From Bacteroidales bacterium (GTDB taxonomy: Bacteria > Bacteroidota > Bacteroidia > Bacteroidales > ML635J-15), in assembly GCA_003249955.1 (NCBI GenBank), contig QKHS01000083.1, positions 1 through 46,390 of the forward strand: a DNA stretch of 46,390 nucleotides, in the 5' to 3' direction. Position 1 is the stretch's first letter, and the number at the start of each line of letters is the position of its first letter. The notes below the pieces were generated by a model. That model was not told the origin of the DNA and did no database searches. It saw only the letters and a list, made by a program, of their open reading frames with translations. The translations under genes and the position numbers were made by a program. This document shows positions 1-46,390 of the stretch, one piece after another.

Positions 1-462
1 ATAAAACTGTTTAAAATCAGGAAATAATTGCAGCGAAATTTAAATTGTTTATAAATTGAGAATCCCCGGATAATGCAGGAAAAATTGTGATATTTATCAG
101 GATTTGCAAGAAAATTTGTTACTGTTTCTGCGTGTCAGAAAGTTATGAATAATCTCTGCTTTAATTGGCATTTTTTCTAATTTTTCTACATTTTATGTTC
201 CGTCTCTACGAGACTCTGATAAAACACATCACATAACAAGCGGACTAAAGTCCGCTTTTATAAGTTTCGTCCGTACCGGACTAATTTTGTTTCCGGCATT
301 GCATAACAATAACCGTTGGTCTGTAATATTTTTGAATAATGATTGCCCGAACACCAGTCAAGACCTTAAACCCGTGGTGTTGTAAATGATGTACAGAGCA
401 GCCCGGATCTGTAAGCATAATTAATAATAGTCTGGCAATTCACAGGTGTTGAAATTTGTAAA
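1..462. other. non-coding leading stretch
   Basis: No convincing coding region is visible here. It is AT-rich and contains one clear hairpin (239-256), annotated separately. It lies downstream of the minus-strand regulator gene and may also hold the 3' end region of a plus-strand gene outside the window. Confidence 0.5.
239..262 (+). terminator. hairpin, probable intrinsic terminator
   Basis: AGCGGAC (239-245) pairs with GTCCGCT (250-256) around a TAAA loop, followed by TTTTAT. The T-rich tail is on the plus strand, so it would end a transcript entering from left of the window rather than the minus-strand MerR gene. It could also be a dispersed palindromic repeat. Confidence 0.45.
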
Positions 463-1338
463 CTAAAGAGATTTGTTTAATGTGTCCAGATTTCTGATAT
501 AATAAACTTTATTTGGAATTTTCTTCCAGAACTCTCTCATCAATTTGCCGGAAATAATATTCTTCGCAATCGGGAAAGTATTTTCCAATGTAATGCAGTA
601 TTCATTCAATCTGGCATCAGAGATTGTATCATTAAATTCTGTGTAAACAATATCCGGCTCAAAATTGCCTTTCATACTGCGGATAGAGTTTATTGACAGT
701 TGATTGAAGAAGTAATGGATTTTGTAATTTTTTACAGCAGCTAAAAAATAAATCAGACTTAGTTTAACCGGAAAAACTGTAGTGTCGGACTGGAAAATCA
801 GAATTTCTTTTGCCGGACGGCCTGGTTTGCGCTCTTTTTCTGCGGCAATAATTGTTTTTACAAAAATTCTGTTAAGAATATATTCTTCGTAGTAAGGATC
901 AATACTTCTTGATATCCATAATTTTTTTATCTTTTCTATAAGCGGTTCCATTACCCCGATTATAAATTCATCGTGTAAAAGCTTTTCAAGATAATGATCA
1001 TAAAGTTTTTCAAATCCATCGGTGTCTTTTTCAATAATTTTGAAAACAAATTCTAATATGTATGGTGATGAATCTCCGGGTTTTATCATTTCCTTTTTGC
1101 ATTCATCGTCAATTTCTTCTCCGTTGAATGTTGCAATTTTACTGATTTTATACCCGGAATTTACCAAAAAGGCGATTTGTAATAACCTTCTCAGATTTTC
1201 AATATTGTAAATTCTTATATTGGATTCGGTGCGATCAGGATTCAGCAGATTAAACCGTTTTTCCCACGCTCTGATAGTTGCAGCCTTGACATTACTCAGA
1301 ACTTCGAGCTCTTTTATTGTGTAGTGGTCTTTTGTCAT
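463..1338 (-). CDS. MerR/CarH-like transcriptional regulator, probably lacking B12 binding
   Basis: A DNA-binding regulator of 291 aa. Residues about 5-75 form a MerR winged helix (YTIKELEVLS..., then IRAWEKRF, the typical CarH/LitR-type variant of RAWERRY). The C-terminal about 200 residues have the length and layout of the cobalamin-cap plus B12-binding fold of CarH-like proteins. The cap signature W-x9-EH appears as W...EE, and the DxHxxG cobalamin-ligand motif is not visible, so light or B12 sensing is unlikely (inference). The gene starts with ATG at 1338 and is divergent from the redox cluster across a 604-bp gap. A -7 box at 1409-1402 probably drives it. It could control itself or the neighbouring cluster, but nothing in the sequence proves this. 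Confidence 0.8.
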   Translation of the reverse strand: MTKDHYTIKELEVLSNVKAATIRAWEKRFNLLNPDRTESNIRIYNIENLRRLLQIAFLVNSGYKISKIATFNGEEIDDECKKEMIKPGDSSPYILEFVFKIIEKDTDGFEKLYDHYLEKLLHDEFIIGVMEPLIEKIKKLWISRSIDPYYEEYILNRIFVKTIIAAEKERKPGRPAKEILIFQSDTTVFPVKLSLIYFLAAVKNYKIHYFFNQLSINSIRSMKGNFEPDIVYTEFNDTISDARLNEYCITLENTFPIAKNIISGKLMREFWKKIPNKVYYIRNLDTLNKSL

Positions 1339-1376
1339 TGTAGTATATATTTAAGTTAGTAGAAATTTATGTTGTA

Positions 1377-1409
1377 TTTGTAACTTTGTTAATTGCATTT
1401 ACAAAGATA
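1377..1409 (-). promoter_or_regulatory. promoter and inverted repeat upstream of the MerR-like gene
   Basis: Read on the minus strand, 1409-1402 is TATCTTTG, an exact fit to the Bacteroidota -7 element TAnnTTTG, and it lies 64 bp before the start codon. It overlaps an inverted repeat, TTTGTAA (1377-1383) and TTACAAA (1399-1405), a plausible operator for autoregulation. A plus-strand TAACTTTG (1381-1388) also fits the -7 consensus, but it is far from any plus-strand gene. Confidence 0.45.
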
Positions 1410-1874
1410 TAATTATTTAATTTCGTAGAATAAAAACATTAAAAAATTTTAAAAAAACTTTAATCACAACTAAATTGCATTGAATATTATTGAGATTCCT
1501 GTAAGCTGTAATTATATGGTTTTTGTCTAATTTACTTATAAATCAAAGATATGGCTATTATTGTATGTCAAAATATTATAAATATCTTTCCCATAATTCT
1601 GATTTATGATCTTGGAATATGTTTTTGTAAATATTATATAAATCAAATGTAAAAGCTTATTTGAGTCTTTTATAATAAATAATTCCATACGTTGAGATAG
1701 AGCAGGTGTTGTTCTGCTGGAGTAATATTTAGGATTTCAGGACAGATTAAAAACGCCGTATGAATAAATTACCAGAATAATTATATGTGAAATACAGTTA
1801 AGTCACTTCAATTTTATCGTAATTGGGATTTCGGATTAAAAATAATCTAAGGCAAACGTATTTTTTTTTGCTAA

Positions 1875-1909
1875 TTGTTAATTAAATAACATTGTTTGTT
1901 TAATAACAA
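1875..1909 (+). promoter_or_regulatory. two tandem Rex-like operators
   Basis: The first site (1875-1892) is TTGTTAATTAAATAACAT and the second (1892-1909) is TTGTTTGTTTAATAACAA. Both fit the 18-bp low-GC Rex operator TTGTTAA-N4-TTAACAA: the first has left half 7/7 and right half 5/7, the second 5/7 and 6/7. They abut and end 4 bp before the -7 box at 1914, so bound Rex would block the promoter. A rex gene lies in the same cluster (9729-10358). The match is seen directly; regulation by that Rex is inferred. Confidence 0.65.
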
Positions 1910-1921
1910 TTATTATATTTG
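1892..1921 (+). promoter_or_regulatory. promoter of the redox cluster
   Basis: TATATTTG at 1914-1921 fits the Bacteroidota -7 element TAnnTTTG. A TTG at 1892-1894, inside TTGTTTG, sits 19 bp upstream where a -33 element is expected. The predicted transcript would have a leader of roughly 15 bases before ATG 1943. The promoter overlaps or abuts the Rex-like operators. Confidence 0.55.
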
Positions 1922-1942
1922 CATTATGTAAAAGTTTTTACG

Positions 1943-2392
1943 ATGGAGGAGTACATTAATTCGTTGAAAAAGAATATAGACAAGCGCGATTTGTTACTGG
2001 CCCTGCAGGACTTTCAGAATAAATTCGGCTATGTGGATCAGGCTTTTATTGAACAATTAAGTCTGAAGACCGGTATTCCGTCGGGTAAAATTTATAGTAT
2101 AGCATCTTTTTACAACCAGTTCAGATTTATCCGTCCCGGGAAATATCATATAAAACTTTGTTCAGGAGCAGCCTGTCATGTAAATGCCAAAGAGAATCTT
2201 GTTGCAGAACTGTACAAACTAATTGGAATAAAGGACAGGGAATCATCTCCGGACGGGAAATACAGCCTTGAGTTTATTCCTTGCATGGGAGCTTGTGCTC
2301 TTGGTCCGGTTATGTCTATAAATAATAATTATTACACTCAGTTGAAAATAAAGGATTTGAAGAAAATAATACATGATCTGGATGAGATATGA
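1943..2392 (+). CDS. NuoE/HydC-like thioredoxin-fold [2Fe-2S] subunit
   Basis: This is the small electron-transfer subunit of a NADH-linked bifurcating complex. The 149-aa protein has the 24-kDa subunit layout: a helical N-terminus, then a thioredoxin-like fold with the [2Fe-2S] ligand pattern C73-x4-C78 (LCSGAACHV) and C114-x3-C118 (CMGAC). I chose ATG 1943, since the reading frame upstream opens only at a TTG (1919) that overlaps the predicted -7 box. No strong Shine-Dalgarno is visible. Its stop overlaps the start of the HydB-like gene by 4 bp, which implies translational coupling. In HydABC complexes this subunit docks on HydB. The family assignment is firm; the partner enzyme's reaction is less certain. 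Confidence 0.88.
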   Translation: MEEYINSLKKNIDKRDLLLALQDFQNKFGYVDQAFIEQLSLKTGIPSGKIYSIASFYNQFRFIRPGKYHIKLCSGAACHVNAKENLVAELYKLIGIKDRESSPDGKYSLEFIPCMGACALGPVMSINNNYYTQLKIKDLKKIIHDLDEI

Positions 2393-4302
2393 AAGCAACA
2401 CGTGACATAACATATAAAAAACTGCTTCAGAAAGATCAGTATTCTGAGTCCGGCGGAATGTACAAAGCCGGGATAAAGGTACCTCATATTTATGCCGAGC
2501 GAAGCACATGCAGTATTATTGCCGGAATTGACCTGACTATTCATTATTTAAAGCAATATTTTGAAGAATCAGGAGATGAGTATGTTTATGCGGAGACCGC
2601 ATGTAAAGGCTTTTGCAGTAATGATCCGGTAATAAGCATTCAATTACCTGGAAGAGCAATGATTTCGTTCCGTAATGTTTTTTACAATAAAATATCTTCA
2701 ATATTAGACAGTATCTTAAATAATATACTACCTGATAAATCTATGATTATCGGGCAATATTCACATCCTGAACTTACATCATGGCCGGATGTGCCGGAAA
2801 TAACCCAACTGAATTTTTATAAGAATCAAACCCGTAAACTCTTTAAATATGCCGGTTTTATTCAGCCTCTTTCAATAGAGTCTTATATGGAATATAACGG
2901 TTATAGTGCTTTTGCCAAAACAATTACTTCCAAAACTCATTCGGAGGTTTGTGGCATAGTTGAACAAAGCGGTTTGCGCGGACGCGGCGGAGGCGGGTTT
3001 TATACAGGTGAGAAGTGGAGAAAAGCACTTGAGAAAAACTCAGATAAAAAATATTTTATTTGTAATGCTGACGAAAGTGATCCCGGTTCATTTTCAGGGA
3101 GAATGCTTTTGGAGAGTAATCCTCACTTATTAATTGAAGGAGTATTGATAGGTGCTTATGCTATTAATGCCTCGGATGCGATAATTTATGTAAGAAGCAC
3201 ATATACACTTGCAATCAGCAGGCTTGAGAATGCTCTGCAACAGGCATTGTCAGCAGGAATAACAGGAGAAGATATTTTTGGCAGCGGAATAAACATAAGA
3301 ATATCAGTATTTGCCGGTCCGGGAGCATATGTTTGTGGCGAAGAAACTGCTCTTATTTCAAGTATAGAAGGAAGCAGGGGAATGCCAAAAACAAAACCTC
3401 CATATCCGTCAGAATCCGGGCTGTTTGGATTTCCGACAGTTGTTAACAATATAGAGACAATTTGTAATATTCCGGTAATTTTTAGCGAAGGAGTTGAAAA
3501 GTTCAAAGCAACAGGAAGGGAAGATTCTTTCGGCACCAAACTATATTCTGTCAGCGGACGGGCTGATTATAGCGGTATTGTTGAACTTGAAATGGGACGT
3601 ACTGTTAAAAATTTACTTGGTATTGTCAGACAGGAAGATAATCCTTATCCTGTAAAAGCAGTTCATATCGGAGGTCCTTCAGGCGGATTTATAAAACCTG
3701 ATGATTTTGGCTTAAGACTTGATTTTAGTGCAGTATTTAACAATAATTTATGGTTTGGCTCAGGAAGTTTTATTGTGCTCGATGAAACAAATTGTATTGT
3801 TGATATTACAAAATATTATATAGACTTCATTAACAAAGAGAGCTGCGGGAAATGCATTCCTTGTCGCGAAGGCTCACAGCGCTTGCTGGAGATACTGACC
3901 AGAATAACTGAAAAACCACGGACCGGACAAAAGTTTGAATCCCTTCTGCGATTCAAAGGAGTTACTCAGTTGGAAGAAATTTCTGCAATTATGAAGGAAA
4001 CTTCATTATGCGGATTGGGACAGAACGCTCCTAATACTGTATTGTCAGGTCTTAAGTTTTTCAGGCAGGAGTATGAAGAACATATTTACGAGAAAAAATG
4101 TGCAGCGTTTGTTTGCCGTAATTTAAAAGAATATTCGGTTAATGTTGATAACTGTGTAGGTTGCGGAATATGTGCAAAAAGATGCCCGGCAGATGCCATA
4201 ATCGGTAGCGCCAGAAATACACATTTTGTAATTCAGGAAAGATGTATAAAGTGCGGAACATGTTTCAATGCATGTAAATTTGATGCAATAATTGTAACTT
4301 AG
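2389..4302 (+). CDS. HydB/NuoF-like NADH- and FMN-binding subunit of a bifurcating complex
   Basis: This is the flavin subunit where NAD(H) and ferredoxin electrons meet. At 637 aa it matches HydB length (about 600-640). Domains in order: an N-terminal thioredoxin-like [2Fe-2S] region (C41, C72, C76 visible, about 30-95); the NuoF core with the FMN/NADH glycine-rich loop GLRGRGGGGF (195-204) and the second loop GAYVCGEET (312-320); SLBB region; the NuoF [4Fe-4S] site C486, C489, C492 and C541; and a C-terminal two-cluster ferredoxin (C589/592/595/599 and C619/622/625/629). The C-terminal ferredoxin pair separates HydB and related bifurcating subunits from respiratory NuoF. It overlaps the HydC-like gene and is followed 5 bp later by the HydA-like gene. 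Confidence 0.9.
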   Translation: MKATRDITYKKLLQKDQYSESGGMYKAGIKVPHIYAERSTCSIIAGIDLTIHYLKQYFEESGDEYVYAETACKGFCSNDPVISIQLPGRAMISFRNVFYNKISSILDSILNNILPDKSMIIGQYSHPELTSWPDVPEITQLNFYKNQTRKLFKYAGFIQPLSIESYMEYNGYSAFAKTITSKTHSEVCGIVEQSGLRGRGGGGFYTGEKWRKALEKNSDKKYFICNADESDPGSFSGRMLLESNPHLLIEGVLIGAYAINASDAIIYVRSTYTLAISRLENALQQALSAGITGEDIFGSGINIRISVFAGPGAYVCGEETALISSIEGSRGMPKTKPPYPSESGLFGFPTVVNNIETICNIPVIFSEGVEKFKATGREDSFGTKLYSVSGRADYSGIVELEMGRTVKNLLGIVRQEDNPYPVKAVHIGGPSGGFIKPDDFGLRLDFSAVFNNNLWFGSGSFIVLDETNCIVDITKYYIDFINKESCGKCIPCREGSQRLLEILTRITEKPRTGQKFESLLRFKGVTQLEEISAIMKETSLCGLGQNAPNTVLSGLKFFRQEYEEHIYEKKCAAFVCRNLKEYSVNVDNCVGCGICAKRCPADAIIGSARNTHFVIQERCIKCGTCFNACKFDAIIVT

Positions 4303-4307
4303 GGACT

Positions 4308-5960
4308 ATGGAATTTAATATTACGGTAAACAGAAACAGTATTAAAGCTGTAAAAGGAGAAACGATTCTCGCTGTTCTCAGACGCAACGGGATATCAGTT
4401 CCTACTTTGTGTAATATTCCGGAACTAAGTCCTACAGGAGCATGTCGTATTTGTGTCGTAGAGCTTGAAGACAGCGGCGAACTCGTAACAGCCTGCTCCA
4501 CTCCGGTTGCCGAAGGGATGAAAATTTTCACACATTCACGCAAGGTAATTGCCGCCAGAAAAACGATAGTCGAATTATTGCTTACAAATCATCAGGATAA
4601 TTGCCTTTATTGTGAAAAAAGCGGAGATTGTGAACTTCAGGATCTGGCAGGAGACCTTAACATAAGGGAACGAAGCTATGTCGGGTTCGGAGTTCCAAGG
4701 TCACCAAAAACAGACAGATCAGATCCGGGCATTGTGAGAGATATGTCGAAATGTATTTTATGCGGCAGGTGTGTGAGAATTTGTGAAGAGTTGCTGGGAG
4801 TATGTGCCATAGATTTTGTAAACAGAGGAAATAATATCGCAGTTGACACTGTTTTTCAGAAAGGGTTGTTTTATTCTAACTGCATCCACTGTGGTTTATG
4901 TATTACAGCATGTCCTACCGGTGCTATACTGGAAAAAGCAGTAGGTGCTCAGGTGTGTGAAAAAATTGACAATAAAGATAAAAACAGCACAATAATACTT
5001 GCCGGAAGCACAATTGCCGATCTGGCTCTGCACTTTAACATAAGAAAATTTGAAGATGCCCGTAATTATCTTGTGGCAGCTTTACATGATATCGGTTTTA
5101 ATAATGTCCTTACTTTGGGTTACGGCAACGAAATATTTATTACGGAACATGCAAAAAAACTTGCAATGAGTGCCGGAAAACAAAATCCCCCTTTAATAAT
5201 AAGTGATTGTCCGGCAGTAAGGAAGTTTATAAGGACAGAAATGCCGGATATGGAAAAATATCTGAGCAAGATTCCGACTCCTCAGCAGATAATGGGAAAA
5301 ATTCTTAAAAGCGGAGAGTCTCAGACAGAAATTCTTGTATCTGCATCTGCATGTGTGGCACATAAATATGAAGCCGTACAGAATGATAACTCAAATAAAG
5401 GAGCTCCGGATGTGGATTATGTTATTACTACCCGAGAGCTTTTGGGATTATTGAAAACCCACGGAGTCGTATTACCGTATAAGAAAAAAGAATCTCCGGA
5501 TAAACCATCTGGCTCAGAGACATCGGCAGGAGTATTGTTTGAAACCAAAGGCGGGATTTCCGAAACAATTTTGAGAGAATTGTTTTATATGTCAGGAGGA
5601 CAGAAATATCCGAAGAAAATTTTTGAGGTGAAAACAGATAAGCCGTTTATAGAATATGAATTTGAATTAAACGGTGTAATTTATAAAATTGCTTCGTTGC
5701 ATGGTATAGATACCTTGAGGCAAAAGAAAAATGAAATTATAAACGGATCTTATTTGTTTGTAGAAATAAGATCGTGTACGGCAGGATGTTTAAACGGATG
5801 CGGACATTTGCACAGCAAAGATCCTGAAGTACAGAAAAAATTAAAGAAAATTATTACAGAGTTTGACGAAACTAATATAAGTGACACTGCCGGTAAAAAT
5901 CCCTTTATAAAAGGATTTTATAAGCAAATAGGAAAAGAAAGTTTATTTGATTATGATTAA
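4308..5960 (+). CDS. HydA-like NuoG/H-domain subunit with divergent H-cluster motifs
   Basis: A 550-aa protein with the HydA plan. A plant-type [2Fe-2S] domain (C35, C46, C49, C63) is followed by the His-Cys [4Fe-4S] motif (H95, C99, C102, C108), a two-cluster ferredoxin (C149/152/155/159; C192/195/198/202) and an [FeFe]-hydrogenase large-subunit H-domain (about 228-500). The fold is recognisable from TPQQIMG, DYVITTREL and GGISETILR. The active-site motifs deviate: TSCCP is ISDCP (C301 kept; the proton-transfer Cys is D300), MPCTAKK is SACVAHK (C349), and MACPGGC is IRSCTAGC (C490, C494). All four Cys ligands of the H-cluster are therefore kept, but surrounding catalytic residues are not. 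It may be a slow, altered or non-hydrogenase enzyme. Activity cannot be read from sequence. Confidence 0.82.
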   Translation: MEFNITVNRNSIKAVKGETILAVLRRNGISVPTLCNIPELSPTGACRICVVELEDSGELVTACSTPVAEGMKIFTHSRKVIAARKTIVELLLTNHQDNCLYCEKSGDCELQDLAGDLNIRERSYVGFGVPRSPKTDRSDPGIVRDMSKCILCGRCVRICEELLGVCAIDFVNRGNNIAVDTVFQKGLFYSNCIHCGLCITACPTGAILEKAVGAQVCEKIDNKDKNSTIILAGSTIADLALHFNIRKFEDARNYLVAALHDIGFNNVLTLGYGNEIFITEHAKKLAMSAGKQNPPLIISDCPAVRKFIRTEMPDMEKYLSKIPTPQQIMGKILKSGESQTEILVSASACVAHKYEAVQNDNSNKGAPDVDYVITTRELLGLLKTHGVVLPYKKKESPDKPSGSETSAGVLFETKGGISETILRELFYMSGGQKYPKKIFEVKTDKPFIEYEFELNGVIYKIASLHGIDTLRQKKNEIINGSYLFVEIRSCTAGCLNGCGHLHSKDPEVQKKLKKIITEFDETNISDTAGKNPFIKGFYKQIGKESLFDYD

Positions 5961-7965
5961 GTTAGAAGAAAAAACGCCATTGGTTTTTACAATTGCTGAC
6001 AGGTGTAAGACTTGTTACACCTGCATCAGGGAGTGTCCTGCAAAAGCTATAAGCATGCAAAACGGGCAGGCAAACGTTATTGCCGAGCGTTGTATCGGAT
6101 GTGGCAATTGCGTTAAAGTCTGTACAAGAAAAGCTAAAGACTTTATTAATGATGAAACCGAGGTGTTGGGTATGCTTGCTTCAGATACTGATTGTATTGC
6201 ATGCATTGCACCTGCTTTCCCTGCAGAATTTAAAGAAATAAGCGACTACAGGATAATAGTCGGAATGCTGAAAAAACTCGGGTTTAAGAAAGTTGTGGAA
6301 GTATCTTTCGGAGCCGACCTTGTTGCTGAAAAATATCGCGATCTTATCAATAAAAGCGGTAACAATCTTAAATTTATTTCCAGCGACTGCCCTGCAATTG
6401 TTTCATATGTAACAAAATATCATCCGCACCTTACTCAGAATCTTGCACCGGTTATTTCTCCATTAATGGCTATAGTTAAAGTTATAAGAGAAATGTACGG
6501 AGAAAACAATAAGGTTATTTTTATTGGTCCGTGTATTGCAAAAAAGAATGAATCTTCGGCTCCTGACAATGTGCTTACATTTAAAGAACTGCGCAGTTTG
6601 TTCGAAAGAAAATCAATTAATCCGGAAGATGTTATACCTGAGGATTTTGATCCGCCGCAAAGTGGCCGTGGAGCTGTTTTCCCTGTAAGCAGAGGAATTA
6701 TTAATACAATTAACATTCAGGAAAACTTAATTCAGGGAAATCTTATTGTTGCCGAAGGACGTGAGAACTTTAAAGAAGCTATTACCGAGTTTGACACAGG
6801 GCTTATAAATGACCATAATCTTGAACTTTTGTGCTGCGAAGGCTGTATAATGGGCCCCGGGATGTTTACCGAAGGGAAAAGATTTGAGAATAAAGCCTAT
6901 GTCACCCGTTATGTGAGGGAAAAACTTGATAATATTAACTGGGACGAATGGAACAAAAATATGAACACCTTTAGTCATATTGATTTAAGCAGAACATTTG
7001 TTCCCGATGATTGCAGGGTTAAGGTTCCCACACGAAAAGAGATAGAAGAAATTTATATCGGTATGGGTAAAACCGAGAAGAAAGACCGACTGGATTGTCA
7101 TGCCTGTGGTTACAAATCGTGCGAAGATCATGCAATAGCCGTACTCAGAGGATTGGCAGAAATAGACATGTGTTTGCCTTACACTCTTGAGAAACTTAAG
7201 TCTATGGTTACCGAACTTAACTCGAAAAACAAAAAGCTGGAGACTGTGCACCAGGCTTTGAAACAAAGCGAAAAACTGGCACATCTCGGGCAATTGTCGG
7301 CAGGTATCGCCCATGAGATAAATAACCCTTTAGGAGTTGTAATTATGTATGCAAATATACTTCTCGACGAAGTAAACACAGATAATGAGTATTACGAAGA
7401 CCTTAAGCTTATTTCAGAGCAGGCGATGAGGTGCAAGAATATTGTAAGCGGGTTACTGAATTTTGCAAGAAAAAATAAAATAAGTTCAAACTATGTAAAT
7501 ACAATTACTTTCCTTAATTCATGTCTGAGGGCAGTAATTATTCCGCCGGAAATAAAGGTTCAGGTAAATGATTATCTTAAAAATCCGGAAATCTCAATTG
7601 ATGAGGAGCAAATGACGCAGGCCTTGACCAATATTCTTAAAAATGCAGTGGAAGCCATGCCCGACGGAGGTCTGCTTACTGTTTCTGCTTCCAATGAGAA
7701 TAACGAACTGGTAATTAATATTTCGGATACAGGTTCAGGAATTCTGGAAGAACATATGGATAAACTGTTTACCCCGTTTTTTACAACCAAATCAATAGGA
7801 AAAGGAACCGGTTTGGGCTTACCTACAACCTATGGAATTATCAAAATGCATAAAGGGAAAATTAATGTAACTTCCAATGCCGATCCCGGAAAAGGAGAGA
7901 CCGGAACTACTTTTACAATAAGATTACCACAATTTAACGAAATTAATAATGAGCAAGCTAAATAA
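5953..7965 (+). CDS. H-domain sensor histidine kinase (HydS-like)
   Basis: A cytoplasmic redox or gas sensor kinase of 670 aa; residue numbers here count two extra N-terminal residues from an upstream TTG. Order: two [4Fe-4S] clusters (C20/23/26/30; C49/52/55/59), an H-domain (L1 SSDCP with C148, L2 GPCIAKK with C196, L3 CCEGC with C296, C297, C300), an Fe-S domain (C384, C387, C392, C409), a coiled coil (about 410-445), HisKA with phospho-acceptor H456 in AGIAHEINN, and HATPase (NILKNAVEA, DTGSGI, GKGTGLGL). The proton-transfer Cys of L1 is Asp, as expected for a sensor rather than a catalyst. I chose ATG 5953, which overlaps the HydA-like stop. The receiver gene overlaps its 3' end, so the two are probably a cognate pair. 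No membrane segment is seen. Confidence 0.87.
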   Translation: MIKLEEKTPLVFTIADRCKTCYTCIRECPAKAISMQNGQANVIAERCIGCGNCVKVCTRKAKDFINDETEVLGMLASDTDCIACIAPAFPAEFKEISDYRIIVGMLKKLGFKKVVEVSFGADLVAEKYRDLINKSGNNLKFISSDCPAIVSYVTKYHPHLTQNLAPVISPLMAIVKVIREMYGENNKVIFIGPCIAKKNESSAPDNVLTFKELRSLFERKSINPEDVIPEDFDPPQSGRGAVFPVSRGIINTINIQENLIQGNLIVAEGRENFKEAITEFDTGLINDHNLELLCCEGCIMGPGMFTEGKRFENKAYVTRYVREKLDNINWDEWNKNMNTFSHIDLSRTFVPDDCRVKVPTRKEIEEIYIGMGKTEKKDRLDCHACGYKSCEDHAIAVLRGLAEIDMCLPYTLEKLKSMVTELNSKNKKLETVHQALKQSEKLAHLGQLSAGIAHEINNPLGVVIMYANILLDEVNTDNEYYEDLKLISEQAMRCKNIVSGLLNFARKNKISSNYVNTITFLNSCLRAVIIPPEIKVQVNDYLKNPEISIDEEQMTQALTNILKNAVEAMPDGGLLTVSASNENNELVINISDTGSGILEEHMDKLFTPFFTTKSIGKGTGLGLPTTYGIIKMHKGKINVTSNADPGKGETGTTFTIRLPQFNEINNEQAK

Positions 7966-8335
7966 AACAATATTATTGGCAGAGGATGATTTTGACTACT
8001 TGTTTCTGGTGAAATTCAGACTCGAAGCGGCAGGATTTGATGTCATAACCGCGAACTCTCAAAAAGAAGCAGAGTTATTGGTTAATACGTCGGATTTCGA
8101 TGCTGCGGTTTTCGATCTAATGATGGAAAATGATGATAGCGGTTTTGTTCTGGCATATATGTCAAAGAAAATAAAACCTGAGGTGCCGGTAGTTATAACC
8201 ACTGCTGTAGCTGCCGAAACCGGAATGTCTTTCGATAATGATAATTCATGGGTAAAAGCAGATTTATATCTTGAGAAAGGAGTTCAGGCCGAAAGATTAG
8301 CCGAGGAATTGATGAGGTTGTTGGGAATAATATGA
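7949..8335 (+). CDS. stand-alone CheY-like response regulator receiver
   Basis: A single receiver domain of 128 aa with the acidic pocket E12/D13/D14, phospho-acceptor D56 (AAVFDLMM), the switch Thr in VVITTA and a Lys near the end (LEKG). There is no output domain, so it probably relays a phosphate or acts by protein contact. It overlaps the kinase gene by 17 bp and is its most likely substrate. It is followed after 85 bp by a receiver-kinase hybrid that could be the next step. Confidence 0.85.
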   Translation: MSKLNKTILLAEDDFDYLFLVKFRLEAAGFDVITANSQKEAELLVNTSDFDAAVFDLMMENDDSGFVLAYMSKKIKPEVPVVITTAVAAETGMSFDNDNSWVKADLYLEKGVQAERLAEELMRLLGII

Positions 8336-8420
8336 TAAAACCCGTATTACAAACTTCAACTTATCTGATTTGAATATTGTAATTTGAGAATTAAAATTTA
8401 TACTTAAATAAATTTTCATT

Positions 8421-9539
8421 ATGGACAAATTAAGAGTACTTGTTGTTGACGATGAATTTGGAATAAGGTCAGGAATTAAAAGAATTCTCGACAAATTCGA
8501 AGTTGACTATCCTTTTATGGATGACCCGATAGGATTTGAAGTTTCTGAGGCAGACACAGGTGAGAAGGCTATTGAAATGCTGGAGGCTGAGAAATTTGAT
8601 ATTGTCTTGCTTGACAATAAACTGCCGGGTATTCAGGGGGTGGAAGTACTGGAGTTTATAAATTCAAAAAAGATTGACTCTAAAGTTGTTATGATAACCT
8701 CGTATGCATCTCTTGAACTTGCTGTAAGAGTAACAAAAGAAGGAGCCATAGATTTTGTCCCGAAACCATTTACCCCTCAGGAATTAAGATCTTCGCTTGA
8801 GAATATTACCAAGCAGATTTTTTTACGCCATATGACTACAAAATTGCAGAAAGAAGGAAAACAAATCAGGTTTCAGTTTCTGTCCATGCTTTCGCACGAG
8901 CTTAAAGCTCCGGTTAATGCCGTTGAGGGTTATCTCAATATTATTAAGGAGCATAACTGCGGAGATAATATTGCAGAATATATGCCTATGATTGACCGTT
9001 CTCTCGAAAGGCTTAATGCAATGCGCAGTATTATAATGGATATGCTGGATCTGACCAAGATAGAATCGCGTCAGGCAAAAAATAATGTACAGCCTGTCGA
9101 TTTTTGTCAGGTGGCAAAAATTTGTATGTCAACTCTGCAACCCATGGCAATACAAAAAGATGTAAAAATTTATCTTAATTGCAGTGGACCTGTGGTTATG
9201 GATTTTGATCCTGATGATCTGGAGATAATTTTAAATAATATTTTTTCAAATGCAGTTAAATACAATAAAGACGGAGGACGTGTTGACTGTAATTTTACTG
9301 ATAATGAATCGAATGTGGAAATACTGGTTGCTGATACAGGAATAGGTATAAGTGAGGAGGACCAGCAAAAACTGTTTAAAGAATTTGTCAGGATAAAAAC
9401 AGATGAAACCCGAAAAATTCCCGGAAGCGGACTTGGACTTTCTATAGTTAAGAGAATTCTTGAAAATTACGATTCGGAAATAAGTATGGAAAGCGAATTA
9501 AATAAAGGAACAACAATTAAAATAAAGATAAATAAATGA
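8421..9539 (+). CDS. receiver-histidine kinase hybrid (receiver first)
   Basis: A 372-aa soluble protein with an N-terminal receiver (D10/D11, phospho-acceptor D65 in LLDNKLPG, Thr in MITSYAS, K115 in VPKPF) followed by HisKA (H159 in LSMLSHELKAP) and HATPase (NNIFSNAVKYN, DTGIG, GSGLGLSIV). The receiver-first order means kinase activity may be gated by phosphorylation, the reverse of classic hybrids. No DNA-binding output is fused, so the final target is not visible. Its place after the H-domain kinase and the single receiver suggests one phosphorelay. Assignment of domains is secure; the pathway order is inferred. Confidence 0.86.
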   Translation: MDKLRVLVVDDEFGIRSGIKRILDKFEVDYPFMDDPIGFEVSEADTGEKAIEMLEAEKFDIVLLDNKLPGIQGVEVLEFINSKKIDSKVVMITSYASLELAVRVTKEGAIDFVPKPFTPQELRSSLENITKQIFLRHMTTKLQKEGKQIRFQFLSMLSHELKAPVNAVEGYLNIIKEHNCGDNIAEYMPMIDRSLERLNAMRSIIMDMLDLTKIESRQAKNNVQPVDFCQVAKICMSTLQPMAIQKDVKIYLNCSGPVVMDFDPDDLEIILNNIFSNAVKYNKDGGRVDCNFTDNESNVEILVADTGIGISEEDQQKLFKEFVRIKTDETRKIPGSGLGLSIVKRILENYDSEISMESELNKGTTIKIKINK

Positions 9540-9596
9540 AAATAAACAATAGCTTTTCTTAACGTAAAGATATACAGAAACCTGGTTTAGAAGGAG

Positions 9597-9617
9597 TTTA
9601 GTGTGTCGGACACTAAA
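9597..9617. repeat. short perfect inverted repeat before rex
   Basis: TTTAGTGT (9597-9604) and ACACTAAA (9610-9617) are an 8-bp perfect inverted repeat around a 5-base centre, in the 189-bp gap before the rex start. No T-run follows, so an operator is more likely than a terminator. It does not resemble the Rex consensus. A weak CTGCC/GGCAG pair follows at about 9642-9662. Confidence 0.4.
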
Positions 9618-9728
9618 GAAAATTTTGTAAAAACACACTGCCGGGTATATTTACGCAGGCAGCATAAATAATAAAGACACGTTATAGTGTATTTGAATAA
9701 AAGTCAAAACGAAAAGAAGAAGAAAAAT

Positions 9729-10358
9729 ATGTTACCGGAAAAAACAATAGAAAGACTAAGTATGTACCGCAGGGTATTGTTGTCACATCAGGAGGGCGGG
9801 GGAGATTTTATTTATTCTCACGAACTGGCAGGGATGTTACATCTTACATCTGTACAGGTAAGGAGAGACATAATGTTAATGGGATACACCGGAACTCAGC
9901 GCAAAGGTTACTCTGTGCATGAACTGGTCGAAAAAATAAGTTCAATTCTTGACGGCGAAGGAAGAATTAATGCTGTAATAATAGGAATGGGACATCTTGG
10001 GAAAGCAATTACCAATTATTTTAATGCCAAGCGAAGTAAAATTGATATAGTTGCAGCTTTTGATAATGATTCAACTAAAGTTGACAGAATTATTTCCGGA
10101 ATAAAAAGCTATCATATCGACAGTCTGGAGATGATTTTGGAAGAAACAAACACAAAAATAGCAATTCTGGCTTTGTCTCCCGGGGGAGCTCAGGATGTTG
10201 CAGACACGCTTGTGTTTTCGGGTATAAAAGGCATTCTTAATTTTACTTCGGTACCATTACATGTGCCGGAGGATGTGTATCTCGAAAATTATGATATGAT
10301 CACATCAATGGAAAAAGTAGCTTACTTTGTTAAAGAAGGAAACCGGAATGAAAACTGA
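9729..10358 (+). CDS. rex: redox-sensing transcriptional repressor Rex
   Basis: Rex binds DNA when NAD+ dominates and is released by NADH. From ATG 9729 the protein is 209 aa, the usual Rex length, and begins MLPEKTIERL like other family members; an upstream in-frame GTG (9687) would add 14 Lys-rich residues and is less likely. An N-terminal winged helix carries the recognition motif SVQVRRDI, followed by the NAD(H) Rossmann loop GMGHLG and AAFDND. TGTATTTG (9688-9695) is a near-match to the -7 promoter motif. Being in the same cluster as two Rex-like operators at 1875-1909, it probably controls the cluster by NADH/NAD+ ratio. The function call is firm; the target is inferred. Confidence 0.93.
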   Translation: MLPEKTIERLSMYRRVLLSHQEGGGDFIYSHELAGMLHLTSVQVRRDIMLMGYTGTQRKGYSVHELVEKISSILDGEGRINAVIIGMGHLGKAITNYFNAKRSKIDIVAAFDNDSTKVDRIISGIKSYHIDSLEMILEETNTKIAILALSPGGAQDVADTLVFSGIKGILNFTSVPLHVPEDVYLENYDMITSMEKVAYFVKEGNRNEN

Positions 10359-10441
10359 AGATGCCGGATGAAATAAATCTGGCTGTTAAGAATACAGGAG
10401 AATAATAAAATATAAAAAATAAAGAACAAAAAACTAAGAAT

Positions 10442-11755
10442 ATGAAAATTTCGATGATTGGGACAGGTTATGTAGGTTTGGTTTCGGGGACATGTTTTTC
10501 CGAAATGGGGATTATTACTTCATGTCTGGATATTGACTCCCGCAAAATTGAAAACCTGAAAAAAGGTATTATGCCTATTTGGGAACCGGGCCTGGAACAA
10601 ATGGTTAAGAGAAATTATGAAAAAGGCCGTTTGAGTTTTACAAATGATATGGCCGAAAGTATTGCAGACGCACAAGCTTGCTTTATCGCAGTGGGAACTC
10701 CTCCGGATGAAGACGGAAGCGCAGATTTACAGTATGTACTGTCTGTTGCACGCGAGATTGGCCGGAATATGCAGAATTATATGGTTGTGATTACAAAGAG
10801 TACTGTGCCGATCGGGACTGCCGAAAAGGTAAGAGCTGCCGTTGCTGAGGAATTAAAAAAACGTAATTCGGATTTAAAATTTGATGTTGCTTCAAATCCT
10901 GAATTTCTGAAAGAAGGAGATGCTATCGAAGATTGCCTGCATCCTGACAGAATTGTTGTGGGTACAGACTCAGAACAGGCAAAAGAAATAATTGACAGAC
11001 TTTACAAACCGTTTGTTTTAAACGGACATCCGATTATTTATATGGATATCCCTTCTGCTGAGCTGACAAAATATACTGCCAATGCTATGCTTGCAACTAA
11101 AATTTCGTTTATGAATGATATTGCAAATTTCTGCGAAAAAGTAGGTGCAGATATCAATTCTGTTCGTCGCGGTATAGGCTCAGACAGACGCATAGGACAG
11201 TACTTTATTTATGCAGGTACAGGTTATGGCGGATCGTGTTTCCCAAAAGATGTAAAAGCACTTATTAAAACAGCAGACGAAAACAATTATTCACTTGAAA
11301 TATTAAAGTCTGTCGAAAATGTTAATGACCGTCAGAAAGAAAGCCTTTATCATAAAGCTATGAAGCATTTTAATTCTGATCTTAAAGGGAAGAAATTTGC
11401 CGTATGGGGATTGTCATTTAAACCAAATACAGATGATATGCGTGAAGCTCCTGCAATTGTACTTATTGAAAAACTATTGGCAGAAGGAGCAGAGGTAACG
11501 GCATACGATCCTGTTGCAATGGCAGAGGCAAAGCGTAAATTAGGTGACAGAATTAAATATTCAGAAGACCCTTACAAGGCAGTTGATGGTGCTGATGCAA
11601 TGTTCCTGGTTACAGAATGGACAGAATTCAGAGTGTTGAATTATCCGGTACTTGAGAAAATGAAAGAGAAGGTAATCTTTGACGGAAGAAATATTTATGA
11701 CCCGGAAGAGGTTAGGGCCAAAGGCTTTGATTATTATAGTATAGGACGAAAATAA
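10442..11755 (+). CDS. ugd: UDP-glucose 6-dehydrogenase
   Basis: Oxidises UDP-glucose to UDP-glucuronate with 2 NAD+, feeding capsule or exopolysaccharide synthesis. The 437-aa length is typical. Visible are the N-terminal Rossmann loop GTGYVGLVSG, the FLKEGDA motif, the catalytic cysteine in GYGGSCFPKD, and the C-terminal UDP-binding domain (WGLSFKPNTDDMREAP). It could in principle be a related nucleotide-sugar dehydrogenase. It is a metabolic gene inserted between rex and the second sensory module, with only 6 bp before the next gene, so it appears co-transcribed. Why a UDP-sugar dehydrogenase sits here is unclear; it is an NADH producer, so Rex-linked control would be logical but is not shown. 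Confidence 0.9.
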   Translation: MKISMIGTGYVGLVSGTCFSEMGIITSCLDIDSRKIENLKKGIMPIWEPGLEQMVKRNYEKGRLSFTNDMAESIADAQACFIAVGTPPDEDGSADLQYVLSVAREIGRNMQNYMVVITKSTVPIGTAEKVRAAVAEELKKRNSDLKFDVASNPEFLKEGDAIEDCLHPDRIVVGTDSEQAKEIIDRLYKPFVLNGHPIIYMDIPSAELTKYTANAMLATKISFMNDIANFCEKVGADINSVRRGIGSDRRIGQYFIYAGTGYGGSCFPKDVKALIKTADENNYSLEILKSVENVNDRQKESLYHKAMKHFNSDLKGKKFAVWGLSFKPNTDDMREAPAIVLIEKLLAEGAEVTAYDPVAMAEAKRKLGDRIKYSEDPYKAVDGADAMFLVTEWTEFRVLNYPVLEKMKEKVIFDGRNIYDPEEVRAKGFDYYSIGRK

Positions 11756-11761
11756 ATAAAT

Positions 11762-12016
11762 ATGGATAGCAAAATAGAGGTTACAATTTGTTTAGGTTCT
11801 TCCTGTTTCAGTCGTAAAAACAGGGATGTGGTTACGGCTTTACAGGATCTTATTGTTACCAAAAATCTTGGTAATCTGGTTAATCTTAAAGGCGGACATT
11901 GTTTCGGTAAATGCAGTATGGGCCCGATAATGATTGTTGATGAACAGTGCTTTACAGAAATAACTCCTATGAAAGCTGTTGCAATAGTAGAAAGTTTTGT
12001 CTTAAATAAATCATAG
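11762..12016 (+). CDS. small thioredoxin-fold [2Fe-2S] protein
   Basis: An 84-aa protein equivalent to the C-terminal [2Fe-2S] half of NuoE/HydC. The ligands are C10-x4-C15 (CLGSSC) and C47-x3-C51 (CFGKC), followed by the usual MGP turn. It probably passes electrons to or from the adjacent H-domain/PAS sensor, which starts 8 bp after its stop. Similar small [2Fe-2S] genes accompany sensory H-domain genes in bifurcating hydrogenase loci of other anaerobes (general family knowledge). Confidence 0.85.
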   Translation: MDSKIEVTICLGSSCFSRKNRDVVTALQDLIVTKNLGNLVNLKGGHCFGKCSMGPIMIVDEQCFTEITPMKAVAIVESFVLNKS

Positions 12017-12023
12017 AAATCTG

Positions 12024-13874
12024 ATGGAACTGATAAGTATAAATAACAACAAATGTACCTTTTGCTATGCATGCGTGAGAGCCTGTCCTGTAAAAGCTAT
12101 TTCGATAAAATCCACATCCGATGAGCTGGTGGTAAACCACGACCGCTGTATCGGCTGCGGGAACTGTTATGTTAGTTGCGGTCCCAAAGCCATACAATAC
12201 AAGCAGTCTATTACTCAGGTTTCTGAATTCCTGAAATCAGACCGAAAATGTGTTGCAATAGTAGATCCGTCTATAGCATCCGAATTCCCGGACATTCTTG
12301 ATTATCGTAATTTTGTGGGAATGATAAGGGCTCTGGGCTTTGATTTTGTAAACGAAATTTCGTTTGGTGCAGATTTGATAGCACAGAAGTATAAGTCCAT
12401 ACTTGAAAATTTTAAAGGTAAATACTTTATAAGTGCTAACTGCCCGCCGGTATATGAGTATGTAGGTAAGTTTCAACCCCATATTGTCGATTCCCTTATC
12501 CCTCTTGATTCACCTATGATTGCAACAGCTAAAGTTATGAGACGCATTCATGGTGATGAGGCAATTGTTGTTGCTGTTACACCTTGCCTTGCACATAAAA
12601 AGGAAATATCAGGGTTTAGCGATATTATTAATGATGTAATAAGCTTTGAAGAATTAAGAATACTGTTCAACAATAATAATATTTACGAAAACTCGGTTGA
12701 ATTTTCTGAATTTGACCAGCCTATAGGCCGTAAAGGATCGCTGTATCCCATAAGTACAGGAATTCTTGATGCTGCTGATTTTGATTATACTCCAGGCAAA
12801 ACACGTATGATTACGCGAGAAGGTCCGGAAGTATTTACACGGAACATAAGCGATTTTGCAAATATAAGCGAGATAAAGCATCACCTCAATATTTTTTATT
12901 GCCATGGTTGTAATATGGGGCCTTGCTCAAAAAACAACGTAAGTTATTTGCATAATCACGGACTTGTTGTTGACTATACAATTAAGAGGCTGGGGCTGAT
13001 TGATGAGAATATATGGAAGAAAAACATGGAAATGTTTTCTGATATTGATTTTTCGCGTCGCTTTAAAGTTGACGATCAGCGCATTCCGCATCCGCCGGAG
13101 AAAAAGATTAAAGAAGTTCTTAAACTTTTGGGAAAAGAAACATACACCGAAACAGGTTGTAAAAGTTGTGGTTACGAAAACTGCTATGACTTTGCCGCCG
13201 ACGTAAGCAAAGGGCTTATGAAACCCGAAATGTGTGTTAGTTTTACTCTGAAAAACAGACAGGATTTTGTAAATAAAGTTACTGCAACAAACATAAAACT
13301 GGCCGAAACCAGAAAAGCACTGGAAGAATCCGAAGCTAAACTACGCAGGGAACACGAGGATGTTAAAGAGTCCATGACTTTGATTAAAGCTATTATGGAA
13401 AAAATTCCGTCCAGCGTTATAATTGTTGACAGCAACCTGAAGATTATTCAGTCAAATCAGAAATTTATAGAACTTATTGGCCCCGATGCAAAAGAAATAG
13501 ATGAGATTATTCCAGGTTTAATAGGAGCAGATATAAAAACCTTACTCCCGAACCAGATTTATAATTTTTTCAGTTTCGTACTTAACAAAGGCGAATCTAT
13601 TGACAATAAAGACATAGAGATAAACGAAAAGTTTGTCACATTATCGGTATTCCCTATAAAGAATGAAAAAATAGTTGGTGCTGTATTTAAAAATCTGTAC
13701 CAGTCTGAAGTAAGAAAGGAAGAAGTTATTTCCAGAATAAATGATGTAATTGAGAAAAATCTGGGAATGGTTCAGCAGATAGGATTCCTGTTGGGAGAGG
13801 GGGCATCCGAAACCGAGAGAATGCTTAACAGTATAATAACTTCTTTTGAAAAAGATAATCAGAAAAAAGAATAA
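12024..13874 (+). CDS. H-domain/PAS redox sensor (HydS-like)
   Basis: A 616-aa soluble sensor. Order: two [4Fe-4S] clusters (C11/14/17/21; C42/45/48/52); an H-domain with L1 SANCP (C140, N139 at the proton-transfer position), L2 TPCLAHK (C188) and L3 FYCHGC (C293, C296); an Fe-S domain (C379, C382, C387, C404); a coiled coil (about 420-455); and a PAS domain (about 455-560). It has no kinase. Aligned to its paralogue at 5953-7965, L3 has Tyr at the position of the first cluster ligand, leaving C-x2-C. The stop overlaps the phosphatase start by 1 bp, so it probably signals to that PP2C enzyme. Group C/D-type sensory hydrogenases are the nearest known relatives. Confidence 0.85.
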   Translation: MELISINNNKCTFCYACVRACPVKAISIKSTSDELVVNHDRCIGCGNCYVSCGPKAIQYKQSITQVSEFLKSDRKCVAIVDPSIASEFPDILDYRNFVGMIRALGFDFVNEISFGADLIAQKYKSILENFKGKYFISANCPPVYEYVGKFQPHIVDSLIPLDSPMIATAKVMRRIHGDEAIVVAVTPCLAHKKEISGFSDIINDVISFEELRILFNNNNIYENSVEFSEFDQPIGRKGSLYPISTGILDAADFDYTPGKTRMITREGPEVFTRNISDFANISEIKHHLNIFYCHGCNMGPCSKNNVSYLHNHGLVVDYTIKRLGLIDENIWKKNMEMFSDIDFSRRFKVDDQRIPHPPEKKIKEVLKLLGKETYTETGCKSCGYENCYDFAADVSKGLMKPEMCVSFTLKNRQDFVNKVTATNIKLAETRKALEESEAKLRREHEDVKESMTLIKAIMEKIPSSVIIVDSNLKIIQSNQKFIELIGPDAKEIDEIIPGLIGADIKTLLPNQIYNFFSFVLNKGESIDNKDIEINEKFVTLSVFPIKNEKIVGAVFKNLYQSEVRKEEVISRINDVIEKNLGMVQQIGFLLGEGASETERMLNSIITSFEKDNQKKE

Positions 13875-15058
13875 TGGCTGACAATTTATATATAGAAATT
13901 GATGCCCGTCAAATTAATCATAATGAAGAGAAAATTTGCGGAGATGTTTTCCTCAAAAAAAGGATAAAAGAGGATAAACGTATTATTGCCGTTTTGTCTG
14001 ATGGTATGGGACATGGTGTTAAAGCCAATGTGCTGGCAACTCTTACTTCGACCATGGCTCTTAATTTTACTGTTGAGCACCGTAAACCGGAACGCATTGC
14101 CGAAATAATTATGAAAACACTTCCGGTTTGCAGTGAGCGGCAGATTTCGTACGCAACTTTTACTGTTGTTGATCTGGAGATAGACGGAAAAGTTCACATT
14201 CTGGAATACGATAATCCCCCGGCAATGGTTTTCAGGAAAAATAAACCGCTTGCACTTAACCGTGAAGTCATACAGATGAAAAATCCTCAGCATCAGGGTA
14301 AAAAACTTACATTTACAAGCTTTTATCCCAAGTTGTATGACCGGATTGTTTTCTGTTCCGACGGAGTTGCTCAGTCTGGTATGGGTACAGACAAATTTCC
14401 TTTTGGCTGGGAAACATCACATATTGAAAACTATATAAGCGGGGTTCTTGAAAGCGGCGACGATATCTCGGCGGGCAGACTGGCTGAAAAAGTTGTAAAT
14501 AAAGCCGTGGCAAACGATGCATATTCTCCTAAGGACGATACCAGTTGTATTTCTGTTTACTTTCGCGAACCACGTAAACTGCTTTTGGTTACAGGCCCGC
14601 CTATTAACAGATCCAGTGATGAAGAACTGGCCTCAATTGTGAAAAATTATAACGGAAAAAAAATTATTTCAGGGGGATCAACTACCGATCTGATAGCCCG
14701 GGAACTAAAACTCAGAGTCACAGATTCTCTTGATTTTTTCGATAACGAATTGCCGCCCATATCGTACATGGATGGAATAGACCTTGTTACCGAGGGGATA
14801 CTTACATTAAATAAAGTATGGAAGATTCTTACCAACATCGGCATTGACTATAAACCCGGAAAAGGTCCTGCAGATCAGGTTGTGAAACTTATTCTGGAGA
14901 GTGATCATATTGATATCATTGTCGGTACAAAGATAAATGAAGCCCATCAGGACCCTAATGTTCCGGTTGATCTGGAGATACGCAGAACTATAGCAGGACG
15001 TATTGCCGATGTATTGGAAAATAAATTGCTGAAGCATATAACAGTAAGACATATATAA
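13874..15058 (+). CDS. SpoIIE-like PP2C serine/threonine phosphatase with extra C-terminal domain
   Basis: A 394-aa metal-dependent phosphatase. The PP2C/SpoIIE core (about 1-230) shows the metal-binding motifs GDVF (23-26), SDGMGHG (42-48), CSDGV (161-165) and KDDTS (220-224). Residues about 235-394 form a separate domain I cannot name, with the motifs VTGPP and IISGGSTTD. It overlaps the H-domain/PAS gene by one base, which implies coupled translation and a sensor-effector pair. Its protein substrate is not in the window, and I see no anti-sigma-antagonist or HPr-kinase-type partner. It is the last gene of the cluster. Confidence 0.84.
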   Translation: MADNLYIEIDARQINHNEEKICGDVFLKKRIKEDKRIIAVLSDGMGHGVKANVLATLTSTMALNFTVEHRKPERIAEIIMKTLPVCSERQISYATFTVVDLEIDGKVHILEYDNPPAMVFRKNKPLALNREVIQMKNPQHQGKKLTFTSFYPKLYDRIVFCSDGVAQSGMGTDKFPFGWETSHIENYISGVLESGDDISAGRLAEKVVNKAVANDAYSPKDDTSCISVYFREPRKLLLVTGPPINRSSDEELASIVKNYNGKKIISGGSTTDLIARELKLRVTDSLDFFDNELPPISYMDGIDLVTEGILTLNKVWKILTNIGIDYKPGKGPADQVVKLILESDHIDIIVGTKINEAHQDPNVPVDLEIRRTIAGRIADVLENKLLKHITVRHI

Positions 15059-15125
15059 GCCGGATCACTGTTGTTATGTCGTAGTGTACGGGTACTCCCG
15101 GGGTGTCTAACCTGTTTGTGGCAAC

Positions 15126-17963
15126 TTATCGCTCAACTACAACTTTTTTAAGGACTATTCCGTTTGCCGATTGTATTTCGAGCAAATATATTCCTGTTGC
15201 CAGTCCGGAAATATCGACAGAATTTAAATTGCCTTCGTTGAGCATAATAATAGTCTTTCCCGAATAATCAATAATTTTTAATGATAATATTTCTGAGCCG
15301 GAAATTATTTCCAGAATATCTTTTGCCGGATTCGGGAATAATTCTGTTTCTGTCATATCTGTGTTTTTTATCATGGTAGAACCATGAACTGTAATACTCT
15401 GGCTATCGGTTTTTACAGAAGCAGGACATCCTTCGGTATAAGCTGTAAGCGTTACTGTGTAGCTTCCTTCATCGGTGTAAATAACATAAGGATTTACATC
15501 ACATGAATAAACATAGTTGTCAAAGTCCCACTGAAAACTTTCAGCATATTCCGATGTGTTTGTAAAATAAGCTATTGCATCAGGGAGATATAATTCATGT
15601 GAATTAACTTCAAAGTCAGCATCAGGTAAAAACTTCGCCTCGATAAAATCCTGATATTCAACACTGTCATTTTCAAATAAGCCGTAAGCAACCATTTTAA
15701 CATTGTAATATCCGCCTATGGGGAAATTTACTACCGGGTTTTCGTCTGTGCTGCTAAAATCTGATTCTCCTGAGAATGTCCAGTAATAGCTTAGTGCATT
15801 TGTTGAGAGGTTTGTAAAGTTTACCGGAGTATTAACACAAACTACATGCTCAGCGGTTTCAAAAGCAGCAACAGGAGCCGGTAAATATTCAAATTTAACT
15901 GCGTCGTAAGCTATTGAGTCGGAGCTTATTCCTGTAGAGTCGCCCAGATAAACCCGGAAATCCTGTCCGGGAACAAAATTGTAAACTCCGAGATCTGCCC
16001 ATTCGTCGTTATATTCATTCTGGTTTATCAAAACAGTAGTAGTTTCGTCACCGTGTTTAACTTTATAAGGAGCATTCTGAGCATTGGCACATGCCGACGG
16101 AATATATGCAGAAACTCTGTAATGTCCTTCATGAGTAAGTGTCGGAATCCAGTGTACCCAACAAATGTCGTTTGCTGTTGCTTCTGTTAATGTCCACCAC
16201 GCATGATCGTTGTACCCGGCATTCTGATCTCGGAAATACCTCATAGTAGATGTGTTTTCGCTGTTGTTCATTTCAAAACCGTGTTGATAATAAACATCAT
16301 CAATTATGGTGTCATTGTATGCGACTTCCTGATTATGAGCTGTTACTGTCCATGCGATTACCCCATAAGAACCGTTGTAATCAAGGTTTTCGTAGCCATT
16401 GTTGTAGCCTGGCCAGTCATAATAAGCTTTTTGACCGTCGTAGCTTGGCCATGAAGGGGTGTTCTTGTCCCCGTAAGGTTCGCTGAAGATTAAAGTGTGC
16501 TGGTCTTCAATATATCCTTTGGCGAGAATCAAATGGCCTGCACTGCTTAGCATTACGCACATAGGCAAAGGATATTGATTGTCAATCTCGGTAAGAACGC
16601 TTTCAAATGTAACTGAGTTATTCCATAATTGGGACGATTCAAAATAATGAAGTTCCATATAATTGCGCATCTGAGAATTTGGAGAACCCAGTCCCCACAT
16701 ATATCCATAACCGCCATAAGCAAGGTCTCCGCCGTCAGTATATTCAGATTCTGTAAAATAATGCTCATTCAGCCTGTATCGTGTGGAAACATAAGATCCG
16801 TAATAACTTGTATGCGGGAAAAGTTTGGTTACTGCTGTCGGCCACTTTGGCAATTTATTATAATAAGAAATTGCCATAATTGCGCATGTCGGAGCACATG
16901 ATCCATAGCCATAATGAGGATCGGGAGTGTCGTAAACCTGATGGGTATAAGGAACTTCGCCAGGAATCAGCACTTCGGATTTTGTTGATTTTACGTTAAA
17001 AAATGCAATGTTAAGCCCTCCATTATGTTTGTAAATCAATTCTGATTCAGACGTGTTTATGTTTAGCTTATAAATTTCACGTCCGCTGTATGTATTGTAA
17101 ATTATCTGTGAATCTGAAACAAAAACAGGCTGCATTTCAATCACATCGTTGGTGTTGGTAAGATTTACATGGACAGGATTTTTGTAATTACAAGTATAAA
17201 TTTCTGAATTTGTCAGGGTGTAGTTTTCAACTGTTGTGTTGTGAAAAATAATGTTTTCCGAATCGAAAGACCATTCAGGTGCAAGCCCGTAGCCAAGATC
17301 AAATATTTTATCAGTCAATATCTCATAAACATAGATTTTATCTGATTGGAAAAGGACTTTTTCTCCATCAGGTGAGAACTGAGGGTATGAACTCATTTTG
17401 TTTTCTTCGGATATCTGTAAAGTTTGGCCTGAATTCAGATCCATAAGCTTTATCCTGTCGTTAAATGAGTATGCCGCTTTACTGCCATCGGGAGATATTT
17501 CAACAATATTTGAATAATAGTCCAGATCATATTCTTTACGGGTTCCATGGCTTAAAATAATCAGTGTTTTACCTGATGTGAATGTTACTCCACCATTAAA
17601 AAATGCAGGCTGGCCGCAAAGATTTACAGGAGAATCAAGAAATTCTGTTTTGCCGTTTTCGATGCTAATAACTGCCGGGATTTGTCCGGCATCGCTGATA
17701 TGTTTATATCCGATAAATTTACCATCAGGCGAAACTGTGAAATATCTTCCGCAACCGGGAGATGAAACAAGAGTCTGCAATTCTCCGTTTTCAAGATAAT
17801 AAAGCGAATTGCAATAATTATTTGTAAATACATAACCGTTTAAAGCTGGTCTTACATTTATAAAATAACCTTGCTCTTCGGCAAAATATGCGTCGTCAGG
17901 ACGTGGTTGGCAAAAAACAGATATTGTTGCGAACAAAAAGAATAATGCATTAATAGTTTTCAT
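15126..17963 (-). CDS. secreted propeller/C39-like peptidase/PKD protein with T9SS sorting domain
   Basis: A large exported modular protein of 945 aa. I start it at ATG 17963, giving a clean signal peptide (MKTINALFFLFATISVFC), and ignore 13 upstream residues. Order: a TolB/WD40-like beta-propeller (about 25-320, with SPDGK and FSPDGEKVLFQS repeats); a C39-like papain-fold peptidase (about 335-520; Cys in YGSCAPTCAIM, His in HLILAKGY); a beta-sandwich resembling golvesin/carbohydrate-binding modules (about 560-690, HYRVSAYIP); two PKD-like domains; and a T9SS tail (LFPNPAKDI, ATGIYLLEI). Protease activity is likely, but the substrate is unknown. A -7-like box lies at 17992-17985. Confidence 0.8.
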   Translation of the reverse strand: MKTINALFFLFATISVFCQPRPDDAYFAEEQGYFINVRPALNGYVFTNNYCNSLYYLENGELQTLVSSPGCGRYFTVSPDGKFIGYKHISDAGQIPAVISIENGKTEFLDSPVNLCGQPAFFNGGVTFTSGKTLIILSHGTRKEYDLDYYSNIVEISPDGSKAAYSFNDRIKLMDLNSGQTLQISEENKMSSYPQFSPDGEKVLFQSDKIYVYEILTDKIFDLGYGLAPEWSFDSENIIFHNTTVENYTLTNSEIYTCNYKNPVHVNLTNTNDVIEMQPVFVSDSQIIYNTYSGREIYKLNINTSESELIYKHNGGLNIAFFNVKSTKSEVLIPGEVPYTHQVYDTPDPHYGYGSCAPTCAIMAISYYNKLPKWPTAVTKLFPHTSYYGSYVSTRYRLNEHYFTESEYTDGGDLAYGGYGYMWGLGSPNSQMRNYMELHYFESSQLWNNSVTFESVLTEIDNQYPLPMCVMLSSAGHLILAKGYIEDQHTLIFSEPYGDKNTPSWPSYDGQKAYYDWPGYNNGYENLDYNGSYGVIAWTVTAHNQEVAYNDTIIDDVYYQHGFEMNNSENTSTMRYFRDQNAGYNDHAWWTLTEATANDICWVHWIPTLTHEGHYRVSAYIPSACANAQNAPYKVKHGDETTTVLINQNEYNDEWADLGVYNFVPGQDFRVYLGDSTGISSDSIAYDAVKFEYLPAPVAAFETAEHVVCVNTPVNFTNLSTNALSYYWTFSGESDFSSTDENPVVNFPIGGYYNVKMVAYGLFENDSVEYQDFIEAKFLPDADFEVNSHELYLPDAIAYFTNTSEYAESFQWDFDNYVYSCDVNPYVIYTDEGSYTVTLTAYTEGCPASVKTDSQSITVHGSTMIKNTDMTETELFPNPAKDILEIISGSEILSLKIIDYSGKTIIMLNEGNLNSVDISGLATGIYLLEIQSANGIVLKKVVVER

Positions 17964-17984
17964 GGTTGTATAATTATAATTTAA

Positions 17985-17992
17985 CAAAAATA
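17985..17992 (-). promoter_or_regulatory. -7 promoter box of the propeller/C39 gene
   Basis: On the minus strand this reads TATTTTTG, matching TAnnTTTG, 22 bp before the chosen start codon. No convincing -33 element was found at the expected spacing. Confidence 0.4.
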
Positions 17993-18065
17993 ATAAAAAC
18001 AACGATGAATTACTAGTGTATGAGAACCAAAAATAATTTACTTACAAAAAACACAGATATGGTTT

Positions 18066-18596
18066 TTATTCAATAGATATAGTATTTTTTAAAAACTCCA
18101 ATGTCGTTGTATGTATTGTTCCATCACCTGTTTCAGTTCTAGAAAGCGTCATTTCTTCATTTGTAAGACGTATTATCTCAAGTGTAATTTTTTCTTCATT
18201 ATAATCAAGTATTATATTCTTTTTATCCTCGTCAAAATACCATGTAAAATATTCTGTTGCAGGTAAAGGATAATTCATGATTGTTATAAGAAAAAAGAAT
18301 TTCCCGTCTCCGTCATCTTCAAAGATTGCAATTATAGAATTAGTTTTTTTGGAAAAAGGAATTTCAAATAAAGGGAATAAAGAAGTATTTTCGTCCGGAG
18401 ATAACCATGAAATACTTGTCGGATCGACCAATACATTATTCATTTTTACCATTGATAACCCCCATGTTCCTGTAAGGCGTTTTTCAGGACTTCGCAATGA
18501 AAATGCCGGACCTTCTTCATACTTTTCACAGGAGCTTAAAAAGAAAGTTATTCCAAATATCAGAATCAAAACAATCAGAATATTTTTAACTTTCAT
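18066..18596 (-). CDS. lipocalin-like lipoprotein, paralogue 1
   Basis: A 176-aa lipoprotein. The signal peptide ends in SSC (C23, lipid-modified), then CEKYEEGPAFSL, and a beta-rich domain beginning KRLTGTW, which resembles Bacteroidota lipocalin-like lipoproteins. It is one of three tandem paralogues sharing SCxKYExGPAFSLxS and RLTxEEMxLxR-like blocks. The acidic/Lys residues after the Cys resemble a lipoprotein surface-export signal. Its ligand is unknown. A 52-bp gap separates it from paralogue 2. Confidence 0.78.
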   Translation of the reverse strand: MKVKNILIVLILIFGITFFLSSCEKYEEGPAFSLRSPEKRLTGTWGLSMVKMNNVLVDPTSISWLSPDENTSLFPLFEIPFSKKTNSIIAIFEDDGDGKFFFLITIMNYPLPATEYFTWYFDEDKKNIILDYNEEKITLEIIRLTNEEMTLSRTETGDGTIHTTTLEFLKNTISIE

Positions 18597-18648
18597 TTAA
18601 TTAGTTTAAAAAAGGTTTTCCGGTAAATAAATATACCTGGATTTTTAA

Positions 18649-19164
18649 CTATTTTTCGAATTCCAATTCGTATATTGTAGTTGTCCCGTCAATAGTTACG
18701 GTTCTTCTAAGGTTCATTTCTTCTTTTGTAAGACGTAATATCTCCAATTCGATGTTAGTACCATCATAATTCATTATTATATTTTTATCATCTGCATCAA
18801 GATCCCATGAAATGTATTCTTTCTGAGATACCGGAAATGTCATTTCACTCATGGAAAATATAAATACTCCGTCTCCGTCTGCTTCAAAAGTTGCATTTAC
18901 ATTGTTTATTTTCAGACTTTCAGGATCAATACCCCACTCATCAAGGTATGCAGTATCAACTTCTGTGAGAAGCCATTCCACATCTTTAAAATCAACCAAC
19001 TTGCCGTTTATTTTGGCCGCACTCAGATCCCATTCTCCTGTTATTCTTTTGGCAGCACTTTTTAATGAAAAAGCAGGGCCGTCTTCATATTTATTACACG
19101 ATGTCATAACAACAGATATTCCCAGCAGAATAGCCGCAATAATAAGGATGTTTCTTAATTTCAT
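18649..19164 (-). CDS. lipocalin-like lipoprotein, paralogue 2
   Basis: A 171-aa lipoprotein with lipobox MTSC (C23) followed by NKYEDGPAFSLKS and the KRITGEWDLS motif. It shares length, signal and C-terminal block (LEILRLTKEEMNLRR) with its neighbours. It probably arose by tandem duplication and has diverged well at the protein level. No partner gene reveals its role. Confidence 0.78.
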   Translation of the reverse strand: MKLRNILIIAAILLGISVVMTSCNKYEDGPAFSLKSAAKRITGEWDLSAAKINGKLVDFKDVEWLLTEVDTAYLDEWGIDPESLKINNVNATFEADGDGVFIFSMSEMTFPVSQKEYISWDLDADDKNIIMNYDGTNIELEILRLTKEEMNLRRTVTIDGTTTIYELEFEK

Positions 19165-19265
19165 ATTAGTAAGATTTAAAAATTTTTAATGTAAATATTG
19201 CAACCAAAGTAATATAAAAAATAATTCTATGCAAAAAATAATTCATTTGTTATTGTTTGTATAGT

Positions 19266-19306
19266 ATAAATGCTGTAATGTTTTGTCTAAACGTTACAGC
19301 ATTTAT
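19266..19306. terminator. long hairpin between lipoprotein paralogues
   Basis: ATAAATGCTGTAA (19266-19278) pairs perfectly with TTACAGCATTTAT (19294-19306). The stem continues inward through a G-T wobble and GTTT/AAAC to a TGTCT loop. There is no T-run on either side, so a processing, attenuation or mRNA-stability element is as likely as a terminator. It lies in the 277-bp gap after paralogue 3. Confidence 0.5.
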
Positions 19307-19441
19307 GAAGTAAAAAATGATTTGTAAGCTTTTGCTTCAATCAGATTGTTAAACAGAAATTAAATATTCTTAATGAACAGACCTCCTGTAGCACTTTGGT
19401 TAAACACATAAATATCTGCAGGAGAAATCTGATTTAAAGAA

Positions 19442-19966
19442 TTAATCTTTCTCTTTTTCAAATTCCATTTCAGTCACAGTAGCCGTGTTACCCTCAGATA
19501 TAGTGTTTCTGATCCAGAGCTCTTTGTTTGTAAGTCTGATAATCTCAAATGTCATAACCTCTCCGCTGATTGTAAGGTTAACATTTTCTTTTTTATCATC
19601 AAATGCCCATGTGAAAGCTTGCGTATAAGGATATGCAAGTCCCATAACACTTAATGTTATAGTAAAATTACCGGCTCCCTCTTTTTCAAATGTTGCTTTA
19701 ACAGAACTTACAGAAAGCTCTGAAAAATCGATCTCCATATCAGATAATGAATCTGTATCAACGTTGCCGAACATGGACATTAAATCGTTAAGATTTATTA
19801 CCGTGTCGTTAATCCTGGTTTCAGTCATAACCCATGTTCCTTCCAGTCTTTTGTTTGCACTAAGCAATGAAAAAGCCGGACCCTCTTCGTATTTGTTGCA
19901 AGAGGTCATTAGAAATGATACTGTGATAGCCACTGCTGCAATGATAAGAATGTTTTTTGTTTTCAT
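19442..19966 (-). CDS. lipocalin-like lipoprotein, paralogue 3
   Basis: A 174-aa lipoprotein with lipobox MTSC (C23), NKYEEGPAFSLLS and KRLEGTWVMTE, then the shared IRLTNKELWIRN block. It is first of the tandem trio in transcription order. A separate transcript is likely, since a strong bidirectional terminator lies just upstream (20024-20060) and a hairpin downstream. Function is unknown; ligand binding in the outer membrane or on the cell surface is possible. Confidence 0.78.
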   Translation of the reverse strand: MKTKNILIIAAVAITVSFLMTSCNKYEEGPAFSLLSANKRLEGTWVMTETRINDTVINLNDLMSMFGNVDTDSLSDMEIDFSELSVSSVKATFEKEGAGNFTITLSVMGLAYPYTQAFTWAFDDKKENVNLTISGEVMTFEIIRLTNKELWIRNTISEGNTATVTEMEFEKEKD

Positions 19967-20023
19967 TTTTGTAGGTTTAGTTGTGTTTAATAATTTTCTG
20001 CTAAATTATAAAAAAATTAAAAC

Positions 20024-20061
20024 AAAAAACAGATTCATATTTTTTGCGAATCTGTTTTTTT
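20024..20061 (-). terminator. bidirectional intrinsic terminator of the FISUMP gene
   Basis: A 13-bp perfect inverted repeat, 20024-20036 and 20048-20060, with stem core CAGATTC/GAATCTG flanked by A- and T-runs. On the minus strand it is followed directly by a run of T. It stands 37 bp beyond the stop of the minus-strand FISUMP gene, where a terminator is expected. Confidence 0.75.
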
Positions 20062-20096
20062 AGAAATTAAGACTTAAACTTTTAGAAAATAATATT

Positions 20097-21005
20097 TTAA
20101 ATTTTTATAAAATCGGCTTCGTGTATATTATTTTGTTTGTCTGTAAACTTAACTATATATGAACCTTTTTCAAAGTTTGAAATATCAATTATTACCGGAG
20201 ATTCTCCATCGTAATTCCCTTTATAAATCAATTGTCCGGCAATATTGTAAATATTAACAGAAATGCTACCTGCAATATTTTTAAGAATAATAAATTCCTG
20301 AGCCGGATTTGGGTATAATTCAAACGTTTGATTGTTACAATTGCCTGTTCCGGTATCAGGATTTTTTATGCATCGTACAGACATTCCGTCTTTTTTATCG
20401 TTGTCTGTAATGTACAAATATCCTGAAGATGGATCCATGTTGCTGTACCATGCATAAGAATCGCCTGTTTCGGTTCCTTGCCAAAAATACCCTTCATCTA
20501 AAATATTATAAAATACGCCATCGTATTTGCGGTATCCTCCGCCAAAAGCCGTAAACCCGCTTTCATTTGTTGCGTCGGTATTTGGTTCACCCCAATGTCC
20601 GGTACCGGCTTCTTTTAGTTTACTTGCAGCTACGCTTTGTCCGCCTAAATATGTTGTAAGAGTATTCCACTCGTCGTAGGTAGCAACATGCCAACCGGTG
20701 GGGCAAATATTTCTGGAATCTGCAACTGCATAAAAGTTATAAAGATTACCATACGTGTCACCGTAAGCCGGGTATTGACAATAAGAACCCGTAACTAAAT
20801 TACTCCATGCATTATTCTCTTCAACTAAATCGATGTCTGTGCCATCACTATATTTAGTCGTTTTCAGATTTTCTTTAGTCCACATCTGAGTTCCGATAGT
20901 AACAATATTATACTGATTACCATCAGCATCACTTACTGTCGTTTGTGCGTTACTGATAAAAGCGAATAACGCAAATACCAAAAATAGCAGAGATGTCTTT
21001 TCCAT
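20097..21005 (-). CDS. FISUMP-domain secreted protein with T9SS sorting domain
   Basis: A 302-aa secreted protein. A signal peptide (MEKTSLLFLVFALFAFISNAQ) is followed by a Fibrobacter succinogenes major paralogous (FISUMP) domain, recognisable from DADGNQYNIVTIGTQMW, KENLKTTKYSDG, CPTGWHVATYDEW and YWQGTETG, ending in GMSVRCIK. The last about 75 residues are a T9SS sorting domain (LYPNPAQEF, FEKGSYIVKF). The molecular role of FISUMP domains is not known. It is probably cell-surface attached or released. Confidence 0.85.
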   Translation of the reverse strand: MEKTSLLFLVFALFAFISNAQTTVSDADGNQYNIVTIGTQMWTKENLKTTKYSDGTDIDLVEENNAWSNLVTGSYCQYPAYGDTYGNLYNFYAVADSRNICPTGWHVATYDEWNTLTTYLGGQSVAASKLKEAGTGHWGEPNTDATNESGFTAFGGGYRKYDGVFYNILDEGYFWQGTETGDSYAWYSNMDPSSGYLYITDNDKKDGMSVRCIKNPDTGTGNCNNQTFELYPNPAQEFIILKNIAGSISVNIYNIAGQLIYKGNYDGESPVIIDISNFEKGSYIVKFTDKQNNIHEADFIKI

Positions 21006-21243
21006 TTTATTTTTGTCAGTGATTATCGTGCTGACTCCGCACTGTTTAATTTTAAATTATAACCCTGAATTTTGATTGCATCGAAACCCGATTACTGATA
21101 GAGTTTTTCAGGTTCCTGTTTTTCTGTTTTAAATACTATTATGATACATATCTGATAAACTGAGTAATGTTTTGTGCGAAGTCTAAAGTGTTTAAAAAAG
21201 CACAGACTAAAATGAAAATACTCTTTTTAATGGTTAAAAGGTT

Positions 21244-22167
21244 TTACATTTTATAAACTACAAAATAGACTCTTCCATCAGTTGCAGAACCATCCATATT
21301 TGTAACTTTTACAATCATTTTGCCTGATACCGAACCGCTTGAGGCAACTGTTCCTTCTGTAACAGTTGTTAAAACCGGAACGTATCCGAAATAAGTATAA
21401 GTTTCATCTGCAACAGTAACGTGATATATCCCGGTGCCTTCTTTGCTAACGCTAACATTCGCCGTAGAATTTGAAGCAGAAAGAGTGCCATCTGCATTTA
21501 TCATTCCATAAGCAATAGGAACAAGATTAGCTGTGTCTGTTGATGGTCTGTTTACTTTACCACTTAGTTTTACGTTACCATCAACATCTAATTTTTCTTC
21601 GGGCAATTCAACTCCGATACCAATACCACTTGATCTGACAATAAGTGAAGGTTCATCCGTCCAATATTCGCCATCATAAACCAGAACAGAACCGGTAGTA
21701 ATGTCTTCATAATTAACATACACATCCCAAAAAGATTCCCCAAAAACCGGGTTTGACAATTGCCCTGCATACTCTGAATATTTTGCATAAGGCACATCAG
21801 TAAATAAGATTGTTCCCATTTCTACATCATTTATAAATGTTGTCAATGTAATACGCTCATTTTTCCAATCTACCTGATAAAACTGAGTACCGTTAAGTGC
21901 GTCCCCCTGAAGTAAAACCAGATTCACAATTCCGAAGTCATCAGAATTCACGGTATGCTCTTCGGAATATAATTCTACACCCTCCCCGGAAGTTTTAAAA
22001 GAAAACCTGATGTCAAACTCCTGATTTGCGAGAATGTTACCATTTCCATCTCTTATAACTGCCTGATAATTTATTCCGTTGTCATATTCCCTTGTTTGAG
22101 ATATCGCAAAATTTGCGGTAAGTGCTAATATAAAAGCACAAAATAAAACTGATAATTTTAATTTCAT
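21244..22167 (-). CDS. secreted protein of unknown function
   Basis: A 307-aa secreted protein with signal peptide MKLKLSVLFCAFILALTANFAISQ, followed by the NYQAVIRDGNGNILANQ block common at the start of Bacteroidota secreted, tail-fibre-like proteins. A middle stretch with GIGVELPEEKLDVDGNVKLSG resembles the stalk-to-trimer region of fibre proteins. There is no T9SS tail. It starts 5 bp after the stop of the upstream T9SS gene, so the two are one operon. I do not recognise a catalytic motif. Confidence 0.7.
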   Translation of the reverse strand: MKLKLSVLFCAFILALTANFAISQTREYDNGINYQAVIRDGNGNILANQEFDIRFSFKTSGEGVELYSEEHTVNSDDFGIVNLVLLQGDALNGTQFYQVDWKNERITLTTFINDVEMGTILFTDVPYAKYSEYAGQLSNPVFGESFWDVYVNYEDITTGSVLVYDGEYWTDEPSLIVRSSGIGIGVELPEEKLDVDGNVKLSGKVNRPSTDTANLVPIAYGMINADGTLSASNSTANVSVSKEGTGIYHVTVADETYTYFGYVPVLTTVTEGTVASSGSVSGKMIVKVTNMDGSATDGRVYFVVYKM

Positions 22168-22172
22168 AATTC

Positions 22173-22667
22173 TTAATTTTTAATAATTTTTTGAACTGAT
22201 AATAACTCTCCGGTAGCACTCAGAATTTGCATAATATACTCTCCCGGATTTAGCCAGGCTACTTCAACTACATTGTTTCCCGTTATTTTCTGTTGCGAAA
22301 AAGCCAGAGAGCCTTTAACATCGAAAAGTCTGATAGAATAATTCTTAAGATCAGACTTAACCATAATAAAGTCGGTTCCAGGATTTGGATATACAGAAAC
22401 ATCTGCAGATTGTGCAGTAAAAATATTTACCATATTAAGACCTGATTGCTGGAAACCGGCTGTAACAATGTAGTCATCGTTTGCCATAGTAGCAGCAACC
22501 GGGTGTCCGATTGTTGCAGAGATTTTATAGCTCTCATTGGCCATGTCAAATGAATTTCCTCCGGATGATATTGCCTGACGTTCTATGTTTACCTGGGCAC
22601 TTAACCCGATATCCAAAAGGCATAAAAAGCCTGTGAGGATAAAGATTTTTAAACTTGCTTTTGTCAT
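22173..22667 (-). CDS. small T9SS-sorted secreted protein
   Basis: A 164-aa protein: signal peptide (ending GLSAQ), a short Bacteroidota module with IERQAISSGGNSF...SYKISATIGHPVAA and AGFQQSG, then a T9SS sorting domain (VYPNPGTDF, LNPGEYIMQI). Half of the protein is sorting domain, so it is a minimal cargo or an anchor unit. It is co-transcribed with the following 307-aa secreted protein; together they may form a surface structure. Confidence 0.75.
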   Translation of the reverse strand: MTKASLKIFILTGFLCLLDIGLSAQVNIERQAISSGGNSFDMANESYKISATIGHPVAATMANDDYIVTAGFQQSGLNMVNIFTAQSADVSVYPNPGTDFIMVKSDLKNYSIRLFDVKGSLAFSQQKITGNNVVEVAWLNPGEYIMQILSATGELLSVQKIIKN

Positions 22668-22910
22668 AATTACACATTTAAAATTTATGTAAATTTATAT
22701 GACTTAAACCTGATGTTTACGGCAAATTTGAAAGCGGGGATTTTGGATTTGAAAGTGTGGTATAAAACAGGAATTTGAAATTTACAGGTTTTATTAAGCG
22801 ATTTTTAAAGAAGGTTTTTTGCCCGAATTTGCTTTGTAAAAGAAATTACAGCGAAAAAAAATTGTTGCGCAGGAGATTATGAATGAGAGCAGACAGCAAA
22901 TACATTAAGC

Positions 22911-23654
22911 TTACAAGCTTTCCAGAATTTGTATCAGTCGTGCTTTTTTACGGTATGATACAGGAATTTCTTTGCCTGTTTTTAGAATAAGAAAGCCTCC
23001 GTCGGATTTATCCAGCTTTTTTACGTAATTAAGATTAACCAGATATGATGTGTGTGGCCTGAAGAAATTAAAATCCACCAGAATATCTTCATATTCCTTC
23101 ATGCCTTTGGACACAATAATCTCTTCGCCGCTGGCAAAAAAGAACGTGGTGTAAGAGTTGTCACTCTGGCAATAAACTATATCCGTAATTTCTACAATAT
23201 TAAATTCTCCGGCGGTCTTTAAAACAAGTTTTTTCGATTGCGAAGTTTTATCAAAATGATCAAAAAAGTTTTTCAACTGGCGTTCCAGATTTGATTTCTC
23301 ACGAACACTGAGAGCTTTATCAATTGCCAGACAAAGTTCGTTCTCATCTATCGGTTTAAGTATATAATCGAGAGCTGAGAATTTAATTGCCTTAATTGCA
23401 AAATCATTAAATGCGGTTGAAAAGATCAGTGAAAAGTTGTAAGGCTTAATTGCCTGCAGAACGTCAAATCCGGTTCCGTCTCCCAAATCAATATCCAGAA
23501 TAACAATGTCCGGTTTGCACGATTGCAATAACTCTATTCCTTCCTTCATTGAAGAAGCTTCACATATGTCGTTTAGTTCAGGATAATGGCTTGTAACAAC
23601 GTTTTTGTACAAATCCCTTATCTTTTTATCATCGTCAATTATTGCTAATTTCAT
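22911..23654 (-). CDS. LytTR-family response regulator
   Basis: A 247-aa regulator with an N-terminal receiver (acidic pair DDDKK, phospho-acceptor Asp in IVILDIDLGDG, Lys in YILKPI) and a C-terminal LytTR DNA-binding domain (IVYCQSDNSYTTFFF, FFRPHTSYLVNL). It follows the TPR histidine kinase gene by 7 bp and is its partner. The targets are not visible; no paired LytTR repeats were identified by eye upstream of nearby genes. Confidence 0.9.
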   Translation of the reverse strand: MKLAIIDDDKKIRDLYKNVVTSHYPELNDICEASSMKEGIELLQSCKPDIVILDIDLGDGTGFDVLQAIKPYNFSLIFSTAFNDFAIKAIKFSALDYILKPIDENELCLAIDKALSVREKSNLERQLKNFFDHFDKTSQSKKLVLKTAGEFNIVEITDIVYCQSDNSYTTFFFASGEEIIVSKGMKEYEDILVDFNFFRPHTSYLVNLNYVKKLDKSDGGFLILKTGKEIPVSYRKKARLIQILESL

Positions 23655-23661
23655 ATAAAAT

Positions 23662-25488
23662 CTAAATTACGGGCAGTTCAATAACAATTTTTGTACCCTT
23701 TTCAACATGTTCGTAATTAACAGAAACGTTTTTACGTAATTTTTGTTTTAATATTTTTACTCTTTCGTTTATAATTCCGAGAGCCATTGATTTATGAGTC
23801 TTAGTATTTACAGGCGTTTCCACAAATCCGTTCCCGTTATCACTGACAGAAAAATAAATATATTCATCTCTGTCTTCTATTTTTAATTCCAGAATCCCGT
23901 TTTCGATGCCTTTTAATCCATGCTTGATTGCATTTTCCACAAATGGCTGAATCATCATGGGAGGAATATTTATTTCGTCTGTTTCCGTATTGTCATCAAT
24001 TATAAGTTTAAACTCAAACGAATTGTCAAGTCTTAACTGTTCCAGTTGAATATAATTTGTAAGTAATTCTATTTCTTCGCTCAGTAATATTTTATCGTTG
24101 GCCGATGATTGTAAAACCATTCTGATTAAACGTGAGAATTTTGAAAGATATGATGATGCTTTTTCACTGTTACTTTCGGCCATGTAGCTTTGAACAGATG
24201 TGAGAACATTAAATAAAAAATGCGGATTCATCTGGTTTTGCAGGATTTCCTGTTTTATCATCATGTTTTTATTCTGCATATAAAGTTTACGATGTCTGCC
24301 TTTCATGTATAGGAAAACAATGATAAAGCTGAAAATTACTACTATTGCAATAATCGTTGAAGTTATTCCGGCAATTCGTCTGCGCTGAATTTCTTTTTCC
24401 TGCTGCAGTTTTTGTATTTCCAGTTCTTTTTGAACAGTCTGATAGCGGACTTCGAGTTTACTTATTTCGTTTTGTTTGTCAATATTCAGCAGAGAGTCTT
24501 TGAGAATATTATATTTTTCAAATGTCAGGGCACTTTGTTTATAATCGCCTGCTCCAAGGTATGCTTTTGCAAGATTTTCGGAAACTTCCATCAGATTTCT
24601 GGTGTAACCTGAATCTTCTGTAAGAGCAGCCGATTCTTCCAATAAACTTACGGCTTTAAGAAAATTACCGGTTTCAGCTTCCAGTTGCCCATAGTACATA
24701 AGAGCTCTGCTAAGCCAGAATTTATCATCAAGATTTCTGAATCTGTTAACAGAGGCTTCAAATCCTTTACGGGCATTTTCGTAATCCTTTTTTTTATAAA
24801 GAACATTTGCCAGATTATTTTGACAAATTGCCGTGTTGCGTAAATCTCCCAGACTTGTGTAAATTTCTTTGGCACTGAAATAAAAATACAGTGCTGAGTC
24901 CATGTCGTTTTTGGCTTCTTCGTAAAATACCCCAAGATTATTAAGAGCAGATGCAATTAAAACGCTGTCGTTTACTTCCAGCTTAAGCTCATAAGATTTT
25001 TTGAGATTATAAAAAGCCTGATCATTATTGCCCAATTCCTGATGAACAATTGCAATATTATTGTAAACGAGCGACTGCGATTTAATGTTCCCGGTACGGA
25101 TAAATGCCTCCAGAGATTGCTGGTAATTTTTTAATGCTGCCACATAATTCCCGGACATCTCTTTTACTACTCCTATATTGGTAATCATTTGCGCAGCCAT
25201 ATTTTTATCTCCGTATGCATCGGCAGATTCTTTTGCCAGTTCAAAAAACTCTTCGGTGTAATCCGGAAAATTTTTGGAATAAAAAATCATTCCGATATTG
25301 TTGAATTGCACATATGCTGCCGAATCGTCAAACTCCATGCTGACAGACTTTACAAGCAAATCCTTAATAAGATTAATTTGTTTTACAGAATCACTTGGGG
25401 TGCTTTTAAGATTTTCAATCAGAGTTGAGGTCTGAGAGAAAGAAAATACCGCAGTTACAAGAAAAACAAAAAATAATACTGAACGCAT
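23662..25488 (-). CDS. TPR-repeat membrane histidine kinase (LytS/His_kinase family)
   Basis: A 608-aa sensor kinase: signal peptide (MRSVLFFVFLVTAVFSFSQ), a periplasmic array of TPR units (about 40-330; N-N-L-A/G-x-Y-type helices such as YNNIAIVHQELGNNDQAF), a coiled coil, one membrane helix (about 373-395, ITSTIIAIVVIFSFIIVFLY), and a His_kinase domain with the phospho-acceptor His in QMNPHFLFNVL, then an HATPase with NAIKHG and DNGNGF. The TPRs probably sense a protein or peptide. It pairs with the LytTR regulator downstream. A TATCTTTG -7 box lies 22 bp upstream of the start. Confidence 0.9.
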   Translation of the reverse strand: MRSVLFFVFLVTAVFSFSQTSTLIENLKSTPSDSVKQINLIKDLLVKSVSMEFDDSAAYVQFNNIGMIFYSKNFPDYTEEFFELAKESADAYGDKNMAAQMITNIGVVKEMSGNYVAALKNYQQSLEAFIRTGNIKSQSLVYNNIAIVHQELGNNDQAFYNLKKSYELKLEVNDSVLIASALNNLGVFYEEAKNDMDSALYFYFSAKEIYTSLGDLRNTAICQNNLANVLYKKKDYENARKGFEASVNRFRNLDDKFWLSRALMYYGQLEAETGNFLKAVSLLEESAALTEDSGYTRNLMEVSENLAKAYLGAGDYKQSALTFEKYNILKDSLLNIDKQNEISKLEVRYQTVQKELEIQKLQQEKEIQRRRIAGITSTIIAIVVIFSFIIVFLYMKGRHRKLYMQNKNMMIKQEILQNQMNPHFLFNVLTSVQSYMAESNSEKASSYLSKFSRLIRMVLQSSANDKILLSEEIELLTNYIQLEQLRLDNSFEFKLIIDDNTETDEINIPPMMIQPFVENAIKHGLKGIENGILELKIEDRDEYIYFSVSDNGNGFVETPVNTKTHKSMALGIINERVKILKQKLRKNVSVNYEHVEKGTKIVIELPVI

Positions 25489-25509
25489 ATATCATTTTAA
25501 TTTCTGCTG

Positions 25510-25517
25510 CAAAGATA
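25510..25517 (-). promoter_or_regulatory. -7 promoter box of the kinase-LytTR operon
   Basis: On the minus strand the sequence is TATCTTTG, an exact TAnnTTTG match, 22 bp before the kinase start codon. The -33 element is not obvious. Confidence 0.5.
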
Positions 25518-25570
25518 CGTAAACGATAATTTACTACATTATGACGAATAGCATAATTATAAACAATCCG

Positions 25571-27403
25571 CTATTTTATTCCGAACATTCCGTCACAAAC
25601 CTTATCCAGTTCGGACAAAATATCCTCTCCTTTAACGGCTCTGTCATATAATAGTTCAAGTTCGGCCATATTTTCATAAAAAGACAGCGGGAATGGAATC
25701 ATTTCAATATGGCTACGCAGAACTTTTGTGGAATTAAACATTTTGCGGTAAATAAATGTGGCTACAGACGAATTAAGAAAAGCACAAATAGCCTTTGGCG
25801 GAATATCTGCTGACTTTGAGTAAAAGAAATTAATGCTGTTGAGAATAAGTTTGCCGGACTCATCATAACAAGTAACCAGCGATTCGGAGATAAAACGGTA
25901 GCATATTTTAGGAGCGCGGTATTGCTTAAGCGGAGCTGTTTGTTGAAGTATGTCCGGGTTGTAGTCTATGCAAAATTTAGGTTCGGAAAATGCAAATCTA
26001 TGTAGCTCTTTACCGGTGTAGATAGCTTCGGTTTTATTTTTAATCTGGTTAAGATCGGATATAAGATGCCGGTGATTGTTTCCTGTGACAATTCCAAGCC
26101 CGAAAATACATTTTCCCTCAAGTGTGAATGACGGGCATGCCATTATTTTTTCCAGTTTCTCTATTTCATCAGCACTTGAAATATATGGGGGCCTGAATTG
26201 ATTTCTTTTTGCTTTTATCCGTGAAAATTCAAATTCTTTCCCGTTTATTTCAATCAGGCTTTGCCCTCCGTTTTTTTCAATTTCAAGTCTGATTACAGGA
26301 GACATTACGCCTTTAAAAACTTTTCCGAAATGTCTGATTTTTACTGAATTATGTTTCTCAAAAAATATCTTTCTTATATTTATATGAGAACTTACGTAAA
26401 GTATGGATTCGGGAAGAATAAAATACAATTTACCCGATTTTTTCAGCATTTTAAGGCTTTGAAGTAAAGCAATGCTAAAACTTTCGGAACTTGATAATTC
26501 AGGGAAATTTCGTATAAGCTGTTTTTTTCTTTCAGATGAAAATTTTGCTCCGTAAGGAGGATTAGTTATTACGAAATCAAACTTTTTATCAATTTTCTCA
26601 ATTGGATTAAGAATGTCGCAGACCTTAGTTTTTACAAGTTTTGCGGTTGAATTAAAGAAAAGGACAAAATTTACTTTTGCAATTCTTAAAGCCGTTATGT
26701 CAATGTCACGTAAAACAATTTTTGACGGATTGTGATTTTCGGACAAGATATTCAACAGCATTGTTCCTGTCCCGGCACAAGGGTCAATCACAGTTGACTG
26801 TTCAGGTAAATAAATACCTTCTGTAAGTAAACCCGGGGTAAAATATGCCCCATTAATAGATTTGTCCGATACTGTTCTTAATGACTCGTATAAAGCCCCT
26901 ATAAAGTCAGATTCCCCGTCGGGGAAATCGAAGATATTCAAACGTCTGTACAAATTTGCCGAAGAATTATCAAATTCACGCATCCACGAATTCATAAAAG
27001 CCGTAAATACAGGATTGCCGGAGCTTATGTACAGATTTTTTTTTCCGGTCCGGCAGTTTATCAAAAATTTTCTTTCCAGAACAATTACCGATACAATAAA
27101 TATAAGATGGTTGAGACTGTAATCATTTTCACAAAGAAATTCTCTCAGCTTGCTTATTATAAGTTTGCTTTTTTCGGAAAATGCAATGGTAGAATAGCCG
27201 GAACCGGAGTAATTACCCTGCCGGTTTGCTCTTTGTTGCAAACGGTTCTGGTGTTGCCGTATGTCTTTTACAATATTTTCGTAAGTATTGTTGTCGAAAC
27301 CTGATACATCCGGATAAGCCGGGATAACACCTGTTTTTATCCAGTTGCTGATTGTTGCATCAGACACATTTAACTCCCGTCTTATGTCGCTGTATTTTTT
27401 CAA
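25571..27403 (-). CDS. N6-adenine DNA methyltransferase with N-terminal helix-turn-helix
   Basis: A 610-aa SAM-dependent DNA methyltransferase. Residues 1-50 resemble a MerR/XRE-like helix-turn-helix (IRRELNVSDATISNWIKTG). The catalytic domain has motif X GAYFTP (185-190), motif I DPCAGTGT (207-214) and motif IV NPPY (281-284), the gamma-class N6-adenine signature. The C-terminal part (about 400-590) looks like a TaqI/type IIG target-recognition domain. I see no nuclease motif and no restriction gene next to it, so it may be an orphan or regulatory methyltransferase. The start is TTG at 27403, with a stop two codons upstream and no in-frame ATG before residue 137. The target site cannot be read from sequence. 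Confidence 0.8.
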   Translation of the reverse strand: MKKYSDIRRELNVSDATISNWIKTGVIPAYPDVSGFDNNTYENIVKDIRQHQNRLQQRANRQGNYSGSGYSTIAFSEKSKLIISKLREFLCENDYSLNHLIFIVSVIVLERKFLINCRTGKKNLYISSGNPVFTAFMNSWMREFDNSSANLYRRLNIFDFPDGESDFIGALYESLRTVSDKSINGAYFTPGLLTEGIYLPEQSTVIDPCAGTGTMLLNILSENHNPSKIVLRDIDITALRIAKVNFVLFFNSTAKLVKTKVCDILNPIEKIDKKFDFVITNPPYGAKFSSERKKQLIRNFPELSSSESFSIALLQSLKMLKKSGKLYFILPESILYVSSHINIRKIFFEKHNSVKIRHFGKVFKGVMSPVIRLEIEKNGGQSLIEINGKEFEFSRIKAKRNQFRPPYISSADEIEKLEKIMACPSFTLEGKCIFGLGIVTGNNHRHLISDLNQIKNKTEAIYTGKELHRFAFSEPKFCIDYNPDILQQTAPLKQYRAPKICYRFISESLVTCYDESGKLILNSINFFYSKSADIPPKAICAFLNSSVATFIYRKMFNSTKVLRSHIEMIPFPLSFYENMAELELLYDRAVKGEDILSELDKVCDGMFGIK

Positions 27404-28349
27404 ATGTCAAAAAAAATTAACGCGGTAAAAATAAAGAAAAAGCGACAAATTACAAGCAGAAATAACAAGAGCTTAATTATAAGTACCAAATTATAATAAT
27501 CAAATCGTAAAATGAATGGTTGTAAGCGAATTGCAGATGTTTGGATGTAATAATTCATACTTTAGTGAAATAGAAAGAGAAATAATAAGTGGCTTTAAAA
27601 ATTATTGATTTTACAATAGCTAAAGCCGTTAGTGGCAATACTAAAAATCAGGTTTTAGTTGTAAAAAGATAAATTAATAGCCACGAAAGTACAAAATCAC
27701 AAAGAAAGGAAAAAACCTTTAGTGTTTTGGTGTTTTAGTGGCAATACTAAAAATCAGGTTTTAGTTGTAAAAAAATAAATTAATAGCTACGAAATCACCA
27801 AAAAAGGAAAAACTCTTTAGTGTCTTAGCGCCTTAGTGGCAAAAAATATAAAACTGGTAATGGAAATAACATTAAATAGCCACAAAAGCACAAAGACACA
27901 AAGAAAAGTAAAAAATAAATAATGGATTACAGTGCCTTCGGCTACGCTCAGTCACCTGACTATCCTTTGACTGAGCGTAGCCGAAGGCAACAATTAAAAG
28001 TAAAATTAATTAACCACAAAAGCACGGAAGTACAAAAAAAGGAATATCAACTTTAGTGTCTTAGTGCCTTAGTGGCGCAAAAAAATAAAATTAAATAGCC
28101 ACGAAAGCACGAAAGTAAAAAAATAATGTCCTTTAGTGTTTTAGCTTCGCTGAGGGCTAAAGTCTTTAGAGATAAATAATAAAAAATATGATGTATGGAA
28201 AAGTTTAGTATTTATTGCTTTGATTATATATTTTAAGAGGATATATTTAATCTTATACCATTGGTTTTGAAAAAGACAGAACTCCATGGTAGTATGAAAA
28301 ATGAAACAGGCATTGTCTCTTAATTAACAAAGCTTTTTTGCAGTATTTT
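27404..28349. repeat. non-coding block of dispersed repeats
   Basis: A 946-bp stretch without a gene. It holds at least five variants of a GCCACGAAAGCACAAAG-like unit (near 27681, 27783, 27880, 28012, 28097) and four of its rough complement, CTTTAGTGTCTTAGTG...GTGGC (near 27717, 27817, 28052, 28134). Pairs of these could fold into long imperfect hairpins. A longer direct repeat spans about 27632-27686 and 27739-27788. It looks like a graveyard of a mobile palindromic repeat family. No promoter for the flanking genes was clear. Confidence 0.75.
27934..27988. repeat. perfect 21-bp inverted repeat
   Basis: Arms 27934-27954 and 27968-27988 are exact reverse complements of 21 bp around a 13-base centre. 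The arms contain CTTCGGCTACGCTCAG, a GC-rich motif of the kind dispersed as palindromic repeats in many Bacteroidota and cyanobacteria. It is much more GC-rich than its surroundings, which suggests insertion as a unit. It could act as a terminator or be a REP-like element. Confidence 0.8.
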
Positions 28350-31085
28350 CTAATACCCGTTAAACAGATTGTCGTAGAAGCTGCCTCTCTTAACAAGTTT
28401 AAGATCTTTAAGCATAGAAGCTTTTACGTTTATCTGGAACATATAAGATCTGTAAGTGCCGAAAGGAACCAGATGCAGACTGGCTTCCCAACAATGCAAG
28501 TCCCTGTAAACATCAATTGAGGTAGGTGTTGCAGCTTTTTTTACAAGGTCATAACCGCTGGTAAAGCTTATTTTCCATTTCTTTGTAAGGTTAAAGTCTC
28601 CCGATACATTTAATGTTTGCCTTATGGTTGAGGTCATATAAGGTTTTGCATAACCCAGAGAGTAATTTACCCTGACATTCCACGGGACATTAAAATCAAC
28701 ATACATAGCCGGATTGCCGTAAAGGGTTTCATAGGCTGATGCATTGCTGTTGTTTTCGGGACTCTGGAAACTCTTTGAGTTAAGCGAAAATCCTGCAGTT
28801 ATATTTGCAGTTGTCAATCTCACCAACTTCCCGTTCTCAGAAAAAGAAGTTGTGTTTATTCTGTACGCTTTAGTTGAATCATACGGACTTATAGCATATG
28901 CATAAGGGTCCAGATTTGCGTTAAAACTAAGGTCCAGAAACTTTATTTTTGTCCTTCCGCTAACAGCAACAGGAGCCCAGTTAAGGCTATCTGCCATTAT
29001 GTTGTAACTTGTAGAGAAACTTAAACTTTCAAGCAATTTTATTTTTTTGTCTGTAGTAACAGTATCTCCTTTGTTTCTCAATTTCATTTCAAGATTGTTC
29101 CCGATATTAAAATTCAGAGAACCTGCACCTCCTCTTGACGGGGAACCATATGGCAGTCCTGTAAACCGTGAATAAATTGTACTTACTGTATCATATTGTC
29201 CGGTATTGCTGTTGTATTGAATACGTGAATAATCATCGTAATATCCGTATTTTTCTTTTCCGAAATCGGGCAGATAGCTAAAACTTACAGATGGCGTTAC
29301 AACATGTCTTATAGCTTTAAGACTTCCTTTTTTGAAATTAAATGTCCCGTAAATCTGTGTTGACCAGTTAACTCCCGTGTTGTAATCCCATGCACGTGAA
29401 AATTGGGAAATATACTGTGAATTAAGAGTTTCTACAGTATCTTCAGCAGTTGCATATCCCCAGCTTTGTTGAAATGATTTTAGATACCATCTTTCTGTAT
29501 AATTGAAACTTGGAGTAATAGTGGTGAATTTTAGAAATTTTGCGGAAGTGCTGATTGGAATTTTATGAGAAATCCCGTTTGTGATATTGTTAAATCCGAT
29601 GTCAAAAAAAGTACTGTCTGATGTGCTTATCTGATTTGTAAGATTCATGGTGTACGAAACGCCAATCTTTTCATAAATCTTGCTTTCCCCGACTTTAACT
29701 TTACGTTTAAACGGATAAATACGGCTCATATTGAAAGATATATCAGGCAGGGTAAGATTTATTGCACCTGTCGAATTGTTCTGATTATGCCTTATTGCTC
29801 CTGTAATGCTGAAAGGAGAATTGGCGAAAACCTTACTGTAGGCAATACTCGATTGTTTGTTGGTAGTTAATGCATTGCCGATGTTGTATGAATTATTGTA
29901 TCTGTCAAATTTGGAACTGCTGATGTTGACATTAGCACTGAAAGTGGAATTAGGACGCATTTTAGGGTCCTGAGTATATTTCCATTGCAAAGAATAGTTG
30001 CTTTCTTTTTGCTGATTAATATTACGGTATCCGTATTTGTTTGATCCGTATTTGAAACTGACACTGCCACTGTATTTATACCTGACTTTGTAATTTGTGA
30101 GTATTCCCATACCCCAGCTACCTTTACTGAAAATGTCGCCTATTACGGTAAGATCAATATTATCGTTTATTGCCCAATAATATCCCCCGTTTTTCAGAAA
30201 GTATCCACGGCTGTCTTCACTTCCGAATTCAGGTAAAATCAAACCCGAAGAACCTCCTTTTGTATTTGGGAAAAATCCGAACGGAATTCCCAGAGGGGTA
30301 GGAATATCTTCTATTACAAGATAAGCCGGCCCTGACACAATTTTGTCGTTCGGAATTACTTTTGCTTTACTGATGCTGAAATAGTAATGAGGATGATCAA
30401 GATCGCAGGTCGTAAATTTTCCGTTAATCATATGAACATCCTTGTTAGGCTGCATTTTTGTTTTACTGCCATGTAAATAACTGCCTTCAAACTCAGTCAT
30501 TACCTCTTTGATAATCCCCTTTTTTGTCCTGAAGTTATATCTTATAGTGTCAGCTTCAAATTCTTCTTCTCCATCCTTAAAGCTGGGTTTCCCGGTTAAT
30601 GCCCCTGTAGAATCGGTTAATCCGAAAGCAAAAACTTCGTTATTGTCAAAATCCATCTCGATAAAAGCAGAATTAAGCACAACAGATTCGTAAGTTACAA
30701 CAGCTTTGCCGTACAAATAAGCTTTTTTCTTTTGAAAATCAAACAATAATGAATCCTCAGCATCATAATAAACAGGATAATCAAAAGCCATGTCCGATTT
30801 CTTATAACTTACAGAATCAACCTTAGGAACTTTTTTTATAGTATCTCCGGCAAACTTTATTGAGTCATCAGCAAATCTTACGGTGTCTCCGACAGGCTTT
30901 ATAGTGTCATCATAGTGTTTCTTATTTAAGGCAAAATGTTGTTTTTTAAGAAAAACAACATTGTTTTTTGTGTTGGTATGATGATTGCTATAAACGAAAA
31001 TTGTGTTTGTAAAAACTATTACAAGTGTTAATAACAGCTTAAACAAAAATTTTTTTAACGATATGAAAGTTATACCTTTGTACAA
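28350..31085 (-). CDS. lptD: LPS-assembly protein LptD (OstA family)
   Basis: The outer-membrane barrel that inserts lipopolysaccharide. It is about 910 aa. An N-terminal hydrophobic signal is followed by a periplasmic OstA beta-jellyroll (about 100-230: YLYGKAVVTYESVVLNSAFIEM..., TIRYNFRTKKG) and a long barrel with typical motifs GPAYLVIEDIPTPLGIPFG and FPNTKGGSSGL...PEFGSEDSRGYFLKNGGYYW. The start is uncertain: no in-frame ATG precedes the signal region. TTG at 31085 is given here because the -7 box TAGTTTTG (31108-31101) makes TTG 31103 unlikely. The gene is divergent from the amidase, and their reading frames overlap upstream. Confidence 0.85.
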   Translation of the reverse strand: MYKGITFISLKKFLFKLLLTLVIVFTNTIFVYSNHHTNTKNNVVFLKKQHFALNKKHYDDTIKPVGDTVRFADDSIKFAGDTIKKVPKVDSVSYKKSDMAFDYPVYYDAEDSLLFDFQKKKAYLYGKAVVTYESVVLNSAFIEMDFDNNEVFAFGLTDSTGALTGKPSFKDGEEEFEADTIRYNFRTKKGIIKEVMTEFEGSYLHGSKTKMQPNKDVHMINGKFTTCDLDHPHYYFSISKAKVIPNDKIVSGPAYLVIEDIPTPLGIPFGFFPNTKGGSSGLILPEFGSEDSRGYFLKNGGYYWAINDNIDLTVIGDIFSKGSWGMGILTNYKVRYKYSGSVSFKYGSNKYGYRNINQQKESNYSLQWKYTQDPKMRPNSTFSANVNISSSKFDRYNNSYNIGNALTTNKQSSIAYSKVFANSPFSITGAIRHNQNNSTGAINLTLPDISFNMSRIYPFKRKVKVGESKIYEKIGVSYTMNLTNQISTSDSTFFDIGFNNITNGISHKIPISTSAKFLKFTTITPSFNYTERWYLKSFQQSWGYATAEDTVETLNSQYISQFSRAWDYNTGVNWSTQIYGTFNFKKGSLKAIRHVVTPSVSFSYLPDFGKEKYGYYDDYSRIQYNSNTGQYDTVSTIYSRFTGLPYGSPSRGGAGSLNFNIGNNLEMKLRNKGDTVTTDKKIKLLESLSFSTSYNIMADSLNWAPVAVSGRTKIKFLDLSFNANLDPYAYAISPYDSTKAYRINTTSFSENGKLVRLTTANITAGFSLNSKSFQSPENNSNASAYETLYGNPAMYVDFNVPWNVRVNYSLGYAKPYMTSTIRQTLNVSGDFNLTKKWKISFTSGYDLVKKAATPTSIDVYRDLHCWEASLHLVPFGTYRSYMFQINVKASMLKDLKLVKRGSFYDNLFNGY

Positions 31086-31108
31086 AATTGAAAATTTGGC
31101 CAAAACTA
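31073..31108. promoter_or_regulatory. divergent, overlapping promoters of lptD and the amidase gene
   Basis: Plus strand: TACCTTTG (31073-31080) fits TAnnTTTG and would drive the amidase gene with a leader of about 60 bases. Minus strand: TAGTTTTG (31108-31101) would drive lptD. The two -7 boxes face apart, with overlapping transcription start regions, so the genes may compete for polymerase. Confidence 0.5.
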
Positions 31109-31146
31109 ATGAAAAAAACGTTTCAATAAGTAAAACTGGTATGTTT

Positions 31147-32340
31147 ATGAAACAAAAATTTATTGCTCCATTAATAATTGTATTTGTTTTGACTGTTTTT
31201 TTTAGTCATAGCAGTTTTGCGCAGTCTTCCGGAAATATGAAAATCAAAACGGTAGTCATAGATCCTGGGCACGGAGGTGCAGACCCTGGCGCTGTGGGTA
31301 AAATCTCTAAGGAGAAAGATCTTACCCTGTCAATATCTCTGATGTTGGGAGAACTTATCAAAAAGCAGTACCCCGATGTTAAAGTAATATATACCCGCAC
31401 CGACGACAGTTTTGTAGAATTGTACAAAAGGGCCGAAATTGCCAATAAAAATAATGCGGATTTATTTATTTGTGTTCACATTAATGCTTCGGGAAGCACA
31501 TCTGCTTACGGAGCCGAAACATTTGTAATGGGGATTGACAAAACCGGGGCAAATCTGCAGGTTGCAAAACTCGAAAATTCAGTTGTTCTTAAAGAGGATA
31601 ATTATCTGGACAAATATGATGGTTTTGATCCCAATGATCCGGAAACTCATATTATTTTCAGCTTATACCAGAATGCAAATCTTACTCAAAGTTTGCTTTT
31701 CGCACAGGCTTTACAGGATAATCTGGTGAAAAAACTTAAAAGACACGACAGAGGGGTAAAGCAAGCCGGCTTCCTGGTATTGTGGAAAACTACAATGCCC
31801 AGTGTTTTGGTAGAATTAGGTTTTATAAGTAATCCGGATGAGGAAAAATATCTTAATTCTGCTGAGGGAAAAGAAGAATTGTCAAAAGGATTGTTCAATG
31901 CTTTTGCAGAATTCAAGAGTCAGTATGACGGGACAGGCTCTTCTTCAAATACAATAAATACAGGCACATCGGAGAATACTACCAATACAACAACTACTAC
32001 TGTTAAAGACACTGAAAATAACAGTTCTGCAAATAATTCCGCTACACAAACAAATCAGATTTCGAATAAGGAGACAGGGATTATTTTTAAAATTCAGATA
32101 AAGACTTCATCTAAAAAAATTGAAATTATTCCTCAAAATTTTAAATCATATCAAAATGTTGATGTATATTTGCAGGATGGAGTTTATAAATATACTGTAG
32201 GCGCAGATGCTGATTATGACAAAATTTATGAACTTTATAAGGATGTAAAAAAAGATTATCAGGACAGTTTTATCATTGCCTTTAAGAACGGAACAAGAAT
32301 ACCTTTGAATGAGGCAAGGAGCGAAGTTAAAAACAAATGA
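31147..32340 (+). CDS. N-acetylmuramoyl-L-alanine amidase (AmiC type)
   Basis: A zinc peptidoglycan hydrolase used in cell separation. From ATG 31147 it is 397 aa with a signal peptide (MKQKFIAPLIIVFVLTVFFS...FAQ); upstream in-frame codons overlap the promoters and are rejected. The Amidase_3 domain (about 35-250) shows the zinc ligands in VVIDPGHGGADPG, the E of YGAETFV and the H of VHINAS, with catalytic E in VLVELGFISN. A Thr/Asn/Ser-rich linker (about 265-300) leads to a C-terminal domain of about 80 residues that resembles the one ending the next gene. The two genes overlap by 4 bp. Confidence 0.9.
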   Translation: MKQKFIAPLIIVFVLTVFFSHSSFAQSSGNMKIKTVVIDPGHGGADPGAVGKISKEKDLTLSISLMLGELIKKQYPDVKVIYTRTDDSFVELYKRAEIANKNNADLFICVHINASGSTSAYGAETFVMGIDKTGANLQVAKLENSVVLKEDNYLDKYDGFDPNDPETHIIFSLYQNANLTQSLLFAQALQDNLVKKLKRHDRGVKQAGFLVLWKTTMPSVLVELGFISNPDEEKYLNSAEGKEELSKGLFNAFAEFKSQYDGTGSSSNTINTGTSENTTNTTTTTVKDTENNSSANNSATQTNQISNKETGIIFKIQIKTSSKKIEIIPQNFKSYQNVDVYLQDGVYKYTVGADADYDKIYELYKDVKKDYQDSFIIAFKNGTRIPLNEARSEVKNK

Positions 32341-33731
32341 AAAAAAGCAACAAGCGTTACATATTATACGGTTTTATCGGAATTGTAATTTTCGCTGTTG
32401 CTTATTGGGGTTTTAATTTTTTAAAAGGAAGTTCGCTATTCAGTAAAACCAATTCCTATTATATTTATTATGACAGAATTGAAGGACTTAATGAGTCAAG
32501 TCCTGTCACCGTTAATGGTTATAAAGTAGGCCAGGTTGGCGAAATAATTTTTTTGCCGGAAGAAAATTGCAGGCTTAAGATAAAGATAGATATTACTGAT
32601 GAGTTCCTGTTGCCGGATTCTACTATTGCCAGAATTGTAAGTACAGATCTTATGGGGTCTAAAGGCATTGAGTTGATATTTGGCTCCAAATCAACATTTC
32701 ATAGTCCCGGAGATATATTAATAGGCGAGGTTGAACAAAGTCTGAAAGATCAGGTAAGTGTGCAGATGTTACCGGTAAAGCAACAGGCAGAAGAGCTTAT
32801 GGCGGAAATATCCAAAGCAATAGCTGTTATAACTTATATTTTTAATGACGAAACCAGAGATAATCTTGAGAAGAGTTTTGCCAGTATAAAAACAACACTT
32901 ACTTACATTGAGAGTTCTGCCTGGAGCATGGATACATTATTGAAAAAAGAATCAGGTAAAATAGGACGGATACTTGCAAATGTTGAGTACCTTACATCAA
33001 CCTTAAAAGATAATTCCGAACATTTATCAAATATTTTTGATAACCTTTCGACATTTTCCGATACTCTTGTCGCACTTGATATTTCCAAAACTGTAATTGA
33101 AGCAAACAAAGCAATAGAAAGTTTTAATGCAGTAATGGACAAAGTTAACAAAGGAGAAGGGTCACTTGGACAGTTGGTGCAGGATGATAAACTTGCGGTG
33201 CAACTGGAACAGTCTGCAGAGAATTTAAAGAAACTTTTGTTTGATATCCAGTATAATCCTAAGAAATATGTTCATTTCAGCTTAATGAACATTGGCAGAA
33301 CCGTTAATGTTACAGATGAAACAGAATTATCTACACGTGATAAAAAAGTCGTTACCAGACAACGTGAAAAAGATGAGAAAGAAGCCAGAAAGAATTACGA
33401 TAAAGAGCAGAAACGGGAGTCGAAAGAATCAAAAGAAGATAGTGATGATGGTGCTTATCTGGATGGTTCGGTAATATTTATGATACAGATACGTTCGGCG
33501 GCAACACGCATAGACCTTAATTCCCCGGAGCTTAAGGGTTATAGTGATATTGTTGAGCAAAAAAACGGACAATACTACAGATACTTCGTTTATAAACATG
33601 AAGATGCTGCGCAAACATCCTATTATCTTAATCTTGTAAAAGAAGATTTTCCTGATGCATTTCCTGTTGCATTCAGCGGGAATACGCCGATATCTTACTC
33701 AAAAGGAATTTCCCTTTTGGCAAATAAATAA
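32337..33731 (+). CDS. MCE/MlaD-family lipid-transport protein
   Basis: A 464-aa protein with one N-terminal membrane anchor (about 7-28), a MlaD/MCE domain (about 40-118; YDRIEGLNESSPVTVNGYKVGQV), a long helical region (about 140-310) and a charged Lys/Glu linker (about 330-370). The C-terminal domain (about 375-460, MIQIRSAATRIDL...YYRYFVYK) is SPOR-like and related to that of the upstream amidase. MCE proteins shuttle phospholipid between membranes. Pairing with the amidase hints at a link between septal remodelling and lipid transport. Confidence 0.87.
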   Translation: MKKSNKRYILYGFIGIVIFAVAYWGFNFLKGSSLFSKTNSYYIYYDRIEGLNESSPVTVNGYKVGQVGEIIFLPEENCRLKIKIDITDEFLLPDSTIARIVSTDLMGSKGIELIFGSKSTFHSPGDILIGEVEQSLKDQVSVQMLPVKQQAEELMAEISKAIAVITYIFNDETRDNLEKSFASIKTTLTYIESSAWSMDTLLKKESGKIGRILANVEYLTSTLKDNSEHLSNIFDNLSTFSDTLVALDISKTVIEANKAIESFNAVMDKVNKGEGSLGQLVQDDKLAVQLEQSAENLKKLLFDIQYNPKKYVHFSLMNIGRTVNVTDETELSTRDKKVVTRQREKDEKEARKNYDKEQKRESKESKEDSDDGAYLDGSVIFMIQIRSAATRIDLNSPELKGYSDIVEQKNGQYYRYFVYKHEDAAQTSYYLNLVKEDFPDAFPVAFSGNTPISYSKGISLLANK

Positions 33732-33844
33732 TTTAAAGCTTATCAGGAGGCTTTTCAGTAACCGTAAAAAAACAAATAATCCCCGTTTATTGTTTAGTAT
33801 GATTATTTTAAGTATAATTGTATTTTGCATTAAACAGAGGAAAC

Positions 33845-35509
33845 ATGAAGAAGATTTTATTATTATTCTTAAGCACATTATTGTTTACATTTGTTCATGC
33901 GCAATACTTGCGCGGGACTTTTAATTCCTGGAGTACCGATGATATTATGACTGAATACTTCAGTTATTATTCAGTAACAATAGAAGCTGTTACCGAAATT
34001 ACAGACGGTGAGTTTAAAGTTGATCAAACAGGGGACTGGAGTTTGCAGTGGGGATATGCTACCGATTCATACAACCCGGTTGTAAATACATCTGAAGGAC
34101 AGATGAGAGGCAGTAATTCAGGAGATTCTCCCGGTAATTTTGTAAAAACACTGTCTGCAGGTAAATTTTACACATTCAGGCTAGAAGGAACAGATACCTG
34201 GTGGAACCGAAAGTTTGTTATTATGGAGACCGACGCAGCGCCGGCAGGTATTGTAAATGTTTCGGATAACAGCAGTACTGCAGGAACCGGTAATGTTACG
34301 GTAAGTGTCGAAACTACAGCAGGCTTGTCTTCTCAGGAAACCGTTTATATCAGATACACAGGCGACTCATGGGCAAGTTCTGACATTATTGCCTGCACAG
34401 GGAGCGGAACAACATACATGTGCGAAATCCCGGGAATGATTGCCGGTACCGAAGTGGAATATTATGCATTTACATCGGCTATGGTTCTGAGTTTTGTAAG
34501 TACATATCCTGATTTTTCTACCTTAAATGCAAATAATAATGCCGGAGCAAATTATTCATACACGGTAACATCAATGGATGTTTATGCTGTTGCTTCTGTA
34601 TTGGCAGAGCTGGAGGAGAATACTCTTAATAACGCAGAAATAAACATTGAAATATTCAATGATGTTTTTGCAGATGCCGTTATTGACCCTGCTAATATAA
34701 TTTTGAACAACGCTCCGGCTGGTCTTGATGTTGCGGGTGTTTCATTTGTTGATCCGGGCAATATTACCGTCGTTCTGGGGTTTGACGGAACGGATTTCGT
34801 TTCGGATATTACAGATTTTTCACTTACAATATCGGCTGACGAGCTTACAACATCTGATCCGGTTACCACAAATAACCTTACAATACATGCTTATCAGATT
34901 AAAGAAGATTTTACTGAAGCCAAAATTGCTTTGTGGGATGGAGGTACAGAAGATGTATTTTATAATGATACAGAGTTTGACGGACATGACTTTGGAATAA
35001 TGAATTCCGGCAGCAGCCTTTATTTAAAATCAGGGCAGGCTTTTACATGGAAGATAACAGGCGGGGATATTACTTCGGCAACGATGAATTACAGAACATA
35101 TAAACAGGGAGAAACTCCGGGTACATTTAATCAAAAAAACCTTGACTGGAACAGCGAAACCTCTTCAAATGATACCACTTACCAACTATGGTGGAATGAT
35201 TCTCCCGATGAAATAAATCTGGATTTATTGCAGGGATTGACAGCCGGGACATATTTTGTTGAAGTGTATTTTGAGGTTGCCACGGCTTCAACAACACTTT
35301 ACAGAAATAACGGCGGGCTTAACTATATAGCAGAATTTACATGGGAAGATATTGCCGGTTTAACAGCTACACCGTCTGTAGAATTAAATTCAGCTTCACT
35401 CGACGGAATGGAAATAAGTCTGGAGCTTAGTAATGAAACATTTGCTGACACGGATTTTGATCCGGCAAATTTTGTGTTAAATAATGCTCCTTCAGGATTA
35501 ACAGTTTAA
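33845..35509 (+). CDS. giant T9SS surface protein, N-terminal fragment (frameshifted)
   Basis: The 5' part (554 aa) of a gene broken by a frameshift; the rest continues to 38439. It starts at ATG 33845, with GAGGAAAC ahead as a weak Shine-Dalgarno, then a signal peptide (MKKILLLFLSTLLFTFVHAQ). An N-terminal starch-module-like domain (YLRGTFNSWSTDD) is followed by tandem beta domains sharing LDG/LNNAxEIxIEIxxDxFxDAxxDxxNFxLNNxPxG and FDGTDF. It ends abruptly in LNNAPSGLTV, in the middle of a repeat. Reading frame 1 continues as SVVTSSESSATLTL. A single missing base in the TTT at 35505-35507 would explain it. Confidence 0.8.
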   Translation: MKKILLLFLSTLLFTFVHAQYLRGTFNSWSTDDIMTEYFSYYSVTIEAVTEITDGEFKVDQTGDWSLQWGYATDSYNPVVNTSEGQMRGSNSGDSPGNFVKTLSAGKFYTFRLEGTDTWWNRKFVIMETDAAPAGIVNVSDNSSTAGTGNVTVSVETTAGLSSQETVYIRYTGDSWASSDIIACTGSGTTYMCEIPGMIAGTEVEYYAFTSAMVLSFVSTYPDFSTLNANNNAGANYSYTVTSMDVYAVASVLAELEENTLNNAEINIEIFNDVFADAVIDPANIILNNAPAGLDVAGVSFVDPGNITVVLGFDGTDFVSDITDFSLTISADELTTSDPVTTNNLTIHAYQIKEDFTEAKIALWDGGTEDVFYNDTEFDGHDFGIMNSGSSLYLKSGQAFTWKITGGDITSATMNYRTYKQGETPGTFNQKNLDWNSETSSNDTTYQLWWNDSPDEINLDLLQGLTAGTYFVEVYFEVATASTTLYRNNGGLNYIAEFTWEDIAGLTATPSVELNSASLDGMEISLELSNETFADTDFDPANFVLNNAPSGLTV

Positions 35510-35628
35510 GTGTTGTTACATCTTCGGAGAGCTCAGCTACACTAACTTTATCTTATGCAGGAGGGAGTATCCTGAATCAGGTTGATGACTTTTCAGTAAC
35601 TGTTAATGCTGCTGAACTGTCAGGGGGT

Positions 35629-38439
35629 GTGGAACTGACATCAAATAACATGACAATATATGCTGATGTAATAACAGAAGGAATTTATCTTTCAAAAATT
35701 TCTATGTGGGAAGGTTCCGGTAGTGATACATGGTATAACGAAGCAGATTTTAACAATCATAATTTTGGAACATTCAATTCTTCAATGTCATTATATTTAA
35801 AGTCAGGACAGGTATTCTCATGGAAAAGTACAGAGGGAAATATTGCATCTGCAAAAATGAATTACCGTATCTATAAGAATGGTGAAACTCCCGGAGCATT
35901 TGTTCAGCAGGATTTGCCGTTTTATTCGGAATGGGCATCGGGAGCTAATACTGATCAATTGTGGTGGAACGATTCTCCTGATGAAACAAATATCAATCTG
36001 CTTGACGGTATTGATCCCGGAACATATTTTATCGAGGTTTATTTTGAGGCAGACAACGGAAACAGCGTAACATATTACAGTAATAATGACGGACAGAATT
36101 ATATAGCAGAATTTTCATATACAGACAATCCTGTCCTGATTGCAACTCCGGCATCGGCAATGACTGAGGAAAATCTGGATGGCATGGAGATTACACTCGA
36201 TTTACACGAAGATGTTTTTGTTGATGCTGTTCTTGATGAATCAAACTTTGGATTGAATAATGTACCTGCAGGTGTAACAATAGGCATGGTAAGTTTTGTC
36301 GGTACAGATCAGGCAGTGCTGACTCTTGCATTTGACGGAACAGATTTTGATGCAGACTCTGTAAACTTCAGCATATCGGTTAATGCAGCAGAATTGTTTT
36401 CCGGCATCGGACTTACCAGTAACAGTATGACAATTACGGCAATAGATGAAAGCATTACCATCTATACTCATTTGCTTACAGCCGATAACTTTGAAAGATA
36501 TCAGGGAGATTCTCCGGATCTTTGGATAAACATGGAAATAGGTCAGACAGAATGGAACGGAGCCCAGATAGGAGTGGGAACGGTTGCTGATGATCCTTCT
36601 TCGTTTACATGGCATAATGCAGAGTGGTACGAAGACGGAGAGGCTCCCAACAAGAGAGTGCATTCGCAAATTATTCTGCCTCAGGAAGCCGGAGTATTGT
36701 ATTATGCCGGACGAGTCCGTAATACTGAAGCCGGACAGTGGTTTTATGCCAACAGTTCAGAATGGACAGAGTCAAATGTTTTAAATGCAGAATATACAAT
36801 TACCATAAATACATTGCCGGCTCCGGTTACGGTAGAAGCAACAATGCTCGACGGAACCAGAATCAATATTACCTGGGAAAAAAATCCGGGCTTTGATAAT
36901 GTAATGCTTGTTGCCAGAGCAACAGATGCTGTAACCGGCAATCCGGTTCAGGGGACAGCATATTCTGCCGGTAATATTATTGACGGAGCCGAAGTTATTT
37001 ATAAAGGGACTGCCACAGGCTTTATTCATAGCGGGTTGCAGAATAATACAACATATAATTATAAACTCTACACTCTGAATAATAATTACTATTCGGACGG
37101 AATTTCAGCATCTGCTGCTACAGATGATTCCGAAGGATGTACATTTGATTTGTCACTTGGCGAAGACATAAATGTCTGTGGGGGAAGTTCTGTTTTAATA
37201 AACCCGGGTTTAAATATTTCTCCGTATGCAGATACATTGACAATAATTTTCAATTCTTCGGCATATGAGGATTTTGCTGATGTTACCAAAGTTTATATGC
37301 ATTCAGGTGTTGAAATTAATGCAGGAACAACCTGGGATTATGTAACAGGCAACTGGGGTGAGGATGATGGTCTTGGCCTTATGACAGATATGGGAAGCGG
37401 CATGTGGATGATAAAGATAAATCCGCTTGACTATTACGGATACAATCCAGGCAGTGATTTGTTGGGCATCAGTATTGTTTTCAGAAATGAGGACGGGACA
37501 ATTACAGCTAAGAATCCTGAAACAGATGAGGATTTTTATATTGATATGTCAGTAAATCCGCCTGTTTCCAGTCACAATCTGGTTAATCCACAGCTTGAAA
37601 CAGGAGATATTACCTCAATTTTATGGAGTACCGGAGCAACAACACCTTCAATAAGTGTTAGTAATGCAGGAGATGTTTGGCTAACAGCAATGAACATCTA
37701 TGGCTGTATCGGCACAGATACTGTAAATGTCGGGTTACATTCATTGCCATATGTAGAGTTAGGCCTCGACAGAACAGTTTGTTCAGATGTGGAAGTTATT
37801 CTGGATGCAGGGGAATTTGAGTCATACATTTGGAATGACAACAGTGATGCCGATACATTAGTTGTTGCTGAATCAGGAAATTATTCGGTAACAGTAACAG
37901 ATGCAAACGGATGCACAGGTTTTGATGTGGTTAATGTAAATCTGGTTGATTATCCTGTTGCTGATTTCAGTTATAGCGTAGTAAGCGGAACACAGGTGGA
38001 TTTTACAGATTTGTCGTTGAATGCGGTAAATTATGAATGGGACTTTAATAATGACAACGTTACGGATAATTCTGATGCCGGAAATGTTTCATACACATAT
38101 CCGGCTTTGGGTCAGTATTCTGTTAAGCTTATGGTGTCCAACGATTGCTCTTCAGATACCGAAATCAAAACAATTTATGTTTTGAGCGTTGACGAAAATC
38201 AGGTTCCAGAGTTTAATATATATCCTAATCCTGTTTCGGACATACTGACAATTGAATTGACAGATGCGAAAGAATACAGTATTGTGATATCCGATATTTC
38301 AGGACAAACAGTTCTTGAATCACAATCCGGCGGATCATCTTCTGTACGGTTTGACCTTGGCAATTTTGCCCCGGGTATGTATAATGTCAGAATTCTGACT
38401 GAAGGAAAAACAACAAATCATAAAATAATTATAAAATAA
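35629..38439 (+). CDS. giant T9SS surface protein, C-terminal fragment (frameshifted)
   Basis: The 3' part (936 aa) of the same broken gene; its frame is open back to about 35506. Order: two more beta repeats; an Fn3-like domain (about 400-500, RINITWEKNPGFDNVM); a CBM-like domain (VYMHSGVE...WDYVTGNWGEDDGLGLMTDMG...IVFRNEDG) also present in the next two genes; Ig-like segments; a PKD domain (SYSVVSGTQVDFTDLS, YEWDFNND); and a T9SS sorting domain (IYPNPVSDI, FAPGMYNVRI). GTG 35629 is only the first start in frame and is unlikely to be used in the intact gene. It was probably a glucan-binding surface protein of about 1,530 aa. Confidence 0.78.
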   Translation: MELTSNNMTIYADVITEGIYLSKISMWEGSGSDTWYNEADFNNHNFGTFNSSMSLYLKSGQVFSWKSTEGNIASAKMNYRIYKNGETPGAFVQQDLPFYSEWASGANTDQLWWNDSPDETNINLLDGIDPGTYFIEVYFEADNGNSVTYYSNNDGQNYIAEFSYTDNPVLIATPASAMTEENLDGMEITLDLHEDVFVDAVLDESNFGLNNVPAGVTIGMVSFVGTDQAVLTLAFDGTDFDADSVNFSISVNAAELFSGIGLTSNSMTITAIDESITIYTHLLTADNFERYQGDSPDLWINMEIGQTEWNGAQIGVGTVADDPSSFTWHNAEWYEDGEAPNKRVHSQIILPQEAGVLYYAGRVRNTEAGQWFYANSSEWTESNVLNAEYTITINTLPAPVTVEATMLDGTRINITWEKNPGFDNVMLVARATDAVTGNPVQGTAYSAGNIIDGAEVIYKGTATGFIHSGLQNNTTYNYKLYTLNNNYYSDGISASAATDDSEGCTFDLSLGEDINVCGGSSVLINPGLNISPYADTLTIIFNSSAYEDFADVTKVYMHSGVEINAGTTWDYVTGNWGEDDGLGLMTDMGSGMWMIKINPLDYYGYNPGSDLLGISIVFRNEDGTITAKNPETDEDFYIDMSVNPPVSSHNLVNPQLETGDITSILWSTGATTPSISVSNAGDVWLTAMNIYGCIGTDTVNVGLHSLPYVELGLDRTVCSDVEVILDAGEFESYIWNDNSDADTLVVAESGNYSVTVTDANGCTGFDVVNVNLVDYPVADFSYSVVSGTQVDFTDLSLNAVNYEWDFNNDNVTDNSDAGNVSYTYPALGQYSVKLMVSNDCSSDTEIKTIYVLSVDENQVPEFNIYPNPVSDILTIELTDAKEYSIVISDISGQTVLESQSGGSSSVRFDLGNFAPGMYNVRILTEGKTTNHKIIIK

Positions 38440-38444
38440 ATACT

Positions 38445-39395
38445 ATGAAAAAGATTTATCTGATTGCCCTGGCAATAATATTAAGCGCATATTTTCTTAA
38501 TGCCCAGACTCCATGGACAGGCAGGACTTATTGTAAGATAACGCTTGATACCAAACTTATGGAGGCGCCGGAATGCAGCCTTGGAGGCGGAATAGGCCTT
38601 GCAGCTACATGGCCGAAAGTTTATGCTCACCTGGGGTTGTTATGCACCTGTAGTGTAACCGGGTCTGCACGTGATTGCAGCAATGCATCTGCAAATGAGA
38701 GTTTCTGTTTCTCACAGATTACAATATTTCAGTCCGAAGTATGGCAGCATGTTGTCGGTAATTGGGGAGACGTTGCCGAAGATGACGGAGTAGGCCTTAT
38801 GCAGACTCTTGGAAACGGGGTATATTCAATAGAATTTATCATAGAAGATTATTTCAGCAGCGAAGATGTAAGCACAGAGCAGGGGGTTACCTCACCTGTT
38901 CCGTCAATGCCATGGAATGTTGCACAGGGAGGCAAACCATATACTATGGGAATGGTTTTCAGAAATGCAGACGGAACTTCTTCAGGCCGTGATTATGGTT
39001 GTCATGATCTTTTCCTTGTAGATATTCTCGGAACACCACAGGTGGTTCAGAGTACTGACCTTGAAGGTCCGCTTTTCCCGGCAATTACACTTGATATTCA
39101 CTCTGCTTCTGTTGAAGAAATTATGACTTTGAGTGATAATACCAATGTTTATCCAAATCCGGCAAAAGACGTTTTTAGCATAAGCTATAAGCTTGTAAAA
39201 CCAAATGCAGATGTAACTATTTCTGTTTATGATATTCAGGGGAAACTCGTTTTGCAGCAAAATCCGGGGGCTCAGGTTACAGGCTGGTACAATTCTCAGT
39301 TTAGCACAGAGGGATTACAGGATGGTATTTATATGGTTCAGGTTTCTTTGGATAATTACGTTGCACATACCGAAAGAATTGTTATTTCAAGATAA
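38445..39395 (+). CDS. T9SS secreted protein with alpha-glucan-locus CBM-like domain
   Basis: A 316-aa secreted protein that starts 5 bp after the previous stop. It has a signal peptide (MKKIYLIALAIILSAYFLNAQ), a single domain with VYAHLGLLC, WQHVVGNWG, EDDGVGLMQTLGNGVY and GMVFRNADGT, and a T9SS sorting domain (VYPNPAKDVF, LQDGIYMVQV). The domain is homologous to one in both neighbours, including the GH13 amylase, so starch or glycogen binding is likely. It has about eight Cys in that domain, unusual for the family. Confidence 0.8.
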   Translation: MKKIYLIALAIILSAYFLNAQTPWTGRTYCKITLDTKLMEAPECSLGGGIGLAATWPKVYAHLGLLCTCSVTGSARDCSNASANESFCFSQITIFQSEVWQHVVGNWGDVAEDDGVGLMQTLGNGVYSIEFIIEDYFSSEDVSTEQGVTSPVPSMPWNVAQGGKPYTMGMVFRNADGTSSGRDYGCHDLFLVDILGTPQVVQSTDLEGPLFPAITLDIHSASVEEIMTLSDNTNVYPNPAKDVFSISYKLVKPNADVTISVYDIQGKLVLQQNPGAQVTGWYNSQFSTEGLQDGIYMVQVSLDNYVAHTERIVISR

Positions 39396-39417
39396 TTGAA
39401 AACTAAAAAAAATAGAA

Positions 39418-42342
39418 ATGTTCAGATTAAAGAAAATATTACTCTCCGTCATATTATTGTTGACTTTCTTTTATGTTAAGTCTCAGGTTGTAACATGGGA
39501 ACCGGAATTTCCGACGATTTACGATACTGTTACAATTTATTATGATGCCTCTCAGGGCAACGGCGTGCTTGCCGGAACAGAAACAGTTTATGCTCACACA
39601 GGGGTTTTGACCTCTCTTAGTACCAACAATAATGACTGGGATCATAAAATTGCAGCATGGGCAGACGGAGATTCAATTCTTGAGATGGAAAATCTTGGGA
39701 ACAATATTCACAAATTCAGATTTTACCCCAAAAGTTTTTATGCTATTCATCAGAGCGAGACAGTTACTGATATGTGTTTTGTTTTCAGAAACGAAGACGG
39801 AACACTTGCAGGTAAAAATGCAGATGGATCGGATATTTACGTGCCGTTGTGGACAACAGATATGCAGGCAAGGTTTGTAGCTCCTGCCGGATTCCCGTTG
39901 ACACCGGATCAGGCAGAGAGTTTTGATGTGACAATAAAAGCTAAATCAGAAAGCATGATAAATGTTTTTCATGATGGTAATCTTATTGCACAATCTTATG
40001 GTAGTGAATTTACAACATCTGTGGTAGCAGCAGGGACAGGGAAACACTGGATAAAATTCATTTGTCAGTCCGGCAATGCAAGTACAACAGACAGCATATT
40101 TTATCTTGTTCAGGATGCGGTAAATATTGCAGACTTACCCGCCGGAGTGGTTGACGGCATTAATATTATTGACGAAAATACTGTAGTTTTTTGTCTTAAT
40201 GCTCCGTGGAAAAACAGGGTTTATATGATAGGAGATTTTAATGACTGGCAGATAGAACCTGAATATCAGTGCAACAGAACTCCTGACGGGCAAAGGTGGT
40301 GGTACCGCCTCGAAAACCTTGACCCTGATGTGGAATACGGTTTTCAGTATCTGGTCGATTTTGATATTAATATTGCAGACCCATATTCAAAGAAACTTTT
40401 GGATCAATACAATGATGTTCAGATACACCCGGTTATTTATCCCGATTTAAAGCCTTATCCTACCGGAAAGACAAGTGAGATGGTCGGTGTTTTTTCAACA
40501 TCTCAGGATGAGTACCAGTGGCAGGTTACAGATTTTGAAAAACCGGATAACAGAGATCTTGTTATTTACGAGATGCTGGTTCGCGACTGGCACATATGGC
40601 ATAGCTATCAGACAGTTATGGATTCAATTCAATACCTTGCTGATCTTGGAATTAATGCAATAGAATTAATGCCTGTTAACGAGTACGACGGAAACGATAG
40701 CTGGGGATATATGCCGGCATTCTTTTTTGCTCCCGACAAGTGTTACGGGACTTCTGACATGTTGAAAGAATTTATTGATGTATGTCACGAGAACGGAATC
40801 GCGGTTATTCTTGATATGGTTTTAAACCATGCTTCAGGACAAAATCCTATGGCCAGGCTGTATTATAATAAAGAGAAATTGCGCCCCACATGGCAGAATC
40901 CATGGTTTAATGAACGTATTCCGCATCCTTACGGGTATCACAATGACTTCAACCATGAAAGTGAATACACAAAACGTTTTGTCGATTCTGTATTGTCGTA
41001 TTGGGTAAGCGAGTATAATATTGATGGATATCGTCTCGACTTGTCCAAAGGTTTTACCAATAATGTGACCGTAGGATATGATGAAAACGGGGATATAATC
41101 TGGACAGATGTAGGAGCATGGGGAAGTTATGATAATACCCGTGTGGAAAATATTAAAGCTATGGGCAGCAGATTATGGAGCAAGCACCCGGGAACTTATA
41201 TGATTCTTGAACATCTTGCGTCATTTAATGAAGAAAAAGCTTTGTCTGACCATGGATTTATGCTGTGGTGCGGAATGACGGCAAATGAACAATATTCTCA
41301 GGCCGGAATGGGCTGGCCGGATAATTCGGATTTTAAATACGGAGTTTCTTACCAGCATTATCAGGGAAACAGTCTTGGAAGACACAATCTTGTCGGGTAC
41401 ATGGAAAGTCATGATGAAGAACGCCTGATGTACAAATGCTATACTTACGGAAATATGAACATAGTGGGAGAGGACACATTGTACAATACACGGGATAAAA
41501 ATACTGCTCTCGAAAGAATGGAGATGCTTGCAACGTTTTTCTTTACCGTTCCCGGACCAAAAATGATGTGGGAATTCGGAGAAAGAGGATATGATTACTC
41601 TATAAACTGGCCTGCAATAGAAGAACCCGGAGCAACCAGAACAGATAAAAAACCCCCCAGGTGGGATTATATGGGTGTTTACGAAAGAGAATATCTGTAT
41701 AAAGTATATTCTGCACTTATTAAATTAAGAACATCATACAATATTTTCAGAACCTCTAATTATGAGATGAGTACAGCCGCTTATGATAAGAGAATCAGAC
41801 TCTGGGACGATGGTATTGTTAACGGCGAGATGCAGGTTGTTGTTCTCGGGAATTTTAATGTTGCAGAACAATCTGTATGGCCGGAATTTGCACACAGTGG
41901 CTACTGGTACGATTATTTTACCGGAGATAGTGTGTTTATAGAAACTTCCCAGACCGAAAACCAGAATTATACATTTAATTATCTGCCGGGAGAATATCAT
42001 ATTTATACAGATATGAAACTTGATACCCCGGATATGTACATAGATACGACTTCGCATAACGAATTTATTCCCGGAATTACAGGCGAAATTTACAATACTG
42101 TCGTATTCCCTAATCCTTTTAGCGATAACGTAAATGTAGAGTACAGTCTTTTGGAAAACGAGAATGTTATTTTTGAGGTTTACAGCATTTCAGGTCAGAT
42201 GGTTTTGTCGGAAGAAATGAAAGCATCTGCAGGCAGGAATAAATTTGTTGTTGACCTCGGATCACAAAAAACCGGAGTGTATTTTTACAGGATACGGGCA
42301 GGAGAAACACTATTGTCAGGTAAAATAATAAAGAATCAGTAA
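39418..42342 (+). CDS. secreted GH13 alpha-amylase-family enzyme with T9SS sorting domain
   Basis: Hydrolyses alpha-1,4-glucans outside the cell. 974 aa: signal peptide (MFRLKKILLSVILLLTFFYVKSQ), the shared CBM-like domain (about 45-135), a CBM48/E-set domain (about 265-350, MIGDFNDWQ), and the GH13 barrel (about 380-790). Catalytic residues are visible as nucleophile D541 (DGYRLDLSK), acid/base E598 (MILEHL) and D666 (MESHDEERL), with LDMVLNHASG as the first conserved region. A small beta domain precedes the T9SS tail (VFPNPFSDN, KTGVYFYRI). Neighbouring surface proteins and a sugar transporter complete a glucan-use locus. Exact specificity is not determined. Confidence 0.92.
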   Translation: MFRLKKILLSVILLLTFFYVKSQVVTWEPEFPTIYDTVTIYYDASQGNGVLAGTETVYAHTGVLTSLSTNNNDWDHKIAAWADGDSILEMENLGNNIHKFRFYPKSFYAIHQSETVTDMCFVFRNEDGTLAGKNADGSDIYVPLWTTDMQARFVAPAGFPLTPDQAESFDVTIKAKSESMINVFHDGNLIAQSYGSEFTTSVVAAGTGKHWIKFICQSGNASTTDSIFYLVQDAVNIADLPAGVVDGINIIDENTVVFCLNAPWKNRVYMIGDFNDWQIEPEYQCNRTPDGQRWWYRLENLDPDVEYGFQYLVDFDINIADPYSKKLLDQYNDVQIHPVIYPDLKPYPTGKTSEMVGVFSTSQDEYQWQVTDFEKPDNRDLVIYEMLVRDWHIWHSYQTVMDSIQYLADLGINAIELMPVNEYDGNDSWGYMPAFFFAPDKCYGTSDMLKEFIDVCHENGIAVILDMVLNHASGQNPMARLYYNKEKLRPTWQNPWFNERIPHPYGYHNDFNHESEYTKRFVDSVLSYWVSEYNIDGYRLDLSKGFTNNVTVGYDENGDIIWTDVGAWGSYDNTRVENIKAMGSRLWSKHPGTYMILEHLASFNEEKALSDHGFMLWCGMTANEQYSQAGMGWPDNSDFKYGVSYQHYQGNSLGRHNLVGYMESHDEERLMYKCYTYGNMNIVGEDTLYNTRDKNTALERMEMLATFFFTVPGPKMMWEFGERGYDYSINWPAIEEPGATRTDKKPPRWDYMGVYEREYLYKVYSALIKLRTSYNIFRTSNYEMSTAAYDKRIRLWDDGIVNGEMQVVVLGNFNVAEQSVWPEFAHSGYWYDYFTGDSVFIETSQTENQNYTFNYLPGEYHIYTDMKLDTPDMYIDTTSHNEFIPGITGEIYNTVVFPNPFSDNVNVEYSLLENENVIFEVYSISGQMVLSEEMKASAGRNKFVVDLGSQKTGVYFYRIRAGETLLSGKIIKNQ

Positions 42343-42368
42343 AAAGAGGTTAAGTAAAGAAGCGGGGG

Positions 42369-42386
42369 TAAGGAATTTCTTCCTTA
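42369..42386 (+). terminator. hairpin after the amylase gene
   Basis: TAAGGAA (42369-42375) pairs with TTCCTTA (42380-42386) around TTTC. The tail is only weakly T-rich, so it may reduce read-through into the transporter gene rather than fully terminate. Confidence 0.35.
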
Positions 42387-42432
42387 TTCTCACACTTTAC
42401 CATAATCTGAATTTCAGAAAAATAACAAGAAA

Positions 42433-43791
42433 ATGAAAACTAAACCACGTTTAACTTTCTGGCAGATATGGAATATGAGTTTCGGATTTCTGGGAATTCA
42501 GTTCGGATTTGCCTTACAAAATGCTAATGCTTCCAGAATATTGCAGACTTTTGGTGCAGATGTACATCATTTGTCATGGTTTTGGCTGGTAGCACCGATT
42601 ACAGGAATGATAATCCAACCGATAATCGGACATTTAAGTGATAATACATGGAACAGGTTTGGCCGTCGCCGTCCTTATTTTCTGGTTGGGGCACTTTTAA
42701 CGGCCACAGCCTTGGTATTGATGCCTAACGCTCCTCATTTTGCAGGTTATATTGCCCCGATGTTTATCGGAGGAGGATTGCTGATGATTATGGATGCTTC
42801 GATAAATATTTCGATGGAGCCGTTCAGGGCACTGGTAGGCGATAAGCTGCCGGATGAGCAGCATACGCTTGGTTTTTCTATGCAGACACTTTTGATTGGT
42901 GTAGGAGCTGTAGTCGGTTCCTGGCTGCCGTATATTCTGACAAATGTATTTAACGTACCAAATCAGGCAGATACAGGCATAGTTCCTACCAATGTTATAT
43001 GGTCATTTTATATCGGAGCTGTAGTTTTGGTTTCTGCAATTGTATGGACAGTATCTACAACAAAAGAATATCCTCCTGAGTTTTACGAGTCGGAGGAACC
43101 GGAAGAAAAAACGGAGAAAAAAGGTTTTAAAATTCCCAAAACAATGTGGCAATTACTTATTGTCCAGTTCTTTTCATGGTTTGCATTATTTTCAATGTGG
43201 GTTTATACAACTCCGGCAATTGCAAAGCATTTTTACGGCACTGCCGATGCCGGTTCTGCAGCCTATCAGGAAGCAGGAGACTGGGTAGGTATTTTATTCG
43301 GAATTTACAACGGAGTTTCGGCGATTTTAGCACTTACTCTACCACTTCTTGCATCAAAAGTCGGCCGCCGTGCTACTCATGCAATTGCATTAAGTATAGG
43401 AGGCTTGTCTTTTCTGTCTTTTGCAATAATTCCAACTGCACAAATGTTGTGGATTCCAATGATAGGCATTGGTGTTGCCTGGGGCAGTATTTTGGCCATG
43501 CCTTATGCTATGCTTGCCAGTTCTATCCCTGCAAAAAAGATGGGCGTTTTTATGGGCTTATTTAATATGTCAATTACAATTCCGCAAATTGTAAATGGTA
43601 TTTTTGGCGGTATAATTTTAAAATACTGGTTTAATGATGAGCCTATAAACTCAATTTATTTTGCCGGAGTTTGCATGATAATTGCTGCAGGAGCAACATT
43701 TTTTGTTAAAGATAAATTGGAAAAAAAGTTGTCAGGTGTTAAAATTGATGAAATCCCTGAAAACTCTGATTTACAGTTTACAGAAGCATAA
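42433..43791 (+). CDS. MFS sugar transporter (SLC45/GPH-like)
   Basis: A 452-aa inner-membrane transporter with about 12 hydrophobic segments. It has the family loop NRFGRRRPYFLVG after TM2-3, a second KVGRRATHA loop in the C-terminal half, and a charged central loop (about 215-235). Relatives carry maltose or other oligosaccharides. Its position after the secreted amylase suggests uptake of malto-oligosaccharides from the periplasm. Periplasmic entry would need an outer-membrane SusCD or porin, which is not in this window. The start at ATG 42433 keeps the TM1 segment intact. Confidence 0.88.
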   Translation: MKTKPRLTFWQIWNMSFGFLGIQFGFALQNANASRILQTFGADVHHLSWFWLVAPITGMIIQPIIGHLSDNTWNRFGRRRPYFLVGALLTATALVLMPNAPHFAGYIAPMFIGGGLLMIMDASINISMEPFRALVGDKLPDEQHTLGFSMQTLLIGVGAVVGSWLPYILTNVFNVPNQADTGIVPTNVIWSFYIGAVVLVSAIVWTVSTTKEYPPEFYESEEPEEKTEKKGFKIPKTMWQLLIVQFFSWFALFSMWVYTTPAIAKHFYGTADAGSAAYQEAGDWVGILFGIYNGVSAILALTLPLLASKVGRRATHAIALSIGGLSFLSFAIIPTAQMLWIPMIGIGVAWGSILAMPYAMLASSIPAKKMGVFMGLFNMSITIPQIVNGIFGGIILKYWFNDEPINSIYFAGVCMIIAAGATFFVKDKLEKKLSGVKIDEIPENSDLQFTEA

Positions 43792-43886
43792 TTTTTGATT
43801 TAGCAGCAGGGCTTGCAGGTCGAAAATGTGGTAATTCAGACACCGTCAAACCGGTAATCTGCATGTTAGTAGTTGGGATGTTTGTG

Positions 43887-43983
43887 AGCTGTGATCTGTA
43901 ATCTGTAATCTGTAATCTGTAATCTGTAATCTGTAATCTGTAATCTGTAATCTGTAATCTGTAATCTGTGATCTGTAATCTGT
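43887..43983. repeat. 7-bp tandem repeat (VNTR)
   Basis: Thirteen full ATCTGTA/ATCTGTG units run from 43894 to 43983, with a degenerate AGCTGT unit just before. The array lies between the convergent transporter and T9SS protein genes. A shorter version lies at 46016-46084 after the same leading sequence (ATGTTAGTAGTTGGG). Copy-number change by slippage is expected. Confidence 0.92.
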
Positions 43984-44033
43984 GTGGTATTGAGGGATTT
44001 CGGTAATATTACCAAAATGAAAAAACACTCAGA

Positions 44034-44276
44034 TTATTCTTTTTCAAAACTCAGGCTGTAGTTTTTATTGTTTGAAATTATTTTCAGGACATAAACTCCT
44101 GCCGGTAAGTCAGGAATATTGACGACATTTAGGCCTGAATGAATGTCAGGATTGTCAACAAGCTGGCCAACAGAATTGTAAATTTCTGCACTAACCGGAT
44201 TTATGTAAGGAGGAATATCAATATAAATAATATCCCTTGCGGGATTAGGATATAATTTTACAGGATAAGCCTTAGC
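44034..44276 (-). pseudogene. out-of-frame T9SS sorting domain of the upstream gene
   Basis: Read on the minus strand in the frame ending at 44034, this encodes a complete sorting domain (KLYPNPARDI, AEIYNSVGQLV, LPAGVYVLKI, SLSFEKE). It would be the C-terminus of the neighbouring gene if the 14-bp duplication at 44277-44304 were absent. It is not attached to a start of its own, so the protein is probably no longer made in this frame. Confidence 0.8.
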
Positions 44277-45943
44277 ATCTGCGACACTTTATCTGCGACA
44301 CTTTGACCGCAATCATTAACAAAAACCTCTTTGGTAATAGTTTTGCTTTCGCCGTAAGCATCGGTAACCGTAATATTTATTTGTTGATTACCGGATGTGT
44401 GAGGTGTGTAAAACGAAACAGGTTTTGCAATGCATTGTCCCCATTCGTGATTGCTAAGAGTCGCTTCGGTAATGAGTTCTGAATAATACTCTATTCCGCC
44501 TATTTCCACGCTTGTTTGTGATAAGCCGATCTCAACAGGAACAAATACCGGGGGATAATAAATGCTGTCAATTACCTGTCCGATGCTTGTTTCAATAGTA
44601 TAAGGAGCCGATTTGCCGGCAATATAAGCATAAACAGTAATTGTATCGTTACAGTTTACCGTTTCGGGCAAAACCAAATCAATATTAAGTTCCGGCGGGG
44701 CAGTGTAACATAAACCATCAATTCCCAAACTATCGGTTTTTATAAGCCATGCTTGCTGGGGAGGGGAGTAACCTTGTCTGTCATATTCATTACCATAACC
44801 TGCTATGATAAAACCTCCGTCATTTGTGTTTTTTATTGATGTTAACCATTGGTATGTGCTCGTAGTATCAATTGCAAAATACTCCCTGTTCCAGCATATA
44901 TCTCCGGTTTCTGTGATTTTTTGCAAATAGCCTCTTGATGCTCCTATATTTGTTCTGCAATTTCCTAAAATAAATAAATCAACATCTTTATAAATAATAG
45001 AAGATGCGAAATTCTCAGTCCAATCAGTTTCGGGATTTGATATTTTTGAATATGACCTGTAATACTTAGTCCACATTAATGCCACGTCTCTTGAAACTTT
45101 TCTTAAACAGCCATCAAAAAAACTGTTTCCTGCAACTTCAAAAACGGGGTATCCACCACAAGCAATATAATTGGAATCCTGTGCCTCAATAATCCCGGAA
45201 ACGCCACCATCGTACAAACTCCCATTTCCAAATCCTTTTTCCCAGATTACAGTTCCGGCAGTATCAACTTTAATTAAATACCAGTCTTCGTCATTATTAC
45301 TTACCGGGAAACTAAATGTTAGTCCTCCAATTAAAATGTTTTTATCCGTAGTTTCAATTATTTGAAATCCTGCTTCATATATACTACCATAAGATTTCTC
45401 CCAAACAACATTTTTGTTTGAATCTATTTTAAGGATAAGTAATTCATAGTTTTCAACATTATAATTGTAATTTTGCCCTACAACATAATAAGAATTATCA
45501 ACAGATTTTACTTGGTTAAAAGCTCTTTTAAATAAAGAGTCATATTTTATTTTAATTGAATCCTGTATTTCAAATAAGTTATTATAACTAAATATGTAAA
45601 TGAAGGTTGTATCATTAAACATACTTCTTGCTAAACCTGTCATGTCATACCCGTTTGACGTTTCTTTAAAGGAATTATTGCGACCTTCCCACAATTCGAA
45701 CTCACTGTCGCCTTTGATTCTCTTCCAGATTTTATTTCCATTCTCATCTATATAAGTCAAAGCAAAACATCTAGTCAGATTTTCATTATTTGTTCCTGTC
45801 AAGATAACATATCCTGTATCTAATGCAATAACACTACTTGTAATATGGGCAACAGTATCTTCAATAATTTTATTAAAAACAATTTGTGAGTTAGCAATGA
45901 GTGTACTAAAAACTAAAGTAAATATGATCAGGCTTCGTTTCAT
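44258..45943 (-). CDS. secreted repeat protein truncated by a 14-bp duplication
   Basis: A 561-aa exported protein: signal peptide (MKRSLIIFTLVFSTLIANSQ), then propeller-like repeats of the type WEKSYGS...GFQIIETTDKNILIGG and WEKGFGN...GIIEAQDSNYIACGG, and an Ig-like region (VNCNDTITVYAYIAG). Its last residues, DKVSQMLRLIL, are an artefact of a frameshift: a 14-bp tandem copy (44277-44290 and 44291-44304) moves translation out of the sorting-domain frame. The restored protein would be about 630 aa and end at 44034. As read, it would be exported to the periplasm but not sorted by T9SS. Confidence 0.82.
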   Translation of the reverse strand: MKRSLIIFTLVFSTLIANSQIVFNKIIEDTVAHITSSVIALDTGYVILTGTNNENLTRCFALTYIDENGNKIWKRIKGDSEFELWEGRNNSFKETSNGYDMTGLARSMFNDTTFIYIFSYNNLFEIQDSIKIKYDSLFKRAFNQVKSVDNSYYVVGQNYNYNVENYELLILKIDSNKNVVWEKSYGSIYEAGFQIIETTDKNILIGGLTFSFPVSNNDEDWYLIKVDTAGTVIWEKGFGNGSLYDGGVSGIIEAQDSNYIACGGYPVFEVAGNSFFDGCLRKVSRDVALMWTKYYRSYSKISNPETDWTENFASSIIYKDVDLFILGNCRTNIGASRGYLQKITETGDICWNREYFAIDTTSTYQWLTSIKNTNDGGFIIAGYGNEYDRQGYSPPQQAWLIKTDSLGIDGLCYTAPPELNIDLVLPETVNCNDTITVYAYIAGKSAPYTIETSIGQVIDSIYYPPVFVPVEIGLSQTSVEIGGIEYYSELITEATLSNHEWGQCIAKPVSFYTPHTSGNQQINITVTDAYGESKTITKEVFVNDCGQSVADKVSQMLRLIL

Positions 45944-45947
45944 AAAA

Positions 45948-45955
45948 CAAATATA
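45948..45955 (-). promoter_or_regulatory. -7 box close to the start codon
   Basis: TATATTTG on the minus strand fits TAnnTTTG and lies only 4 bp before ATG 45943. The transcript would be leaderless or nearly so. Confidence 0.5.
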
Positions 45956-46015
45956 GTAATTATTCAGGTATTATGCCAGAACTAAAATTGTATGTTAGTA
46001 GTTGGGATGTTTGTG

Positions 46016-46084
46016 ATCTGTGATCTGTGATCTGTAATCTGTGATCTGTAATCTGTGATCTGTGATCTGTAATCTGTAATCTGT
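46016..46084. repeat. second 7-bp tandem repeat
   Basis: Ten ATCTGTA/ATCTGTG units with more G-variants than the first array, preceded by the same ATGTTAGTAGTTGGG leader (45992) and followed by the same GTGGTATTG tail. Confidence 0.9.
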
Positions 46085-46133
46085 GTGGTATTGGGGGATT
46101 TCGGTAATATTACCCAAATGAAAAACACTCAGA

Positions 46134-46390
46134 TTATTCTTTTTCAAAACTCAGACTGTAGTTTTTATTGTTTGAAAATATTTTCAGGACATAAACTCCT
46201 GCCGGTAGGTTAGTAACATTTACAACATTTAGGCCTGAATGAATGCCAGGATTGTCAACAAGCTGGCCAACAGAATTGTAAATTTCTGCACTAACCGGAT
46301 TTATGTAAGGAGGAATATCAATATAAATAATATCCCTTGCGGGATTAGGATATAATTTTACAGGATAAGCCTTAGCATCTGCGACACTTT
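46134..46390 (-). CDS. T9SS sorting domain of a gene running off the window (partial)
   Basis: The C-terminal about 84 residues of a minus-strand gene whose start lies beyond the window. It encodes KLYPNPARDI, a conserved AEIYNSVGQLV and LPAGVYVLKI, ending FEKE. It is nearly identical to the disrupted domain at 44034-44290, with a few differences (for example around 46207-46223). The frame is intact through the SVADAKAYPV segment as far as can be seen; whether the 14-bp duplication also exists here lies past the end. Confidence 0.82.
   Translation of the reverse strand, partial: SVADAKAYPVKLYPNPARDIIYIDIPPYINPVSAEIYNSVGQLVDNPGIHSGLNVVNVTNLPAGVYVLKIFSNNKNYSLSFEKE

Follow-up and report, generated by a model that had tools for sequence, protein, structure and literature searches.

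A putative Rex-controlled redox-signalling operon built on a HydABC-type complex with an altered H2 site in Bacteroidales

Genes for a HydABC-type bifurcating hydrogenase stand beside two H-domain sensors in a contig of a Bacteroidales bacterium (QKHS01000083.1; the window is the whole stretch of 46,390 nucleotides analysed). Does this cluster encode an energy-conserving hydrogenase or, as an earlier note on this DNA proposed, a redox or H2-sensing control unit? Profile searches and ORF positions located all genes named in that note, co-directional on the plus strand, at 1943-15058. The complex is encoded by hydC/bfuC (1943..2392; thioredoxin-like [2Fe-2S] subunit; PF01257, E 2.4e-38), which starts with the ATG at 1943 in a frame open from 1919, by hydB/bfuB (2389..4302; FMN/NADH subunit with two C-terminal [4Fe-4S]; PF01512, PF10589, Fer4) and by a hydA/bfuA-like gene with a degenerate H-domain (4308..5960; PF02906, E 3.7e-42). 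These are followed by HydS1 (5947..7965), which combines an H-domain (E 3.5e-46), C-terminal Fe-S and a histidine kinase (PF02906, PF04060, HisKA, HATPase), a stand-alone receiver (7949..8335; PF00072, E 9e-11), a receiver joined to a histidine kinase (8421..9539; PF00072, PF00512, PF02518) and the NAD(H)-sensing repressor Rex (9687..10358). Towards the end lie HydS2 (12024..13874), with an H-domain, Fe-S and PAS (PF02906, E 2.4e-27; PAS_8, E 0.002), and a SpoIIE-type PP2C phosphatase (13874..15058; PF07228, E 8.1e-11). The three H-domains claimed previously were thus all recovered by PF02906, and hydE and hydG were, as stated before, absent from the eleven genes of the cluster. Two genes had been omitted from the earlier list: UDP-glucose 6-dehydrogenase (UGDH; 10442..11755; TIGR03026, 468 bits, cut-off 190) and an 84-aa [2Fe-2S] thioredoxin-like protein (11762..12016; PF01257, E 8e-10). 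A MerR-type regulator (463..1338, minus strand; PF13411, E 1.7e-14) is divergent to the operon.

The analysis of the HydA-like subunit revealed an altered H2 site. ISDCP stands in place of TSCCP, the absence of which the earlier note had recognized, and the remaining motifs, SACVAHK and EIRSCTAGC, likewise do not match those of group A3 (TSCxP, MPCxAKK, ExMxCxxGC). Scores against curated models were 425 bits for NF040763 (cut-off 765) and 219 bits for TIGR02512 (cut-off 406). The structural model (pLDDT 88.8) came closest in fold to the HydA of T. kivui (8a6t, TM 0.91).

We compared 140 HydA sequences (145 minus five duplicates), picked as best matches to the window, so that the frequencies do not represent HydABC as a whole; 46 of the 140 were unclassed for HydS2, as contigs or stretches ended too near, and nine of 80 named loci yielded no HydA frame and were left out. 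Positions such as E279 follow CpI numbering, in agreement with the residues named in the CpI mutant paper. Among the 53 loci with a HydS2-type module the cubane cysteines C300, C355 and C503 were kept in all 53 and C499 in 52 (211 of 212 residue cells); in locus L145 of genome G298 the C499 ligand is lost to Phe. Residues of the two-iron site were lost far more often: the proton-relay cysteine C299 in 34 loci, M353 in 30, K358 in 32 and M497 in 12, as against one, one, none and one of the 41 loci that have no HydS2 in view. The commonest substitutions were C299 to Ala (12/53) and M353 to Thr or Ser (27/53), and E279 was often replaced by a hydrophobic residue. As for this proton-path glutamate, 39 of 41 loci without HydS2 retain it, as do 4 of 19 HydS2-type loci with Cys299 and 1 of 26 with other residues there. 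Since Cys299 persists in 19 of the 53 HydS2-type loci, 13 of them with all four pocket residues intact, pocket loss is not required for the HydS2 module.

Pocket loss has gone furthest in the genus of the window. Every one of its nine members has C299, E279, M353, K358 and M497 replaced (E279 kept in 0/9); position 299 is Asp, Arg replaces M497 and His or Asn replaces K358 in 9/9, and P231 is lost in 9/9. The exceptions among the checked diiron-adjacent and proton-path residues are E278 and S319.

In an H-domain tree 26 HydA rows lay on one side of a branch with support of 99, with the two sensors apart. Since the window HydA groups with HydA proteins and not with sensors, its H-domain is, on this tree, group A-type and altered in place. 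Gene conversion from HydS1, an idea raised by the shared SDCP, was rejected by the same tree. Purifying selection was evident, with dN/dS of 0.06-0.12 for the H-part of HydA and 0.03-0.05 for the N part in the same four close pairs (two further H-part pairs were saturated), and of 0.02-0.13 across those cluster genes and pairs in which dS was not saturated. The loci that carry HydS2/SpoIIE form essentially one clade, and three trees required 9 to 12 changes at C299; all trees were quick searches with SH-aLRT support only, with 88 rows for HydA and 82 for HydB, every second locus without HydS2 having been left out of these two. The Fisher tests that relate HydS2 to pocket loss carry no correction for shared descent; with roughly a single origin of HydS2, they in effect compare one clade with the lineages around it. 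No earlier account of pocket loss recurring in HydABC was found among the open-licence PMC papers searched, and a HydS2-module clade which keeps the HydA cubane cysteines yet often loses two-iron-site residues seems to be new.

The passages available of published mutant studies bear on what such losses may mean. CpI mutants E279A/Q and C299A/S had activities below 1%, and C299D kept 30-80% of H2 release in CpI and CrHydA1 (PMC6226526); a second compilation gives 10-58% for H2 evolution by C299D enzymes (PMC9563086). Loss of C299 alone can therefore not be equated with inactivity. In M497L [2Fe] was not properly integrated (PMC10055695). The same source describes sensory HydS enzymes without C299, M353 and M497 that still bind a full H-cluster; the loss of pocket residues is therefore no proof that the diiron site is missing.

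The electron-transfer subunits gave a different picture within the genus. HydB, whose best solved relatives are NfnB (9n5u, the closest) and a HydB-type protein (7t2r), has the FMN/NADH fold, Fe-S ligands for bifurcation and two C-terminal [4Fe-4S] expected of group A3, and its flavin/NADH motifs and Fe-S cysteines are intact in the window's genus, as are the BfuA-BfuB-BfuC subunit set and cofactor ligands that define the Bfu family. The core cluster cysteines are kept in 33 of 33 loci with altered C299; those of the N-terminal thioredoxin-like part (41/72/76) are variable within the clade. The CNADE motif, including its Asp (position 228), is intact in 8/8 genus rows, and this Asp is found in 24 of the 29 rows that either have no HydS2 in view or are unclassed. 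Other HydS2-type rows have it in only 17 of 44, with Lys in 11, and an intact NADH/FMN site across the whole HydS2-type clade was accordingly rejected. With the HydA site lost and the HydB motifs intact, the proposal of a control unit rather than an energy-conserving hydrogenase is favoured, at least in this genus.

Both sensors have the architecture of sensory HydS proteins. HydS1 is of the kinase-linked type, an H-domain with a histidine kinase, and keeps the cubane ligands in 62/62 sequences, Asp at C299 in 60/62 and K358 in 62/62. HydS2 corresponds to the phosphatase-linked type (H-domain and PAS with PP2C adjacent), its PAS being weakly recognized by Pfam (E 0.002); the region has predicted secondary structure and a model pLDDT of 74.4. 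K358 is absent from HydS2 in 33/33. In the accessible descriptions of groups C/D (TmHydS, TamHydS) C299 is replaced as well; Ala is usually reported there (PMC10407848), unlike the Asp of HydS1, and the absence of K358 sets HydS2 apart.

Rex exceeded the curated cut-off (NF003995, 205 bits against 126). A predicted Rex-type operator, TTGTT-N8-AACAA, lies in the promoter region before hydC (1892..1909, plus strand), closely followed by a candidate promoter element, TATATTTG (1914..1921, plus strand), which fits the Bacteroidota -7 consensus TAnnTTTG. The pattern TTGT-N10-ACAA, chosen after inspection of the window and tested against simple letter shuffles, was present upstream of hydC in all eight genus loci whose sequence covers that region (mean of shuffles 0.13, maximum 1) and in 24 of 45 other HydS2-type loci (0.61, 3), as compared with 3 of 33 loci without HydS2 (0.34, 3) and 4 of 26 unclassed loci (0.33, 3). 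The window box also matches the consensus TTGTTA-N6-TAAC predicted for Rex of T. saccharolyticum in the part of the report available (PMC5886521).

Eight further genomes of the genus carry the cluster with minor differences, so that it is not a chance assembly; a ninth (G305, locus L151) has a HydA fragment alone, at a contig end. Sixty neighbourhoods were read, taken from 99 stronger same-order matches outside the window's own genome (at least 334 bits, counted by eye): 56 contain hydC, hydB and hydA together, 55 have a sensor kinase and/or receiver-kinase after hydA, and 25 also have the HydS2/SpoIIE module. Contrary to what had been supposed, the arrangement is thus not unusual for Bacteroidota, and the gene set is common in its order, an outcome of the kind which the earlier note had counted against its own reading. 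Many order-level relatives carry SCCP/MPCTAKK/MACPGGC and look catalytic.

The inference that the organism has neither a catalytic HydA nor maturases did not hold. Its genome encodes, outside the cluster, a canonical TSCCP HydA and HydG on one contig (C10), HydE on another (C65) and a second HydA, with TSCSP, on a third (C17). A canonical high-scoring HydA was found elsewhere in 14 of 14 tested order genomes with altered C299 and in eight of nine genus genomes with the cluster; therefore H2 chemistry would be covered by another enzyme. No other HydA was found in the remaining genus genome (G316, 90% complete). HydG was kept in 9/9 genus genomes with the cluster and in 57 of 62 genomes searched, G043 (95% complete, altered HydA) being one in which it was not found. 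Its presence in all nine, including G316, means that some component of the cluster may still depend on an H-cluster.

Among known systems, HydABC/Bfu enzymes of group A3 (T. maritima, T. kivui, A. woodii) share the subunit set, domain order, HydB/C cofactor motifs, HydA accessory clusters and fold; the window differs in a HydA without C299, E279, M353, K358 and M497. BfuABCT/BfuTABC of Hydrogenedentota likewise have C3 sensors, which carry PAS or kinase domains, next to A3 genes, and 21 of 53 C1 sensors adjoin A3; unlike in the window, BfuA motifs there are in general conserved (TSCxP), and the available text reports no dismantling (PMC11406978). As far as the accessible text goes, hfsABCD of Thermoanaerobacterium comprises a HydS-type HfsB with PAS, the serine phosphatase HfsC and the ferredoxin hydrogenase HfsD, and deletion of hfsB changes adhE expression and ethanol yield, so that this module regulates fermentation (PMC5707799, PMC11837493). 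It shares with the window an H-domain/PAS protein beside a phosphatase and a predicted upstream Rex-type site (PMC5886521); the window has in addition a HydABC complex, a kinase relay and Rex, and its linked hydrogenase is altered.

We consider it an even call that the cluster is a Rex-controlled redox-signalling operon built on a BfuABC (HydABC) complex with a disabled H2 site. Gene content, residues kept and lost, purifying selection, the Rex-type box and recurrent loss are observed, and from them we infer cofactor content, electron flow, Rex binding, sensor coupling and targets as follows. HydB and HydC would continue to take electrons from, or pass them to, NAD(H) and ferredoxin, and HydA would retain its Fe-S relay and, to judge from the four kept cysteines, the former H-cluster cubane, the two-iron subsite in this genus being probably unbound or not working. 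NADH and ferredoxin pools would then set the redox state of the Fe-S chain, which could be handed to HydS1 and HydS2 by contact, or as electrons via their ferredoxin-like N-termini. Output would pass from HydS1 through the kinase, receiver and receiver-kinase relay and from HydS2 through the SpoIIE phosphatase, HydS1 perhaps contributing an H2 signal, and Rex would act on the operon through the box before hydC. The sequences suggest an NADH/ferredoxin-linked signalling role of this kind. Its extension to the clade falls somewhat short of even: that HydABC complexes repeatedly abandoned H2 chemistry to become pseudo-hydrogenases, passing the NADH/ferredoxin state via a cubane-only H-domain to kinases and a Ser/Thr phosphatase.

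Of the competing readings, the best placed, though rather unlikely, is that HydA is itself a third sensory H-domain with a full, slow H-cluster, the complex comparing H2 with NADH and ferredoxin and signalling the result. The commonest HydA substitutions (C299A, M353T/S, hydrophobic residues at E279) resemble those of HydS in the parts of the sources available (PMC10055695, PMC10407848), C299D mutants retain partial H2 release and HydG is mostly retained. It suits the Ala299 clade better than the window: K358, kept throughout HydS1, is lost in 32 of 53 HydA, and Arg497, His/Asn358 and loss of P231 throughout the genus, together with the missing C499 ligand of L145, speak against it. That the complex now catalyses a different reaction, either with another third substrate or as mere exchange between NADH and ferredoxin, along the lines of Nfn-Bfu or NiFe-HydABCSL, is improbable. 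NfnB is the closest solved relative of HydB, Bfu enzymes without an H-cluster exist (PMC9304861), the HydA of NiFe-HydABCSL having none, and UGDH, an NADH producer, lies within the operon; HydA, however, carries no added substrate domain, the cluster has no obvious new catalytic subunit and the sensors remain linked to the complex.

We regard an ordinary but slow bifurcating hydrogenase as very improbable: the fold is kept and many order relatives look catalytic, whereas all five residues are changed throughout the genus. Equally slight is the chance of a decaying operon without function. The UGDH, HydS2 and phosphatase frames of G298/L145 are broken, so that this cluster is partly broken and has Phe for C499, and L138 has no receiver frame; the other genus loci otherwise have intact frames and synteny as far as contigs reach (several stop inside the cluster), the Rex-type box is conserved and dN/dS is low, all of which argues against decay.

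To our knowledge, sensing of the ferredoxin pool by anaerobes is poorly known, unlike that of NADH (Rex) or H2 (HydS). If HydABC became a sensor touching both NADH and ferredoxin pools, it would be a direct candidate for ferredoxin sensing. The clade also represents some ten natural replicates of H-cluster pocket loss with cubane ligands kept and includes natural enzymes with Asp, Ala or Ser in place of C299. Counts of A3 hydrogenases in Bacteroidota genomes made without a pocket check may overstate H2 capacity.

The flanking and accessory genes vary to some degree. UGDH is part of the cluster in eight of nine genus loci (split in L145, absent from L141) and also in L146 and L149, and the 84-aa [2Fe-2S] protein adjoins HydS2 in many relatives. 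The MerR site is likewise occupied by a MerR gene in L145 and by a phage-type integrase in L138. A gene between Rex and UGDH in relatives, considered as a possible sugar epimerase, turned out in the scanned loci to encode a RibF-type FAD synthetase.

The eleven genes at 1943-15058 are all co-directional and run in the order hydC, hydB, hydA-like, HydS1 (an H-domain histidine kinase), receiver, receiver-kinase, rex, UDP-glucose 6-dehydrogenase (UGDH), 84-aa [2Fe-2S] protein, HydS2 (an H-domain/PAS protein) and SpoIIE-type phosphatase. Every gene named in the earlier note was present, but UGDH and the 84-aa protein had been missed. The putative outputs are one receiver, one receiver-kinase and one SpoIIE phosphatase, and the only candidate DNA-binding partners for them in the cluster are Rex and a divergent MerR.

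A PF02906 profile search of the same genome (4.7 Mb, 101 contigs, 99.8% complete; its named near relatives are Bacteroidales/Marinilabiliales MAGs) revealed six H-domains, three of them in the cluster. The genome-wide check for a TSCCP HydA and maturases that the earlier note proposed was positive: contig C10 encodes a canonical-type HydA with TSCCPGW, MPCLAK and MACPGGC, and HydG (499 bits) and HydE (308 bits) were found. A canonical-type HydA with TSCSPGW lies on contig C17, and the sixth H-domain belongs to a protein of 439 aa close to the C10 operon. The cluster is therefore not the only hydrogenase-like locus of the cell. The C17 locus (L007 4792-8258) is a second HydABC with a TSCSP HydA and a short HydB (404 aa), which stops before the C-terminal ferredoxin-like clusters. 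It adjoins a Rex gene and, farther along, genes resembling a Hox-type NiFe-hydrogenase by eye.

A HydA-like match at E <= 1e-60 was found in 180 of 295 genomes of the order, our own included. In 60 neighbourhoods examined from the stronger matches, an H-domain kinase and/or receiver-kinase lay downstream of hydA in 55, so that the arrangement, contrary to the earlier note, is not unusual for Bacteroidota. Rex was downstream in 31 and HydS2 and/or phosphatase genes were in view in 25. The orientation of the HydS2-phosphatase module differs: it is divergent to hydC at the loci seen beyond the window's family, but downstream and co-directional in the genus of the window, as far as contigs reach, and in L146, a locus from that family. 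The cluster is present in eight other genomes of the genus (HydA identity 52-66%). UGDH (window 10442-11755) recurs in the operon within the family, in 8/9 genus loci, L146 and L149. A RibF-type FAD synthetase lies between Rex and UGDH in the relatives scanned (L139 8998-9900, with a weak flavokinase part; L149 4680-5624) and after Rex in two loci of the order (L055 11735-12670, L057 11441-12385); the window has no gene between Rex and UGDH. In L145 (14787-19343, genome G298) the frames of UGDH, HydS2 and phosphatase are broken.

Analysis of the HydA pocket (CpI numbering) showed that in all nine genus proteins, the window's included, C299 is Asp and M497 is Arg. K358 is His in seven and Asn in two, and neither E279 nor P231 is kept in any. 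The four cubane ligands are kept throughout, except for Phe at C499 in L145. The fold is preserved in the predicted model (pLDDT 88.8, TM 0.91 to 8a6t). A dN/dS of 0.06-0.12 in the four measurable pairs indicates purifying selection on the H-part; this is about twice the value of the N part and near that of HydB (0.09, two pairs).

We collected 145 HydA sequences (140 distinct): 53 from loci with HydS2 or the phosphatase in view (HydS2-type), 41 from loci without, having at least 6.5 kb upstream and neither gene there, and 46 not classable, with both kinds among them. HydS2-type proteins have lost C299 in 34/53 (D 13, A 12, S 5, H 2, R 2), M353 in 30/53, K358 in 32/53 and M497 in 12/53, and cubane ligands in just 1 of 212 residue cells. 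Losses among the 41 were one each at C299, M353 and M497 and none at K358; on the HydA tree the exceptions, L068 (C299N, M353E) and L112 (M497L), are nested in the clade of HydS2-type proteins. Another large group of altered HydA, from many Bacteroidales MAGs, has Ala299, Thr353 and mostly Met358 (ISACPAW, TPCMAMK). C299 and K358 require 12 and 12 changes on the HydA tree built without motif columns, 9 and 11 on the HydB tree, and 10 and 12 on the HydA N-terminal tree. The HydS2-type state requires 2, 1 and 4 changes on the HydA, HydB and HydA N-terminal trees, which suggests about one origin of these loci. Among the 19 HydS2-type proteins still carrying C299, 15 no longer have E279, which sits midway along the proton path; loss of this path may thus have come first.

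With both proton path and pocket gone, H2 chemistry by HydA appears improbable in the window's genus. Genus HydB keeps the flavin/NADH motifs (CNADE 8/8, GEET 8/8), and the core Fe-S cysteines are kept in 33/33 loci of the HydB set with altered C299; electrons from NADH and ferredoxin could thus plausibly still reach the HydA cubane. Since the genes stay beside two H-domain sensors and their outputs, we take HydABC to be the redox input of HydS1 and HydS2. Natural HydS enzymes bind a diiron site despite similar pocket losses, according to the part of PMC10055695 consulted, so this site may be absent from HydA or may persist there as a slow sensory variant. Outside the genus the CNADE Asp (HydB position 228, approximately window 3070-3072) is kept in 17 of 44 HydS2-type rows and replaced in 27, by Lys in 11. 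Some of these members may therefore have lost flavin or NADH function; beside the HydA pocket, constraint on another cofactor site seems to have relaxed in this clade.

The H-domain tree places HydA, HydS1 and HydS2 in a group each. Kinase-linked H-domains have Asp at position 299 in 60/62, rather than Cys or Ala, and Gly353, Lys358 and all four cubane ligands in 62/62, whereas HydS2 is loosely conserved (K358 0/33, C499 25/33). This makes HydS1 the most likely protein of the cluster to bear a working H-cluster. HydG was found in 57 of 62 genomes searched. The nine genus genomes that carry the cluster all have it, as do 13/14 order genomes with altered C299; the search found none in the fourteenth, G043 (95% complete). 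Directly after the cluster lies hydG in L057 (12884-14311) and, by coordinates, in several more genomes of the order; members of the genus have it on contigs other than the cluster's.

Upstream of hydC (ATG at 1943) are a Rex-type box, TTGTTTGTTTAATAACAA (1892-1909), and, between it and the gene, TATATTTG (1914-1921). TTGT-N10-ACAA occurs upstream of hydC in 8/8 genus loci (shuffle mean 0.13), 24/45 other HydS2-type loci (0.61), 3/33 loci without HydS2 (0.34) and 4/26 unclassed loci (0.33). It fits the Rex consensus predicted for T. saccharolyticum, whose hfsABCD likewise has a putative Rex site, in the part of PMC5886521 consulted. Recurrence and match together make control of the operon by the cluster's own Rex likely. 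The C17 operon has such a box 230 nt before hydC.

In the portions of the sources consulted, A3 hydrogenases adjoin C1/C3 sensors in Hydrogenedentota (PMC11406978), HydS-phosphatase modules act on fermentation genes in Thermoanaerobacterium (PMC5707799, PMC11837493), and complexes of the Bfu family, to which HydABC belongs, exist without an H-cluster (NiFe-HydABCSL, Nfn-Bfu; PMC9304861). The A3-sensor linkage and the modules are thus known; we found no report in the open-licence literature of HydABC repeatedly losing its pocket within one sensor-linked clade, and this variant we count as apparently new.

Elsewhere in the window, a LytTR response regulator is paired with a TPR-histidine kinase on the minus strand at 22911-25488, and type IX secretion tails occur on several proteins, one of them alpha-amylase-like, encoded at 15126-22667 and 35629-42342.
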